Positions 1 through 64,000 of a stretch of 64,000 bases of DNA are shown piece after piece. Within the stretch, counting starts at the first letter, position 1. Every line of letters starts with the position of its first letter. The position numbers were made by a program, and so were the translations under genes. Under the pieces are notes generated by a model, which was given only the letters and a program-made list of their open reading frames with translations, made no database searches and was not told where the DNA came from. The DNA comes from Rosistilla carotiformis (lineage in GTDB: Bacteria > Planctomycetota > Planctomycetia > Pirellulales > Pirellulaceae), in NCBI RefSeq assembly GCF_007753095.1, contig NZ_CP036348.1, positions 1,426,001 to 1,490,000 of the forward strand, read 5' to 3'.

Positions 1-108
1 GACCAGCAAAAACTGTACGCGTTGGTCCAATACGTGAAGCACGAAGGGGACCGCAAAGATTTCTTGAACGAATACTTTGGGGTTGCAGAATCCCAAACGG
101 GTGCCTGA
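1..108 (+). CDS. C-terminal end of a gene cut by the window edge
   Basis: Frame 1 is open from the first base to a TGA at 106-108 and encodes the last 35 residues of a protein. The tail is hydrophilic and ends in ESQTGA. It is too short to assign to a family. The next gene on the same strand starts 135 bases later, and the gap shows no clear terminator. Confidence 0.6.
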   Translation, partial: DQQKLYALVQYVKHEGDRKDFLNEYFGVAESQTGA

Positions 109-243
109 ATTCCGGTACAATCGCAGGCGACAGCGTTCCTCGGCTGTTTTCCGATTATCATAAAATCTCGGCAGCTTGCGGCAATGATCTTTGCGCGGCT
201 GCTGCAGAAATACTCCCGCCTCCCCACCTGACAGCTTCTTCCG

Positions 244-3200
244 ATGCATCATCCTTTGACATTTAAGGCTCGTCTTTTCCTTTGCGCGATCAGCTTGTTG
301 GTTGCTCATCCCGCGATCGCTCAAGACGACGACCTGTTCGACGATTTCCCCAAGCCAGGACTGATCGGAACCTATCGCGATGCGGATGGGCATACCGCGG
401 TACGCGTTGATTCGGGCCTTGCCTTCGATTGGGCTGATGCCGCTCCCGATCCACGGATCGATGCCAACAAATTTTCGGTGGTCTGGCAGGGGCAGCTCTT
501 GGTTCGCACCGCTGGCACCTATCGCTTCGCCTCGGATTCGATCGGGAAAGTGAAGTTCGAGGTCGACGGCGAGGTGCTGCTGGATTGCGAGTCGCCGCAA
601 CGCGATTGGATCGCCGGTGAAGCGTTCCCGTTGCGAGCCGGGATGCACGACTTGACGATCCGCTTTCAAAAGTCAGCCGATGCCGCGGCGATGCGTCTGT
701 TTTGGTCGAGCGATTCGTTTTCCTGGGAGCCGATCAATCCGGCCAACACGCTGCATGAGATCGAAGACGAACCCGAAGATGGCTTTGCTCGTGGGAACGC
801 GTTGGCCGAAGCGTTCCGCTGCGCCGCGTGCCATGAGATCGGTGGGGCTTCGCAACCGTTGGATGCTCCGGCGCTCGATCGTTTGACCGGCAATCTGCAT
901 CCGTCGTGGGTCGTCGATCGACTGATGCAGTCGACCTCTGACGCCGATGCGTCGACCAAGATGCCTCACTTCGCCATGACTGAAAAGCAGGGCCAAGCGG
1001 TCGCGGCTTATCTGTTTGCATTGTCCAAGGACCAGCCGCCGAAGAAGTTGGCGGCGGTGAAGCAACCCAAGCCGAGGCGAGGCCAAAAGCTGAAGAAGCC
1101 TGTCGAGCGTGGGCACGACCTTTTTGTCGGCATGGGCTGTCTGGCCTGCCACGAAAAGGGAGGCCTGGGAACGCAGGATTTGCTTGGCGGCGGATCGCTC
1201 GAAAAAGTCGCCGCGAAGCGACCGCAAGATTACTTTGCTCGTTGGCTGCTCAACCCCGCCGCGATAAACACTCATCATCGCATGCCGCGATTTGAGCTGT
1301 CCGCATTGGAAGCTTCCGATCTGGCGACCTATCTACAGCAGGACGCTGCGAAAAGCGATGTCGCTGCTCAGCCGAAGTGGCTTGGCGATCCGGCGCTGAT
1401 CGAAATGGGACGCCAATTAGTAAAGCAAAATCGCTGTGCGTCGTGTCACGAGATCGAAGAATCACTTCGTCCCGCTCCGTCATTGGCCAAGATCGCTTTG
1501 ACTTCGGATAGCGATTGGTCGCAGGCGTGCGTCGGTTCGACCGGGGCCGATCGTCCGCACTACGCGTTGGGAGACGAAGACCAGCAAGCGATCAAGGCGG
1601 CTGTCGACGCGGTCCTGCCCGACGCTGAAATTCAATTCAGCGGAGCCGATGTGTTGCGACGTAGCAATTGTTTGGCTTGTCATCCTCGCAACCTGGCCAC
1701 AGGAAATGCGAAGCTCGCCTTTGCGATCGCCGCTGAAAATTCGGACGCTTTCGAACATGCTGCCGTGCTGACGCCGCCGTCGCTGAACAGCATCGGCGAC
1801 AAATTAAAAGACGCTTCGCTACAGCAAGCCGTTCGCGGCGAAGCTCCCAAGCGACGCCCGTGGTTGCAGGTGCGGATGCCGAAGTTCCGGTTCAACGCGG
1901 ACGAAGCCGATCGCTTGGCCGATTGGTTCATCGCTCAAGACCGAATCCCCGCACATGGGCAGGCCGAACAGCCGGCGCAGCTGAGCGAATCGGCTTTGCT
2001 TGCCGTCGGGCCGCGTCTGGTTACCAGCAACGGTTTCGGATGTGTCAGTTGTCACAGTATCGGCGATGTTTCTCCGGCCAAGGCGCCTGTCAATTCGCGT
2101 GGTCCGAATCTGGCGGGGCTGGGCAAAGATGTTCGTAAGGAATGGTTCGACCGCTGGGTTGCCGATCCGTTGCGCGTGGTTCCACGTGTCGAAATGCCGG
2201 CGATCAAAGTGCCGGTCGACGGCGTGCTGCACGACAATTTGGATCAACAGATCGGTGCGGTTTGGCAGGTCTTGAATCTCGAAGGCTTCCGCCCGCCGCG
2301 GCCCGATGCTCTGCGTGTTGTTCGCCACAATGGAAACGATCTCAATGGCGACGCTCACGTTTTGACCGACGTTTTGCGAGTCGATGAGACACAATACATC
2401 AAACCGTTTTTGATCGGGTTGCCGAATCGGCATAACATCTTGTTCGACCTGGCCGAAGCTCGGCTGACCGGTTGGTGGATGGGCGATACCGCTTCGCAAT
2501 ATACCGAAGGCAAGGCGTGGCACTGGGAAGCGGGGGGAGTGAATTTGATCGACGCTCCGACATCCGATGCCGACTTCGCCCTGGTCTCCAAGAGCTCGGG
2601 GGAGGTGCTGATGCCGGTTCGCGAGCGACAATTTATCACCGAACCCGACGCGTGGCGTCAGACCGCGGATGGATTGCAATTCGAGTATCGCTTGAAGTTT
2701 CAAGCTTCCGACGATGTCGAGATCGTGGTCCCGGTCGAAGAGTTGTATTCGGTAGTCACTGGAGAAAACGGAGCTTCGGGCTGGAGCCGACGAGTGGTTT
2801 CCGGACCGCTCCCCGCTGACTGGATGCTTCGGCTTCGTGCCGCTGGCGATGCGTTTCAGCTGGCCGGCGATGGGAATTTGCGAGCGAAAGAGAAGAACAA
2901 GCTGTATGTCGCTGCGGGAAATGAAGCAACAGCGTTTGATCCAACGGGCAAGTTGCTGCTGCAGTCGGGGCAACCGGTTCAGTTGAACTATCTCGCGGAA
3001 CTGCCCGTCGATCGCTTGCCGACGTTCGACACGCCGGCTGATGACCTGCAATCGATCGCGTTGGATGTGATGCCAGGCTTCAAGTCCGTTCAATTGCCGC
3101 TGTCGCATGAGATCATGCCGGTGGCGATGGCCTGGCGCGATCCGCAAACGATGTTCATCGCCGATCTCAAAGGGCGTGTCTTCCGCGGCGAGGACACCGA

Positions 3201-4434
3201 TGGCGATCAGATCCCCGATCGCGTGACGCAGGTCAGCGATGAACTGGCGGCGCCGTTTGGCGTCAGCGCTGGCAAGGACTACGTCGATGTGATCACAAAG
3301 TATGCATTGCTGCGTTTGTTCGACGACGGCCGCGTGGAGAACCTGGTGAGCGGATGGGGGCACACGGCCGACTATCACGATTGGGCCACCGGGTTGCCTC
3401 AAGATGCCGACGGCAGTTATTACGTCGCTCTGGCATGTCAGCAGGATACGCGGACTCAGCCGGCTGCTTATCTGCGAGGGACCGTGTTGCGGTTGAATCC
3501 GCGGCGGCCGAGTGCCGCAAATCCGCAGCATTTCGATATCGAAGTGCTCAGCGGCGGGCATCGCTTCCCGATCGGTATCGCCCGGAACCGTGGAGGCGAT
3601 CTGTTTGTGACCGACAACCAAGGCAATTACAACCCGTTCAATGAACTCAATCATGTAATGAAGGGGCATCGTTACGGATTCATCAACCGGCTGGAACGCA
3701 AGGACGGATTTAATCCGCCGCTGACCGCACCGGCAATCGACATCCCACATCCTTGGACTCGCAGTGTCAACGGGATCTGTTTCCTTGAGTCGCCCAAGGA
3801 GTTGGGCAGCGATGCGTTTGGGCCCTTCGAAGGGCATCTCGTCGGATGCGAATACGACACGCGGCGGCTGGTTCGCATGAGCCTTGAAAAGGTGGGCGAT
3901 ACGATTCAGGGAGCGGCTTATCCGTTCAGCTACGATCAACCGCCGACCGGCCCGGCGATGTTGGGTCCCATTTCCGCAGCGGTCTCGCCCGACGGAGCGT
4001 TGGTGATCGGCAACATCCGCGACAGCGGTTGGGGAGCGGGTCAGAACACGGGCAGCGTCGTGCGGATGGAGCTCGTCGAATCGGAACTGCCCGCGGGAAT
4101 TCGAGAAGTGCGAGCGACACCAGCAGGTTTTATCGTCGAGTTTACCGGAGAGGTCGCTGCGAATGCGGCAGCCGATTCGGACAACTACGCAGTCCAATCC
4201 TACACGCGAGAAGCGACGCCCGCGTATGGTGGCGACGATAAAAACAACCGCTCCGAAACCGTGGCCTCGGTCGCTTACGATCCAGACAAGCGAACCGCAG
4301 TCATCGAACTGGCCAATCCGCTGCGTCCCGATTACGTCTACGAATTCAATCTGAAGTCGATGGCAAAGTCAGACTCAGCGGCCTTCTTCCCCGACCGGGC
4401 GTTCTACACGCTTCGAACCGTTCCTGAAAAGTAA
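244..4434 (+). CDS. Secreted PA14 / multi-haem cytochrome c / beta-propeller fusion protein
   Basis: A 1396-residue exported protein with a signal peptide (about residues 1-26, ending AIAQ). A PA14-like beta-sandwich, usually a carbohydrate-binding module, covers about residues 35-160. Five CxxCH haem c attachment motifs follow near residues 193, 299, 398, 476 and 600 (CAACH, CLACH, CASCH, CLACH, CVSCH). Residues about 740-1300 resemble the propeller of planctomycete membrane-bound dehydrogenase-like proteins (segments such as GGHRFPIGIARN and LFVTDNQGNYNPFNELN), followed by an Ig-like tail. Such fusions are abundant in Planctomycetota and are thought to act in periplasmic electron transfer linked to sugar or alcohol oxidation. 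The substrate cannot be told from sequence. The long open frames on the opposite strand are codon-bias shadows. Confidence 0.85.
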   Translation: MHHPLTFKARLFLCAISLLVAHPAIAQDDDLFDDFPKPGLIGTYRDADGHTAVRVDSGLAFDWADAAPDPRIDANKFSVVWQGQLLVRTAGTYRFASDSIGKVKFEVDGEVLLDCESPQRDWIAGEAFPLRAGMHDLTIRFQKSADAAAMRLFWSSDSFSWEPINPANTLHEIEDEPEDGFARGNALAEAFRCAACHEIGGASQPLDAPALDRLTGNLHPSWVVDRLMQSTSDADASTKMPHFAMTEKQGQAVAAYLFALSKDQPPKKLAAVKQPKPRRGQKLKKPVERGHDLFVGMGCLACHEKGGLGTQDLLGGGSLEKVAAKRPQDYFARWLLNPAAINTHHRMPRFELSALEASDLATYLQQDAAKSDVAAQPKWLGDPALIEMGRQLVKQNRCASCHEIEESLRPAPSLAKIALTSDSDWSQACVGSTGADRPHYALGDEDQQAIKAAVDAVLPDAEIQFSGADVLRRSNCLACHPRNLATGNAKLAFAIAAENSDAFEHAAVLTPPSLNSIGDKLKDASLQQAVRGEAPKRRPWLQVRMPKFRFNADEADRLADWFIAQDRIPAHGQAEQPAQLSESALLAVGPRLVTSNGFGCVSCHSIGDVSPAKAPVNSRGPNLAGLGKDVRKEWFDRWVADPLRVVPRVEMPAIKVPVDGVLHDNLDQQIGAVWQVLNLEGFRPPRPDALRVVRHNGNDLNGDAHVLTDVLRVDETQYIKPFLIGLPNRHNILFDLAEARLTGWWMGDTASQYTEGKAWHWEAGGVNLIDAPTSDADFALVSKSSGEVLMPVRERQFITEPDAWRQTADGLQFEYRLKFQASDDVEIVVPVEELYSVVTGENGASGWSRRVVSGPLPADWMLRLRAAGDAFQLAGDGNLRAKEKNKLYVAAGNEATAFDPTGKLLLQSGQPVQLNYLAELPVDRLPTFDTPADDLQSIALDVMPGFKSVQLPLSHEIMPVAMAWRDPQTMFIADLKGRVFRGEDTDGDQIPDRVTQVSDELAAPFGVSAGKDYVDVITKYALLRLFDDGRVENLVSGWGHTADYHDWATGLPQDADGSYYVALACQQDTRTQPAAYLRGTVLRLNPRRPSAANPQHFDIEVLSGGHRFPIGIARNRGGDLFVTDNQGNYNPFNELNHVMKGHRYGFINRLERKDGFNPPLTAPAIDIPHPWTRSVNGICFLESPKELGSDAFGPFEGHLVGCEYDTRRLVRMSLEKVGDTIQGAAYPFSYDQPPTGPAMLGPISAAVSPDGALVIGNIRDSGWGAGQNTGSVVRMELVESELPAGIREVRATPAGFIVEFTGEVAANAAADSDNYAVQSYTREATPAYGGDDKNNRSETVASVAYDPDKRTAVIELANPLRPDYVYEFNLKSMAKSDSAAFFPDRAFYTLRTVPEK

Positions 4435-4617
4435 GGTGCGTTGTAGTTTGTCGCTAGGCGAGGGACGATCGGAAAGTCGCGTCATAGGCACGGGGCCGAG
4501 TCCCTTCAAAGAGGAGTCGGCGCGGTGTTGTGGCGCCCTACGCCAGTCCGGATCGTCTTCTCTGTAGAGTGATCGTTGGGGTGGGCAGAGCTGTGTAGCA
4601 GATGGTAAAGCAAGGGA

Positions 4618-5211
4618 TCAGTAGCTGGCAGGTAGCTGGCCTTTCTCCCTCTTGGCATGCCAGCTGATTCCAACTCCCTCAGGCCGGGAATTGCTTGGAG
4701 GACGCAGCTTTGCAAGGTCCGGTAAATCATCAGGAAATCCCATCAGCTGACGAGCTAGCGATGGTTCGTGTTCTGATGCTAATTCGACGATTCGCATCCA
4801 CATGACTCGCCAACGCAACAGCTTGGGGGAATTGAGATCGATTTGCTGGATGATTCGTTTCACTTCAGGGACGCGACTTATGAGGTGACCGTCGGGTAAG
4901 GCAGTCACAACAGTAGAGGACAGTAGGGTTAGGGGATCATCGATGACTTGATCAAGTTTGACTGCGTTGCAACGTCTGCAGGAATAGACGAGATTGAAAT
5001 AGTCGAGTTTGCGATCCGGTGAGAGAACTTGAGGATGAAAATGGTCGAGTTCAAATTCACTGGTGACTTGTCCCCATGTTTCGCGCTTCAGGCAGTAAAC
5101 ACATCGGAATGTGAATTCATCTCGGAGCCAAGGGCGAAAGGATTCGTATGATGCGTATTGTGCCGGTCCGTGAGTGCGTACTGCTCGCGGTTCGGGGTAT
5201 TCAAAAATCAC
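4618..5211 (-). CDS. HNH endonuclease, last gene of a three-gene operon
   Basis: A 197-residue protein with a complete zinc-framed HNH core: C37-x2-C40, then D56-H57-x2-P60, then N74 and C78-x2-C81-N82. Families with this arrangement are metal-dependent DNA or RNA nucleases, found in restriction and other defence systems, in toxins and in mobile elements. The GTG start overlaps the TGA of the upstream gene by four bases (5208-5211), so the two are translationally coupled. No transmembrane segment or signal peptide is visible, so a cytoplasmic protein is expected. Residues after about 90 match nothing I recognise. The role is inferred from the fold; the target is unknown. Confidence 0.8.
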   Translation of the reverse strand: MIFEYPEPRAVRTHGPAQYASYESFRPWLRDEFTFRCVYCLKRETWGQVTSEFELDHFHPQVLSPDRKLDYFNLVYSCRRCNAVKLDQVIDDPLTLLSSTVVTALPDGHLISRVPEVKRIIQQIDLNSPKLLRWRVMWMRIVELASEHEPSLARQLMGFPDDLPDLAKLRPPSNSRPEGVGISWHAKREKGQLPASY

Positions 5212-5690
5212 GGCTCCGATTCCGATCGCTCTGAATCCAATTCGGTGAGGTAGCGGTGAAGTTTCTTTGCACCGGCAAGCGGCAGATTCATTTCCGAATC
5301 GATATGTTGACGCATGAGTTGTGTCAGCCCTGCCAACTCAAGTTGCTCCGAGTGGCTCAACGTCCCTTGGATATCGGCATCAATGAGTTCAAACCGTCTC
5401 TTGTTCAACTCGGTCGTCCAGCGAGACTTTTCGGGTATCTTCAGGGACTCCAACGCCGCACGACCAAAGATGCTGAGAATTTGCTCGTCGTTGAGACCGG
5501 AATCGAGCAGTGTGAGCTTTACCGCTTGCACGGCGGCAATGCTGTAGTCGGTGCTCGTGGAATCAGCTGAAAGGGCACCGCCTGTTTCCACGAAATTGAT
5601 TTCGAGGTGCTTTAGAAATATCCGAAACCAGTCGTTAGCTCCCTCCTGGAGTGTCTCACCAGGTGGATCAGGCTGCTTCTTGACGGCCAT
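5208..5690 (-). CDS. Helical protein of unknown function, middle gene of the HNH operon
   Basis: A 160-residue acidic, mostly helical protein starting MAVKKQPDPP. The open frame extends upstream to 5834, but the ATG at 5690 is preferred because it overlaps the end of the upstream gene by only 23 bases. Near residues 105-130 it carries NKRRFELIDADIQGTLSHSE, a pattern (N-x-R-R-x-E-L-I-D ... L-x-x-x-E) I have seen in small planctomycete proteins encoded in pairs with other short genes. It could be a partner or regulator of the HNH nuclease. No catalytic motif is visible. Confidence 0.65.
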   Translation of the reverse strand: MAVKKQPDPPGETLQEGANDWFRIFLKHLEINFVETGGALSADSTSTDYSIAAVQAVKLTLLDSGLNDEQILSIFGRAALESLKIPEKSRWTTELNKRRFELIDADIQGTLSHSEQLELAGLTQLMRQHIDSEMNLPLAGAKKLHRYLTELDSERSESEP

Positions 5691-5904
5691 CGTTTGAGTC
5701 AGTGTCCCGTACTGCGGTCGCCAACTTCTGCACTGCGATACTCGCTGCCTGACGGTAGTGACCAAGTGTGATGACTTGGGGGGAGCCGCTTTTCTTCGCC
5801 AGTTCCTTGGCCTGATAGGCAACCTGCTCAGCAAATGTCGCTTTCCATTCGGCCAGTGCTCGAGCTGCCGCCGCTTCGATCCGGTATGGCTTGTCCTGAT
5901 CCAT
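5668..5904 (-). CDS. Small helical protein with a histone-fold-like pattern, first gene of the HNH operon
   Basis: A 78-residue protein. The ATG at 5904 is chosen over the longer frame (5937) because GGGAGG lies 5 bases upstream of it. The sequence reads as one long amphipathic helix (about residues 9-38, ALAEWKATFAEQVAYQAKEL), a short strand-like turn (PQVITLGHYRQA) and a further helix. That order resembles the second helix, loop and third helix of a histone fold, or the PCP_red helical domain. This is a pattern by eye only. Being first in the operon fits a DNA-binding regulator or antitoxin, but nothing in the sequence proves it. Confidence 0.6.
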   Translation of the reverse strand: MDQDKPYRIEAAAARALAEWKATFAEQVAYQAKELAKKSGSPQVITLGHYRQAASIAVQKLATAVRDTDSNDGRQEAA

Positions 5905-5923
5905 CACAACCTCCCTGTCGTGT

Positions 5924-5953
5924 GCTATACGGCGCATCTTAACATCCGTTCAA
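5924..5953 (-). promoter_or_regulatory. Candidate sigma-70 promoter of the HNH operon
   Basis: On the minus strand TTGAAC (5953-5948), an 18-base spacer and TATAGC (5929-5924) lie just upstream of the first gene. This predicts a start near 5917 and a very short leader containing only the Shine-Dalgarno site. The match is moderate. The rest of the gap up to 6203 shows nothing I can support. Confidence 0.35.
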
Positions 5954-6203
5954 TGGGACGTGAATCCCAATTTCCGTGCGAGTCGATTGCTCTTAGCGAT
6001 AGGGCGAGCGTCTCTGGTTCCGCGCGGTGTGAATATGCGATATCCACTGGCGCCGCCATGTAGGCACAGGCTGCGTTTACTGGGGTCACGCCGGAAAATA
6101 CTCCATGCTCTTCAATTGCTCGAGAATCCTTTGGAAATAGACGCAGTCACCCGACTGGGCTATCCGATACGCAGGCGCCTTGACTAACTACGGAAGGCTC
6201 GAG

Positions 6204-7172
6204 TCAGTTTGCTTGCCATTCGATTCGGCGGACCTTGCCACCGAGGCTTTTCTTCACCAGGGCGTCGCGGGCGGTTTGGTCGAGCTTGGGAGCGCCGCGG
6301 AGGTAGGTGTCCAGAATTCGCGGGACGATGATTTGTAACGCACGGGTGACGTCGGTGTCGGTCCGCATCAGTTTGCGGGGGCCGCCGGTGGGATCGGAAA
6401 AACTGAAGTGAGTCGCATCGTAGAACCAGAGCAGGTGTTTGTCCTTTTTCGGCATCAGATTAAAAAAGTCACGATGACCGTTCCCTTGGATGTCACGTGT
6501 GCCGGAGATCCCGACAAACGGAACTTCGACTTCGGAGAAGCTGTTTCGGTCGAAGAAGTTGCCGTTGGAACTCTGCGGGCTCATGGCGATGCCCAGTCCG
6601 ATGCGAGGTTCGGAAAGGTCCTCGTCGATGCCAACCGGTTTGACTCCACAACTGACCATCGCGGTGTAGGCACCGTAAGAATGTCCTAGGATCGCGATCT
6701 TCGATAAGTCGATGCGATCTCGGATTCTAGCGTCCGAGCTGTTGAGTCGCTCGGCGAGATCGATCGCGAACCGTACGTCACGCGGTCGATTCTTTCTCGC
6801 GGTCATGTCATCGCCGCATTCCAAAAGAGCTTTCTTGAAGTCAAGCTTTTGGGTTCGCATACGACGGCGGATGTCGTCGGTGTTGCTGGTGACGTGCTCC
6901 AGGCAGATCACAACATAGTCTTGTTTCGCCATTTCGGCGGCCAAGGCGTACAGACCGTGACGGCTACCCGCACCGCCGTGAGAAACCAGTACGAGCGGCT
7001 GAGCCTCACGGCTCTTCGGCAGATGAATTGCCACCGGGACATTGCGTTGACGGACTTCATCTAAATTCATCGGCAGGTCGATAACCGTCTGCTGCGCAAC
7101 GGCGCAACTGGCGTGACCAAGAACGATAACCAGCAGAACTGCCGGACAACATCGGTACATGAACAGTTTCAT
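6204..7172 (-). CDS. Secreted alpha/beta hydrolase
   Basis: A 322-residue exported hydrolase with a signal peptide (residues 1-27, ending CAVAQ). The nucleophile elbow is GHSYG with Ser165. The oxyanion-loop region is SHGGAGS (64-70), a probable acid is Asp227 in GTRD, and the catalytic His is probably His255 in DATHFSF. The closest families are predicted dienelactone-hydrolase, cutinase or chlorophyllase-like esterases, in which the same elbow and the PxxHG oxyanion strand recur. The substrate is unknown. The gene stands alone, with its 5' region holding a palindromic repeat. Confidence 0.8.
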
Positions 7173-7305
7173 GATCTTTGTTCCAAGCGAGCGGTGTGAT
7201 TGGGATAACGACGCGCGGAAACCTCGATGGATTGTCCTAGTGCATTTGGGTAACGCGCCGGTCGGTTTTTCATTCAGGCTTAAGCTGGTCGTATTGTGTT
7301 TTTCC

Positions 7306-7372
7306 GTTTAACCGCGAGCCTATCGGGCTGCGCAGCCTTCAAAAACGCGGGGCGATGTCCGCGCGGTTAAAC
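7306..7372. repeat. Inverted repeat, 11-bp arms (REP/MITE-like)
   Basis: GTTTAACCGCG at 7306-7316 is matched exactly by its reverse complement CGCGGTTAAAC at 7362-7372, with 45 bases between them that hold further short self-complementary pieces (GGGCTGCGCAGCC). It sits between two minus-strand genes. It may be a repetitive palindromic element or a transcription terminator of the VOC gene. No second copy was found in this window. Confidence 0.5.
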
Positions 7373-7390
7373 TCGAAAACTCCTTCCTAG

Positions 7391-7891
7391 CTACTTGGAT
7401 TGGTAGGCACCGGCCGAATACGTTAGTTCATAGCTGTGAGAATAGATTTCAATCAAGTTCCCGAAGGGGTCTTCGCAGTAGACCATCCTGTAAGGTTTTT
7501 CCCCAGGATAGTATTCACGGACTGGCATCCGTTGCTTGCCTCCGTTCTCGACGATCCGTTTGGCGAGTCCTTCTACATCAGGGTCTTGTACGCAAAAGTG
7601 GAACACTCCCGTCTTCCAGTATTCAAAATTGTTTTCACGCTTCTCCGCGTTGTCGAATTCGAACAGCTCGACGCCGATCTTATCCCCCGTCGCTAGATGT
7701 GCAATTTTGAACCGGCCCCATCCCTCCCCGAAAACATCGTTGCACATCACACCGATCGCCGAATCATCCGCCACAATCTCGGTAGGAGGCATGATGACGT
7801 ACCAACCCAGCGTTTGAGTGTAAAATTCGACGGCCTTTTCTAGGTCGGTAACGGAGATGCCGATGTGGGAGAATGTGCGAGGAAAGGTCAT
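7391..7891 (-). CDS. VOC-superfamily (glyoxalase/bleomycin-resistance fold) protein
   Basis: A 166-residue single-domain protein with the paired beta-alpha-beta-beta-beta modules of the vicinal oxygen chelate fold. The first begins FSHIGISVTDLEKAVEFYTQ and the second begins GVFHFCVQDPDVEGLAKRI. It ends in DPFGNLIEIYSHSYE, where the Glu is a usual metal ligand. His9, the Glu in GVELFEF and that C-terminal Glu are candidate metal ligands. Members include glyoxalases, dioxygenases and antibiotic-binding proteins; the subfamily cannot be read from sequence alone. No operon partner is evident. Confidence 0.8.
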   Translation of the reverse strand: MTFPRTFSHIGISVTDLEKAVEFYTQTLGWYVIMPPTEIVADDSAIGVMCNDVFGEGWGRFKIAHLATGDKIGVELFEFDNAEKRENNFEYWKTGVFHFCVQDPDVEGLAKRIVENGGKQRMPVREYYPGEKPYRMVYCEDPFGNLIEIYSHSYELTYSAGAYQSK

Positions 7892-8196
7892 GAGAGTTCT
7901 CTCGGGTTCGTGTTCAAGGCGTGCTGTTATCGTCGGGCTGGACGGAGGAGACTTCGGGGCACTGGTTGCTGAAACAGGTGGATTGGCCGGACTGGTTCGG
8001 TCGGTGCTTCAGCGATGGAAGTTTTCGTTGTTGCGAAGTTCCGGTTTGTCGTTGTGTTGTGGATCGTCTCCAGTAGTGTTCGTTGCTCCATCACCTTCTT
8101 TTAACTGCGTTGCGATCCGCCGTCTAGCATCCCCGATCAGGGGTGTGTAGGTGCGCGTTGTCATGCCTCGGTGTTCGCGGTGATTGGGTGGTTAAT
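7892..8196. other. Intergenic region, no gene supported
   Basis: This gap separates two minus-strand genes. A 97-aa plus-strand frame across it has no Shine-Dalgarno site and an unconvincing composition. I see no tRNA, clear terminator or repeat. The promoter of the VOC gene is presumably here. Confidence 0.5.
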
Positions 8197-9516
8197 TCAG
8201 TTGGTGGCATTGGAAGAGGGAGAGCGATGATATCCCTTGTCGGTATAGGTCTGACTGTTGAACGCATCTCCTAGCCCGTCCCAATCAGGGCTGGGGTGCA
8301 TGTAGGCCGCGTCAGCCTCTTCGACCTCCACCGTGGCATCGGTCTCAACTTTGCCACGTGCTGTCTTGCGATGGACCTGCGGGCAAGCGGTGATTAGGCA
8401 ATCGCGGAGCGTGACCGGTTGCTTGGCTTTGTCGTCGGTCTGAACTGCGGCGGTTCGCATGGCATGGAAAGTCGACCGGTCGACGGTGATCGGCCCGCCG
8501 TTGCACCACAGGCCGCACGATGCCCAACCAGAAAAGCAATTTTTCAGCGTGGCGGATTTCCAGATCCGGATGTTGCGCGAGTTGCCAAGTGCGACGCAAT
8601 CGACAAGCTGGACGCCGTCGACCTTCAGATCGAAGCCGCCGTCCTGGTTGCGGATGGCTAGGCAGCGCGTGAAGCGGACGTCCGATGTGTTCCCTTCGAC
8701 GACAAAACCGTCACCATTTTTGTAACGCTTCTTCTGCAGCGGCATCAGGTTGTTCTGCGCCAGGCAGTCTTCAAACACAAACTGTGAGTTGGGGGCGCCG
8801 CCGTTGTTGACGATAAAGCCAAATGGAAACAACTCCGTCTTCGTCTCCCAATCGGCGTCCCCTTCGGAGCAATCGGCGGTGCACTGCCGCAGGGTCACGC
8901 CGTTGCAAGCTTGTTCAAATCGAAAACCATGTTTGGTGTAGCGGCGAAGATCGCAGCCATGCAACTGCAGGTCGTCGCAACCGGAGAGGTAGAACCCGTG
9001 CCGAAACCGCCGCATGTCGACGTCGTTGAAGACCAGGTGCGGACAGTTCGCTCCCTCCTTCCCGGCAGAGACCAGGACGCAGTTTTTGTAGTTCTCGATC
9101 CGAAGCCCCTCGAGAACCAGATGCCCGGCTCCCGGTTTAATCTGCACCGCAGTGGCTCCCTTGTCGGGTTTATCCTCCGACCATGTCGATGCGAAGACCG
9201 GCAGGCCCTCTCCGCGGTCGACGCCCGCGATCGTCTTGGGTGATCCCTCGGCGCCTCCTTGAGTGATCGTCAGTCGAGCGTTCTTGTAGACGCCGCCTCC
9301 CAAAAGCAACCGATCGCCCGGCATCATCGTTTTGTTGACGACGTCCGAGAGTGCCTGTTGGTCCAGGGCGTGTTCCCAGGTGGAGCCATCCTTGCGTCCG
9401 GCTCCTTGCACGGTCAGGTGGAAATCGGCGGCATCGACGAGACACGGCAGGCAGTGGCTTGCGATCAGGATCCAGGTCGCGTAGAGGGGCGTCGAGAATT
9501 TGGTGGTCCGCTTCAT
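8197..9516 (-). CDS. Secreted right-handed parallel beta-helix protein
   Basis: A 439-residue exported protein. The ATG at 9516 is preferred over the longest frame (9549) because it places a signal peptide (MKRTTKFSTP to VDAADF) at the N-terminus. After a conserved entry segment (GSTWEHALDQQ, PGDRLLLGGGVY) the chain shows short repeating beta-strand turns typical of pectate-lyase-like or NosD-like helices: LVLEGLRIENYKNCVLV, LQLHGCDLRRYTKHGF, VRFTRCLAIRNQDGGF. These folds bind or cleave polysaccharides. Without a recognisable catalytic site, a polysaccharide lyase or a structural role are both possible. Confidence 0.75.
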   Translation of the reverse strand: MKRTTKFSTPLYATWILIASHCLPCLVDAADFHLTVQGAGRKDGSTWEHALDQQALSDVVNKTMMPGDRLLLGGGVYKNARLTITQGGAEGSPKTIAGVDRGEGLPVFASTWSEDKPDKGATAVQIKPGAGHLVLEGLRIENYKNCVLVSAGKEGANCPHLVFNDVDMRRFRHGFYLSGCDDLQLHGCDLRRYTKHGFRFEQACNGVTLRQCTADCSEGDADWETKTELFPFGFIVNNGGAPNSQFVFEDCLAQNNLMPLQKKRYKNGDGFVVEGNTSDVRFTRCLAIRNQDGGFDLKVDGVQLVDCVALGNSRNIRIWKSATLKNCFSGWASCGLWCNGGPITVDRSTFHAMRTAAVQTDDKAKQPVTLRDCLITACPQVHRKTARGKVETDATVEVEEADAAYMHPSPDWDGLGDAFNSQTYTDKGYHRSPSSNATN

Positions 9517-9608
9517 TTCAATTTCCGTTGGGGCCGCGGACGCCAGCAACCGTCACTGCGGAGCATGGCGTGGTGCGTCGAAGAGTCGATAGAACGTTGC
9601 GTGCGAGT

Positions 9609-9974
9609 TTATTCGCTTCGCAAGATCTTTTCCATCTTCCGGCCTTTGGCCAGTTCGTCGACCAATTTGTCCATGTAGCGGACTTTCTGCGTCAGTGGGG
9701 TCTCGATCTCTTCGATGCGATACCCGCAGATGACTCCCGTGATCAGGTGCGCATTAGGATTCAGCTTCGCCCGCTGGAAGAACTGTTTGAACGTCACGTT
9801 GTCGTCGATCTGTTTCTGCAACGCCTTGTCATCGAATCCGGTCAGCCAGCGGATTACTTGATGTAATTCCTCGCGACTGCGTCCCTTCCTTTCCACCTTC
9901 GTTAGATAGTGCGGGTAGACCGACGCAAAGGTCAGCTTCGCCATCCGATTGTCGTGATCGCTGGTGGTGCTCAT
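9609..9974 (-). CDS. DUF2200 family protein
   Basis: A 121-residue cytoplasmic protein matching the DUF2200 pattern: FASVYPHYLTKVERKGRS near the N-terminus, VIRWLTGFD, and GVICGYRIEEIETPL followed by a charged helix. The ATG at 9974 has GGAAGAG about nine bases upstream; the longer frame would start with TTG. The family is widespread in bacteria and has no established function. Confidence 0.8.
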   Translation of the reverse strand: MSTTSDHDNRMAKLTFASVYPHYLTKVERKGRSREELHQVIRWLTGFDDKALQKQIDDNVTFKQFFQRAKLNPNAHLITGVICGYRIEEIETPLTQKVRYMDKLVDELAKGRKMEKILRSE

Positions 9975-10257
9975 TCTGGGATACTCTTCCAAATCGTGGC
10001 GTTGCTAGATTCCCTCAACCGATTTTAACCATCGAAGGCCCGGAAAGTTCTTTGGTTTACGCGAAGAAATAGAAGCAGGTGGGGACGGGAGCTGTTGCGA
10101 GCATCCGGTAACTGCTGGGTATCGACCGAGAGTCGGGCTGTTGCTGGTGGGAGCCCTGCCCTGGATCTGCTGTGCAAAACGGAATGTTTCCAAGTTTGTT
10201 GAGGCTGCGACGAATATGTCGTAGAAAAGGATCTTCCCTCAAGCCGGAGTGCCACCG

Positions 10258-10386
10258 ATGTTTGGAATTGGCGTCTTGGAAATCATCATTATTGCGGCGG
10301 TTGGTTTGGCCGGAATCGCCATACCGTTCTGCATCGTTTACACGGCAGTGCGTTTGGGGAACCGCGATTCCAAAAAGCGTGACTGA
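10258..10386 (+). CDS. Small single-pass membrane protein (42 aa)
   Basis: This open frame is short but well formed: ATG at 10258, GGAG eight bases upstream, TGA at 10384-10386. The peptide begins MFGIGVLEIIIIAAVGLAGI, continues through one strongly hydrophobic segment of about 28 residues, and ends in a charged tail (RLGNRDSKKRD), giving an N-out/C-in single-pass topology by the positive-inside rule. It stands alone between two minus-strand genes. Function is unknown. The hydrophobic pattern plus the ribosome site make it better than chance. Confidence 0.55.
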   Translation: MFGIGVLEIIIIAAVGLAGIAIPFCIVYTAVRLGNRDSKKRD

Positions 10387-10566
10387 CCGCGTTGGAACAG
10401 ATGGGAACCGTCTGCGTTTCGTCGAAACGGGAGCAGGCAATATCGCCGGGGCGACCGCGATCTGCGATATTCGCCTCGGCTCCTTGTGTCGAGGTAGCCG
10501 TTTGTGATTACATCGTCTGGTGATGAAAGAGGAGGACTCGTTGCCCCGCCAGAAACCTGAGGCCGA

Positions 10567-12450
10567 TTAGACCGCGACGGTGCTTTGGATTCCGCGGCAG
10601 GCTTTTTTGATCGCGTCGGCGTCTAGCGAGAGATCGTGCAGCAGTTCCTCCCGTTCGCCATGTTCGACGAACATGTCGGGGATTCCCAGTCGCGTGATGC
10701 CGCGGGTGTCCAGGTGCATGTCGTTAGCCGCTTCCAGGAAGGCCGAACCGAAGCCGCCTTGCAGAGCACCCTCTTCGAGCGTGATCACATGTCCGCAGCT
10801 CTCGATCACCTCGGCGACCATTTCGCGATCGATCGGTTTGGCGAATCGGGCGTTGACCACGGTCACACTCATTTCCGATTCCAATTGCTTGGCAGCTTCT
10901 AAGGCTTGGTCCAACAGCGCTCCGAAGGAGACGATCGCTACGTCGGTTCCGCGTTGGATGTATTCCGCTTTGCCGGTTTCGATCGGGTCGGGTTCGCGCT
11001 CTATATGCAGTGCCGAGCACTTTGGATAGCGGATCGATGTGGCGACATCCGATTGCAGCGCGTAGTCCAGCATTGGGGCGAGTTCTTCGGAGTAGCCTGG
11101 AGCCATGACGGTCAGGTTCGGGAAGACGCGCATGTATCCAATATCGAATAGGCCGTGGTGCGTCGGGCCGTCGGGACCGGTCAGTCCCGCGCGGTCCAAC
11201 ATAAAGACGACCGGCAGCTTTTGCAGGCAGGCTTCCTGGAAGATCTGGTCGTAGCTGCGTTGCAGGAAGGTGCTGTAGATATCGACGATCGGCCGCATCC
11301 CCGCTTTGCATTGCCCGGCGGCGAAGGCGACCGCATGCGATTCGCAGATTCCGACATCGAAAAAGCGATCGGGGAACTGCTCGCGAACCGGTTCCAGTTT
11401 GTTGCCTTGGCACATCGCTGCGGTCATCACCGTCACGCGCTCGTCCCGTTGCATCGCGTCGCGGATCGCATCGCGAGCAAAATTGGTGTAGGCCGGTTGG
11501 CTGGCACCGCTGGTCGGGACCGGCTTTCCCCCTTCATCGACAAATTTTGGCGGGGTGTGGAAATAGACGGGATCCTGTTCGGCAGGGACGTAACCGCGTC
11601 CCTTTTCGGTCACGACGTGCAGCAGGACCGGGCCGCTGAGATCCTTGACCATCGCCAGGTACTTTTTCAGCAGGCCGATGTCGTGGCCATCGATCGGACC
11701 GACGTAGCGGAAGCCCAGTTCTTCGAACATCATGCCGCCAAGCACGCCCGCCTTGACCCCTTCCTTCATCTGAGCCAACAGGCGTTCGGTCGGATCGCCG
11801 AAGACGGGAACGTGGTTCAGCACTCGCACCACCTCCTGCTTGAGGCCGGTGTAGAACGGATTGCCGCGGAGGCGATCGAGGTAGCGAGCGACGCCGCCGA
11901 CGCGGGGGCAGATCGACATCTCGTTGTCGTTGAGGATCATCAACAGATCTTTGTTCAGTTCGCCCGCGTTGTTCATCGCTTCGAAAACGATGCCGCTGGG
12001 GAACGCGCCGTCGCCGATCACCGCAACGCTCTTGCGATGCGATTGCCCCGCCAGATCGTCGCCGCTGGCCAAGCCAAGGGCTGTGCTGACGCTGCACCCG
12101 GCGTGTCCGGTCATGAACAGATCGTAGGGACTCTCGTGCGGGTTAGGGTAACCCATCAGGCCCCCCTTGGTGCGAATCGTCTTGAATTCGCTGTACCGTC
12201 CGGTGACCAATTTGTGCGGATAGACTTGATGTCCGGTGTCCCAGATCAAGCGATCGCTGCGGAAATCAAACACGCTGTGCAGGGCGATGCAGAGTTCGAC
12301 GACGCCGAGGTTCGATGCAAAGTGAGCGGTTCGGGTGGCCAGCAGGTTGCACAAGACATCGCGGATCTCGTCGGCCAGTTGGTCGAGTTGTTTGACCGAG
12401 TAGTCTTTAAGCGGTTCGGCGGAATCAAGCTGTGCGAGTAGTTCGTGCAT
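10567..12450 (-). CDS. dxs: 1-deoxy-D-xylulose-5-phosphate synthase
   Basis: A 627-residue thiamine-diphosphate enzyme joining pyruvate and glyceraldehyde 3-phosphate, the first step of the MEP isoprenoid pathway. Visible landmarks are HFASNLGVVELCIALH, DTGHQVYPHKLVTGR, the ThDP-binding GDGAFPSGIVFEAMNNAG with NDNEMSI, the transketolase pyrimidine domain with ICESHAVAFAAG, and DRAGLTGPDGPTHHG. Length is normal for Dxs. It follows ispA with 2 bases between, and its AAGGAG ribosome site lies inside the end of ispA, so the pair is one transcript. Confidence 0.96.
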   Translation of the reverse strand: MHELLAQLDSAEPLKDYSVKQLDQLADEIRDVLCNLLATRTAHFASNLGVVELCIALHSVFDFRSDRLIWDTGHQVYPHKLVTGRYSEFKTIRTKGGLMGYPNPHESPYDLFMTGHAGCSVSTALGLASGDDLAGQSHRKSVAVIGDGAFPSGIVFEAMNNAGELNKDLLMILNDNEMSICPRVGGVARYLDRLRGNPFYTGLKQEVVRVLNHVPVFGDPTERLLAQMKEGVKAGVLGGMMFEELGFRYVGPIDGHDIGLLKKYLAMVKDLSGPVLLHVVTEKGRGYVPAEQDPVYFHTPPKFVDEGGKPVPTSGASQPAYTNFARDAIRDAMQRDERVTVMTAAMCQGNKLEPVREQFPDRFFDVGICESHAVAFAAGQCKAGMRPIVDIYSTFLQRSYDQIFQEACLQKLPVVFMLDRAGLTGPDGPTHHGLFDIGYMRVFPNLTVMAPGYSEELAPMLDYALQSDVATSIRYPKCSALHIEREPDPIETGKAEYIQRGTDVAIVSFGALLDQALEAAKQLESEMSVTVVNARFAKPIDREMVAEVIESCGHVITLEEGALQGGFGSAFLEAANDMHLDTRGITRLGIPDMFVEHGEREELLHDLSLDADAIKKACRGIQSTVAV

Positions 12451-12452
12451 CG

Positions 12453-13352
12453 TTAGCGGCTCCTTTGCAGTACATAGTCAGCTAACTGGGATAACCGTTG
12501 GCCGGTGCCGCGGAATAACTCCGCGTGCTCTTTGGCCGCAGTGACCAGTTCACTGGCTTTGCTTCGGCTGGCGTCAACGCCGATAAATCCTGGGAATGTC
12601 AATTTGCCACGGGCGGCGTCTTTGCCGCTCTGTTTGCCCATTTCGTCGCCGTCGCCTTCCCAGTCGAGTAGGTCGTCAACAATCTGGAACGCCAGGCCCA
12701 AGTCTCTAGCATAATCGGTCAGCGACGCGATTTGCGATTCTTGAGCACCTACACTAATTGCACCCAATTGTAAGGAACATGTGAAGAGGGCTCCCGTTTT
12801 TCTGCGGTGAATCGCTTCGAGCCAGGCGAGGTTATGCCGCTCATTTCGGTTTTCCGCAAGTAGATCGTCGGTTTGGCCGCCGACCATCCCCGATCGACCC
12901 GCCGATTTTGCAAGCACTTCGCAGGCGCGGACCGCTCGTTCGGGCTGAGGGATCCCGGTCGCTAGCGTCTCAAAGGCTGCCGTTAGCAGCGCGTCGCCGG
13001 CCAGGATTGCCGTCGCTTCGTCGAATTGTTTGTGGCACGTCGGCCGCCCACGACGCAGATCGTCGTCGTCCATCGCCGGCAGATCGTCGTGGATCAAGGA
13101 GTAGGCGTGGACCATCTCGATCGCCACGGCCGCAGCAATCGCTTCGCTTCGCTCTCCGCCACACGCCTCCGCTGCCATCAGGACAAGCGCCGGACGCAAC
13201 CGCTTGCCGGGGCTCATCAGGCTGTAACGCATCGCTTCGTTGAGCTCGGGGGGGCAGCCCTCTTGAGGAGCTAGCGCCGCGTCGAGCGCCGTATCGATTT
13301 CGGGGACCAAGTCGGCTAGCGGGTTTTTTGCGGGCGATGCGGGATTCGACAT
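12453..13352 (-). CDS. ispA: Polyprenyl diphosphate synthase (FPP/GGPP synthase type)
   Basis: A 299-residue all-helical prenyltransferase that extends allylic diphosphates with IPP. The first aspartate-rich motif is in HDDLPAMDDDDLRRG (near residues 93-107), the second in FQIVDDLLDWEGD (near 220-232). GKRLRPALVLMAAEA is the IPP-binding region. Length and motifs fit the IspA class. Whether the product is C15 or C20 cannot be fixed by eye. It lies between xseB and dxs, the same order as in Escherichia coli. Confidence 0.93.
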   Translation of the reverse strand: MSNPASPAKNPLADLVPEIDTALDAALAPQEGCPPELNEAMRYSLMSPGKRLRPALVLMAAEACGGERSEAIAAAVAIEMVHAYSLIHDDLPAMDDDDLRRGRPTCHKQFDEATAILAGDALLTAAFETLATGIPQPERAVRACEVLAKSAGRSGMVGGQTDDLLAENRNERHNLAWLEAIHRRKTGALFTCSLQLGAISVGAQESQIASLTDYARDLGLAFQIVDDLLDWEGDGDEMGKQSGKDAARGKLTFPGFIGVDASRSKASELVTAAKEHAELFRGTGQRLSQLADYVLQRSR

Positions 13353-13443
13353 GTTGGGAATCGGCGATGGAAAAATGGGCGAGGATCAGGTGGTGTGTCG
13401 AGCGGAATTGGCGAAGGCGGGCCGATGACCGGAAGAGATTGCC

Positions 13444-13827
13444 TTAAAACAAACCCTCTAAATCATCCTTGGGCTTCTTCGCAGCTGCGGCGCCGCGTCG
13501 GCGGCCGCGCCCTTGTTGCTTCTCTTCGAGCGTCATCTCCGATTCGTGGAACGGTTCGGTGATCGGGTTGCCCTCTTTATCGAAGCCGGTCAAACGCTCG
13601 ATCCGCCGTTCAAAGCTGTTCAGCAGTTCTTGGCAATGTCGGATCGTGCGGACACCCACTTCGTAGGCTTGCAGCGATTCCTCGAGCGTTAAGTCGCCGC
13701 TCTCCAAATCGCGGACGATCTGCTGGGTCTTCGACAGCCCCTCTTCGAATTGCAACGGCGGTGTCTCGTCGTTGCTGTCATCGGAGATGGTTTCGCTGGT
13801 CTTGGTTCGAGCCGACTTTTTCTTCAT
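13444..13827 (-). CDS. xseB: Exodeoxyribonuclease VII small subunit
   Basis: A 127-residue protein with the XseB helical hairpin: FEEGLSKTQQIVRDLESGDL, LTLEESLQAYEVGVRTI, CQELLNSFERRIERL. It partners the catalytic XseA subunit in degrading single-stranded DNA. The open frame runs up to 14016, but the first 63 residues are low-complexity and overlap the upstream gene, so the ATG at 13827 (MKKKSARTK) is chosen. The C-terminus carries an extra basic stretch (GRGRRRGAAAAKK). xseA is not in the window. Confidence 0.88.
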   Translation of the reverse strand: MKKKSARTKTSETISDDSNDETPPLQFEEGLSKTQQIVRDLESGDLTLEESLQAYEVGVRTIRHCQELLNSFERRIERLTGFDKEGNPITEPFHESEMTLEEKQQGRGRRRGAAAAKKPKDDLEGLF

Positions 13828-13936
13828 GACGCTGCGTTGGTGTAGTCTTCGCTTCAAGGTCCGTCGGGCAAAGCAATTTGGGTTGCGAGTTGCCGTCGGG
13901 ACTGTGGGGAGAGTCGTATCGTTTGTCACCGACCGA

Positions 13937-15076
13937 TCATTTGAAGTCGGCGAGATCGCGATCGTACAGGCGATAGGTCTTGGTGATCTGAGCTCCGCCC
14001 CGTTCGATCGAGGCACGCGACAATTGATTGCTCTCGAGCACCCAGGAGAGTTCGCCTTCGGTCAGCCCGAACTTTAAAGCGTCGGGCAAGATCCGATAGA
14101 TCGTCACAACGCCCAGTCCCCAGCGTTGGTATTCGGGCAGGACGTTGGTGCTGAGCAAGCGGGCGCGTTTTAGGTGGCGACGCCCCATCAGCAGCCGCAG
14201 CCAGCCGAAGGGGAACAGTTTGCCATCGATCTTTTTAATCAGCGGGTTGTAATCGAGCAGGCCAAAACAGGCTCCGATCGGTTTGCCTTTGATCGATGCG
14301 ATGCTGGTCATCTCGGGCGTCACCAGCATCCGCAGCTGCTTGCTCTGGTGGTCGATCTCCGCTTCGGACAACGGCACGTAGCCCCAGGTGTTGACGAGCG
14401 ATTTGTTGTAGATATCCAAGAACAGACGGACATCGCTCATGAAGTTCTTGCGGCTCAATGGACGCGTTTCGACTTCGAATCGACGCGCGACCTCTTCGAC
14501 AACAAATTTCAGTTTGGGGTCGATGTTGTCGAGCATCGACAGCTCGACATCGTAAGCATAGAGATCCTCTACTTTGGCAAGCCCAAACGATTCGACCAGC
14601 GCCGGATAGTAGGGCCTGTTGTAGGTCATCATAAATGTTGGAGGGCAATCGAAGCCCTCGACAAGCAGCCCACATTCGTAGTTTAACGAGGGATTCACCG
14701 GGCCGCGCATCGCGTCCATTCCCTTGTCGGCCAACCATTTCGCAGCGGCTTCGAACAGGCCGGTCGCCGCCTCTTGATCGTCTTCGCATTCGAAGAACCC
14801 GAAGAAGCCACGCTGCTCGTCGAATTGACGATTGTGGGCGTGATTCACCAACGCGGCGATGCGGCCGACGATCTTGTCACCGCGGGCCGCCAAAAAGGTT
14901 TGAATCTCGGCGTCTTGGTAGAATGGGTGCGGCTTGAAATTCACCATTTCGCGTTGATGCGAGCGAATGGGGGGAACCCAATTCTCGTCCCCTTGGTAGA
15001 TTTGCCAGGGGAGAGCCAAGAATTTCTTTTGGTCTTTGCTCGATTGAACCGGCCAGATTTTCAGTGTTTCAGTCAT
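13937..15076 (-). CDS. GNAT-like acyltransferase, two-domain
   Basis: A 379-residue cytoplasmic protein. The N-terminal part (about 60-180) has FLAARGDKIVGRIAALVNHAHN and GFFECEDDQEAATGLFEAA, typical of the acyl-CoA N-acyltransferase fold, then RGPVNPSLNYECGLLVEGFD. The C-terminal part (about 300-375) has STNVLPEYQRWGLGVVTIYR and ends with a helix-strand unit as in GNAT proteins. This architecture is common in Planctomycetota and Bacteroidota and is usually annotated only as an N-acetyltransferase-like protein. No substrate can be given. It ends 109 bases before xseB on the same strand. Confidence 0.7.
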   Translation of the reverse strand: MTETLKIWPVQSSKDQKKFLALPWQIYQGDENWVPPIRSHQREMVNFKPHPFYQDAEIQTFLAARGDKIVGRIAALVNHAHNRQFDEQRGFFGFFECEDDQEAATGLFEAAAKWLADKGMDAMRGPVNPSLNYECGLLVEGFDCPPTFMMTYNRPYYPALVESFGLAKVEDLYAYDVELSMLDNIDPKLKFVVEEVARRFEVETRPLSRKNFMSDVRLFLDIYNKSLVNTWGYVPLSEAEIDHQSKQLRMLVTPEMTSIASIKGKPIGACFGLLDYNPLIKKIDGKLFPFGWLRLLMGRRHLKRARLLSTNVLPEYQRWGLGVVTIYRILPDALKFGLTEGELSWVLESNQLSRASIERGGAQITKTYRLYDRDLADFK

Positions 15077-15523
15077 TATTTCGCAAAGTAAGGGGGAATC
15101 CCAACGCCCGCAAACACCCCGAGCGGGAGAACACCGGCGGGATGCTTACCAGCACACACGGAATGTTAAGGGGCAACTGGCTTTACCGGGCACGGCGTGG
15201 TGAGTCGCCAATGCATCCGAGGTGTCCCCGCTTTCGCAGGCATTGAAACTCATGGGGGCCGTCGTTTTTCGAACTGGCGGGCAGGCCGATAGGTCGAGCC
15301 TCCTAATGTAGCGTGTTGGCGCAGTTTGTTGCAGGGCTGGGCCGAATTGCGGAGCCGGAGCACTCGGCCGGGACCGCGTTTTTTCTCAATGGGGCGTGCC
15401 GCCGTCACTCTCTTGGATTGGGAACGCTGGGGAGCGGTATGATTTGCCGCGGCCATCCAATGGCACTTCGTTTACCATGGACTATGATGAGGCCAAAAAC
15501 GCCAACGCCCTCGTCGACGAATC
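15077..15523. other. Intergenic region between divergent genes
   Basis: These 447 bases separate the GNAT-like gene (minus) from the TrmH-like gene (plus), so both promoters should lie here. Short open frames exist on both strands but lack ribosome sites and coding-like composition. I find no convincing -35/-10 pair, RNA gene or repeat. Confidence 0.5.
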
Positions 15524-16348
15524 ATGCCACTGACCATCACCAGCCGTTCGAATCCTAGATACCGCGGCTGGGTTCAGTTGCGATCACGACGCGCACGAAA
15601 ACGGAGCGGTGAGTTCTTGATCGATGGCGCGCGCGACACGCTGCGTGCGATTCAAAGCGGGATCGCGCCGCATGAGGTGTTGTGTTCGGCAGATTGCGAT
15701 TGGGAAGCGGTCTCGTCGGAGTCGGAGTTTGGCCAAGTGATCGCGTGGGCGCGGGCCAACGACGCACTGATCTTGATCGCTGCTTCGTTGTTCCCCGCGG
15801 TTTGCTACGGCCAACGCGACTCACAGGTGGTTTCCGTCGCATCGGTCGCATCGGGGGACTCCTTGGCGTCGTTGTCGGTTCCTCAAAATCCATTGATCGT
15901 GATCCTCGACGGAATTGAAAAGCCGGGGAATGTGGGGGCAATCTATCGAACCGCCGATGCCGTTGGTGCTGACGCGGTGATCCTGACCGGAACGACGACC
16001 GATCGATTTAATCCCAACGCGATCCGCGCCAGTGTGGGAACGGTGTTAGCGCTGCCAACCGCGATCGGTGACCACGCTACGGTCGCCCATTGGTTGGCAG
16101 AACGCAGCATTCGCGTGGCGTTGGCGCGAGTTGACGGGGAGCGGTCCTACTGGGATTTGCCGCTGACCGAAGCGATTGCGATCGTCTTTGGCAACGAGGC
16201 GGAAGGTTTGGGCAGCCAGTGGGAGCGGGCGCCGCATGAGGCGTTTCAGATTCCAATGGCGGGGATCGCCGACAGTTTGAATGTGTCGGTAAGTGCCGCC
16301 GTCGTGTTGTTCGAAGCTCGGCGGCAACGGTCCATCGACGGCGTTTGA
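15524..16348 (+). CDS. TrmH/SpoU-family RNA 2'-O-methyltransferase
   Basis: A 274-residue SAM-dependent methyltransferase of the knotted SPOUT class. The N-terminal substrate-binding part starts ITSRSNPRYRGWVQLRSRRAR. The catalytic domain shows motif 1 (LDGIEKPGNVGAIYRTADAVG), motif 2 (IVFGNEAEGLGSQW) and motif 3 (IPMAGIADSLNVSVSAAVVLFE), with the Asn/Arg and Glu of the family present. It methylates a ribose in rRNA or tRNA; the position modified cannot be read from sequence. Confidence 0.92.
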   Translation: MPLTITSRSNPRYRGWVQLRSRRARKRSGEFLIDGARDTLRAIQSGIAPHEVLCSADCDWEAVSSESEFGQVIAWARANDALILIAASLFPAVCYGQRDSQVVSVASVASGDSLASLSVPQNPLIVILDGIEKPGNVGAIYRTADAVGADAVILTGTTTDRFNPNAIRASVGTVLALPTAIGDHATVAHWLAERSIRVALARVDGERSYWDLPLTEAIAIVFGNEAEGLGSQWERAPHEAFQIPMAGIADSLNVSVSAAVVLFEARRQRSIDGV

Positions 16349-16363
16349 TCGCCCGGGGGCCAC

Positions 16364-16386
16364 CGATCGCTTCGTGGAAGCGATCG
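16364..16386 (+). terminator. Perfect 10-bp hairpin after the TrmH-like gene
   Basis: CGATCGCTTC and GAAGCGATCG pair perfectly around a GTG loop, 15 bases after the stop codon. There is no following T-run, so it may stabilise the 3' end of the mRNA rather than terminate intrinsically. Confidence 0.45.
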
Positions 16387-16616
16387 TCGTGGTAAACCTG
16401 TCAAGCTTTAACGCCTGGGCGATGATGCTAGCACTGGAATAATCAGTAAAACAAGCGCTACATTCGTTACAGCCTGCAAGATTACTGAATTCGGGACAAT
16501 GCAACTCCCGATACCAATCGTGACGATCATTACAACCCGCTTGTAATGTTCGATTTCGAGGCGGCTGCCAGGGGGGTGGTCGATGTCGAATTCACGACCT
16601 CATTGGACAGTCAATC

Positions 16617-18227
16617 ATGCGTTGGCCTCAACGACGATGCCTAACCAGGCATCTGCGGCGTGCCGCCCTTGTATCGCTCATCACCGCGAGCAGCAACGGT
16701 TTCAGCACCGCCGACCAGCCGCAAGCCGAACTGGCTCCTGTGCAAAAAAATCAGTACGCAATGCCAGCACTGACCGGTGAAACCAAGGGGCCTCTTTCTC
16801 AGCCTCGGATTATTGCTTACACCGCCGCCGAACAAGTCGGTGAACCGTCGTCGATCGCTCGTCATGTGCGGTTGATCGAAAGCCAAGTGCAGCTCAATCC
16901 GCTAGCGATTGTGCAGACCGCGGCACCCGATTCGCCTGCGGAATCCAAGTCGACGCTGGAATTCCGAGTGCCCGCGGGTACCGATTCGGTTCCACAGATG
17001 ATCGGTAATCCAGCACCGCGTTCGACCTTGAAGCTGCGTTCGAACGAGACGTCGCCCCGGAAGCAACCACCGGTTGGCGAATCACGCAGCGTGTTGTCAA
17101 TCGTGCCGCAACGCCACGTAGCACCGGCCGAAGCCGACGCCGAAGTCACGTTTAGTATTTCGGACGATTCGCTATCGATTCCGCCGCGGCCGCAGGAAAC
17201 AACGCCGGTCGAATTGGTGCGGCCCCGTCGGGCAGCGGTTGTGGAAGTGGTCGAATCACCGCGCCAAATCCCGCTGGTCAAACCGAAAAACGACCCGGCC
17301 AAGATGCCCATTGTCGAACGCAAGCAAGTGACCGAATCCTCTGCACCCGTGGAACCCTCCACGGGGGGGCAGGTTTGGAAAATGCCCAAGATCCGCCCGT
17401 TGGTGAACGAGGATCCGGCGGACGAGCCCGCAGGTCGAATCGCCGCGAAGCCTCGTCCGAAAGAAAACACAGAGTCCGCGAACGTGGCATCATCCAAGCC
17501 GACCGTCGCGAAAACGCTTACGGAGGACGCTCCATTGCCGTTGGTAGCGCATGCCGGGCAGGCACGCTTCGGTGGCATGTTGGAAGGGGCCGATCAGAAG
17601 ACGAAATCGGTTTTGGACAAGACGTCGGTCACCAAGTCGCAGGAACCTACTCCGCAGCCAACGCTTGTTAGGGAAAACAAAGTGGTGGTCGACGTGCCGC
17701 CGGCCGATGCGATCGCCAAGCCGAAGTCGGTTGCGGATCGAGCGGTCGTGGCGATCAAGTCGACGATGGATCTGGAAGCCAATTTGGTCACGCGGTCGCA
17801 GTTTGCGGTCAGCGTTGCCGAGAGCCGGATGTTGTTTGCTGGCGATCGTATTGTGCGAGTGTCGGTTGAACATCCCGATGTGTGCAATGCCGTGACGACA
17901 GGCAAAGAAAGCGTGATGGTCGTCGGCCGCAAGTTGGGCCGTACCCGTGTTGCGATTTGGACCGAAAGTACGCCCAACTTGGAGCCCGAATTGTACGTGG
18001 TCCAGGTGGATGGGGCCGAAGGTGAATCCGAAGACCAGCGATTGGCGGGGCAGATGACCGGGACGGTTGCGTCGATGTTTTCTGAAGCCAATGTGAAGGT
18101 CCACGTCGTGGAAGATGGGTTTGCGGTTTCTGGGACTGCGGAAACCGAATCGCAAGCAAGAAAAATCATGCAAGTCGTACGTTCAGCGTGCTTACGCCGC
18201 GTGCGAGATGAAATCGTTGTACGTTAG
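16617..18227 (+). CDS. Exported protein with secretin-N-like (pilus assembly) and BON-like C-terminal domains
   Basis: A 536-residue protein. An N-terminal signal-like segment (RHLRRAALVSLITASSNGFS) is followed by about 350 residues of low-complexity, Pro/Ser/Glu-rich chain. Residues about 395-470 match the N-terminal domain of CpaC/RcpA-type secretins (MLFAGDRIVRVSVEHPDVCN, VMVVGRKLGRTRVAIWTE). The last 60 residues form a BON-like module (VKVHVVEDGFAVSGTAETES). No secretin beta-domain follows. The next gene, 69 bases downstream, encodes an outer-membrane barrel, so both may belong to one envelope structure. Confidence 0.75.
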   Translation: MRWPQRRCLTRHLRRAALVSLITASSNGFSTADQPQAELAPVQKNQYAMPALTGETKGPLSQPRIIAYTAAEQVGEPSSIARHVRLIESQVQLNPLAIVQTAAPDSPAESKSTLEFRVPAGTDSVPQMIGNPAPRSTLKLRSNETSPRKQPPVGESRSVLSIVPQRHVAPAEADAEVTFSISDDSLSIPPRPQETTPVELVRPRRAAVVEVVESPRQIPLVKPKNDPAKMPIVERKQVTESSAPVEPSTGGQVWKMPKIRPLVNEDPADEPAGRIAAKPRPKENTESANVASSKPTVAKTLTEDAPLPLVAHAGQARFGGMLEGADQKTKSVLDKTSVTKSQEPTPQPTLVRENKVVVDVPPADAIAKPKSVADRAVVAIKSTMDLEANLVTRSQFAVSVAESRMLFAGDRIVRVSVEHPDVCNAVTTGKESVMVVGRKLGRTRVAIWTESTPNLEPELYVVQVDGAEGESEDQRLAGQMTGTVASMFSEANVKVHVVEDGFAVSGTAETESQARKIMQVVRSACLRRVRDEIVVR

Positions 18228-18296
18228 TCTTGGGTTTGAAATTAAAGGTTTCGAGAGGCCTGATCTCTCACGGAAGTAAACCTTCGAGGCAGAGAA

Positions 18297-19616
18297 ATGA
18301 AGAAGTGTGAAATGACACCATCGCGAACTCTCCGCTTGCCCTGTAGGGCAGCGTGCAACGCAACCTTTGTCATGGCGATCCTGCTGGCGGGAGACGCTTC
18401 GGCACAAGGTTGGCCATTCACCGAAGCCCCCGAACCGGTCGGCTTTGGAATCATGCAAACGGCGAATCAATCTGCCGTCGGCCAGCCCGATCACCACGGC
18501 AGCGGCGTGATCATGTCGGCTGACGCCTTGGACCTTGGTCCTGGTGAAGAGGTGGTCGGTGGCGATCCGATCTTGCGAGAATCGGGGATCCTCCGCCAAC
18601 CGGCAGGCGGTCGTCAGCCCGCAGGCGGCGTCGTGAGCAGTCCTACCCACGGCATCCCCTACTTGCCGCTGAATCAATCCGGCCACGGAGCCAACCGCCG
18701 CCCACGCGGAAAGACGCGATTTGGGCCAAATGATTGCTATGACTGTAGTTGGGGATGCCCTGAGGGCTGTGCTCCCGCCTGTTACGGCAGTTTTGAGGGG
18801 TTGTACTTTAAGCAAGGCAAAATGGATGCGGTAAATTACAGCCGCAATTTGTTCCCCTTTATTGGTGATGACTACGAGCCTGGTATTCGAATTACGCTGG
18901 GGCGAATGCTCAACTGCTCCGACGGATTCGAAGCGACTTTTACCGGTTTGTTGGAATGGGAATACGGTGGTTTTCGTAGCGACCCTACAAGCCAATTGAA
19001 CTTCCGTCCCGTCCCTCCCGGAACATTCACCGAAGCCAGCTTGCCGGGGCTGTACGACACCTCGCTACAAACTCAACGTTTCAAAGCGAGATACAACAGC
19101 GCTGAATTCAACCACCGTCAATGGGGATGGGATGTGATCTCGACAGTTGCCGGTGTGCGTGTGATCAGCTACGAAGAACAGTTCGACTTTAACTCAAACA
19201 ATACAACGGGAGACACGGGGCATTTCAGCCAGGACATCGACAACGTAATGGTTGGTGCGCAGCTTGGACTCGACCTGATGTACCCGGTGATGAAACGCTT
19301 GATGGTTGGCAGTCGCATTCGTGGCGGTCTCTACGCAAACTTCGTTGATGCAGACACGTCTGTATCCGATAGCACGGCGACACAGCAAGTCATTCGGGAT
19401 TCATTTGACGATACTGACTATGCAGGCTTGTTCGAATACGGTATCTCGGCAGACTACCACTTCACTCGCTATCTGTCAGCTAAGATCGGTTACGAGTTTT
19501 GGTACATGATGCATGTAAACACGGTCGCCGCGAATTTCCCCTCGGCATATGTCACGGGCGAAACCGACGATCTCGGTTTTCACGGTGCGACCGCTTCGAT
19601 CGAAGCCTTGTTTTAA
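18297..19616 (+). CDS. BBP7-like outer-membrane beta-barrel protein
   Basis: A 439-residue exported protein with a signal peptide (FVMAILLAGDASAQ) and an SD-like GAGG upstream of the ATG. After a Gly/Pro-rich stretch with a CYDCSWGCPEGC cysteine cluster (residues about 143-160), the rest shows alternating amphipathic strands with aromatic girdles (SFEGLYFKQG, GLLEWEYGGF, YLSAKIGYEFWYMMHV) and ends with a terminal strand in Phe (ATASIEALF), as expected for insertion by the BAM machinery. The family is highly expanded in planctomycetes; the cargo or ligand is unknown. Confidence 0.78.
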   Translation: MKKCEMTPSRTLRLPCRAACNATFVMAILLAGDASAQGWPFTEAPEPVGFGIMQTANQSAVGQPDHHGSGVIMSADALDLGPGEEVVGGDPILRESGILRQPAGGRQPAGGVVSSPTHGIPYLPLNQSGHGANRRPRGKTRFGPNDCYDCSWGCPEGCAPACYGSFEGLYFKQGKMDAVNYSRNLFPFIGDDYEPGIRITLGRMLNCSDGFEATFTGLLEWEYGGFRSDPTSQLNFRPVPPGTFTEASLPGLYDTSLQTQRFKARYNSAEFNHRQWGWDVISTVAGVRVISYEEQFDFNSNNTTGDTGHFSQDIDNVMVGAQLGLDLMYPVMKRLMVGSRIRGGLYANFVDADTSVSDSTATQQVIRDSFDDTDYAGLFEYGISADYHFTRYLSAKIGYEFWYMMHVNTVAANFPSAYVTGETDDLGFHGATASIEALF

Positions 19617-19660
19617 ACGAAGCCGTGGTGACAACCGCTGCTTCGAATCGAAATGACGCG

Positions 19661-19703
19661 CACGCTTGCAAGCTCTCTGCCCTTGCAAGCGTGTTTGCGT
19701 TTT
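19661..19703 (+). terminator. Strong intrinsic terminator between convergent genes
   Basis: A perfect 12-bp stem, CACGCTTGCAAG with CTTGCAAGCGTG, 9-base loop, is followed on the plus strand by the T-rich TTTGCGTTTT. It lies 45 bases after the barrel gene and overlaps the stop of the convergent gene by two bases. Confidence 0.75.
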
Positions 19704-20112
19704 AGGGCTGCTTGCGTTTGGCACGTTGCGATTTGAGCCGGGAGACCCAGTCGGACCATTTCGAGACCGATCCTTTGGTGGAGGCAAACGCTTGCGACTT
19801 GGCGTCGAGTTTGCGACCGCTGGCATCGCGCAAGACTTCGATCGCCTCGTCGACATATTTGTTGCAGCCCTTGCAAAAGGTCGGCGGTTGGCTGATCGAT
19901 TTTTGGCAGTGGGGGCATCGATAGCTAGCGACCTGACTTTCGGCGGCCTGGAATAGTCCCCCCACATCTTGGGCATAGCACCAGGGGGAGTCCTCTTTGC
20001 GACACAGCGTTTGCCGCGTGACAACGCCTTGGCGGACTAGATCCAATAGTTCGCTGGGCCTCAAGGGGCCGATTTCGGTATCTTCATCCTGCTGAACGAA
20101 CCACTGGCTCAT
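19702..20112 (-). CDS. GYF_2 (DUF4339) and zinc-ribbon protein
   Basis: A 136-residue protein starting MSQWFVQQDEDTEIGPL. The first 55 residues form a GYF_2/DUF4339 domain (WFV...GPLRPSELLDLVRQG...), a peptide-binding module frequent in planctomycetes. A zinc ribbon follows (C-P-H-C at about 65, C-K-G-C at about 80). The basic helical tail ends RAKRKQP. The frame continues upstream to 20166, but the ATG at 20112 starts at the domain itself. The partner is unknown. Confidence 0.75.
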   Translation of the reverse strand: MSQWFVQQDEDTEIGPLRPSELLDLVRQGVVTRQTLCRKEDSPWCYAQDVGGLFQAAESQVASYRCPHCQKSISQPPTFCKGCNKYVDEAIEVLRDASGRKLDAKSQAFASTKGSVSKWSDWVSRLKSQRAKRKQP

Positions 20113-20354
20113 GCTGAAAACAACCCCTTTGTCCGGCAGCCGGTTTGGCATACAACCAGCCTGCAAATTGTGCTTGAAACATCGTCCGTTCGAATTTGTG
20201 CCACGACCTGTAGCATATCTCAGTTCCTGAGTGAAGCAATTCGAACGCTGGGCGATGCGGCTTATTAAGAGTAAATTAGCGACCGGGCGGCGGCTATTTC
20301 GTAAGACCGTGATTTTGCCAGTGCGTCGACCGATTCCAAGAGTTGCGATTTCCT

Positions 20355-20831
20355 ATGCGATGTCCCTTCTGCCAACACGACAACGATCGAGTGCTCGACA
20401 CGCGTGCCAACGAGGATGGCTTTTCGGTGCGCCGCCGGCGTTGCTGTAACAATTGTCGCCGACGCTTCACGACCTATGAACGGGTCGAGGAGATCGGGAT
20501 TCGGGTGATTAAAAAGGACCTGGTCCGCGAGCCGCTCAGTCGCGAAAAGATTCGCGGTGGGATTGAAACCGCATGTTGGAAACGACCACCATCGCGCGAA
20601 CGGATCGATTCGGTGGTCGAAGGGATCGTCGCGGAGATCCACGGGCAGTTTGAAGACGAAGTCAGCAGCAGGCAGGTCGGCGAGATCGTGATGAAACATC
20701 TCGCTCCATTGGACGCGGTTGCTTTTGTGCGATTCGCCAGCGTCTATCAAGAGTTCGATAGTTTGGACGATTTCGTCAACGTCCTCTCCGGACGACAGCA
20801 AGCCTCCGGAACCGGTGACACGACGTCGTAG
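20355..20831 (+). CDS. nrdR: Transcriptional repressor of ribonucleotide reductase genes
   Basis: A 158-residue NrdR. The N-terminal zinc ribbon is CPFC...C-x2-C with RVLDTRANEDGFSVRRRR, and the DNA-contacting RRRFTTYERVEE follows. The ATP-cone domain (about residues 48-138) is complete (VIKKDLVREPLSREKIRGG, VGEIVMKHL, AFVRFASVYQEF). The ATG at 20355 gives the canonical MRCPFC start. It senses ATP/dATP and represses nrd operons through NrdR boxes. Its stop abuts the convergent phosphofructokinase stop, with two bases between. Confidence 0.95.
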   Translation: MRCPFCQHDNDRVLDTRANEDGFSVRRRRCCNNCRRRFTTYERVEEIGIRVIKKDLVREPLSREKIRGGIETACWKRPPSRERIDSVVEGIVAEIHGQFEDEVSSRQVGEIVMKHLAPLDAVAFVRFASVYQEFDSLDDFVNVLSGRQQASGTGDTTS

Positions 20832-20833
20832 CA

Positions 20834-21973
20834 TCACGTCGGTAAAAATGGATTCTTGTATTCCAAGCTGTCGCCAAAACTGATCCCCATCGCGCGGGCC
20901 GCCGCAACGGTTGAACTGTCTGGCGGAACGCGACGCAGTTCCCCGACCGCCTCGGCGATAGTGACGCTGTCGATTTGTGGCGGTTGGTAGCAGACCATTT
21001 CTCCAAATCGACGTTGAATGATCAGCCGAACCGCGTGGGCGCCCAACTGGGTTGCCAGGACGCGATCAAAGTTAGTGGGGCCTCCGCCGCGCTGCAGGTG
21101 CCCCAGCACAACACAACGGATCTCCTGGTCGATTTGAGGCAACAGCCGTTCGGCGATTTCGGCGCCAATCCCCCCCAACAATGTCTGACGGTCGGTTTGG
21201 ATCGTCTCCTGGGCGACCGTGACTCCCTCGGGCAATGCAGCTCCTTCGGCCACCACGACCAGCGTGAAATTCTTCCCCATTCGACGACGATCTTCGATCT
21301 TGGCGATGATCCCCTCATAGGTCCACGGGATTTCGGGAATAAGGATCACGTCGGCACCGCCGGCGATTCCCGCGTGCAGCGCAATCCAACCGGCATGTCG
21401 TCCCATCACTTCCAGCACCATCACCCGGTCGTGGCTTGAAGCGGTGGTGTGAAGCCGGTCCAGCGCGTCCGTGGCACAATTGACGGCGCTATCGAATCCA
21501 AACGTAAAGGCGGTGCAGGACAGATCGTTGTCGATCGTTTTGGGGACACCTACCACCGGCAACCCCGCGCGATGCAGTTCCAACGCAATCGACAGCGACC
21601 CGTCTCCGCCAACACAGATCAGTCCCTGCATCCCCATCTCCTGAAACGTCTGGCGAACGGCGTCGATGAGTGGCTGCGGCAATGATAGCTTCTGATCGAT
21701 CCCGACCGTGACGCCAAATCGGCCGCGATTTGTTGAACCGAGGATCGTTCCCCCGAGGGTCAGGATGCCCGACGTGTTCTGAGGCGTCAGTTGGCGACAT
21801 CGCACGGGAGCGACCAAGCCTTCGAATCCTCCTTCAAATCCTAGCGTCTCAAAGCCCATCCGATACGCCGATTTCACCACTCCGCGGATCACCGCGTTGA
21901 GTCCGGGGCAATCACCGCCAGCGGTCAGGATGCCAATCCGTGGACGGGTGGAATCATTCGTTGGGATGCTCAT
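20834..21973 (-). CDS. pfkA: 6-phosphofructokinase
   Basis: A 379-residue PFK phosphorylating fructose 6-phosphate to the 1,6-bisphosphate in glycolysis. AAGGAATTG precedes the ATG at 21973, preferred over the longer frame. Key motifs are ILTAGGDCPGLNAVIRG, GGDGS (phosphoryl-donor site), GVPKTIDND (catalytic Asp), VMVLEVMGRHAGWIAL and LGHLQRGGGP. Gly in GGDGS is the ATP-type residue, while Lys in PKTIDND is the residue shared with PPi-dependent enzymes. This G/K combination is known in some ATP-dependent group members, so ATP use is likely but not proven. Confidence 0.93.
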   Translation of the reverse strand: MSIPTNDSTRPRIGILTAGGDCPGLNAVIRGVVKSAYRMGFETLGFEGGFEGLVAPVRCRQLTPQNTSGILTLGGTILGSTNRGRFGVTVGIDQKLSLPQPLIDAVRQTFQEMGMQGLICVGGDGSLSIALELHRAGLPVVGVPKTIDNDLSCTAFTFGFDSAVNCATDALDRLHTTASSHDRVMVLEVMGRHAGWIALHAGIAGGADVILIPEIPWTYEGIIAKIEDRRRMGKNFTLVVVAEGAALPEGVTVAQETIQTDRQTLLGGIGAEIAERLLPQIDQEIRCVVLGHLQRGGGPTNFDRVLATQLGAHAVRLIIQRRFGEMVCYQPPQIDSVTIAEAVGELRRVPPDSSTVAAARAMGISFGDSLEYKNPFLPT

Positions 21974-22072
21974 GTTGCAATTCCTTAGTGTCCAGTTTGA
22001 TTTTGTGTCGGTGATATTGTAACGCAATGCTTTAAGGTCGCCGACTTCTGTAGCTTATATTGGGGTGCGCGG

Positions 22073-22099
22073 TTGAAAAGCGAAACGAATTGTTATAAT
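22073..22099 (+). promoter_or_regulatory. Promoter upstream of the lipoprotein/DUF1559 pair
   Basis: A perfect TATAAT at 22094-22099, preceded by TTGAAA at 22073-22078 with a short 15-base spacer. It predicts transcription from about 22106, just before an AGGAGG ribosome site at 22112-22117. Confidence 0.5.
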
Positions 22100-22126
22100 C
22101 GAGTTGATCTCAGGAGGACGCGCCAC

Positions 22127-22156
22127 GTGAAACAGCATGGTGAGCAAACCCTATGA
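22127..22156 (+). CDS. Nine-codon leader peptide coupled to the lipoprotein gene
   Basis: AGGAGG sits nine bases before GTG at 22127, which opens VKQHGEQTL and stops at TGA 22154-22156. That stop overlaps the ATG (22153) of the next gene. The first codons (AAA CAG CAT) are the same as in the lipoprotein gene, suggesting a small tandem duplication of the start region. It may be a translational-coupling leader or just a relic. Confidence 0.35.
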   Translation: MKQHGEQTL

Positions 22157-22353
22157 AACAGCATTTCTTCTCTCTCTTGCTAATCTTGCCATCGTGTGCA
22201 TGCACGGTGGCGGGATGTTCGGCGCAAGTCGCCCCCGGCGACCCGGAAATGCCACGGAAAACCTCTTATACCTCTGCAGAGATCGAAGCCTTGAAGGCCG
22301 ATGGGGTGTCTGATCACGAACTGAGAAGTATGGGGATCAAAGTGCGCAAATGA
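22153..22353 (+). CDS. Small predicted lipoprotein (66 aa)
   Basis: The peptide starts MKQHFFSLLLILPSCAC and carries a lipobox TVAGC, so Cys22 would be the lipidated residue. The remaining ~45 residues are polar, with SAEIEALKADGVSDHELRSM, possibly a short helical hairpin. The ATG is preceded only by the overlapping leader frame. Its stop overlaps the ATG of the DUF1559 gene by four bases (22350-22353), so the two are translated together. In planctomycetes short lipoproteins frequently precede DUF1559 genes; their role is unknown. Confidence 0.7.
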   Translation: MKQHFFSLLLILPSCACTVAGCSAQVAPGDPEMPRKTSYTSAEIEALKADGVSDHELRSMGIKVRK

Positions 22354-23462
22354 CATGCAACGAGCACAAGGATGATTGGGAGGTGCCGAATGACGGAAGG
22401 CGAGATCACGCCATCTGGTACACGAGGCTTCACCGACAACAATCAACGCCCTCTTCAGGAGGGTTCACGTTGATCGAGTTGTTGGTAGTCGTGGCGGTGA
22501 TCGGTGTGTTGGTGGGACTGTTGTTGCCAGCGGTGCAATCGGTCCGGGAGGCTGCCAGACGAATGCAATGTTCCAATAATCTGAAGCAGCTGGGGCTTGC
22601 CGCCCACAATTATCACGACACGCATCGCTGTTTCCCATCGGGTTGGATCAATCCAACGCCTTGGAACCCCAATCAAGATTGTTATGGTTGGGGCGCCTTG
22701 ATCCTGCCGTTCGTCGAAGGAAATAACGCAGCCAGGGCGATCGACACCGTCCGTGTGCCGTTTCACAACGCGCTGTCGGACGCGGTTAAGCTGGAGGTCA
22801 TGCGGCAGAAGCAGGAGGTGTTCCGCTGTCCCAGTGACGTTGGACCGATCGAATCAAGCGATGGAGATCGGAAGCCCGATGGGAAAGCTACTGCCGTTTC
22901 CAATTACGTCGGCTCCAACAACATCGGTTGGGCCGAAGCCAGCGATAGCGGATCGGCTGGCGACGGTGGCCCTGGCAAGCACGGGATGTTTGTCGAAGAC
23001 AAAGGGATCCGATTTCGCGACGTCCGCGATGGCACCTCGGGAGTGTTTCTGCTTGGCGAACGGCGTTGGCAATACAACGACGTGCACGATCGTTCGGTGC
23101 AGATTTCCGCGGCGGGATTGGTCTACGGCCGGGAAACCAATGGCAGCCTGTCGGCCGAAGCGAGCGCGGTGATTGGGCTGGGGATTGTCCGGATGAACTA
23201 CAACGGGGCCAAGAGTGGCGATACGGGGGCTCGTCGCAAGAAGACCGGGTTTTCCAGTCTGCATCCCGGTGGCGCGATGTTCGTATTTGTCGACGGCAGC
23301 GTCCGGTTTGTCGCTGAGAGTATCGAATTCACCGTCAAGCCAGAAACCGACCCCACTAGCACCCACTATCTAGTGAACAATAATGAAGGGAACGGCCCTC
23401 CCGACGATGTCTATGAGCGGTTGATCGCACGCGATGATGGCCAGGTGCTTGGGAAATTTTAG
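22350..23462 (+). CDS. DUF1559 (SBP_bac_10) prepilin-like secreted protein
   Basis: A 370-residue protein. After a 38-residue leader it has the type IV prepilin signature GFTLIELLVVVAVIGVLVG, with the peptidase site after Gly39 and Glu at +5, then LLPAVQSVREAARRMQCSNN, the DUF1559 hallmark. Further hallmarks are LKQLGLAAHNYHD, FRCPSD, YVGS and the C-terminal HPGGAMFVFVDGSVRFV. These proteins are hugely expanded in planctomycetes and are thought to be pseudopilin-like exported proteins of unresolved role. ATGA coupling to the preceding lipoprotein supports this start. Confidence 0.93.
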   Translation: MTCNEHKDDWEVPNDGRRDHAIWYTRLHRQQSTPSSGGFTLIELLVVVAVIGVLVGLLLPAVQSVREAARRMQCSNNLKQLGLAAHNYHDTHRCFPSGWINPTPWNPNQDCYGWGALILPFVEGNNAARAIDTVRVPFHNALSDAVKLEVMRQKQEVFRCPSDVGPIESSDGDRKPDGKATAVSNYVGSNNIGWAEASDSGSAGDGGPGKHGMFVEDKGIRFRDVRDGTSGVFLLGERRWQYNDVHDRSVQISAAGLVYGRETNGSLSAEASAVIGLGIVRMNYNGAKSGDTGARRKKTGFSSLHPGGAMFVFVDGSVRFVAESIEFTVKPETDPTSTHYLVNNNEGNGPPDDVYERLIARDDGQVLGKF

Positions 23463-23568
23463 GCGACGTTCCAACATGGAAGACGGGTTCTTCCAGGCAC
23501 CGATTCGGGGTATCTATTAAGATGTTTCCCGATTTGGTTTCGAACCCCGCAAGCTGAGTTTCCCTTCC

Positions 23569-24192
23569 ATGACCTGGATGCTTACCGACGACGACGTTGA
23601 AAAATCTGCCGGCGTTTGGACGCTGCGCACCTTGTTGGCGTCTCCCGATTTGGGCTGGAAGATCCGTTGTGATCAGGCCGCGGAACGGGGAAATTTGTTG
23701 TCGATTGGTAGTTCGGTCGCGATGCCGCGGTTTCAAGAAGTCGACCGCCCCCAAGAGGATCTGTTGGCGCGGTACCGCCCAACGACCGAACCGGGGATTA
23801 GTCTCGATATCCGTTACCAATTGCTGACCGTTTCGCCGTCGCGTCTGGTTTTGCAAGCGACCTATGCGGTTCAAACCAGGGCGTTTGAGACGCATCCGTC
23901 GCTGGAGATCACAGTTCCCAAGCTGGAGCAAACCGAACTCGCGTGCATCCATCAAACGTATGCCGCGCCATTTCACGTTGCTATCGTGATGCAAGCTTGT
24001 GATGTTGCCCAAGCGCGATTAGTCGACGATGGCCCCGATAGCCGGATTCAGTTCTTCGGCGACTTTATGGAGCGTGGCGTGATTCGCAAATGCCGCCTTC
24101 GATTGATCCTTTCGCCGTTGAGCGATCAAGAATTACAGGCCGATCAAGAACTCGAAGCACTCGCGCGTGAACCGCTGCCACTGGTTTCGTAG
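23569..24192 (+). CDS. Hypothetical protein, 207 aa
   Basis: A soluble, mixed alpha/beta protein beginning MTWMLTDDDVEKSAGVWTLR. No signal peptide, membrane helix, metal motif or known domain is visible. The central part alternates beta strands (SLDIRYQLLTVSPSRLVLQATYAV), and the tail is acidic and helical. It is transcribed in the same direction as the DUF1559 gene, 106 bases downstream. Codon use matches its neighbours, so it is probably a real gene of unknown function. Confidence 0.6.
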   Translation: MTWMLTDDDVEKSAGVWTLRTLLASPDLGWKIRCDQAAERGNLLSIGSSVAMPRFQEVDRPQEDLLARYRPTTEPGISLDIRYQLLTVSPSRLVLQATYAVQTRAFETHPSLEITVPKLEQTELACIHQTYAAPFHVAIVMQACDVAQARLVDDGPDSRIQFFGDFMERGVIRKCRLRLILSPLSDQELQADQELEALAREPLPLVS

Positions 24193-24259
24193 TGGGGCGG
24201 GGATCTGATCGGCTGTATCGATGCAGCGTGCCAAAGCCAAGCGAATTCGTCGTGGGTAT

Positions 24260-24287
24260 TTGACAGGCCGTGGTGTCGCAATAGAAT
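24260..24287 (+). promoter_or_regulatory. Strong sigma-70-type promoter before the tat genes
   Basis: TTGACA (24260-24265), a 16-base spacer and TAGAAT (24282-24287) give eleven of twelve consensus bases. Transcription would start near 24294, leaving a leader of about 180 bases before the first tat gene. The leader contains a short hairpin (GGGTA-CTTG-TACCC) shortly before the ribosome site. Confidence 0.6.
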
Positions 24288-24473
24288 AGAAGCTGTGGAG
24301 GAAACGCCGAGCCAGTGGCGAACCCGCGTTCGACTGCTCGTATTTCTGCCTCCGGTTGACTTTCAACCCCGACAGACCGGTCCTGATAGCCCCTTCTTTA
24401 TTCGGTTGGCTATCCGCTTTCGCCGGTTGTTGGAGGGGTACTTGTACCCATCTAATAACGCGAGAGCGAACGA

Positions 24474-24668
24474 ATGACACAGTTACTTGGTATCGGTATG
24501 CCCGGATTGCCCGAAATGATGGTCATTTTGGTGATCCTGCTGGTTCTTTTCGGCGGTGCAAAACTTCCTACCTTGATGCGAAACCTGGGCCGCAGCGCGA
24601 ACGAATTCAAGCATGGGCTCAACGATCCTGTCTCGGATGACCCTGACAAAGATCAGCCGAAAGAATAG
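24474..24668 (+). CDS. TatA-family twin-arginine translocase subunit
   Basis: A 64-residue protein with the TatA/TatE plan: a short periplasmic start, one transmembrane helix (MVILVILLVLFGGAKLP), the hinge FGxxKLP, an amphipathic helix (MRNLGRSANEFKHGL) and an acidic tail. TatA oligomers form the passage for folded proteins with RR signals. It heads a two-gene tat unit, with a second family member 117 bases downstream. tatC is not in the window. Confidence 0.88.
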   Translation: MTQLLGIGMPGLPEMMVILVILLVLFGGAKLPTLMRNLGRSANEFKHGLNDPVSDDPDKDQPKE

Positions 24669-24785
24669 GCGGCTCGGTAGCGAAGGCGTTTTTAACGCAT
24701 TCTCGTTGCAAGCTTTTCTTCTCGGTGGCAGATCCTTGCCGCCGATCGTTCGTCCGCGCGAATCCTTCAAGTGATCGGAAGACGC

Positions 24786-25064
24786 ATGTTTGGTTTGAGT
24801 CCCTTTGAAATAATTCTGTTTGGCGTGGTCGCAATCCTGCTGTTTGGCAGCAAATTGCCCGAGGTGGCGCGGTCGTTGGGGCAGAGTTACAACCAGTTTC
24901 GTCGCGGTCTTAGCGACCTGCAGGGGCAATTCAAAATCAGCGATTTCACGAACCCCGCGCCTACATCGACAACGAAATTGGAAGACTACGATGAACCGGA
25001 GTACCGTAAACCGGTGGCCCCCAAGTTCACGCCACCACCAGCCAAGAGTGCCAGCGAAGAATAA
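24786..25064 (+). CDS. Second TatA/B-family translocase subunit
   Basis: A 92-residue protein. The ATG at 24786 follows GGAAG and gives the canonical MFGLSPFEIILFG start. The transmembrane helix leads into LLFGSKLPEVARSLGQSYNQ and a longer amphipathic helix (FRRGLSDLQGQFK), then a Pro/Thr-rich tail. The longer cytoplasmic part and Glu in LPEVAR resemble TatB somewhat, but TatA is not excluded. It is paired with the preceding tatA-like gene. Confidence 0.85.
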   Translation: MFGLSPFEIILFGVVAILLFGSKLPEVARSLGQSYNQFRRGLSDLQGQFKISDFTNPAPTSTTKLEDYDEPEYRKPVAPKFTPPPAKSASEE

Positions 25065-25239
25065 TGCGGCTTTGCAGGCTCGCCCTTGGCGTTGCATGGG
25101 CCTCTCTCCTGGACATGCTCAAGTTCCCCTCCGGTTGTTCCGATAAAGTAAGCGTTACGGGTTGGGAAGTTTTTGTCGTGAGTGTCCACTTTTCGTAGAA
25201 TTGGACCGCTCCGGTATCCTCCAAACAAAGGTTGAGCGG

Positions 25240-25677
25240 ATGGGACCGGGACTGCAATTGCTGGCATTCAATTCCGCTGTCGATGTCGCCTCGCAAGTTG
25301 GCAATATTGCGCGGGGGGCGGTGCAAAATTTTGCGGATCTGGTGAAGCCCGAAGCGTCCTCTTCCGAGGGGGAGTCGGCCGCGGCTGTTTCTGATTCGTC
25401 CGCCGACCAGCTCGCTCGGATTCATGCCGCGTTGGCGGAACATCTTCGGCAATTGGAATTGCCCGAGGGGACTTCGCTTCAGATCGAAGTGCAGCGGGAT
25501 GGCCAGGTGCGAATTCAAACCGATGCGGTCAAGCGGCTGGAAATCGAAGATGCGATTGTCCAGGACGACTCACTCGCTGCCGAACTTCGTCAGTATGCCC
25601 AGGGGCGGTCCGTTGGCGATGACTCTTATTTTGTTCATTGGCCGCCGCTGGAACCGGCGGCAATGCTGACTTCGTAG
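25240..25677 (+). CDS. Hypothetical protein, 145 aa
   Basis: The frame is open from 25162, but the ATG at 25240 (MGPGLQLLAFNSAVDV) is the more natural start. An N-terminal helical stretch is followed by a Ser/Glu-rich linker, then an amphipathic helix (ADQLARIHAALAEHLRQLEL) and two beta strands with alternating charges (LQIEVQRDGQVRIQTD). The latter pattern recalls a small flagellar or chaperone-like domain, but I cannot name a family. No membrane segment or signal peptide is seen. Confidence 0.55.
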   Translation: MGPGLQLLAFNSAVDVASQVGNIARGAVQNFADLVKPEASSSEGESAAAVSDSSADQLARIHAALAEHLRQLELPEGTSLQIEVQRDGQVRIQTDAVKRLEIEDAIVQDDSLAAELRQYAQGRSVGDDSYFVHWPPLEPAAMLTS

Positions 25678-25737
25678 TCCCTGGCGGAATCTTACCGCGC
25701 GTCGGATGAATTCCGCGGTCGCATGATCCGGTGTTAC

Positions 25738-27336
25738 CTAACGCGGGTTGGTGCGACGTTCAACGCGTGCTTCGCCGGTGTTCGATTGTGTCGAACGTGC
25801 TGCAAGACGTTGTAGATTGCTCCACGCTTCGGCGGCGTGGTTGGGAACGCTCGCGGTGTCCGTGGACCCGTTTGTTTGAGATTTTGTCTCGACCGTAGCA
25901 GATGGCTGAATTGTCGCTTGGGTAGGGGCGGGGGCCTGCGGCGCGGTGGCATTGAATTTGCTGCCCGAATAGTCGGACCAGCGTCGTCCAAAATTGTCTT
26001 TTCCCGATCCGGGAGCGACCAAAAAGACCATCCCGACGCCAAACAGAAGTCCCGCGGTGATCGAACCCATCAACAGCATGGTGTCGTTGGGACCGACCGG
26101 TTTGTCACCAGTTTGCACGGGGCCAAGGGGCGAGATGAGGTCGATCGAAAGTGCTGCTTGACGCGATGCTTCCGCTTCGTTCAGCGATGCTTCGGCGCGT
26201 TCCAGTAGGTTCGTGCGATGCCCGAAATCGGATAGCAAGTTGCTGTACGTGGTCCGCATTTCGGCCAGTTCGTTCAGGCGGTTGCTCAATTCCTCTTGCT
26301 TCTTCTTCAGCTTGGCAACCCGATCAGTGGCAACACGGATCTGAGGTTCCATCGATTCGATCGATGCTTGCAGTTCATGGCCAATCTTTTCCAGGATCTC
26401 CCGCTGCGCGGATTCCGCGGCCCGCATCTTGGGATGGCTTTCCGTATACAGGCTGCTAAGCGATGATGCTGCCAATTGCGCATCGGTATAGCCATCTTTC
26501 AGTCGCTTCAGCGTCGGTTGGCTGGCCAATAATTCGCCTCCGGAAACCAACAATTGGTCAGGGTCCGCTTGCCCACGTTTGAGAAGCGATTCAAGTTCGC
26601 GGAGTTTTTCAAGTTCCAGTTCGGCTTGCTGTGATTCTTTCTGCAGGTCGGTGAGGACACGCTGCGAATTGCCACTGCCGGCAAAGTTTTCTGTCAGCGA
26701 ACGAAGCTCTCCGAGGTCGCTACCGACACTGGCCTCCAAAGCTTGCAATTTATTATTGGCTTCTTGGCGATATTGGGCGGCAAGGTCGCGCGAGTGCGTT
26801 AGTTCTAGGATGACTCCCGAAAAACGTTCTGCTCGAATCTCGCGCATTGCTTCGGTTAAGCTTTGTCGCATGTAATTGCACAGCTTTTCGGCCCGCTCTT
26901 GACTCGATTCCCGTGTTTCCAGGTAGATCACTTCGGTTGCCCCAAATTCGGAGCCCTTGGGAGGTCGCACGATCACTCGGCTTTTGGCGTCGGATAAATA
27001 GGCTTGCGACGGGCCGTTGGGCAGTTCAGCCAATTCGGGATCCAGTCGCGCCAGCGCCGCCATCAACACATTCCGGTTGTTCGCCAATTCCAGTACGGTT
27101 TCCTGGGCGGCTTTCAGGTCGGTTTGGCTCGCAAACCGTCCCAACAACTCCCCTTCACCGTGCGCTTCATTGCGAATCACCAACGATTGGCTGGCGGAAT
27201 AGGTATCCACGCGAACTCGCGTATACGCATACCCCAAGCCGGTAAACAGAATCGTCGCGCCGGCCCACAATGGAAAATAGGCGCGGATGGTATGGAACAG
27301 GTGACGCCAAGCGATTGGTGCTGCGCTGCCGGACAT
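25738..27336 (-). CDS. Wzz/GumC-like polysaccharide co-polymerase
   Basis: A 532-residue inner-membrane protein. Transmembrane helix 1 lies at about residues 20-38 (FPLWAGATILFTGLGYAY) and helix 2 at about 435-457 (MLLMGSITAGLLFGVGMVFL), with a large periplasmic region between them rich in coiled coil (about 160-400). A Wzz-type N-terminal domain covers residues 15-150. The cytoplasmic tail is Pro/Thr/Gln-rich with no kinase domain, so it is not a BY-kinase. Such proteins set chain length and couple polymerisation to export. An SLBB export lipoprotein lies 2.2 kb upstream on the same strand. A palindrome upstream may control it. Confidence 0.82.
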   Translation of the reverse strand: MSGSAAPIAWRHLFHTIRAYFPLWAGATILFTGLGYAYTRVRVDTYSASQSLVIRNEAHGEGELLGRFASQTDLKAAQETVLELANNRNVLMAALARLDPELAELPNGPSQAYLSDAKSRVIVRPPKGSEFGATEVIYLETRESSQERAEKLCNYMRQSLTEAMREIRAERFSGVILELTHSRDLAAQYRQEANNKLQALEASVGSDLGELRSLTENFAGSGNSQRVLTDLQKESQQAELELEKLRELESLLKRGQADPDQLLVSGGELLASQPTLKRLKDGYTDAQLAASSLSSLYTESHPKMRAAESAQREILEKIGHELQASIESMEPQIRVATDRVAKLKKKQEELSNRLNELAEMRTTYSNLLSDFGHRTNLLERAEASLNEAEASRQAALSIDLISPLGPVQTGDKPVGPNDTMLLMGSITAGLLFGVGMVFLVAPGSGKDNFGRRWSDYSGSKFNATAPQAPAPTQATIQPSATVETKSQTNGSTDTASVPNHAAEAWSNLQRLAARSTQSNTGEARVERRTNPR

Positions 27337-27401
27337 GATTTTTCACTCTGAGGTTCAACACGAAAATTCGAAACAAAGTTGCATCGCAATTCAACTTCTG
27401 C

Positions 27402-27418
27402 TGTAACCCTAGGTTACA
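27402..27418. promoter_or_regulatory. Operator-like palindrome upstream of the Wzz-like gene
   Basis: TGTAACC-CTA-GGTTACA is a perfect 7-bp-arm palindrome in the divergent intergenic region between the Wzz-like gene (start 27336) and the CPBP protease gene (27539). Its size and position fit a dimeric repressor or activator site. Confidence 0.4.
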
Positions 27419-27538
27419 AATAGCGATGGTTCTCTGGACGTCGCCAAGCTGCTACAACACGAACGCTGCACGTGGGGCCTGGTCATAACGGTCGTGCGAA
27501 TTTTTTGTCATCTTCACCATCTTGAGCTGTCTTCTCTG

Positions 27539-28204
27539 ATGCCTGATCCGAAACGCGAAGACCGTTCGCCTGCCGAACGCTTGGATGCCTCGGGAAACTT
27601 CTTTGTGCTGGCTCTCGGCTTTGAAATCGGCCTAGGAGTTGTTGCCGTATTTCTGGGAAGGATCATTGGCCCCGTGGCGAATGATTTCGTGCCGAGGATG
27701 AGCGATCTATGGAGTCTCGGTTGGGGGATTGGGGTGGGGACGCTATGCGCCTTGCCGATGGTCGCTGTGGTTCAGGGGCTGCAGCGTCTGAACATTGCCC
27801 AAGTGGATGAGATCAATCGCCTGGGACGCGAGCAAATTTTACCGATGTTGCGAGGCCTGAACCTGCTCGAACTTGCCGCGTTGTCGATTGCTGCGGGCGT
27901 TGGCGAAGAATTGTTGTTTCGCGGCTGGCTTCAGACCCTGATCACTGGCCCGATATCCGATTGGAATTTGGGTTCGTTGGTGGTCGGTGTCCTGGTGGCC
28001 TCCGCCTTTTTTGGTCTGGCCCATGCCGTGACCAAGCTTTACGTGGTCGTTGTCTTTGCGATGGGCATTCTTTTTGGGACGATGCTGGTGGCGACCGGCA
28101 ATTTACTTGTGCCTATCACTGCCCATGCCCTCTTCGACTTTATCCAGCTGTGGCTGGCGGTCGCCGCTTCCGATAACCAAGCCCCCGTCGCGGGCGCCCG
28201 TTGA
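27539..28204 (+). CDS. CPBP-family intramembrane metalloprotease
   Basis: A 221-residue polytopic membrane protein. The ATG at 27539 (MPDPKRED) is preferred to a GTG at 27494. The three CPBP/Abi motifs are present: GEELLFRGWLQT (EExxxR), FFGLAHAVTK (FxxxH) and ITAHALFDFIQL (HxxxD). Family members are glutamate intramembrane proteases, known for CAAX-protein processing and bacteriocin immunity. It stands opposite the Wzz-like gene and ends 14 bases from the convergent phosphatase-like gene. Confidence 0.88.
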   Translation: MPDPKREDRSPAERLDASGNFFVLALGFEIGLGVVAVFLGRIIGPVANDFVPRMSDLWSLGWGIGVGTLCALPMVAVVQGLQRLNIAQVDEINRLGREQILPMLRGLNLLELAALSIAAGVGEELLFRGWLQTLITGPISDWNLGSLVVGVLVASAFFGLAHAVTKLYVVVVFAMGILFGTMLVATGNLLVPITAHALFDFIQLWLAVAASDNQAPVAGAR

Positions 28205-28218
28205 AAGAAAGGCGTGGA

Positions 28219-29496
28219 CTAAGCCAATAAACGACCTAGGTAATCCTTGAACCCCGCCATTTGATCGGGGGGCGAATCGGGCCCTAAGATCATTGGTCCA
28301 TCTTCCGCTGCGGGATGCAGGCCGTGGCTGCCTCGGACCAAGGTGGGATCTAGCGGAATGACATCCATTTTGTAACGCATTCCAAGCTTTTTCTGCGCCA
28401 ATCGGATTCCGGCTCGCACCTTGGATGTCATGAAAAGTTCGCACGGATCGTAGCCGGGCTTGCGATGAATGTCGACACACCGCGCGAAATCCGGAGCTTG
28501 CGAGTCATCGAGCCAATAGTAATAGGCAAACCACGCGTCGGGTTCCGCTAGCGCGATCCATTCGCCGCTACGAGGATGGTCCAGTTGCAAATCACCCGGC
28601 GCGACAACACTGGCAATTCCATCGATCGATTCCAAAAGTTTGCGGACTTCGCCGAGAACTGTCGGATCGTTGACATATAGATGCGCCAGTTGATGATCGA
28701 CGACCGCAAAAGCACGCGATTCACCCGGCATCAACATTTCGCCGAAGGGCCCGTTCCGAACCGTCAACATTCCCGCGCGGCGCAAATGTTGATTGATCAT
28801 GACCGCTTTGTTGACGGGAACCAAACCATATTCCGACACCACGACAACTTCCGCACCAATTTCATCAGCGGCGTCGATCACGAGCCCTGCACAGGCGTCA
28901 ACTTCAGCCACGCGTTGCGGGTCGTGATCGGGAAATCTTTGGTAGTCGTAGTCGAGATGTGGCAGATAAACCATCGAAAGCTGCGGCTTTTGCTTTCGCA
29001 TCACCATCGCGGTCGCTTCCGCGATCCACTTTGACGATGCCAGTCCCGCACCGGGACCCCAGAAAGCGAAAAATGGGAACGGCCCCAGCTTTTGGGTGAG
29101 GTTGCAGTCGGTGAAGTCGAGGACATCGAAAGCTTTTGAACCGTCGCAACCATAGTGAGGTTTGGGCGTACAGCTCCAGCGAACGGGGGCGGATTGGTTG
29201 AACCACCAAAACATTTTGGCAGTCTCCACCCCATCGTAAAACTTATCACCTTGGATCAATGCATTGTGTTGTTGCCAGAAGCGAATCTCCGCGGTCTCGC
29301 GAAAATACCAACCGTTGCCGACGATACCGTGATCCCGTGGCATCTTCCCGGTCAACATCGTCGCCTGCGAAGTGCACGTGACGGCCGGGATCGGGCTCTT
29401 CCACGCAAGAGGGTTACCCCGTTCAGAGATCCGAGGTGCTAACGCCGCCAGTCGCGGTGTGAGACCGACGACATTAAGAATGCAAACGCGATTCAA
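28219..29496 (-). CDS. Alkaline-phosphatase-superfamily (phosphodiesterase-like) protein with altered metal-site residues
   Basis: A protein of 425 residues if it starts at TTG 29496, directly after the upstream stop; the frame is open to 29679, but that would overlap the SLBB gene by 179 bases. The fold is visible from the family signatures PAVTCTSQATMLTGKMPRDHG (Thr nucleophile region) and DHGIVGNGWYFRE. Metal-site positions differ from the norm: VVGLTP where DGLxP is usual, SEYGL where SDHGM is usual, and LDYDYQRF where DxxGH is usual. It may bind rather than cleave a phospho-compound. It follows the SLBB export gene closely, suggesting co-transcription. Confidence 0.72.
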   Translation of the reverse strand: MNRVCILNVVGLTPRLAALAPRISERGNPLAWKSPIPAVTCTSQATMLTGKMPRDHGIVGNGWYFRETAEIRFWQQHNALIQGDKFYDGVETAKMFWWFNQSAPVRWSCTPKPHYGCDGSKAFDVLDFTDCNLTQKLGPFPFFAFWGPGAGLASSKWIAEATAMVMRKQKPQLSMVYLPHLDYDYQRFPDHDPQRVAEVDACAGLVIDAADEIGAEVVVVSEYGLVPVNKAVMINQHLRRAGMLTVRNGPFGEMLMPGESRAFAVVDHQLAHLYVNDPTVLGEVRKLLESIDGIASVVAPGDLQLDHPRSGEWIALAEPDAWFAYYYWLDDSQAPDFARCVDIHRKPGYDPCELFMTSKVRAGIRLAQKKLGMRYKMDVIPLDPTLVRGSHGLHPAAEDGPMILGPDSPPDQMAGFKDYLGRLLA

Positions 29497-29500
29497 TTTG

Positions 29501-30571
29501 CTAAATACCTGGGACTGCGGAACTGAAACCGAAGCGAATGAATGTCTTGATTGTACCCAGCGTATAGGTAAGCGGGGTCTCTTCGATACTGACAAGATCA
29601 TTAGGGGCGAGACGAATATTTGCCGGCCCCCCCTTCTTTGCGTCTCGAATCGACGCTTCGATAACCACCTCCGAATCATCGGGCCGCTTTCGGATGATCT
29701 TCACCTTGTTCGCTAGGGATTCGCTGAGTCCCCCCGCCTGGCTGATGGCATCCATCAGACGCATATCGCCATCCTTGGGCATCACAATCATATCGGATTG
29801 TCGTACGAGCCCGGTCACATTCACAAACCGTTCCGGCTTTTCGTAAATCATCACGACACTGCCGTCCACCAATTGCAAATGACTTTCGGGAACCTCATTC
29901 AATCGCAAAAGATCCATTTCAAACTGATCGGGCACCGGCGGCGGTACCACCCCGTTTGGATACGATACCTGTTGGGTTTGCGCGATCGAAGCCAACCTCG
30001 CCCCCGTTCCAGGGGGATGCCTGATTTGCGCGACCGTATTAGCTGTTTCCGAAAAGCCCTCGGCCATACTAATGGCGGTCATCAAATCGCTACCGCCCAC
30101 AGGCAATTCATAGGTTTGGGGTTTGTTGACCGCACCGAGTACCGTGACCTGATTGGACCGCCGCTGTTCAATCCGCAACGTTACGTTCGGGGATACGTAA
30201 ACGCCTCGTCGGACCGATTCGAAAGCAAGCAATTTTTCCGCATCGGTAAGCCGCATCCCGGCTACGGGAACCGGGCCCACCAAGGGCACATTCAAAGAGC
30301 CGTCTTCCGCGACTCGAATCGTCCACTCGGGTGGTTTGTCCGTTTCAATGCCTGTTGCAAACGTAACAATCACCGCATCGCCTGGGGTCAAGCGATCGGA
30401 AGGCTGAACCGAGCCGGCCAGCGCCGTCATGTCAATCTTCTTTGCGTTGACAGTTTGCGGCGCGGCAAGATCTTGTGGCAGACTGGCCGCTTGGTAGTTT
30501 GCGGTCGAGCTGCAGCCGAATACGCTGGTCAACGTGATGAAGTACAACGATAGGGGAGCCACTGATTTCAT
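29501..30571 (-). CDS. SLBB-domain polysaccharide export lipoprotein
   Basis: A 356-residue exported protein. The ATG at 30571 gives a lipoprotein signal (YFITLTSVFGC), with Cys the lipidated residue. The Poly_export domain (RLTPGDAVIVTF, IRVAEDGSLNVPLVGPVPVAG) is followed by two SLBB-like units (VTVLGAVNKPQTYELP and FVNVTGLVRQSDMIVMPK). Wza-type relatives form the outer-membrane channel for capsule or exopolysaccharide. The next gene downstream starts about five bases after this stop. This protein is unrelated at close range to the second SLBB protein at 61-62.5 kb, so two export systems are present. Confidence 0.85.
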   Translation of the reverse strand: MKSVAPLSLYFITLTSVFGCSSTANYQAASLPQDLAAPQTVNAKKIDMTALAGSVQPSDRLTPGDAVIVTFATGIETDKPPEWTIRVAEDGSLNVPLVGPVPVAGMRLTDAEKLLAFESVRRGVYVSPNVTLRIEQRRSNQVTVLGAVNKPQTYELPVGGSDLMTAISMAEGFSETANTVAQIRHPPGTGARLASIAQTQQVSYPNGVVPPPVPDQFEMDLLRLNEVPESHLQLVDGSVVMIYEKPERFVNVTGLVRQSDMIVMPKDGDMRLMDAISQAGGLSESLANKVKIIRKRPDDSEVVIEASIRDAKKGGPANIRLAPNDLVSIEETPLTYTLGTIKTFIRFGFSSAVPGI

Positions 30572-30921
30572 GAAAATGGAGTCCGTTCCATTGGATGCAT
30601 ACTGCTTCCGCACATCAACCCATCAAGGTGAGACGACAACCACTCTATATAGCCCCAAATCAAAACACAGCGAAACCCCGATCAAACAACAGAACTGGAT
30701 TTCCCGCAAGATTTGGAGGTAATGCACCGCAAGAAGGGCCCCCTTTCGTTACTTACCGATCTCAACAAGCCCTAGCACCATCCTGCAAGCACCGAGTCGA
30801 ATCATCGCGAACGAATTACATCGCACAAAGAACTACATGGGCACGCCTGAAAGCCAATCTTGAGTCCGACGCTCATCGTTGCAAAGCGATACAGATGAGA
30901 GATCCGCCTGACGTACAAACG
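30572..30921. other. Intergenic region between the SLBB gene and the rRNA operon terminator
   Basis: No gene is supported. A 124-aa plus-strand frame runs through it but ends inside the rRNA terminator and has no ribosome site. The promoter of the SLBB gene should be here; I see no clear consensus. Confidence 0.5.
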
Positions 30922-30965
30922 AAAAAAAGCCTGCTGAGCAAATTAATGCTCAGCAGGCTTTTTAA
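30922..30965 (-). terminator. Intrinsic terminator of the 23S-5S operon
   Basis: A perfect 14-bp stem (AAGCCTGCTGAGCA with TGCTCAGCAGGCTT, loop AATTAA). Read on the minus strand it ends in a run of T (plus-strand A-run 30922-30928). It lies about six bases past the 5S gene. T-rich flanks on both sides could make it bidirectional. Confidence 0.88.
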
Positions 30966-30970
30966 ATAAC

Positions 30971-31076
30971 CCGGCGATACCTACTTTCACGTTGGTATAC
31001 ACTATCATCGGCTCGAAAAGCTTAACTACTGTGTTCGAGATGGGAACAGGTGTGACCTTTTCGATATGGTCGCCGG
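30971..31076 (-). rRNA. rrf: 5S ribosomal RNA
   Basis: On the minus strand the sequence has CCGGCGACCATA at the 5' end, CCCATCTCGAACACAG in loop B/helix III, the conserved GTAGT-containing loop and GTAGGTATCGCCGG at the 3' end, which closes helix I with the start. About 106 nt; ends are approximate to a few bases. Confidence 0.93.
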
Positions 31077-31195
31077 AAAAGATTTGCTGCAGGTATTTCA
31101 CCACAGCAAACCTGAATTCTGGTAATTGGTAGAAGATCATCTAGACCCGTGTCGTAGACAGGATCCTAAAACGTTGTTGCGAGTGCAAGATATCG

Positions 31196-34046
<2,851 letters not shown>

Positions 34047-34573
34047 CCGAAATCTCGAACTCGCTAAACAGCACTCTCGAAAGAGTTTTGTTTTCGCAAA
34101 CACAAGGCTTCAGGGTATCTACCAACGATAAATATTTGCTGCTCTTGTGATACCATGCTTTGCAACGAGCTCTAACGTGAGGTTCGTTACTTGCAATGGT
34201 ATCAACGCTTCAGAAAAACATTGTCAGTGACTATGTTAACCAACTTAAAAGGATTTAAGTCAGCAACATAGAACTGTGGTGTTCTATTAGATGCCTTCTA
34301 CCAATCAACCAAAATGTCAAAGATCGGACGCACTTAAGTCTAGCAAGTGCGTTTAATTGTTCTGATTTGCTGCCCGAAGTTGACATTTGTCAGTGCTTCG
34401 TTTGGCGTGTCAGGTGAGTCGAAAGTTTACAGTTGGTGGCGTTTGTCGTCAACAGCTGTTTTAAGTTTTCAACAAGTTTTGTTTTTTTTCAACGGTTGTT
34501 GTTTTCGCAACAAGTAGTTGAAAAAGGTTATCAAACGGCGTTTGTTTTAGCAACCGTCGTTTGGAGTTTCCAG
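34047..34573 (-). other. tRNA-Ala to 23S spacer with processing stems
   Basis: The 527-base transcribed spacer holds no gene. ATTGGTAGAAG (RNA sense, 34305-34295) is exactly complementary to CTTCTACCAAT (31135-31125) beyond the 3' end of the 23S gene, which would form the long-range stem cut by RNase III. A local hairpin near 34148-34206 pairs TGATACCAT with ATGGTATCA. Confidence 0.65.
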
Positions 34574-34646
34574 TGGAGGTGAACGGACTTGAACCGATGA
34601 CCCCCTGCGTGCAAAGCAGGTGCTCTCCCAACTGAGCTACACCCCC
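34574..34646 (-). tRNA. tRNA-Ala (anticodon UGC)
   Basis: A 73-base cloverleaf read on the minus strand: acceptor GGGGGTG pairs with the CACCTCC end, D-arm AGCTCAGTTGGGAGAGC, anticodon loop CTTTGCA giving TGC, T-arm GGTTCAAGTCC. CCA is not encoded. It lies 5' of the 23S gene, as in many rRNA operons. Confidence 0.95.
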
Positions 34647-34766
34647 TGGATCTTTGCGAGGCGGGATTAGAATCGATGTTGCGGTTTAGTGCAAGGCCTG
34701 ATTCAAAGTTTTCCGTCTCGCTGAAGTTGTTTCGGCATTCGAGTGGTGAAAGCTTTAACAATTCAG

Positions 34767-34840
34767 TGGGTGTACCAAGATTCGAACTTGGGACCTCATC
34801 GTTATCAGCGATGCGCTCTAACCAACTGAGCTATACACCC
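34767..34840 (-). tRNA. tRNA-Ile (anticodon GAU)
   Basis: A 74-base cloverleaf on the minus strand: acceptor GGGTGTA with TACACCC, D-arm AGCTCAGTTGGTTAGAGC, anticodon stem CATCG/CGATG with loop CTGATAA giving GAT, T-arm GTTCGAATC. It is the first gene of the operon here; the usual 16S gene is not upstream. Confidence 0.95.
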
Positions 34841-34895
34841 TCGAAGCCGTGTGAGCGGCCAAGGTTGGCCGGTCACCGTCGCTTCAACGATCCAA

Positions 34896-34923
34896 AGTTT
34901 ACGCAGTTGGCCGCCGCTGTCAA
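34896..34923 (-). promoter_or_regulatory. Promoter of the tRNA-Ile/tRNA-Ala/23S/5S operon
   Basis: On the minus strand TTGACA (34923-34918), a 16-base spacer and TAAACT (34901-34896) lie about 55 bases upstream of tRNA-Ile. A consensus -35 immediately before the tRNA supports a transcript that begins here rather than reading through from a 16S gene. Confidence 0.6.
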
Positions 34924-35114
34924 ACGGGGCTTCGCCGCAAATTCGAAAAAATGGAACACAACTTGCGTTGCGTCGTTCGCTCGAACTCGCTGCTGTAATT
35001 GTCGACTGCTTGTTGGGGCGGACTTGAATCGACATTCCCTTAAAACGACGTTTTGCGTTAAATTCCCGGGATAGAGGCCAACAAATCACCGTGCGACCAA
35101 TAGAAGGAATCGCC

Positions 35115-37037
35115 ATGTATAAGAGTTGTTTTGAGAGGACGGCAGTGTCGTTGATCGGCTTGGGTTTTTTTGCCGGGAGCCTGCTGGCCGCAGATCCCAG
35201 CGCCAAAGACGCTTTAAGCGATGCGATTTCGCCGGTTCAGAAGAATGTCGAATACGCGCGCGTCAAAGCGGATGAGATTCCCGATTGCCGCGTGCAAAGC
35301 ACCAAAGAGCCGGGTTGGGCGGGATGGTACGTGCTGAGCCCGGCCGGAGATAAGCTGCGTCGGTTCGCGGATACTAATAATGACAAGCAGATCGATCTAT
35401 GGTGCTATTACCTTGGTGGAGTCGAGGTCTATCGCGATATCGATTCCGATTTTAACGGCAAAGCCGACCAATATCGCTGGTTGGGAACCGCCGGGTCGCG
35501 TTGGGGGATCGATAAAGATGAAGACGGTACGGTCGACACTTGGAAGGTGATTTCCGCGGAAGAGTCGACGCAAGAATTGGTTCATGCGATTGCCACCAAA
35601 GATTCGCAGCGGTTTGCCCGTCTTCTCTTGAGTTCGGCGGAGCTGGGGAAACTGAATCTGTCCGACGAACTGTCTGGCCGCTTGGGGCGGAAGCTGAACG
35701 ATGCAAAGTCGGGCTTCGATGCTATGGTCCGAAAGCAGACGGCAATCGGTGCAGGGGCCAAGTGGCAACACTTTATTGCGTCACAGCCTGGCGCGGTAAC
35801 TCAAGTGGTCAGCAACGACTCGGACCAGGATCTGTTGGTCTATGAAAACGTCGTGGCAATGTTTGAAGGGGATGTCCCGGGGAAAGGAGGCCAGTTATAT
35901 GTTGGAACCTTGGTCCGGGTCGGCAATGCTTGGCGGGTGATCGATGTTCCTCAATTGCTGGACAATAGCGAAGGCGTTGCTCAGACCGCGGGTTTGTTCT
36001 TCTCTGCACCGGGGGCGGTCCCCAATCTTCCCGCCGAAAACGCCGCCGGCAATGAAAGTATGCAAAAATTGGTCGCTCAGATGGAAGCGATCGAAGAAAA
36101 GCTGCGTCTGGCCAAATCGGATGCGGATAAAGCCAGCCTGCACGATGACCAGGCGAAGGTTTTAGAAGCGTTGATTTCCAACGCGCGCGATGCCAATGAG
36201 GCATCGATGTGGATTCGACAGATGGCCGAGACCATCAGCGCTGCGATTCACGGCGGAGAATTCGAGGGCGGGCTGGCCCGATTGGATCGGCTCCGTCGCT
36301 CGATTCCCGGTGCCAACAAGGATTTGGCGGCTTTCGTTACGTTCGAATACATCAATGCAGACTATGGCCTGAAGCTGCAAAAGCCAGAAGCGGATTTTGC
36401 CAAGATCCAAGAACAGAAGATTAAGGCGCTGACCGATTTTGTTGCCGAGTATCCCACTGCCGACGAATCGGCCAAAGCGATGATGGATCTGGCCCTCAGC
36501 AAAGAGTTTGAGAACGAAGACAAGGCGGCGGTCGCTTGGTACGGCAAGGTGATTGCTAACTTTGCTTCCTCACCCGAGGCCCAGAAAGCGCAAGGTGCGA
36601 TTCGCCGATTGGACGCGATCGGCAATACCTTGCCGTTAAAAGGGACAACGATCGACGGTCGCGCTTTTGATCTGAGCCGTTATCGTGGTCGCCCCGTCGT
36701 GATCCATTATTGGGCAACGTGGTGCGAAACGTGTAAGCAGGACATGAAACTGTATCGCAAGCTCCAGGCGCAGTACGCCGGCGAGAACGTAGAGTTCATC
36801 GGGATCAACGTCGATACCGTCAAGGCTTCCGCCCAGGATTACCTTCGCGAAAACGCATCGGTCGTGAATTGGCCGCAGTTGTTCGACGAAGGGGGACTCG
36901 AATCGAGCCCGTTGGCGAACATTTTGGGCGTACAAACGTTGCCGACGACTATCGTGATCGACAAGCAGGGCAAAATTGCCAAAACAAATGTGATCGCGAC
37001 CGAATTGGAAGACGAAATCAAGAGTATCGTTCGCTGA
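35115..37037 (+). CDS. Exported TlpA-like thioredoxin protein with Ca-binding-like loops
   Basis: A 640-residue protein. AGAAGGA lies a few bases before the ATG at 35115, and the start MYKSCFERTAVSLIGLG gives a signal peptide (to SLLAAD). Near residues 80-150 three EF-hand-like loops occur in a row (DTNNDKQIDLW, DSDFNGKADQY, DKDEDGTVDTW). A long helical middle region follows. The C-terminal domain (about 510-640) is thioredoxin-like, with active site WATWCETCK and the cis-Pro segment QTLPTTIVID. It likely acts as a periplasmic or envelope thiol-disulfide reductase. It is divergent from the rRNA operon. Confidence 0.85.
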   Translation: MYKSCFERTAVSLIGLGFFAGSLLAADPSAKDALSDAISPVQKNVEYARVKADEIPDCRVQSTKEPGWAGWYVLSPAGDKLRRFADTNNDKQIDLWCYYLGGVEVYRDIDSDFNGKADQYRWLGTAGSRWGIDKDEDGTVDTWKVISAEESTQELVHAIATKDSQRFARLLLSSAELGKLNLSDELSGRLGRKLNDAKSGFDAMVRKQTAIGAGAKWQHFIASQPGAVTQVVSNDSDQDLLVYENVVAMFEGDVPGKGGQLYVGTLVRVGNAWRVIDVPQLLDNSEGVAQTAGLFFSAPGAVPNLPAENAAGNESMQKLVAQMEAIEEKLRLAKSDADKASLHDDQAKVLEALISNARDANEASMWIRQMAETISAAIHGGEFEGGLARLDRLRRSIPGANKDLAAFVTFEYINADYGLKLQKPEADFAKIQEQKIKALTDFVAEYPTADESAKAMMDLALSKEFENEDKAAVAWYGKVIANFASSPEAQKAQGAIRRLDAIGNTLPLKGTTIDGRAFDLSRYRGRPVVIHYWATWCETCKQDMKLYRKLQAQYAGENVEFIGINVDTVKASAQDYLRENASVVNWPQLFDEGGLESSPLANILGVQTLPTTIVIDKQGKIAKTNVIATELEDEIKSIVR

Positions 37038-37091
37038 TCGGATACTTGACCAGTAGCCCCAAGTTTTCTAGCTTAGTCGACTCGAAGGTGA

Positions 37092-37168
37092 GCTTGGTGT
37101 GGACGCGATCGACACCAAGCGACGTCCTTTGCGAATGCGTTTGAGCTGCAGCAGATTTGCTGCAGCTC
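37092..37168 (+). terminator. Two hairpins downstream of the TlpA-like gene
   Basis: Stem 1 pairs GCTTGGTGT (37092-37100) with ACACCAAGC (37112-37120). Stem 2 is a perfect 11-bp GAGCTGCAGCA / TGCTGCAGCTC (37143-37168) with a 4-base loop. Neither is followed by a T-run, so they may end or protect the upstream mRNA just before tRNA-Gln. Confidence 0.45.
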
Positions 37169-37175
37169 GATCAAC

Positions 37176-37247
37176 TGCCCGATGGTGTAATTGGCAACAC
37201 AGTGGATTCTGGTTCCATCATTCTAGGTTCAAGTCCTAGTCGGGCAA
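37176..37247 (+). tRNA. tRNA-Gln (anticodon CUG)
   Basis: A 72-base cloverleaf: acceptor TGCCCGA pairs with TCGGGCA, D-arm GGTGTAATTGGCAACAC, anticodon stem GTGGA/TCCAT with loop TTCTGGT giving CTG, T-arm CTAGGTTCAAGTCCTAG, discriminator A. CCA is not encoded. It lies alone between hairpins and its own terminator. Confidence 0.93.
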
Positions 37248-37284
37248 CTTTGATTGGATGAGCCGCTTGCCGGCAAGCCCGAAT

Positions 37285-37311
37285 AACCTCAGCTTTTGCT
37301 GGGGTTTTTTT
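37285..37311 (+). terminator. Intrinsic terminator of tRNA-Gln
   Basis: CCTCAGC-TTTT-GCTGGGG followed by seven T, about 38 bases past the tRNA. The stem contains one G-T pair. Confidence 0.8.
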
Positions 37312-37452
37312 ATGCAGTTCTGCTCCGCGGCGCGTCGCAGCATCGCTGCGGAAAGTGGCTCCCAGCTTCAGATTCTCCGTCGCAATCGCCTCCGTTTCGC
37401 ATGGGCACTTCCCTGCCCTTCTGCTTTTCGCTGTCGTCGCGCAGGCTGGCAG

Positions 37453-38316
37453 CTACTGCAGTGCGAGCTGCAGCCATTGGCGGGCCTGCTGCCGATAGCG
37501 ACTCTCGCGGTGCATCCAAAGGTCCATGTGTGGATGCCGATAGGGACCTTCGGGGATCGCGAACAATTGTTTGGTCGGCACGTCGAGGAACGTGAACGCC
37601 GCTAGATCGCGATGATCGATCAAGTAGTTGTCGCGGATCGCGCTGGCCCGCGTGCTGCTGACTAAAACGGGGCGGCCGCGGAGGCGGGCCAATCGCTGCA
37701 GCGCCGATTCGCGGTCGCTGTCGGGATAATTCCATTGCCGCTCGCCGTCAAAGTGGTCGTGGGTGAACATCCCTTTCCAGAAGCTGGCGATTTCATCATC
37801 GGCGAGTCCGATGTAGCTAGCCGCGATCGCGCCGCGTGAGAATCCGCAGACAAACAGATTCTCGAGGTCGCCGCCGAATTCAGCGCACACTCGAGGCAGG
37901 TTCGTCTTGCAGTAGTCGACCGTCGCTTGGCGATCGCCCCACCAGGTCACCGCGTTCTCTTCCCCGCCGACTGCGACGCAGGGCATGACTACCCAGATGA
38001 ATCCTTCGCCACCGCTGATCCCATATCCGAGGTTCGCATCTTTCACTTGCCCGGTGGAATGCGACGGCGGGAATTTGTTGCCGGTGTATTCGACGATCAC
38101 CGGATATCGGCCGCCGGGCTTCCAATCGACGGGCAGGTACAACGCGTGATGGACGTTTGTGCCAGCATATTCCGCGGCGACTTGGCGGACTCGTCTACCA
38201 GCCGCGGGTGAACCGTCTTCCATCGCAGGAGTGATCAGATCGCCGTTTGATCCCGCTGCCAAGCCGGCACCGCAGACCGCGACGAGCCAAACGATGGACG
38301 TAATCCGTGCACGCAA
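37453..38316 (-). CDS. Secreted alpha/beta hydrolase (esterase-like)
   Basis: A 287-residue exported protein with a signal peptide (SIVWLVAVCGAGLAAGS). The fold is shown by PVIVEYTGNKFPP (oxyanion strand), the nucleophile elbow GFSRGA (Ser in FVCGFSRGAI, about residue 165) and a C-terminal HPHMDLW that could supply the catalytic His. The general plan resembles feruloyl-esterase or PHB-depolymerase-like enzymes. The gap to the EF-hand gene upstream on the same strand is 87 bases. The substrate is unknown. Confidence 0.72.
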   Translation of the reverse strand: MRARITSIVWLVAVCGAGLAAGSNGDLITPAMEDGSPAAGRRVRQVAAEYAGTNVHHALYLPVDWKPGGRYPVIVEYTGNKFPPSHSTGQVKDANLGYGISGGEGFIWVVMPCVAVGGEENAVTWWGDRQATVDYCKTNLPRVCAEFGGDLENLFVCGFSRGAIAASYIGLADDEIASFWKGMFTHDHFDGERQWNYPDSDRESALQRLARLRGRPVLVSSTRASAIRDNYLIDHRDLAAFTFLDVPTKQLFAIPEGPYRHPHMDLWMHRESRYRQQARQWLQLALQ

Positions 38317-38403
38317 CTGAAGACTCCAAATTGCTCGGCGAATCGGTAGCTTGAACGCAGATCGACGGGGCGTCTCTTTGAGTAATGCACCGCTTCGGCC
38401 GGG

Positions 38404-39756
38404 CTAACGCGTCGACTTCGCCTTCAACCAGGTGGCATATTCTTCGACGGTGATCCGGGCGTCTTTGTTGGCGTCTGCGGGGGAGATGTCCAACAGCATG
38501 TCCTTCCATTCCGCCGCTGTCAGGACGCCGTCTTTGTTCTTGTCGCTGCGTTCGATGATCCGTTTGGCATAGCCGACATATTTGGGATCCAATGTCGCAT
38601 CGGAACCTGCTGCCGAGGGCGTTGCCGAAGCAGCGGGTTTGCTGGTGGTCGACGTCATCGCGGATTCCGAACGGACCGACGCGCTAGAACTGCTGGAAAC
38701 GCTGCTCCCCGGCGACGCTCCCGATTCGACGGCGCTGTAACATTCCGCAGCGGTAATCACACCGTCGGAATTGAGGTCGAATTTAAAGAAGTCGTGGATC
38801 AGATCGTCGTTCCAGACCGAAGCGTATTCGGCCATCATTACTTGGCCATCCTGGTCGCGATCACGCTCATTGAACCAGCCAGGTAGGCCGGCATCGGATT
38901 CGGCGACCATACGGCGATAGGATTTCCGGCCACCAAACGGATCTTCTTCGCTGGTAGGTTTCTTTTCTGGTTCGCGCCGTGCTTCACGGCGGCTACGTTC
39001 CTCCTTCACCTCCTCCTCGGTCACTCGGCGGCGCGCGTATCGGACAGCCAATTCGGCGGGGGACAGTCGACCGTCCCCGTTGCGGTCAAAGTCCAACGGA
39101 TTACCGAACCAATTTCCGCTCATTTCCTCTTTGTCGAGATAGCCATTTTTATTGCGATCGTAGCGTCCCATTCGTTCGGTCGCCGTCCGTTCATCGGCGG
39201 GCGTCACGCGGACGGCAAACAATTCCCCCGCGCTGCCAAATCCCGGTACGGGCTCCGCTGGCTTTTCGACGTCAAACCCCATCACCAAGAGGTCGAGTTC
39301 CATCGCCTCTTCGACTTCGCGGCGTTCTGCGTCGCGGTCTCTTCCGCGGTCACGGTCTCGATCGCTGTCGCGCCCCGAATCACGCTGCCCGCGCATTTTT
39401 TCGAATCCCTGTTTCAACGAGTCCAACGAAATCGGCTTCGACGTATCGATCTTGGGATTGTCACGAGCCATCCGGTCGAGCATGAATTTGGCTGGGCCCT
39501 CCATTTCATCGGTATCGATCATCCCATTGCCGTTGCGATCGAGCCGATCGATGAAGCTGGAAGGATCGAACCCGCCGCGGCCACCACGCCCGCCGCGGTC
39601 CCCCCCACGATCCCCGCGGTCTCCCCCACGATCCCCGCGGTCTCCCCCACGATCGCCGCGGTCCCCTCGACCAAACGGCGGTTGCGACCATCCGTCGGAC
39701 GCGATGATGGCGAGCAAGCAAACCAGCGAACCGATGCGAGCTTGTCGAGAGAACAT
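38404..39756 (-). CDS. Secreted multi-EF-hand protein with GDRGGDR repeats
   Basis: A 450-residue protein. The ATG at 39756 (MFSRQARIGSLVCLLAI) gives a signal peptide. A low-complexity Gly/Asp/Arg repeat follows, then at least seven EF-hand-like loops: DRNGNGMIDTDE, DRNKNGYLDKEE, DRNGDGRLSPAE, DRDQDGQVMMAE, DLNSDGVITAAE, DKNKDGVLTAAE and DANKDARITVEE, the last two being a C-terminal pair. A Ser/Ala-rich linker separates them from the rest. Such calcium-binding secreted proteins are typical of planctomycetes; the partner is unknown. It is 116 bases downstream of the PKS aminotransferase gene on the same strand. Confidence 0.8.
   Translation of the reverse strand: MFSRQARIGSLVCLLAIIASDGWSQPPFGRGDRGDRGGDRGDRGGDRGDRGGDRGGRGGRGGFDPSSFIDRLDRNGNGMIDTDEMEGPAKFMLDRMARDNPKIDTSKPISLDSLKQGFEKMRGQRDSGRDSDRDRDRGRDRDAERREVEEAMELDLLVMGFDVEKPAEPVPGFGSAGELFAVRVTPADERTATERMGRYDRNKNGYLDKEEMSGNWFGNPLDFDRNGDGRLSPAELAVRYARRRVTEEEVKEERSRREARREPEKKPTSEEDPFGGRKSYRRMVAESDAGLPGWFNERDRDQDGQVMMAEYASVWNDDLIHDFFKFDLNSDGVITAAECYSAVESGASPGSSVSSSSSASVRSESAMTSTTSKPAASATPSAAGSDATLDPKYVGYAKRIIERSDKNKDGVLTAAEWKDMLLDISPADANKDARITVEEYATWLKAKSTR
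39598..39665 (-). repeat. 21-bp tandem repeat encoding GDRGGDR
   Basis: About three near-identical 21-base units (7 codons) in a row, differing by single bases such as the last unit's GATCG. They lie inside the EF-hand gene, keep the frame and are typical of slippage-prone coding repeats. Edges are approximate. Confidence 0.8.
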
Positions 39757-39872
39757 GCTGAAAAATCCTGAAGGCAACAAAAATTAGACGATCTTGGAAT
39801 CAAGGCGCAGCGCACCACCGATTTTAACCCTGCCCGGGCCGCAGGGTTCCGCAAATCTAAGCTGGTATTTCG

Positions 39873-42800
39873 CTATTGCTGGCCGATGGCTGCATATTCG
39901 GGAGCGGGTGCGCTTCGCGGCGGTTGCAGCATCGCGAGTCCTTCGTCGATCGATTGCTCGATTTTCACGGCCAATTGCCGCACGAACGGATCGACCATCA
40001 GGCCGGCCGGATAGGCTTCCATGCGATGGTATTCCGCTCCTTCGACAGCTTCCAATTCCGTCCCAAGATGGCATTTGTAGTCGCGGCGGGGCCGGAAATG
40101 GACGATCCGCCCCGGGTAGGGCTTGGGAACATACGCCTCGCAAATCGCGTCGTGCTGTCGCCACAGATCGGCCATGTTGACGGTCGCCCCGATCCGCCGC
40201 GGTTTCTTTTTCGAGAACATTCGAGCGATCGAACCCCGCCAAACCTTGGTGCGGACGCCCAGCGAATGGAGCTTGGACGACAGGAACAGCCGTTTTTCCT
40301 GCGAATTCAGCAGCAGGAAGTTCCGCAAATGGAACTCAACGCGTTGGCGGCCGTAGCTGAGTTTCGTCGCCGTGGTCGGATTGGTCGATGGAGCGGTCAT
40401 CCAGTTGTAGGTCTCGATCATTGCGAGCATCGCGACCTGTTCGCCAGCGGCGGTCAATTGTTGGGCGATTTCAAGCGCAACAGTGCCGCCAGAACAATAG
40501 CCGGCCAATAGATAGGGCCCGTGCGGTTGGACTTCGCGAATTTCCCGCACCAATCCGGCGGCAAACTCTTCCAACGTATCGGCGATCGGCAGCCCCAAGA
40601 CGCCGGGCGAATTGAGTCCATACAGCGGCTGGTCTTCTCCCAAATGATCGGCCAACGCGTGGTAGATCATCGTCAATCCATCGGCGGCGGGAGTGCAGAA
40701 CAGCGGGGTGCGATCCCCTTCGGGCTGGATCTCGACGAGCGTCGAGATCCAAGAATCACTGGCGGGCGAGCTGACCGCTGGTAAAGCGACGCTGCTAGCC
40801 TGCGTCGCTATCGACTTTTTTTTTTCGTCGGACTCGCAAACGTCCGACGCGGCAACGGGATCGGGGAAGAAACCGCCGCGGCGGATCTCCAAGCAGCTCT
40901 CCTGAACCGCATTGATCACGTGCGCGATGTCTTCATCGGAATGTTCGGTCGAGAGGAAACAATTGTCTCCCCAACCGCGAGTGAAGACGCCGCGATCCAA
41001 CATGTGGAAATACAACATGTCGGCGTATTCCAGATCGGGCGGGAACATGAATCGGAACTGAGAAGCGAATTGAGCGACGCGGATCGGGAACTGTTCTCGC
41101 TCAAAAAATGCGTTTAGCGTTTGCACCAGACGCGTCGTCTTGTCGGTCAGTTGTCGCTGCAGTGCGGGCCCTTCCTCTTTTAGCTTCATCAGCACCTGAT
41201 GCGCCGCAGCCAAGCCCAGCGGGTGCCGGACAAACGTGCCGGCGAAGAAGGTCATGTCGGCTTCGGGTTCCGAATCGTCTTCGAACTTCCACGTGCCGCC
41301 ATCCAGGGCATCCATGTATTTTCGCGAACCGGCCAACGCGCCGATCGGCATTCCGCCGCCGAGGATCTTGCCGTAGGTCGACATGTCGGCCCAGACATCG
41401 AACCATTCTTGAGCTCCTCCTTGAGCGGCTCGGAATCCGGTGATCACTTCATCCATGATCATCGCCATGTTCTTTTCGCGAGTGATCCGGCGAATCGCTT
41501 GCAGGAATTCCTTCGGCTGCAAAAACGGATCGGCACTTTGGACCGGTTCGATCAGGACCGCGGCGATCTCATCGGATCGCTGCTCGATCACCTGCAGGGC
41601 TTCGGGCGTTCCGTAATCCAGCACGATCGCGTTGTCGGCAAAAGTTTGAGGGACACCGGGAGCGGCGGGGGAGGAGATTCGGCGATCGCCGATTCGGCTG
41701 GATCGACATAAGACTTGGTCGAAGTTGCCGTGGTAGTCCTTATTAAAGTAGACGAACTTCGATTTGCCGGTCACCGTCCGGGCCAATCGCAGCGCCGCCA
41801 TGACCGCTTCGGAGCCGGTGCAGCAGAACGTGGCGCGTTCTTTTCGCGAGAAGTCGCACAACAATTGAGCGACTTCGCCAGCGATCGCCGACTGCGGGCC
41901 AACTTCCACTCCACGATCCAATTGTTCGTGCAACGCTTTGGTGACGAAGTCGGGGGATTGGCCGAACAGGTTCAATCCGAAGCCCATCGCGATGTCGACG
42001 TATTGGTTGCCGTCGATGTCCCACAGCTTGGAACCCTTGGAGCGTTCGACAGCGATCTGATAGACCATCGACTTCCAAATCCGGCGGTATCCCGCCACGC
42101 CGCGTGGATCGGCAAAGTGGTCGCGGTGCGTTTGAGCGTGCTGACGCGATTTGGCGGTCCGCCGCGTGAAGCGGTCCATGAATTGATTCAGGTGCTGTTG
42201 CTGTTGGTCGGTCAAACCGTTGTTGGTCCCTTTGCGAACCGGTTTGTAGGGACCAAAGCGTTCGAATTTGTTGACAGGCTTGGGAGCCGGGGCGATCGCC
42301 GCGGAAGCGTCGCCAACGCAAGATTGCCCGTTGTTAGACGCGCAGCTTTGGCTGGCACCGGCGTCGACGGCGACTGACGATGGAGCAGGGATTGCCAGTG
42401 CGGCGGCGATCGGTTGTGCAACAGGTTGTGACGCTGGCATCGCTGCTGCCGCCGGCATCACGGGGCTGGCTGGCATCGGTTGACCGGTCAGCATCGCCAA
42501 ATGCGAAGCCATCAATGCGTTGTGTTGTAGGATGATCTGTTCGACTCCGCTGACGCTGGCCACGGGGCCGCTGTAGGTGACCGTTGCGGCAGGGGCTGCG
42601 ATCGGCGTGATCGTTGCGGCTGGCAACGGTTGCGGGGGCGCTGGGATCATCGCCGTGGCAGGTTGCGGCGGCGCTACCGCGGCAACCACAGGAGCCGTCG
42701 GCGCGGCTGGTTGTACTTCGACCACCGGGGCTGCCGGTGTCGCCACAGGTTCCGGTTGTGGCGTTGGTTCCACGACTGGTTCTGCGACGGCAGGGGCGGT

Positions 42801-43097
42801 GACGGGTGCCGGCGTTTCGGGAGCGGGAACTGCTGCGGGGGCAGGCATTTGATCGACCAAGTGGGCGATCAACGCATCGACCGACGTGACCTCTTCGATC
42901 AACTGGCGGAACGAGACCTTGACCGAAAACCGCTGCTTGATCTCTTGGCTCAATTGGATCAGGAACAACGAATCGAAGCCGAGTTCCATGAAGGTCGCGT
43001 CGCGATCGAGATCTGCGATTTCATAACCGGTCCGCTCGCGCAGCAGTGTCGAAAGCGTGTTTTCAACGTGGGTAAAACCGGGGTCAAGTCGATCCAT
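39873..43097 (-). CDS. PKS protein: ACP - aminotransferase - thioesterase
   Basis: A 1074-residue multidomain protein. ACP domain, residues 8-82, with the phosphopantetheine Ser43 in LGFDSLFLIQLS. A Pro/Ala-rich linker (85-275) contains a helical stretch VEQIILQHNALMASHLAML. A class III PLP aminotransferase covers about 320-745 (GSE at 428-430, Asp549 in MDEVITGF, PLP lysine Lys577 in STYGKILGGG), as in PKS modules that place an amino group at the beta position. A thioesterase covers about 785-1050. Its elbow is GYCSGG, so Cys868 rather than Ser occupies the nucleophile position, and the usual C-terminal GDHxxM site reads PAGLM (Pro1030), so the catalytic His is apparently missing. It is 25 bases downstream of the KS-AT gene. 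Confidence 0.88.
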   Translation of the reverse strand: MDRLDPGFTHVENTLSTLLRERTGYEIADLDRDATFMELGFDSLFLIQLSQEIKQRFSVKVSFRQLIEEVTSVDALIAHLVDQMPAPAAVPAPETPAPVTAPAVAEPVVEPTPQPEPVATPAAPVVEVQPAAPTAPVVAAVAPPQPATAMIPAPPQPLPAATITPIAAPAATVTYSGPVASVSGVEQIILQHNALMASHLAMLTGQPMPASPVMPAAAAMPASQPVAQPIAAALAIPAPSSVAVDAGASQSCASNNGQSCVGDASAAIAPAPKPVNKFERFGPYKPVRKGTNNGLTDQQQQHLNQFMDRFTRRTAKSRQHAQTHRDHFADPRGVAGYRRIWKSMVYQIAVERSKGSKLWDIDGNQYVDIAMGFGLNLFGQSPDFVTKALHEQLDRGVEVGPQSAIAGEVAQLLCDFSRKERATFCCTGSEAVMAALRLARTVTGKSKFVYFNKDYHGNFDQVLCRSSRIGDRRISSPAAPGVPQTFADNAIVLDYGTPEALQVIEQRSDEIAAVLIEPVQSADPFLQPKEFLQAIRRITREKNMAMIMDEVITGFRAAQGGAQEWFDVWADMSTYGKILGGGMPIGALAGSRKYMDALDGGTWKFEDDSEPEADMTFFAGTFVRHPLGLAAAHQVLMKLKEEGPALQRQLTDKTTRLVQTLNAFFEREQFPIRVAQFASQFRFMFPPDLEYADMLYFHMLDRGVFTRGWGDNCFLSTEHSDEDIAHVINAVQESCLEIRRGGFFPDPVAASDVCESDEKKKSIATQASSVALPAVSSPASDSWISTLVEIQPEGDRTPLFCTPAADGLTMIYHALADHLGEDQPLYGLNSPGVLGLPIADTLEEFAAGLVREIREVQPHGPYLLAGYCSGGTVALEIAQQLTAAGEQVAMLAMIETYNWMTAPSTNPTTATKLSYGRQRVEFHLRNFLLLNSQEKRLFLSSKLHSLGVRTKVWRGSIARMFSKKKPRRIGATVNMADLWRQHDAICEAYVPKPYPGRIVHFRPRRDYKCHLGTELEAVEGAEYHRMEAYPAGLMVDPFVRQLAVKIEQSIDEGLAMLQPPRSAPAPEYAAIGQQ

Positions 43098-43122
43098 TGC
43101 TATTCTCGAGACAGTTCTTTGA

Positions 43123-46089
43123 TTAGGTGCGTCGTGTTTGGTTTAGCAGCGTCATCTGTTGGTTCATCAACTGCATCTGCTGTTGGATCACCGTTTGGGC
43201 GACGCTGGTCGTGTGAGTTGCCAGAGGTTGTTGCGGAACCGCCGTGGCAGCCTGTTGGGCGACCGGCGGTTCGGCAGCCACTTCGACGGCGGCGGGTTGC
43301 GGCGCCGGTCGTGGTTGCGGTTCGGGCTCCGGTGTTGCTGGCTTTTCGGTCGACGCAGCAACGTTCTGGTCGCGACGGGTTTGGCAACGCTGCAAGTCGG
43401 TTTCGAACGAATACCGTTGGCGTTCAAAGCGATACATAGGCAAGTGTAATCGCGATCTCAATTCACCCGCGTAGACTTTTGTCCAATCGAGCGTGACGCC
43501 TTGTTGCCACAACCGTCCAATCGTTGTAACCGTAAACCTTGTGTCGGTTGCCGTCTGGCTGACATGAGGCAGCGACGAAAGCACATGTTGGCGGTTCGTG
43601 TCCAACGGTTGCTGCCGCGCCAAGGTGCTCAAGGCTTGGTTGGGGCCAACTTCCAAGAGGACCAAATCGCCCGAATGCTGTGCGATCAATGCGGCCAAGG
43701 CGTCGGAGAAGCGAACCGGTTCGCGGATCTGACGCGCCCAATAGACCGGATCGGTCGCGGTGGCGGCATCCATCGGCAGCGCTGTCACCGAAGAAACGAT
43801 CGGGATCGTCGGCGGATGCAATTCGATTTTTCGGACTTCCTGTTCGAACGGCTCGATCGCCGCGTCCATCATGCGGGAATGGAATGCGTGGGAGGTTCGC
43901 AGCGTGCGACAGGCGATGCCTTCGCCGTGTCGGCCCGCTTCGATCTCGGCGGCGAAAGCCGTGACGGCTTCGCTTGGGCCGGAGACGACACAGAACGCGG
44001 GGCCGTTGCTCGCTGCAATCTCGAGCGCTTCTGGCAGCAACGGCTGCAAACGCTCCTCTGACAATTGGACCGCCAGCATCGAACCCGCTGGCAGCGACTG
44101 CATCAACCGGCCGCGAAGGGCTACCAGTCGAGCGGCATCTTCCATCGACATCACGCCGGCCAAGGCGGCGGCCGCGAATTCGCCAACGCTGTGCCCGATC
44201 AGCGTCGTCGGCTGGACGCCTAGCGATTGCCACCATTTTCCCAACGCCCAAGAGATCATGAAGAGCGCGGGCTGCGCGATTTCGGTTTGATCCAAGCGAT
44301 CGCTCGGCGGGGCGTCGGCGGCTGGAAAGACGAGCGTGCGAAGGTCGAGCTCCAGATGCGGCGTCAAGCATTCTGCACAGGCATCCAGATGTTCGGCGAA
44401 GACAGGTTCGGTTTCGTAGAGGGCGCGGGCCATGTCGATATGCTGCGATCCCTGGCCGGGGAACAGGAACGCAATCGGTGTCGCGGTGGCGCGATTGTCG
44501 ACGGTCGGCGCCTGCTTGGGGCTGCGCGAGCGGAGCGTTTCTACAGCTTCGGCTAGGTCGCTGGCGACGACGACACGTTTGTGGCGGAACGTCTTGCGGC
44601 CCACTTGCAGCGTGTGGCTGACGTCGGCCAGGTTCAGATCGTTGTTGTCGGCAAGGTGTTGCGCCAAGTCGTCGCTCATTTGATTGAGCGCGGAGAGCGA
44701 GCGAGCCGATAGTCGGATCAGATGGCAGGGACGCGACGACGCCAGCGATTCGGAAGCGGGAGCTTCTTCGATTACCAAGTGGGCATTGGTTCCACCGACA
44801 CCAAAGGAGCTGACGCCAGCGCGTCGCGGTCCGGTGAGAGATTCCCAATCGGTCAGTTCATCGTTGATGATAAATGGACTGTTAGCGAAGTCGATCTTCG
44901 GGTTGGGCGATTTGAAATGGAGCATCGGCGGGATCTGGCGATGCCGCAGTGCCAAGCTGGTTTTGATCACGCTGCTGACGCCTGCGGCGACATCCAGGTG
45001 CCCGACGTTGGTTTTTAGCGATCCGATCCGACAGAACTGCTTCTTGTCGGTCGTCTCGCGAAACGCTTCGGTCAACGCTGCGACTTCGATCGGATCGCCG
45101 ACGAGGGTGCCGGTTCCGTGGGCTTCGACGTAGCTGATCGTATCGGCGGTGATCCCCGCGCGGCGATGGGCCAGTTTGATCGCAGTCGATTGTCCGGAGA
45201 CGCTCGGCGCGGTGTAGCCCATTTTATCGCCGCCATCGTTGTTGACTCCCCAGCCGCGGATCACGGCATAGATGTCGTCGCGATCGGCGATCGCATCGCT
45301 CAGCCGTTTCAGCACGACGGCGCCAACTCCGTCGCCAAAGATCGTCCCGCAGGCGTCGGCGTCGAAGGTGCGACACGATCCATCGGGTGAAAGGATCGAG
45401 TCTTCGGTGTGCAGATATCCTTGCTGCTGCGGAAACGTGACGGTCACTCCGCCGCTGATCGCCATGTCGCACGAACGGGCCATCAGGTTTTCGCAAGCTT
45501 GCGAGATCGCCACCAGCGAAGTCGAACAAGCTGACTGAACGGCGACGCTTGGTCCACGTAAGTTCAGTTGGTAGGCGACTCGCGTGGCGAGATAGTCTTT
45601 GTCGTTGGAGATCTCCGCGGTCAAGCTGCCGCCGGGATACGAATCGGCCAGCGACTCGCGGAACTCCGCATCGGCGGCCAGTCGTGTGAAGATGTAAGTG
45701 TTCATGTGGCAACCGGCAAAGACACCGACGCGGCCGGGAGCTGCATCGGGGACGTAGCCGGCGTTTTCCATCGCGTGCCAGGCCATCTCCAAGAACAAGC
45801 GATGCTGCGGATCCATGTCGACAGCTTGCTTGGGATAGATGCCAAAGAATTGGGCGTCGAAGAAGTCGGCGTCTTTGACGACTGCGGCTCGCGGAACGTA
45901 ATTCGGATGCGATGGAAGGCTGCTGTTCGGGTTATGCCCCGCCGGGACGTCGGTTACCCCGCTGACACCGGCGGCCAAGTTTTCCCAAAACGCTGGGGCA
46001 TCTTCTGCACCAGGAAACCGTCCGGCGAGACCAATGATGGCAATACCGTCGACTGCCGGTGCGGAGTGTGGTTCCGAATCATTGTTCAT
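43123..46089 (-). CDS. Type I polyketide synthase: ketosynthase - acyltransferase
   Basis: A 988-residue protein. KS domain, residues about 14-440, with catalytic Cys188 (SACSTSL), His324 (EAHGTGT) and His364 (KTNVGHLDVAAG). AT domain, about 535-850, with GQGSQ at 545-549, nucleophile Ser634 (GHSVGEF) and HAFH at 734-737, the malonyl-CoA-type signature. A post-AT LPMYRFERQRYSFE segment follows. The Pro/Ala-rich tail ends in an amphipathic helix VAQTVIQQQMQLMNQQM resembling the one in the partner's linker, possibly a docking element. KR, DH and ER are absent, so the beta-keto group is left for the aminotransferase in the next gene. Confidence 0.95.
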   Translation of the reverse strand: MNNDSEPHSAPAVDGIAIIGLAGRFPGAEDAPAFWENLAAGVSGVTDVPAGHNPNSSLPSHPNYVPRAAVVKDADFFDAQFFGIYPKQAVDMDPQHRLFLEMAWHAMENAGYVPDAAPGRVGVFAGCHMNTYIFTRLAADAEFRESLADSYPGGSLTAEISNDKDYLATRVAYQLNLRGPSVAVQSACSTSLVAISQACENLMARSCDMAISGGVTVTFPQQQGYLHTEDSILSPDGSCRTFDADACGTIFGDGVGAVVLKRLSDAIADRDDIYAVIRGWGVNNDGGDKMGYTAPSVSGQSTAIKLAHRRAGITADTISYVEAHGTGTLVGDPIEVAALTEAFRETTDKKQFCRIGSLKTNVGHLDVAAGVSSVIKTSLALRHRQIPPMLHFKSPNPKIDFANSPFIINDELTDWESLTGPRRAGVSSFGVGGTNAHLVIEEAPASESLASSRPCHLIRLSARSLSALNQMSDDLAQHLADNNDLNLADVSHTLQVGRKTFRHKRVVVASDLAEAVETLRSRSPKQAPTVDNRATATPIAFLFPGQGSQHIDMARALYETEPVFAEHLDACAECLTPHLELDLRTLVFPAADAPPSDRLDQTEIAQPALFMISWALGKWWQSLGVQPTTLIGHSVGEFAAAALAGVMSMEDAARLVALRGRLMQSLPAGSMLAVQLSEERLQPLLPEALEIAASNGPAFCVVSGPSEAVTAFAAEIEAGRHGEGIACRTLRTSHAFHSRMMDAAIEPFEQEVRKIELHPPTIPIVSSVTALPMDAATATDPVYWARQIREPVRFSDALAALIAQHSGDLVLLEVGPNQALSTLARQQPLDTNRQHVLSSLPHVSQTATDTRFTVTTIGRLWQQGVTLDWTKVYAGELRSRLHLPMYRFERQRYSFETDLQRCQTRRDQNVAASTEKPATPEPEPQPRPAPQPAAVEVAAEPPVAQQAATAVPQQPLATHTTSVAQTVIQQQMQLMNQQMTLLNQTRRT

Positions 46090-46132
46090 ATTTCCGGGTG
46101 GATCCTAATTTAGAAAGAGGAGATGCGTCTAT

Positions 46133-47479
46133 TTAAATCGATCGGCTGATCTTGCCAGCGGAACGTTTGGATTTGGAGGCGTGAAAGCTGGCGTACCAGT
46201 TGCCGTGTCTGGAGTGTTTGGCGTGAAAGCCGCGGCCACGGGCGTTCCGGTGTCCCTGTCGCTCCTGGCGGGTTTGTTTACCGTCACTCTCGGTCGACAT
46301 GGCCATCGGCGCTGTCGCTGTGCCGGTCGTGGACGTCGTGTCATCGGTGACCGATGTCTCTTCATCGCTGGACGTTGTAGACTGGGCAACGACGTTGTCT
46401 TGATCGTCGCTGGCCGACGTGTCGCTCGTTTCCGATCCTGTGTCCGTGTCGGTTTCTGTAGCGGTTGTCGTCGAAGCTTCCGTGTTGCAGATCAAGACCT
46501 CTTCGGAGTTCGTTGTGTCTGAATCGGCTTCGGCGACCAAAACTTCGCTGTCGTCGATAACGTTTTCGTCGGTTGCGACTTCTTCGCTGGTGCTGTCGTC
46601 AGTGGCGACCGCGTCTTCGGTCGCGCCGGTGGAATCGGTTTCCGAGACCAGGACTTCACCGTCGTCGACGGTGGTTTCGTCGGTTGCGACTTCTTCGCTG
46701 GTGCTGTCATCGGTGGCGACCGCGTCTTCGGTCGCGCCGGTGGAATCGGTTTCCGAGACCAAGACTTCACTGTCGTCGGCGGTGGTTTCGTCGGTTGCGA
46801 CTTCTTCGCTGGTGCTGTCATCCGTGGCGACCGCATCTTTGGTCGCGCCGGTGGAATCGGTTTCCGAAACCAGGACTTCACTGTCGTCGGCGGTGTTTTC
46901 GTCGGTTGCGACTTCTTCGCTGGTGCTGTCGTCGTCGGTGGCAACCGCGTCTTCGGTCGCGCCGGTGGAATCGGTTTCCGAAACCAGGACTTCACTGTCG
47001 TCGGCGGTGGTTTCGTCGGTTGCGACTTCTTCGCTGGTGCTGTCGTCGTCGGTGGCAACCGCGTCTTCGGTCGCGCCGGTGGAATCGGTTTCCGAAACCA
47101 GGACTTCACTGTCGTCGGCGGTGGTTTCGTCGGTTGTGACTTCTTCGCTGGTGCTGTCGTCGTCGGTGGCAACCGCGTCTTCGGTCGTCTCGGTGGAATC
47201 GGTTTCCGAGACCGGGGCTTCGCTGTCGTCCGAATTCGAAGCTTGCGCTTCACCTTCGCTTGACATCTCGTGGGTGCTACGTGAGCAGACGACGGCGGAT
47301 GTGGAGGCTTGCGTCTCGGTGGACTCTTCCGACGTTTGATCGCTGTTTGTGTCGGCTGTTTCCTGAACGGAGGCGGAGCCCTGAGCGGAGGCGAAAGCCG
47401 ATGCGCTCAAAAGGGTGCGAGGTTCAAGTGTTTCACTGGCGTTGCGTCGGAGTCGGTTGGTGCGTTTGGGAAAATTCAT
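46133..47479 (-). CDS. Acidic tandem-repeat protein with an LEPRTLLSA N-terminus
   Basis: A 448-residue protein. The ATG at 47479 (MNFPKRTNRLRRN) is preferred over 47530. LEPRTLLSA at about residues 20-28 is the LEPR-type motif seen at the N-terminus of many planctomycete surface or exported proteins, after a basic RxLRR stretch. The body is very acidic: six units of 37-38 residues (VSETDSTGATEDAVATDD...), then Thr/Ser/Asp-rich sequence. The last 50 residues switch to a basic, His-rich tail (GRGFHAKHSRHGNWYASFHA). It ends 44 bases before the PKS KS-AT gene on the same strand, so co-transcription is plausible. Function is unknown. Confidence 0.75.
   Translation of the reverse strand: MNFPKRTNRLRRNASETLEPRTLLSASAFASAQGSASVQETADTNSDQTSEESTETQASTSAVVCSRSTHEMSSEGEAQASNSDDSEAPVSETDSTETTEDAVATDDDSTSEEVTTDETTADDSEVLVSETDSTGATEDAVATDDDSTSEEVATDETTADDSEVLVSETDSTGATEDAVATDDDSTSEEVATDENTADDSEVLVSETDSTGATKDAVATDDSTSEEVATDETTADDSEVLVSETDSTGATEDAVATDDSTSEEVATDETTVDDGEVLVSETDSTGATEDAVATDDSTSEEVATDENVIDDSEVLVAEADSDTTNSEEVLICNTEASTTTATETDTDTGSETSDTSASDDQDNVVAQSTTSSDEETSVTDDTTSTTGTATAPMAMSTESDGKQTRQERQGHRNARGRGFHAKHSRHGNWYASFHASKSKRSAGKISRSI
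46538..47212 (-). repeat. Six tandem 111-114-bp coding repeats
   Basis: Six in-frame units fill exactly 675 bases: three of 114 bases (38 aa) at the 5' end and three of 111 bases (37 aa) at the 3' end, the shorter ones missing one Asp codon from a GAC/GAT run (DDDST versus DDST). Several units differ by only a few bases. This suggests recent unit duplication and possible length variation between strains. Confidence 0.9.
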
Positions 47480-48000
47480 CGTTGGGGTCTTTGTAGATGC
47501 TTTGGGGGCGGTAACCTCGCCTCCATGCAACCAGGATCATTAACGCGTCATGCGTTGTCGTCATCTTGGTTACCTTGCGTTGGTAATCCTGGAAATACTA
47601 GGACGATCGCCACGGTTTTTCCAAAAAAACGGATCGTATTGGCTGAGTCCGGTGGGGATCGTTGTCCCCACATTCTTCTGCAGAGGGGTGCAGGAGAGGG
47701 GGGGCGTGTCGCGGAGGGCGAATGCCGTAAGGGAGCACTGGGGAGATGCTCGGTCTCCGCCCGGCGGGCGTGTTGCGTTGCCGCACCGCAGTGGCGCGGA
47801 TGTGGAGAATTTGCAACGCGGTTTGATGCGTCGCTGCATCAGCCGAGTTCCTGTTGAATGATCGCTTTTGTCTCTAAGTGCAACTACTGTAAAGGGTTAC
47901 GCTGTTTTTGTGAGGCTTTTTCGGCAGTCTGGCATCCATCGTGCTTTTATCCCCCTCCGTCCCACACACGATCCAATGCACCGGGAGAGAGGAAAACACC
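47480..48000. other. Divergent region upstream of the sigma factor and repeat-protein genes
   Basis: Both promoters should lie in these 521 bases. A GTGGGGA/TCCCCAC hairpin sits at 47652-47671. No open frame here has a good ribosome site, and I find no clear -35/-10 pair. Confidence 0.45.
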
Positions 48001-49563
48001 ATGGCAAAGAAAAGCACACGCAACCGCAACGATAACTTGGAATTCTTGGACGAGACCGAAGAATTCACAAGTCGCGTCGCATCGGACGACTTGAGTGAAG
48101 AGAATGAAGATCGCGACGAAAGCGGCGATCTGGTTCAGGAAGCGGATACCGATACGATCGACGATCCCGTGCGTATGTATCTGATGCAGATGGGGCAGAT
48201 CCCGTTGTTGACACGCGAAGAAGAGGTTGAATCGGCGATCAACATCGAATCGACCCGTGAAAAGTATCGCCATTGGATGTTGGCCACCGATTTCATCCTG
48301 CAAGGCGCCTGCAAGCTGTTGGAACAAGTGCGCGACGGTCAGTTGCGTCTTGACCGGACGATCGAAGTCAGCGTCACCAATGCGGTTGGAAAGCGAAACA
48401 TCCTGCGTCGGATTGGTCCTAACGTAAAAACAATCCGCCACCTGTTGTCGCTCAATCGTGCCGACTTCTACACCGCGATCAGCCTTCGCAACAGTGAAGA
48501 AGTGCGTCGGGCCGCTTGGAAAAAGTTGGTTCAACGCCGCAACAAGATCGTTCGGCTGGTTGAAGAAATGGACCTTCGCACCAATCGCCTGCAACCGCTG
48601 TTCGACAAATTGGCGGACATCAATGCTCGGATGCAAGAAATTCAAGCTCAATTGTTACAACCCTCGGTCGAAGACATGCCGGGCGTTCGTTCGCACGCCG
48701 AACTTCGCAAAGAGTTGCATTATTTGATGCGGATGACTTTCGAAAGTTCGGCAACGCTGAAGCGTCGCGTCGATCGAACCGAAATGCATCGTGAAACCTA
48801 TGATGCAGCGAAGCGAGTGTTGTCGGCTGGCAACCTGCGTTTGGTCGTTTCGATCGCCAAGAAGTATCGCAATCGTGGACTCAGCTTCTTGGATCTGATT
48901 CAAGAAGGGAACACGGGCTTGATGCGAGCGGTCGACAAATTCGAACACGCTCGCGGATACAAGTTCAGCACGTACGCGACATGGTGGATTCGGCAGGCGA
49001 TCACGCGAGCGATCGCCGATCAGAGTCGCACGATTCGCGTGCCAGTTCACATGATCGACACGATGAACAAAGTCCGTCAGATCACTCGCGATTTGGTACA
49101 AGAATTCGGTCGTGAACCGATGGCCGAAGAGATCGCCGATCGCGCAGGGTTGTCGTTGGATGATGCACGCGTGATCTTGAAGATGAGTCGTCAACCGCTT
49201 TCGTTGGACCAACCATTGGGCGATCACGAGGACAGCGCGTTTGGTGAGTTCTTGGAAGACTATCGCGACGACGATCCTTTGCACGAGACGAATCGCGACG
49301 CGTTGAAGGAACAGATCGAACAGGCAATGGAGACGTTGAACTATCGCGAACGCGAGATCTTGCGTCTGCGTTATGGCTTGGCCGACGGTTACACCTATAC
49401 ATTGGAAGAGGTCGGTAAGATCTTCCAAGTCACTCGCGAACGCGTTCGTCAGATCGAAAGCAAAGCGGTTCGCAAGCTACAACAGCCCTATCGCTCCAGT
49501 TCGCTGATCAGCTTTGTCGATGGCATCGATCCGATCTTGGTCGAACAATCGGCTTCGAAGTAG
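48001..49563 (+). CDS. rpoD: Primary RNA polymerase sigma-70 factor (RpoD/SigA)
   Basis: A 520-residue sigma factor with GGGAGAGG a few bases before the ATG at 48001 (MAKKSTRNR). Region 1.2 is [20 protein letters not shown]. An insert lies between 1.2 and 2 (about residues 85-250). Region 2 contains [20 protein letters not shown] and [19 protein letters not shown] (promoter -10 recognition). Region 3 and region 4.2 ([20 protein letters not shown], -35 recognition) are complete. The acidic N-terminus is short compared with E. coli region 1.1. It is the window's best housekeeping marker. Confidence 0.93.
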
Positions 49564-49584
49564 AACACGCAACGGAATCGCTTA

Positions 49585-49610
49585 AGAGGGGGCATTTCAA
49601 ATGCCCTCTC
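49585..49610 (+). terminator. Hairpin after the sigma-factor gene
   Basis: GAGGGGGCAT and ATGCCCTCTC pair with one mismatch around TTCAA, 21 bases past the stop. A second long-loop inverted repeat (GGCCACGTCTGC 49635-49646 with GCAGGCGTGGCC 49662-49673) is followed by a T-rich stretch and may be the real terminator. Confidence 0.5.
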
Positions 49611-49831
49611 ACCAATTCTCCTTTCCCGGAACGTGGCCACGTCTGCTTGTGGGACAACATTGCAGGCGTGGCCGCTTTCTTTTGTTCCAGCCTTGGATTG
49701 CCAGGGCGTATCCATCACAATGGTCATCTCGTCGTTCCCGTTGCGGTTGTTGAGTTTCGACTCGGCCGCTTCCTCAACTCACGCGGCGCACCGACTCCCC
49801 CTATTTCCCTTTTACACAAGAGTGATTTCAC

Positions 49832-50509
49832 ATGCGAAAACTGTTCACATCTGCCTTCCTGATGATGTTGGCCACCTGCAGCGTCGCCCCCACGATTGCC
49901 ATTGCGGACGACGGCTGGGTGTCGTTGTTCGACGGCAAATCGTTGACCGGCTGGACCCAGAAAAATGGCACCGCCACCTACGCGGTTGAAGACGGGACGA
50001 TTGTCGGCCGAACCGCCGTAGGAAGCCCCAATTCGTTTTTATGCAGCGACAAAGACTACGGAAACTTTGAACTCGAATTCGAAGTCAAGGTCGACAAGGG
50101 CTTGAACTCCGGAGTCCAAATTCGTTCCCAAACCAAGGAACAAGATGACAAGAAAAAGGGTTTCGGCCGTGTCAACGGACCGCAAGTCGAAATCGAAAGC
50201 GGACCGGCTGAAGCGGGCTATGTCTACGGTGAAGCCACCGGTCGCGGTTGGTTAACTCCAGCGGAACGACTCAAGCCCCACGACCACTTCGACAATGACG
50301 GTTGGAATAAATTCCGGATCGTCGCCAACGGACCTCGGATCCAAACTTGGATCAACGGCGAGATGATTGAAGACTTGACCGACGAACCGATCTTTGAAAC
50401 GCACCCTAGCGGTTTCATTGGCTTGCAAGTTCACGGGATCGGCAAAGACAAAGGTCCCTACCAAGTTGCCTGGCGCAACATCCGCGTCAAAGAACTCGCG
50501 GGCAAGTGA
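49832..50509 (+). CDS. Secreted DUF1080 (3-keto-disaccharide hydrolase-like) protein
   Basis: A 225-residue exported protein with a signal peptide (residues 1-25, ending TIAIADD). It is a single DUF1080 concanavalin-like domain, from WVSLFDGKSLTGWTQKNG, through VEDGTIVG, DYGNFELEFEVKVD, NSGVQIRS and VQIESGPAEAGYVYGE, to HPSGFIGLQVHGIG. The family is strongly expanded in planctomycetes; some members hydrolyse 3-keto-glycosides. It is convergent with the BY-kinase gene. Confidence 0.9.
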   Translation: MRKLFTSAFLMMLATCSVAPTIAIADDGWVSLFDGKSLTGWTQKNGTATYAVEDGTIVGRTAVGSPNSFLCSDKDYGNFELEFEVKVDKGLNSGVQIRSQTKEQDDKKKGFGRVNGPQVEIESGPAEAGYVYGEATGRGWLTPAERLKPHDHFDNDGWNKFRIVANGPRIQTWINGEMIEDLTDEPIFETHPSGFIGLQVHGIGKDKGPYQVAWRNIRVKELAGK

Positions 50510-50568
50510 TCCGTTTTACTTAGCTGTCGCGACGAGCTGCTAGGCTCGTCAGCGGTCTCCGTTCTCGA

Positions 50569-50596
50569 CTCGACCTTCTAGCATTGGAAGGTCGAG
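50569..50596. terminator. Bidirectional hairpin between convergent genes
   Basis: CTCGACCTTC and GAAGGTCGAG form a perfect 10-bp stem with an 8-base loop, midway between the DUF1080 gene and the convergent kinase gene. A weaker GACGAG/CTCGTC stem lies just before it. No strong T-run. Confidence 0.5.
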
Positions 50597-50676
50597 AGCT
50601 GAGAGGTTCTTGATCGGAGCCAATTGGATGGCCGTTGCAATTTAATGCCGTTGCAGGGCCTCGTTGCTACCTGTGA

Positions 50677-53049
50677 TTAAACGCTGGCCGATGAGACGGG
50701 GCGCGGTTGCGGCTTCGAGGAATACGACTTGGTGTACTGGGTTGCATAGCCATATTCATAAGGCTTGACGTATTCGCCGTAGCCAAAGTTCTTATCGCCT
50801 CGCTCGGCTCCATTGACAATGATTCCCGCCACTTTGATTTTGTTCGAAGTGAGCAATTCACGGGATCGCTCTACCGGTCGGCGGCCATTCTTTTGCACAC
50901 GGACCACCATCAGAACCGTATCGGCCTGAGCGGCGATGATCAATGGATCGGCGACCGCCAACAAGGGTGGAGAGTCGATAAACACAAAGTCGTAATCTTG
51001 TCTCGCTTCGGCAATCAGCGTTTCCAACGCGAAGGACTCCAGTAGCTCTGCAGGTTCACTGGCATGATGCCCATGGCAGATGAAATCAAGTCCTGGGATT
51101 TCAGATGATACGGTCACCTCTTCCAGCGAAGCGTCGCCCATCAAGTATTCGGCAAGTCCCTTCGGATGCTGAATTCCTAACAGTTTGTAAAGTGTGGGGC
51201 GTCGAAGGTCCGCGTCGATCAGTAGGACACGTTTGCCTGCTTTGGCGATCGCTGCGGCAACGTTAACCGTCATCGTGGATTTTCCATCACCGGGCATGGG
51301 GCTGGTGACTTGGATCACGTTTTCATCGGTTTGGCCGGTGTGTACAAACAAGCTTGTTCTGGCCATCGTCAACACTTCCGACTCGACGCTGTGCGGTGCG
51401 AAGACGGTGCGGCATAGAGGGCTAAGCGACGACTGCTTCGCAGCCTTCTTTTCCTTTCGCGTAACTTGAAAACGTGGAACATGGGCAATCACGTTTGCAT
51501 TGAGCGAACGCTCCAAGTCGCTTGGGTCGCGGAATGTTTGATCCGCGTATTCGGCCCAGAAAGCAAGCAGGCCGCCAACCAACAAACCGGCGAGAGCGCC
51601 GTTCATCAGGATCTTCGATAGCTTAGGCCAAATTTGCCCACCGACGCCCGGTGGCGAGAGGAGATCGATCGTAAATCCGGCATAGTCGGAGGTTAATTCC
51701 AGTTCCTGAAGGCGTCCCATGATCACATCGTAGCGTTGCTGAGCGCGTGTCATTTTGGCTTTCAACGCCGTCCCCTCCAGGAACTCCGATTCCGCGGCTT
51801 TTGCTGCGACACGAACCGTCGCGGCTTCTTCCATCAAATGTTGTTGTCTTTTGCTCAGGTCTTTAATGTCGTTATTCAGCAGAGTGGAGAACGCAGTTAG
51901 AATTTGTGACGGAGTCATGCCCGAGGAAACAATTTCTTCCAGCCCTGTCGGTGCTTTCTCGTTGATATAATTTCGAACCGAAGTGAGCTCGTCGCGTACC
52001 CGTTGAACCAGTGGATGTTCATCTCCATAGTCGGCTGTTAAGGCTTGTTCGCGAAGCATTAAGCCCAGCACTTTGGTGTGTTCCAAATTGATGGCTGCCG
52101 CGCGAAGCGGATCTTCGCGCGATGCGCCGGTAGACCCTACATCGCCATTGGCGATATCCATGAAGAATTTTAGACGATCAGCGTCGCGGGCGTTCAGGAG
52201 TGCCAGACGTTCAATGTCCATCTGCTCTTGGTCGCTTCCAGAGGCTTCGATCTCGGCGATGCTTTCAAGCTTCGATTTTGCGTAGACCAATTGCGAACGA
52301 ACTTCTGCGATTTCTTGTTCGAGCGTCTGCAAGCGGTCATGGGAGACGCTGTGCAGTTGTTCGCCATCGAGCATGCCGACCGACGTTGCCAGGAAGGCGG
52401 TGTACGCTTGTGTGGCGTCCTGGAGTTCCTGTTCGTTTGTCGCTTGAGCTTGGATGATCAATGCTGCCGCTTCTTCGCCGACATTTTGCGTACGCGATTC
52501 GATGTGGTGACAGTAACGCTCGTAAACCACTTCCAAAACATACTCGGCATCTTCGGGATCGGAACTTTGGTACGTCACCTGAAGAACACTTGCGCCTTGG
52601 GAACCACCCGCCCCACCGCGTTGGATGTTCAGGTTTCCACTCAGCAGGCCCAGTGCCGAGTTTCCTTCGCGACGGGCAGCGACAAACGAATCGAGATCGG
52701 AAAGATTTCCGACTTCGATTGCATCGTTCAAGATCATCGGACTTTTGAGTAGTGCGATGTGAGTTGCGAGCAAGTCCGCTCGGACCACACTGGCATCAAA
52801 ACTGCGTCCGTTGGGGGAATTGCTTGTCATCAATTCCGATGCGCGTTGAGACACCAGAATGTCCATGCTCGACTGATAAACCACTTTCGTGTTTTTGTGG
52901 TACGCGTAGGCGATGCCGAGCCCCACCACCAAACCAAACAGCAGCAGCGGCCAACGGCGACGCAAAATACGCGTAACGTCGCTGGGGGGCGAGTCAAGCA
53001 TCCCATCGGCTGGGAATGCGATCTCTTTCGTGGAGTGATTGGTCTGCAT
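50677..53049 (-). CDS. BY-kinase / Wzc-like exopolysaccharide tyrosine autokinase
   Basis: A 790-residue inner-membrane protein. TM1 lies at about residues 32-50 (WPLLLFGLVVGLGIAYAY), followed by the Wzz domain, a long coiled-coil GNVR-like region, and TM2 at about 475-495. The cytoplasmic kinase domain has Walker A (SPMPGDGKSTMTVN, about 580-593), Walker A' (VLLIDADLRRPT) and Walker B (FVFIDSPPLL). The C-terminus is a tyrosine cluster (GYGEYVKPYEYGYATQY, about eight Tyr), the usual autophosphorylation tail. It controls polymer length and export. It lies 361 bases downstream of the truncated ligase copy on the same strand. Confidence 0.93.
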   Translation of the reverse strand: MQTNHSTKEIAFPADGMLDSPPSDVTRILRRRWPLLLFGLVVGLGIAYAYHKNTKVVYQSSMDILVSQRASELMTSNSPNGRSFDASVVRADLLATHIALLKSPMILNDAIEVGNLSDLDSFVAARREGNSALGLLSGNLNIQRGGAGGSQGASVLQVTYQSSDPEDAEYVLEVVYERYCHHIESRTQNVGEEAAALIIQAQATNEQELQDATQAYTAFLATSVGMLDGEQLHSVSHDRLQTLEQEIAEVRSQLVYAKSKLESIAEIEASGSDQEQMDIERLALLNARDADRLKFFMDIANGDVGSTGASREDPLRAAAINLEHTKVLGLMLREQALTADYGDEHPLVQRVRDELTSVRNYINEKAPTGLEEIVSSGMTPSQILTAFSTLLNNDIKDLSKRQQHLMEEAATVRVAAKAAESEFLEGTALKAKMTRAQQRYDVIMGRLQELELTSDYAGFTIDLLSPPGVGGQIWPKLSKILMNGALAGLLVGGLLAFWAEYADQTFRDPSDLERSLNANVIAHVPRFQVTRKEKKAAKQSSLSPLCRTVFAPHSVESEVLTMARTSLFVHTGQTDENVIQVTSPMPGDGKSTMTVNVAAAIAKAGKRVLLIDADLRRPTLYKLLGIQHPKGLAEYLMGDASLEEVTVSSEIPGLDFICHGHHASEPAELLESFALETLIAEARQDYDFVFIDSPPLLAVADPLIIAAQADTVLMVVRVQKNGRRPVERSRELLTSNKIKVAGIIVNGAERGDKNFGYGEYVKPYEYGYATQYTKSYSSKPQPRPVSSASV

Positions 53050-53410
53050 GGCGATGGTTTTTTGGAGTTGCGAGTTGGAGGCGAAGTGAAGTTCGACATC
53101 GGCAAGCTGACATTGGGGATTGCGCGTACCTGTTCAATATCCCAACGCGAACGGAAATGCGCTGTGGCGAAATGTTTCTCGCAACACTGACAGGTAGCCC
53201 GATCATATAAATTCTCCTCTATCCCCACCCTCCCCTGCGTGGCGGGTGCGGTGCGTTGGATTGGCTACGTTGTCTTGTCTGCCCGCAGGGATAGTATTAA
53301 CAGCTTGTTGTGCGTACGCAAGTAGTAAAATTGGCGGTGTCGTTGATTTGTCGTATTGTTAAATCGATTGCATCGCAAAGGAAAACCTAGACGCCTTTCC
53401 GAGGATGGAA
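53050..53410. other. Gap between the truncated ligase copy and the BY-kinase gene
   Basis: These 361 bases contain a TGCGTACGCA palindrome at 53311-53320 and nothing else I can support. The kinase gene probably has its own promoter here. Confidence 0.5.
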
Positions 53411-55351
53411 TTAACGCGGTTCGCGGTTTCTGCGCAGGCGTTCGATCGTGTGAAACAGGGAGTCAACCTGATGCTGTCTGGCTCCCAGCGAGCCAGCGAC
53501 AATTGCTTGGTCGTAGGCAGCAATCTCATTCCCCAGTTTCAAGTGCGCAGCGGAGAGACGAACGCGAAAGGTCGGGTTTGACGTGTCACCTTGAACCGCT
53601 TCTCGCCAATACGTGATGGCCTGTTGCCAATCGGACTGCTGTTCTGCGAGCTGGGCGCGCCCTGCCGCACGCTCCGCATCCGATAGACTTTCATCCGATT
53701 GAAGTATGTCGATGCAGCGGGCTGTCCAGAGCGACTGGGGTTCGCGCATTGATGGGTCGCGCTGGGCCCGCCCAGCCATCGCCAGCAATAGGGCGATGTT
53801 GTCAGGAAATAGTTGGTTTACGATCGTTTCGGGGGGCCAGCGTCGGTGGGCAAGTGCCAGTATCGTGTCCGCACGTTGGCTAGAGACGGTGAGATAGCGG
53901 TTCCAAAGCCGGATCGCGGCTTCCGAATCATCCGTTAAGTAGTGCAGTAAGCCAGCAGCGTAGATATGCTCTGGATTGCTGTGTGCCAGTTGCGCTAAGT
54001 TGGTTCCCCAGTGCTGCCAAGCGTTGTTCGAAATAGGTGCGAGCATCGCCAGTGCAAGGTGACTTTGCGGTGAAAGAGGGTTGCATTGGACTGCACGCTG
54101 CAGAGAGTGATTCACATCGCGCATCAATCGCTGATCGGTAGGCGAAGGGAAGAGGGCTGCCAGGGATTGCGAGTGTTGTTTCGAAGGCATGTTCGCAAAC
54201 ATCGAAAACCAGTGTAGCGTGGTTTGATGTTGCCAAGCTTTATCGAGTTGGTTGGGGGCTTCCTGTTTCGCTGCTTTCAAGCGAAGTTCGGCAAGTTGCC
54301 ACCAAGCATAGCGTTGCCAAGCGGCGACATTGTCGGGCATCGCATCGGTTAAACGTCGCAGTTTGTCCTGGTTTTTATTGCACTGATCCAATGTTGGAGT
54401 GACGGTCTCCATTGGAATTTCAGTTGCCGATAAAATATTGTCCGATTCAACTTCTTTGCGAAGCAAATATTGGCTGAGTTGCAGTGGTGCCACAGCTAGC
54501 AGGAGCCATATGAATCCGTTGGCTCCCGTTGTCGGGTACGGTGCGCCACCCACCGCAAGCCTTGAGGAATCTTTTCGTGATTCGGCGGTTGCTGGGCAGC
54601 CAAGAACCGCGCCAAATATCAGCCCACATGTCAAAAGATTTGCAGGATAGGTGATCACGAAATCGACACTGCTTTGACAGACAATTGAGGCCAAGACAAA
54701 ACACCCTGCCGCTCCGATCGCCATTTGCCCCGGATCGGAGCTCTGGGTGAACACGGTCCAGCATCGCCGCGCCAACAACAGGATTCCCAACAGAACGATG
54801 GCGACGCCAAGCAATCCGCTTTCGGTCAAAACTTCGAGGTATTGGTTATGGGCGTTGCGGTACCACGAATCGGTATCGCGGTTTTTGAAGGGGAGATGGG
54901 CGAAGCCATAGGTGCCGACACCAGAGCCGAGCGGTAGATAGTGAATTGCAGCGGCGGATCCCGCAGCCCAGTGTTCGAAACGGTCGTCGGCAGAAATTCG
55001 TTGAGCCGAAAGATCTTCTGAACGTTTTTCCAGCGAATCCTGCTGGGAGAGAAACCATGTTGCTGCAGCCATCCCCGCAATCGAGATCAGCGCAACGCCC
55101 ACCACGGACCGCCAACCAATGCCGCGCAGACCAACGCTTGAAATCAAAACGGTCGCGATCAGTACAGAAGCCCTGGCTCCGCGAGAAAACGATAATAGAA
55201 CAGCAAAGCCGATCACCATTACCAACGAAATCGAAACGACGACTGGCAGGTCGGTCCAGTATCCGCGCCGACTGTAGGAATCCCAAACTTGAGTCGAGCG
55301 TTCACGTTCAAAGGTCCAGAGTCGTTTGTCTGCCAAAACCCAAATCAACAA
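53411..55351 (-). pseudogene. O-antigen-ligase/TPR protein lacking its N-terminal third
   Basis: A 646-residue open frame matching residues about 292-957 of the intact ligase at 55993-58725. RRGYWTDLPVV, GSGVGTYGFAHLPF and NAHNQYLEVLTESGLLG align with GGYWTDLPVV, GSGIGTYGFAHLPF and NAHNQYLEVLTESGILG. The first membrane helices are missing. The only in-frame starts near the junction are TTG, just inside it, with an in-frame TGA upstream. It then ends at the point where an SLBB fragment begins on the other strand. Identity to the intact copy is moderate and no internal stop is seen, so a shortened protein could still be made. Confidence 0.7.
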
Positions 55352-55355
55352 CCCG

Positions 55356-55802
55356 ATGCTTCAACCATCGGACATCATTCTCGAGGAAGGCGATATTGTG
55401 GTTGTGGAAGCTCGGGACACCGAATTTTTCTACACTGGTGGCCTTCTGCATGGCGGTCAGTTTCCGATCCCACGCGATTATGACTTAGATGGTGTGGGTG
55501 CCATGGCGATCGCAGGTCAAGGTCTCGGAGCTGCTGGTCAATCACCAGGAGGTGGCGGAATGTTGGGTGGCGGCTTTGCTGGTGCGTCCCCGACTCAGCT
55601 ATACGTCATACGAACCACTCCGTGCGGCGACCAATTCAATATCGCCGTGGACCTGAACAAGGCACTCAATGACAACTCCGAACGGTTGATGGTCCAGCCT
55701 GGTGATACCCTGATTCTGCGGTACAAGCCGTGCGAAGAGTTGGTCAACTTTAGTCTGGTGACCTTCTTCACCTACGGTATTACCGAACTGTTCAGAAATT
55801 AA
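55356..55802 (+). pseudogene. 3' fragment of an SLBB polysaccharide export gene
   Basis: Encodes 148 residues (MLQPSDIILEEGDI ... TYGITELFRN) that match the C-terminal third of the 467-residue export protein at 61153-62556, with roughly eight amino-acid differences in 143, most DNA differences being synonymous. It lacks the signal peptide, lipobox and export domain. Homology starts at about 55358, within a few bases of where the ligase copy starts on the opposite strand. It is therefore a remnant created by deletion. It may be silent. Confidence 0.85.
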
Positions 55803-55992
55803 GATTGGCAACGAATCGTAAGATGCGTGGAGAACGTTCGGCGCTGGTTGGATTGTTGGCACTTGCAGCGCCCAGGTGTTTGTAGCCCGCCTCGGTGGCG
55901 TTGCTGGGGGGCTTCAGTGGCGTTCTGCAGGTTAGGAATTCGACGCCATCGTTAGTTGCAAATTCATTCAGAGGATGATGGGGGAAACCTGG

Positions 55993-58725
55993 CTAACGCA
56001 TGTCTCTTGGGGAGGCTTCTTGGTCACGAGCGCGGTGACGAGGTTTTTGAAGTTCAATCGCCGCGAAGATTCGATCGAGTTGCGGATTGGATCCACCGAG
56101 CGCTCGGGCCACATTGGCTTGTTTTTGAGCGGTCCGCGCGTCGCCAAGTTTTAACGCCAACGAAGCGGAGCGAAGTCGGTAATCAATATTTTGGGGGGCG
56201 GCAAGAGTGGCGTTTTGCCAATGCTCTGCCGCCCGCTGCAAATCCGCGTTCAGTTCCGCCAGTTGTGCGTTGCAGGCGTGTCTTTCGGCTGTTGTAAGTA
56301 GACCTTCAGAATGGATCAGTTGCTCGCTTCGGCGTTGGCAAAATGGTACTAGTTCTGCAAGCTTCTTGTCTCGCAATGCGTGTCCGGTCATTGCGATCAA
56401 CAAGTCGGGATTGGCGGGAAACAACTGATTGACGATCGTTTCTGCCTTCCATTTCATCATGGCGAGTCCCAAAATCGTTTGCCGCCGCGTCGCGGCGATG
56501 GCTAGATAGCGACGCCAAGTCTCTATCGCCAGTTCTTGTTCGTCGCCCAGGTAGAAGAGTAGTCCTGCAAAATAGAGTTGCTCAGGATTGCTACGTGCAA
56601 GTTGTTTCAAACGCAATGCATGGGGGCGCCAATCGTCGCCGATCCACGGAGCCAACGTGGCACGGTTCAAATGGGTTTGTGGCATTAACGGATTCGATTC
56701 GTTGGCACGCGACAGGGCGGCAAGCGACGAATGGAGTAGCTGCCGATCACCCTCCTCGGGGACCAGTTGGTTGCGGAGTTTCGATTGTTGTTGCTGATCG
56801 GCCACCGCAAAAGCTTCGAACCAGCCCATCGGGGATTGGATGATCCATTGTTCGCTCTGTTGTGCGTCGGATACCGATGGTTGGTTGGACGCGTGGCGTG
56901 CGATGATCCGAAGCCGCAGTTCCGCGTTCTGCCACCAAGCCAATTGTTGCCACGCGATCGCGTTATCGGGCATCGCATCGGTCAGTTTTTGTAGCTGCTG
57001 AGCGTTTTCAGAACACTCTTTTTGCGAGGGGAGTTGATCGTCGGAAAGAGGTGTTGTTGCGAGCAAAATCTGTTGGCTGTGAACCTCTCTACCGAGTATG
57101 AATTGGCTGGAGAACAGTGGGATCGCCAGTAGCATGAGCCATGCAAACGGACCCAAAGCGATGGGCCGGGGAGATGTCGGGGGCTTGCTGTGATACGTCG
57201 ACGCGTCTGTTGGCGAGCCTTTGGAGGAACGCAACTCACAACCGCAGACCGCTCCGAGCAGCAGTCCTGCCGTCATCATATTTGCGGGGTAGATAATCAC
57301 AAAATCAACGAGTGCTTGGCCGGCAACCGCGATCAAGGCAACACATCCGGCGGCGCCGATTCCAATCTGACTTGGCTCCTTGCTGCACGTTAAGACATGC
57401 CAAGATCGAATTCCTAACAGGACGATACCCGACATCAAGAGTACCATGCCGAGGATCCCGCTTTCGGTGAGCACTTCAAGATATTGGTTGTGGGCATTTT
57501 CATACCAGGCGGTGGAGTCCTCGTGCATGAAAGGCAGGTGGGCAAATCCGTAAGTGCCGATGCCTGAACCTGTCGGAATGTAGTGGATCGCTGCGTCGAC
57601 CCCATCCCAGAAGTGTTCGAACCGGCCATCGCCGGCAATGTGATCTAGTGCGAGGTCTGTCGATCGTGTCTCAATACGTTCATGTTGTGCTGCCAAATAC
57701 GAACCGCCGGCGACGACTGCCACCGCGCATGCCCCTAACGCAGCGATAGCCCGCCAACCAACCGTTCTCAAACCAGCGATCGCAATAAAAAACAATCCAG
57801 CCGCACCACATACCCAAGCGCCGCGCGACAGCGATAGAACGATTGCAATTCCAATTAGTAGCATCAGCGAGATGGATGCCACGACGGGCAGGTCGGTCCA
57901 GTATCCGCCACGGTTGTAAACTTGAAGGTTCCGAGAGCCTCGCTGTCGACCGAAGTTCCAGAGTTGTTTGTTTGCGAGGTTCCAGATTGCGATCCCGCTC
58001 GCGGCCGATAAGCCGACCAGCAGGTAAGCAGCCCCTGCGTTGCGATAGTGAAACGTCGAAAATGTATCGCGAAAGTACTCTTCTTGAATGCCGGGGACGA
58101 CTTGGGTGGAATCTGTTGCCCGCTGCATGATCGACCAGACCGCGATTGCTCCCGCATTCGCAGCGATGCCAAGCATTAGGGTCAAGCGTCCATTCCGCGT
58201 CGTAAAAACGGTGCAGCCGAGAACAAGCCCAGCCACCCCTAAAGTGCTTACGCTCCAGCCCACTCGGCTCTGCGATGGAATGATGCTCAGCGTTTGGAAC
58301 GAAGACGATGTCGCGTCAGTCGGCCGAGGCGACGAGGTCTCGGGATCGCCGCTGGCGGGAATAAATTCCGCTCGTGTATTGGCCGTTCCTGGTGACACCG
58401 TATGAACAAGACGCTCGGGCAGCGGCACTGACTGCAGCCAACCCCAAAGCAGCCAGAGAAAACAAAGAACGCACAATCCTGATCGAGGGCGAGGCGTTGT
58501 TTCTCGGGACTCGACCACAATCAACCCGAGTCCTACTGCAACGCTCATTCCAACGGCAAGCTGCCATTGGACAATGGTTTGAGCGCCGCCGTACATCCAT
58601 GCCGAATACGAGAGCAATCCTAAGATTGTCAGGTGGCATAGGTAGATCCCTAGGTTTGCCCACCACCGGGAACCTTTCGAATCGGCCTGTCGAGGCTTCG
58701 CGATTGGACGATCGTTGCGTGACAT
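55993..58725 (-). CDS. O-antigen ligase / Wzy_C family protein with C-terminal TPR-like domain
   Basis: A polytopic membrane protein of about 910 residues. The ATG at 58725 (MSRNDRPIAKPRQ) is preferred over 58866 because the extra N-terminal segment looks non-coding, though no strong ribosome site is seen. About 10-12 membrane helices in the first 550 residues include the Wzy_C periplasmic loop (GSGIGTYGFAHLPF, NAHNQYLEVLTESGILG). The last ~350 residues form helical TPR-like repeats (LAELNADLQRAAEHWQNATL). It joins or polymerises lipid-linked glycans at the periplasmic face. It is the complete copy; the gene at 53.4 kb is truncated. Confidence 0.85.
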   Translation of the reverse strand: MSRNDRPIAKPRQADSKGSRWWANLGIYLCHLTILGLLSYSAWMYGGAQTIVQWQLAVGMSVAVGLGLIVVESRETTPRPRSGLCVLCFLWLLWGWLQSVPLPERLVHTVSPGTANTRAEFIPASGDPETSSPRPTDATSSSFQTLSIIPSQSRVGWSVSTLGVAGLVLGCTVFTTRNGRLTLMLGIAANAGAIAVWSIMQRATDSTQVVPGIQEEYFRDTFSTFHYRNAGAAYLLVGLSAASGIAIWNLANKQLWNFGRQRGSRNLQVYNRGGYWTDLPVVASISLMLLIGIAIVLSLSRGAWVCGAAGLFFIAIAGLRTVGWRAIAALGACAVAVVAGGSYLAAQHERIETRSTDLALDHIAGDGRFEHFWDGVDAAIHYIPTGSGIGTYGFAHLPFMHEDSTAWYENAHNQYLEVLTESGILGMVLLMSGIVLLGIRSWHVLTCSKEPSQIGIGAAGCVALIAVAGQALVDFVIIYPANMMTAGLLLGAVCGCELRSSKGSPTDASTYHSKPPTSPRPIALGPFAWLMLLAIPLFSSQFILGREVHSQQILLATTPLSDDQLPSQKECSENAQQLQKLTDAMPDNAIAWQQLAWWQNAELRLRIIARHASNQPSVSDAQQSEQWIIQSPMGWFEAFAVADQQQQSKLRNQLVPEEGDRQLLHSSLAALSRANESNPLMPQTHLNRATLAPWIGDDWRPHALRLKQLARSNPEQLYFAGLLFYLGDEQELAIETWRRYLAIAATRRQTILGLAMMKWKAETIVNQLFPANPDLLIAMTGHALRDKKLAELVPFCQRRSEQLIHSEGLLTTAERHACNAQLAELNADLQRAAEHWQNATLAAPQNIDYRLRSASLALKLGDARTAQKQANVARALGGSNPQLDRIFAAIELQKPRHRARDQEASPRDMR

Positions 58726-58912
58726 CGCGTTGGGAGGTCTGGTGGATGAAAGTGTGAGACGAAGGGCAGGAAGGTGAGGTATCCGTTGATAGCTGGATGC
58801 GACCAAAAGAAAAAAACTCCGCAGCAAGCCAGACGTGGATGCTACGGAATTTGAACTGTTCCACAAAACGGGATTCTTAGATGGCTATCCCCTGAGTTGC
58901 AAAGGATACGAC

Positions 58913-59578
58913 CTAGTAGCCGCTTCCTTTGGAGTAGCCGTGTCCGTAGCGTTTTGACTTGACGTGGTGGTTCGGTTTGCCGCCACCTTTGTAACCGCCG
59001 CCGTCGTCGTCGCTGCCGATTGCCGCCAAGCCAGCCAAACCGGCCAAGCCCGCAAGGCCTCCGCCAAATCCGCCTCCACCACCACCACTGCCTCCACCTC
59101 CGCAGCAGCCACTTCCTTCAAGCGGTGCACCACCAAGCGTGGGTTGGCAACATTCCCCGAGAATTTCTTCTCCGACGATGATTTCTTCCTCGGAGATGAT
59201 GACCTCCGAAGATGCACAAGGAAGATGCCCGCGCATTGCGTTGGAATCGACCAACAGCTGGTCATAAAACACCTGCTCGGGTTCGGCCACAACCACGTTC
59301 GTCAAATTGGTCTGTAGTTCATCCAGACGGGTCAGGAGTTCGGAGCAAGGTTGCTCATCGGCTTCGATGTCGGATTGCAGTTGAGTCATCGCGGAAGCAA
59401 GGTCTTTTAACGACGCGATGTCAGCCATTTTGGGCAGAACATCCGTTTGTTCACCAGCTTCCGTGACTTGTCCCGCAACGGTCTCGGTAGGAGTCAGCTG
59501 AGACCCGACCACACCAAAGGCTTGGTGCGTGGAAAAGGCAATTACTAAGAGACCGGTACATAGTTTTCTGCGTTTCAT
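58913..59578 (-). CDS. Secreted glycine-rich protein in the exopolysaccharide locus
   Basis: A 221-residue exported protein. The ATG at 59578 (MKRRKLCTGLLVIAFSTHQAFG) gives a signal peptide. A helical region follows (MADIASLKDLASAMTQLQSDIEAD), then a cysteine pair region (ECCQPTLGG, GSGCC), a poly-Gly run, LAGLAGLAGLAAIG repeats and a basic His/Lys/Gly/Tyr tail (KRYGHGYSKGSGY). The composition suggests a structural or matrix protein. It lies between the intact ligase and the divergent export operon, in a region absent from the truncated copy. No named family. Confidence 0.65.
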   Translation of the reverse strand: MKRRKLCTGLLVIAFSTHQAFGVVGSQLTPTETVAGQVTEAGEQTDVLPKMADIASLKDLASAMTQLQSDIEADEQPCSELLTRLDELQTNLTNVVVAEPEQVFYDQLLVDSNAMRGHLPCASSEVIISEEEIIVGEEILGECCQPTLGGAPLEGSGCCGGGGSGGGGGGFGGGLAGLAGLAGLAAIGSDDDGGGYKGGGKPNHHVKSKRYGHGYSKGSGY

Positions 59579-60022
59579 CTGTCTCAATCCTCTTCATTGA
59601 TGTGTTTAGCAAAGGTTACGCATGCATAGTCAAGGTAGTGTACTGGGGCCGGATTTCCAGATCAATAGGCAAAGTTCGCATATTGTGCATGTTGACTAAA
59701 ACGCCCGTTTAGCTACCTCTGAGGGAGGGGACGTTGCATAGGATAGGCAGGGGTGTTTGGGGGAAGAGTGCCGGTCATTGGAAAGATTCGCTGAAGCAAA
59801 GAAAAGGTAGGCTAACGGTTGCTATGTAACGAAAACATTGGTTAAGCCTCAGTTGTCCCATGTCTGGATGAAAATACTTTCTCGCATGGGGGCTCTGGTG
59901 GATGGAGCGGAAGGGTGATCGCGACCAGATCTCAAACAATCGCAACGTTGCCTGCACCCGCTTCGGACCAACACATGTTGCTGCTTCGGCGACGATGCAG
60001 CGGAGTTCTCAAGGAGGAAATC
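59579..60022. other. Divergent regulatory region of the exopolysaccharide locus
   Basis: These 444 bases lie between the glycine-rich protein gene (minus) and the export lipoprotein gene (plus). Only a weak TTGACT ... TAAACA pair with a long spacer is seen toward the minus side. A plus-strand frame extending back from the lipoprotein gene has no ribosome site before 60023. Confidence 0.45.
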
Positions 60023-61078
60023 ATGAATGAACTGAACGAAAGTGATCGCCATCGCCAGGCGTTCATTCGCCCACGGGCAGGAACCTTAAGCAGGATAGTG
60101 CACCGTTCAGTGCTCGCGGTGATGGCAATTTTGTTGTCCAGCAGCATATCGGGTTGCGCGAATTTTCAAGGCGTGGCCAGCTCCTGTGATTGTTCCGTCA
60201 ATCGCAGCCTACATATGACACGGGCCCAATTGATGGCACGTCGCGTGTGGAGCCAGAAACACGCAAGTTGTTACGCGAACCACTGTAATACGCTCGCCGT
60301 TCGCCGCGGTTTTATCGACGGCTTTGTGGACGTCGCATCGGGGAAAGATGGCTGTCCCCCCGTCTTCCCCCCTCAAAATCAATGTTGTCTCGTGGGTGCG
60401 TTCCGTTCTCCAGAGAACAACTGCCGCGATCAAGCCTGGTTCGAAGGCTATCCGCTGGGGGTTATCGCTGCGGAACAGCAGGGCTGTCATTTGTGGTGGC
60501 GTTCCACGATGCCAGCGCACCTGATCGCTCAATACCAGCCAGCTAACAACTGCTCTGCAACATCGCCCGCTTGCGGACCTGCAGGCAGCGTTATCGATCC
60601 GTCGCCAGAAGTGGCAACATCCGTTGCGCGAGTCGCTGGTGAGTCTGCAGCTTCGAATCGCGTCACGCGTCATTTCGCAGATCCCGCAGTAGATGTCCCC
60701 GCATCGGCGAAATTCACGCCGATTCCAACGCAAACACGCTTGGTTCCCGTCAGCGTGGCAGCACCGCAGCGTCCAGTAGGCAGCGCGTTGCAAAGTCCCC
60801 CCTTGCAATCATCGACGCCGATTCCGCTGGCCTTGCCAGTCTTGCGTGACATCCCGTCGCCTTCCAATGGGGATGCACGGGATCGGGTGCATGCACAACA
60901 CGATGTTGTGTCTGAAGCGAGGCCAACGCTCAAGCAAACGTCTTTCGGGATTCAACAGAATGCAAAAGCTCACCCTTCGTTGGGGCTCATTCCGAGCGAT
61001 TCTCCGAATGACGCTCCCCTGTCAGAGGTCATTCGAACCTCGGTCCGCTGGAGCCAGGTTCCGGGATTATCGAACTAG
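60023..61078 (+). CDS. Cysteine-rich lipoprotein of the export operon
   Basis: A 351-residue protein with AAGGAGG six bases before the ATG at 60023. The lipobox SSISGC (after the helix VLAVMAILLSSSISGC) predicts an outer-membrane or periplasmic lipoprotein. Residues about 40-175 are cysteine-rich with aromatic clusters (WSQKHASCYANHCN, RGFIDGFVDVASG, CLVGAFRSPENNCRDQAWFEGYPLG). A Pro/Ser-rich tail follows. Such proteins sit next to planctomycete SLBB export genes and are unnamed. It is followed 74 bases later by the SLBB gene. Confidence 0.7.
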   Translation: MNELNESDRHRQAFIRPRAGTLSRIVHRSVLAVMAILLSSSISGCANFQGVASSCDCSVNRSLHMTRAQLMARRVWSQKHASCYANHCNTLAVRRGFIDGFVDVASGKDGCPPVFPPQNQCCLVGAFRSPENNCRDQAWFEGYPLGVIAAEQQGCHLWWRSTMPAHLIAQYQPANNCSATSPACGPAGSVIDPSPEVATSVARVAGESAASNRVTRHFADPAVDVPASAKFTPIPTQTRLVPVSVAAPQRPVGSALQSPPLQSSTPIPLALPVLRDIPSPSNGDARDRVHAQHDVVSEARPTLKQTSFGIQQNAKAHPSLGLIPSDSPNDAPLSEVIRTSVRWSQVPGLSN

Positions 61079-61152
61079 GTGGCCTAAATAGTTTAATCGC
61101 GGGGTCGTATGAAACGACCCGTCATACACATCACACAACGGAATGTAGTCCA

Positions 61153-62556
61153 ATGCGAGTCCTCACGATAAATCGAAATACCGCTTACTTGTCACCGCGA
61201 TGTTGGTTCGCCATCGCCGGCCTCTTGGCGCTCACGGCGACCGGTTGCACCTCCTTCTTGTCGCCCATGTCGGGCATCCCTGTAGGTCAGATACCACCGG
61301 AGATGCGAGGGCAAAGTCGGAACAACTTGGTTCCGGTTCCACTTTCAATTCTGCGTCAACAGGCTCCCCCGCATTATTCGCTCGATGAGGGGGATATCTT
61401 AGGCATCTATATCGAAGGGATCATGCCTCCGAAATCGAATGAAAACCAAACCGAAACCGCGCCGCCAGTCCACTTTCCCGAAGCAGGCAGTGACTTGCCA
61501 CCGTCGGTTGGCTATCCGATTCCGATCCGCGACGACGGCACGCTGCCACTCCCCTTGGTCGAACCCATTCAGGTGCGGGGCAAAACCCTGACCGAAGTGG
61601 AAGCAGCGATTCGTAAGGCGTATGTGGTCGACAAGAAGATCCTCAAGGAGGGCCGCGATCGGATCTTGGTCTCGCTGATGCGTGAACGAACCTATCGTGT
61701 GATTGTGATTCGCGAAGACGAAGACGATTCGCTGGCGCTTCCTGGCGGTAGTGGCGGTGGCAGCAAGGGAAGCATCGTTGGCGGTTCGACACGCTCGGGG
61801 TCGGGGCACACGTTGGATCTACCCGCTTACAAAAACGATGTCATGCATGCCCTTGCACAAACCGGGGGACTTCCCGGCTTGAACGCGAAGAATGAAGTGA
61901 AAATCCTCAAGGCGAATCGAATCGGACAATTGGATGCCAATGGGATGCCGATCATGATGCCCGGAATGGCGGGATCGTACGTCGACTCTGGAATGATCGG
62001 TGGCGGCTGCATGCCTCAGGACCCTTGTTATTCGGGTTGCAACCTAAACCAAGATTTCGATCCCACCGCGATCCGCATCCCGTTGCGAGTCTATCCGGGA
62101 CAGATGCCCCACCTACAGCCATCGGACATCATTTTGGAGGAAGGCGATATCGTGGTCGTGGAAGCTCGGGATACCGAATTTTTCTACACCGGAGGCCTGT
62201 TGCCAGGCGGTCAGTTTCCCATCCCACGCGACTATGATTTAGATGTCGTGGGGGCGATGGCAATCGCAGGTCAAGGTCTGGGAGGTTCTGGCCAATCTCA
62301 AGGAGGTGGAGGGATGTTGGGTGGCGGCTTCGCGGGGGCATCGCCGACTCAGTTGTACGTCATGCGAACCACGCCCTGTGGTGATCAATTTAATATCGCC
62401 GTCGACTTGAACAAAGCGCTGAACGATAAATCGGAACGGTTGATGGTTCAGCCTGGCGACACGCTGATCCTAAGGTATAAGCCGTGCGAAGAATTGGTCA
62501 ATTTCAGTCTGGTCACCTTCTTCACCTACGGCATTACCGAACTGTTCCGCAACTAG
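61153..62556 (+). CDS. Wza-like SLBB polysaccharide export lipoprotein
   Basis: A 467-residue exported protein with a lipobox at LLALTATGC. The Poly_export domain starts YSLDEGDILGIYIEG and runs to IPIRDDGTLPLPLVEPI; RVIVIREDEDDSLALPG begins a first SLBB-like part and KNDVMHALAQTGGLPGL follows. A glycine-rich loop (about 370-400) precedes the conserved C-terminus (MVQPGDTLILRYKPCEE, FFTYGITELF). It should form the outer-membrane channel for the polymer made by the ligase/BY-kinase genes. Its C-terminal third is duplicated at 55356-55802. Confidence 0.92.
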   Translation: MRVLTINRNTAYLSPRCWFAIAGLLALTATGCTSFLSPMSGIPVGQIPPEMRGQSRNNLVPVPLSILRQQAPPHYSLDEGDILGIYIEGIMPPKSNENQTETAPPVHFPEAGSDLPPSVGYPIPIRDDGTLPLPLVEPIQVRGKTLTEVEAAIRKAYVVDKKILKEGRDRILVSLMRERTYRVIVIREDEDDSLALPGGSGGGSKGSIVGGSTRSGSGHTLDLPAYKNDVMHALAQTGGLPGLNAKNEVKILKANRIGQLDANGMPIMMPGMAGSYVDSGMIGGGCMPQDPCYSGCNLNQDFDPTAIRIPLRVYPGQMPHLQPSDIILEEGDIVVVEARDTEFFYTGGLLPGGQFPIPRDYDLDVVGAMAIAGQGLGGSGQSQGGGGMLGGGFAGASPTQLYVMRTTPCGDQFNIAVDLNKALNDKSERLMVQPGDTLILRYKPCEELVNFSLVTFFTYGITELFRN

Positions 62557-62881
62557 ATCGATGGAAACGCACGACGGCCAAGCCAATTGTCGCGGGCGAT
62601 GCAAATCGCCCGCGGCATGGCCGTCCTGCGGACTTCATACCTTGCCGATCCGATCGGTGTTTCCGAAGCCGTGCTGCGTGAAGTGGAACACCTGAAAAAA
62701 CAATGCCATCTAGTCTGCCGCCTGGCGATCGCTTGGGGTTCCCAACCTCGAAACAAACCACGGGAAACCGCAAGCGGTCGTCAGGCGGGCCGTCGGATTG
62801 CAGGAAGGCATCGTTGAATGCAGGGCAAGCCCATGTGGGTAACGACCACAGGCTTCGCTTCGATTCTGCAATGGGCGAATT
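62557..62881. other. Gap with a 10-bp hairpin after the export gene
   Basis: A perfect stem CGCGGGCGAT-GCAA-ATCGCCCGCG lies at 62591-62614, about 35 bases past the export gene stop and without a T-run. It could end the transcript. The rest holds no supported gene: a 76-aa plus-strand frame (62587-62817) has no ribosome site. Confidence 0.5.
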
Positions 62882-63316
62882 CTAAATGTAGAACATCGCT
62901 CCTTCGCTGCGGGCGCAATCGTTGGCCAGGTCTTCCAAACGAATCGCCGAGAGCACATCGCGGAACGCTTTGCTCGCTGCACGCCAGGTCGAATCCAAAA
63001 CTTGGGCTTCGGGAGTTGTGTCGGCGTTGTCGAGTGTTGTCTCCGATTCGCCACAACCGATTGCATCGCAGATGTCTAGTAACGAAATCGTTGCCGCATC
63101 CACGGATAATCGATAACCCCCTTGGCTGCCACGCGTACTCGTCACGTAGCCAGCCTGTTTCAATTGCTGCAGGATCTGCACTAAGAAGGGCTGCGGGATG
63201 CTATGTCGCGCAGTGATCTCGCGGAGCGCTACCGGACGATCCTCGTCCTGGCGAAGCGCCAGTTCCAACATCGCCAGACAGGCGTAATGCGCTTTGGCCG
63301 ACATCGCAAAACTCAC
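62882..63316 (-). CDS. Rrf2-family transcriptional regulator
   Basis: A 144-residue regulator. The GTG start at 63316 is chosen because GAGG lies seven bases before it; an ATG at 63304 is also possible. The winged helix-turn-helix has KAHYACLAMLELAL, VALREITARHSIPQPFLVQIL and the wing GYVTSTRGSQGGYRLS. The three closely spaced Fe-S-binding cysteines of IscR/NsrR are not all present (only Cys in IGCGES and a distant one), so CymR-like, cluster-free sensing is more likely. It starts nine bases after the cysH-type stop, which suggests control of sulfur assimilation. Confidence 0.85.
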   Translation of the reverse strand: MSFAMSAKAHYACLAMLELALRQDEDRPVALREITARHSIPQPFLVQILQQLKQAGYVTSTRGSQGGYRLSVDAATISLLDICDAIGCGESETTLDNADTTPEAQVLDSTWRAASKAFRDVLSAIRLEDLANDCARSEGAMFYI

Positions 63317-63325
63317 CGCGTCACC

Positions 63326-64000
63326 TCAGTCACTGCTGTGTAGTCCGCATTCTGTCTTTGCCGAACCACTCCAACGACCCGCCCGTTCGTCTTCGCCCAA
63401 TGCGATCGAACGGGTGCAGGGCCAGCAGCCCACGCTTGGGTAGCCTTGGTCGTGCAATGGGTTGTACGGAATGTTGTTCTTGGCAATGAAGCCCCAGACT
63501 TCCTTCTTCGTCCAATTCGCTAACGGGCTGATCTTTACCAGCTGAAACTTTTTGTCCCAACCGACGATCGGATGTTCTGCCCGGTCGGGGCTCTGATCGC
63601 GACGAATCGCGCTGGACCAGGCATGCATGCCGTGAGCTGCCTTGTGCAAAACTTTGATCTTCCGATCAAAGCAGCACCGATTGGTGTCGGTCTTGTAAAC
63701 CGGGCCGCCATTGGCCGCTTCATATTCCTCGACCGTCTGTTCGGGATATTTGTATTCAATGGTGATCCCGTATCGCTCTCGAACCTGTTCCCTCAGCGCC
63801 AACGTCTCCTTGAACTGATACCCCGTCTCCAAATTGAAGATCGGCGTCTGTGGAGCGACTTCGGCGAACATGTGAATCAGGCACATTCCCTCGGGGCCAA
63901 AGGCCGTCGCCATCGTAAACCGCGGAGCGTATTGTGCCACCGCCCAGGCCAGGATCTCTTGGGGAGAGGCTGATTCCAAGCGTTGGCTGTGTGCCGCCAG
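63326..64000 (-). CDS. cysH: Adenylylsulfate/phosphoadenylylsulfate reductase, 5' end cut by the window edge
   Basis: The frame is open to the right edge (reading LAAHSQRLESASPQEILAWAV), so the N-terminus lies outside; the TTG at 63979 is not a convincing start. The domain has TAFGPEGMCLIHM, the CC pair in NRCCFDRK and C-x2-C in GCWPCTR, the [4Fe-4S] cysteine set of APS reductases, then KTECGLH with the catalytic Cys. It reduces activated sulfate to sulfite. The cluster cysteines favour APS as the substrate, though gene names vary. It is followed by the Rrf2 gene. Confidence 0.92.
   Translation of the reverse strand: MAAHSQRLESASPQEILAWAVAQYAPRFTMATAFGPEGMCLIHMFAEVAPQTPIFNLETGYQFKETLALREQVRERYGITIEYKYPEQTVEEYEAANGGPVYKTDTNRCCFDRKIKVLHKAAHGMHAWSSAIRRDQSPDRAEHPIVGWDKKFQLVKISPLANWTKKEVWGFIAKNNIPYNPLHDQGYPSVGCWPCTRSIALGEDERAGRWSGSAKTECGLHSSD

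Follow-up and report, generated by a model that had tools for sequence, protein, structure and literature searches.

Organization of the gene pair

Two adjacent minus-strand genes for a polyketide synthase (PKS) lie in the window, the 64,000-nt stretch analysed here from a closed 7.44 Mb planctomycete genome (Table 1). Both open reading frames are intact, and a gap of 25 bases separates them. In the protein of gene 1, Pfam matched a ketosynthase (KS, E 7e-70), KS_C, the KS-AT linkers and an AT domain (8e-58); the KS is N-terminal, with no docking or loading domain ahead of it. In the protein of gene 2, the matches were an ACP (4e-12), a class-III aminotransferase (AMT, 2e-50) and a thioesterase (TE, 7e-23). 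The motifs QSACST, EAHGTGT and NVGHL of the KS, GHSVGE and HAFH of the AT, GFDSL of the ACP and GKILGGG of the AMT, including its PLP lysine, are all kept, and the AT is of the malonyl type by established rules. The Pfam scan found no KR, DH, ER or MT domain in either protein. A sequence-only reading of this DNA had claimed a complete minimal module spread over two adjacent genes, with an aminotransferase in place of KR, DH and ER. The intact frames, Pfam matches and motifs bear out the first claim and the Pfam scan the second, and they support reading the gene pair as one complete minimal PKS module carried by two proteins.

Table 1 Features of the gene pair and their positions in the window.
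Feature	Position	Strand	Basis
Gene 1, KS-AT protein, 988 aa	43123..46089	-	ORF, Pfam, motifs
Gene 2, ACP-AMT-TE protein, 1074 aa	39873..43097	-	ORF, Pfam, motifs
KS domain, C-H-H triad, QSACST active site	44755..46053	-	Pfam, KS tree, motifs
AT domain, GHSVGE and HAFH, malonyl-type	43510..44478	-	Pfam, motifs
C-terminal tail motif of the KS-AT protein, VIQQQMQLMNQQMTLL, candidate docking element	43144..43191	-	Motif comparison; second copy of the ACP-AMT linker motif
ACP domain, GFDSL phosphopantetheine serine	42858..43058	-	Pfam, motif
ACP-AMT linker motif, IILQHNALMASHLAML	42489..42536	-	Motif comparison
Class-III PLP aminotransferase domain, MycA type; PLP lysine at 41367-41369	40860..42197	-	Structure match, trees
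TE domain with changed catalytic residues	39918..40748	-	Pfam, alignment, predicted fold

The same gene pair occurs in two congeners at 96-97% identity. Purifying selection acts on every domain, with dN/dS values against the congeners of 0.006-0.008 for the AMT, 0.009-0.051 for the TE and about 0.07-0.085 for the KS and AT; the ACP-AMT linker gave 0.26-0.35. Since the congener copies are kept at this identity and the KS, AT, AMT and TE stay within 0.006-0.085, the gene pair is not a product of chance.

A conserved split family in Pirellulaceae

We searched 199 Pirellulaceae genomes for this family and then read the loci of the closer relatives. The window genus (three species) and 11 other Pirellulaceae genomes share the cut between AT and ACP, and the AMTs of nine split loci, including that of the window, form one clade with 100/100 support. 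The split is therefore an old, conserved trait of a Pirellulaceae family and no peculiarity of this locus. The sequence-only reading had called both the split point and the leading ACP of the second protein unusual; this holds against MycA-type modules but not within the family.

Across the split family, the KS is preceded by FkbH-ACP, by adenylation-PCP or by no loader at all, which shows an apparent exchange of loaders. The genomes G044 and G123 carry KS-AT / ACP-AMT-TE without a loader, like the window genus, while G177 and G067 carry FkbH-ACP-KS-AT / ACP-AMT-TE and G053 carries A-PCP-KS-AT / ACP-AMT-TE. A longer second protein is found in G126, with the Pfam-confirmed layout FkbH-ACP-KS-AT / ACP-AMT-C-A-PCP-TE, and in G102, G155 and G212, which were judged by sizes and hits matching those of G126. 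In G079 and G192, an FkbH-like match and the split are seen, and gene 2 runs off the end of the locus.

The relatives at loci L009-L034 come from many phyla (Pirellulaceae, Bacteroidota, Lysobacter and others) and are mostly single chains of A-PCP-KS-AT-ACP-AMT. In their other layout, an NRPS C-A-PCP protein lies upstream of KS-AT-ACP-AMT; NRPS partners follow downstream. The split family is best explained by descent from the aminotransferase modules of such PKS-NRPS hybrids, and the window genus appears as its stripped-down form, with neither a built-in loader nor an NRPS module. In the literature searched, of which the coverage was partial, no enzyme with the layout KS-AT / ACP-AMT-TE was described.

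A second copy of the linker motif

In the unsplit modules, a motif like VIxQQLQLMxQQLxLL sits once, between ACP and AMT. The split modules carry IIxQQNxLMxxQLxLL at this place and a second copy at or near the C-terminus of the KS-AT protein, located 2 to 20 residues from the end in all 12 split KS-AT proteins tested. Using a scoring matrix trained only on seven unsplit ACP-AMT linkers, we obtained 15 to 39 bits for these tails (12/12), values that none of 2000 shuffles reached; the 12 tails are homologous and do not count as 12 independent events. With the same matrix, the AT-ACP linkers of unsplit modules all fell below -3 (14/14). The two copies differ consistently at position 6, which is hydrophobic in the KS-AT tail and Asn in the ACP-AMT linker.

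We infer that the doubled motif is a candidate docking element joining the two halves. Since its hydrophobic moment was not above that of shuffles in an amphipathic-helix test, we name the element a motif only, and a helical mode of docking is inferred. An Acidobacteriota locus (L010), considered as an independent split with a doubled motif, gave a weak score of 4.5 bits, a value reached in 11 of 2000 shuffles, and its KS falls in another clade; it was not counted.

Changed catalytic residues in the thioesterase

The AlphaFold2 model of the TE (mean pLDDT 75) has the alpha/beta-hydrolase TE fold. Its nearest structures are 7dxo/7crn, AB3403 and NocB, and EntF was also matched. The TE domain that had been claimed thus stands as a fold, by sequence and by prediction, but its usual catalytic residues are missing. 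In the alignment on which this residue pattern rests, Cys868 (40494-40496) takes the Ser position, with GYCSGG instead of a GxSxG serine; Glu895 (40413-40415) takes the Asp position after beta-6; and PAG 1030-1032 (40002-40010) lies where a canonical TE has its His, before the last helix.

These changes run through the family. Ten split-family TEs were read from end to end. All have Cys at the nucleophile position, within a strictly kept GYC[SL]GG, and all but one have PAG in the segment of the canonical His, the exception having PAA. Where the TE directly follows the AMT (six cases), the acid is Glu; in the four cases with a longer second protein, it is Asp. Since the six Glu TEs form one clade, the replacement of Asp by Glu is read as one change, not six. 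The TEs of G062 and G181, which join the split-family TE group at 89/90, have Cys with the His kept (PHAM) and suggest an order for the changes. The series looks like a stepwise loss of the triad, from Ser-Asp-His through Cys-Asp-His and Cys-Asp without His to Cys-Glu without His. The literature searched, again with partial coverage, described no Cys TE that lacks the canonical His. A Flavobacterium TE (L027:16737-19427) combines a Cys nucleophile with Asn in place of the canonical His, a case that seems to be separate from the Pirellulaceae family.

The sequence-only reading had proposed malonyl condensation, transamination of the beta-keto thioester and release of a beta-amino acid. The first two steps are still the best reading, but the third is weakened. 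Given the replaced Ser and Asp and the missing canonical His, plain hydrolysis to a free beta-amino acid is the weakest step of the scheme, and since that His is missing, release may not take place on the gene 2 protein.

Ordinary hydrolysis could still take place if Cys868 and Glu895 worked with another His as base, for example the lid residue His923 (40329-40331), to give a free beta-amino acid. The predicted TE fold, the invariance of His923 in all ten family TEs, the strong purifying selection on the domain and the existence of Cys TEs elsewhere (AB3403, SulM and ObiF; PMC11298585) agree with such a route. However, a conserved PAG/PAA replaces the canonical His in 10/10, and His923 is also found in several canonical TEs that retain their normal His; we consider this route possible but somewhat unlikely.

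An inactive, structural TE, with another enzyme (an acyltransferase or a type II TE) taking the beta-aminoacyl chain from the ACP in trans, would fit the alteration of all three triad positions, and a free-standing TE does lie near an orphan FAAL at 7.434 Mb in the same genome. A dead domain would scarcely call for Cys, rather than an inert residue, at the nucleophile position in 10/10, for the strictly kept motif around it, or for the low dN/dS given above, and this alternative, too, seems to us doubtful.

We favor a Cys TE that passes the chain on. Speculatively, the chain would move to the Cys by transthioesterification, and an amine or hydroxyl, either its own or that of an acceptor, would then attack, in place of Ser-His-Asp hydrolysis. 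The changed triad series makes the activity of such TEs a directly testable question.

Loading and genomic surroundings

The statement that no loading enzyme lies in the window was confirmed, as no adenylation or FAAL domain was found in the 64,000 nt. FkbH-type enzymes load a glyceryl group from 1,3-bisphosphoglycerate onto an ACP (PMC7489565). The FkbH-bearing members of the family should make 3-amino-4,5-dihydroxypentanoyl-ACP, a prediction that cannot be extended to the window genus. An FkbH elsewhere in the genome as loader in trans was rejected, as none was found in the complete genomes G000 (the present one), G001, G002 and G044 or in the draft G123. A possible loader is the orphan FAAL-ACP at about 7.43 Mb (L118:14888-16996), which lies beside a free-standing thioesterase with no PKS module directly adjacent. 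The congeners encode a close counterpart of this protein; G044 and G123 do not. At about 5.35 Mb, the same genome also encodes a FAAL-ACP fused to a class I/II aminotransferase (L131:3383-6787), and FAAL proteins of similar length were found in 8/8 genomes searched.

On both sides, the pair is flanked by genes for polysaccharide export, a Wzz-kinase fusion and two Wzy_C ligases (29501-30613, 50677-58866 and 61153-62556). If the pair served exopolysaccharide assembly, a beta-amino acid would be moved to an amino sugar or another surface polymer. Polysaccharide-type neighbors recur at three other loci: XrtA-type amidotransferase and glycosyltransferase genes at G044 and G123, with a NodU-like gene at the former and a FemAB gene at the latter, and flippase, glycosyltransferase and carbamoyltransferase genes at G212. 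However, no such genes were seen at the loci of G102 and G155, as far as read, and polysaccharide genes could just be frequent in genomes of this kind. We treat the neighborhood as a lead only, and a role in exopolysaccharide assembly as unlikely.

Just upstream of the pair, a minus-strand gene (46133-47530) encodes a protein of low complexity, marked by the N-terminal motif LEPRTLLSA and by 5.9 tandem copies of a 114-bp repeat. This RTLLSA-type protein was rejected as part of the system, being absent in the congener G001. Directly downstream lies an EF-hand repeat protein (38404-39780, minus strand) that is kept in the congeners. The window also contains 23S and 5S rRNA genes (30969-34045, minus strand) and tRNAs at 34574-34646, 34767-34840 and 37176-37247; no 16S rRNA gene was found in the scanned 28-50 kb stretch.

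Identity of the ketosynthase and the aminotransferase

In the KS tree, the window KS falls in a 100/100 clade with the KSs of other AMT modules, with which it shares a QSACST-like active-site context, and five more PKS KSs encoded in this genome lie outside it. A second KS tree again gave the AMT-module clade 100/100. A grouping with non-elongating KSs would have spoken against the module; with the C-H-H residues kept and both trees placing it among AMT-module KSs, the window KS reads as an elongating one. In the AMT-module KSs of Rhizobium (L030, L011, L014 and other loci), the EAHGTG and N-GH strings were absent as searched, and their active sites are possibly altered.

The best solved structure for the AMT is the MycA aminotransferase 6kfm (449 bits, E 1e-133), compared with 192 bits (2e-55) for the best glutamate-1-semialdehyde aminomutase (GSAM) structure. 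In a tree of 72 sequences, the window AMT groups with MycA and with AMTs carried by PKS/NRPS proteins in a clade of 33 members at 100% support, and the GSAMs stand across a long branch. The hemL model scored 261 bits, below its cut-off of 527 bits. A GSAM identity, which had been named as the outcome that would tell against the scheme, was rejected on these grounds. That the domain is a stray GSAM, fused by chance and inactive on an ACP-bound chain, is highly improbable: GSAM models do give high subfamily-level scores, but the tree and the MycA scores disagree, the genome has a separate GSAM-like gene at 2.427 Mb, and the AMT has a dN/dS of 0.006-0.008.

Proposed mechanism and comparison with known systems

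We propose that the two genes form one split, non-reducing, aminating PKS module. The KS would be charged with an acyl group by a trans-acting donor, the AT of gene 1 would load malonyl onto the ACP of the gene 2 protein, and the KS would condense the two across the protein boundary. The AMT would then convert the beta-keto thioester to a beta-aminoacyl-S-ACP, and the Cys thioesterase-like domain would receive the chain from the ACP and pass it on. We consider this full scheme, with its trans acyl donor and Cys TE hand-off, likely. The chemistry as far as beta-aminoacyl-ACP is well supported by the sequence, from which the malonyl extender and the beta-amination are predicted.

A broader reading extends the scheme to the family: the duplicated motif would hold the halves together, the Cys TE, which lacks the canonical base, would release by amine or hydroxyl attack to give a beta-lactam, a lactone or a surface sugar bearing a beta-aminoacyl group, but no free acid, and loaders would be exchanged among FkbH glyceryl, an amino acid and a trans donor. 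As a whole, this reading is quite improbable.

What is new beyond the module itself is the conserved split family, the second copy of the linker motif and the unusual TE. The pair is a predicted minimal natural beta-aminating PKS of two proteins of about 1000 aa; since its cut point is defined and comes with a candidate docking motif, it is useful for engineering.

The closest characterized likeness is the MycA (mycosubtilin synthase)/iturin-type module, which has the same KS-AT-ACP-AMT set and order; beta-amination of the beta-ketoacyl-ACP is put as a common feature, for the window pair as a prediction from its sequence. However, MycA is a single chain in which FAAL-ACP precedes the module and NRPS follows it, whereas the window module is cut between AT and ACP, lacks a loader and ends in a TE. 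The A-PCP-KS-AT-ACP-AMT hybrids share homologous KS, AT, ACP and AMT domains and the same ACP-AMT linker motif with the window pair, but they are unsplit, loaded by adenylation, followed by NRPS modules and, where a TE is seen, mostly of the Ser type. The FkbH members (G177, G067, G126 and others) share the split, the tail motif, the 100/100 AMT clade and the Cys TE with PAG, and differ in having FkbH-ACP ahead of the KS; some also have an NRPS module preceding the TE. Among thioesterases, SulM, ObiF and AB3403 likewise place a Cys nucleophile on an alpha/beta-hydrolase TE. AB3403 combines it with Asp at position I, and SulM, which makes a beta-lactam, has a Cys-Asp-His triad (PMC11298585). 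The SulM/ObiF type pairs its Cys with a His and with an acid at position II, after beta-7. Compared with SulM, the window TE lacks the His at the canonical site and has Glu at acid position I.
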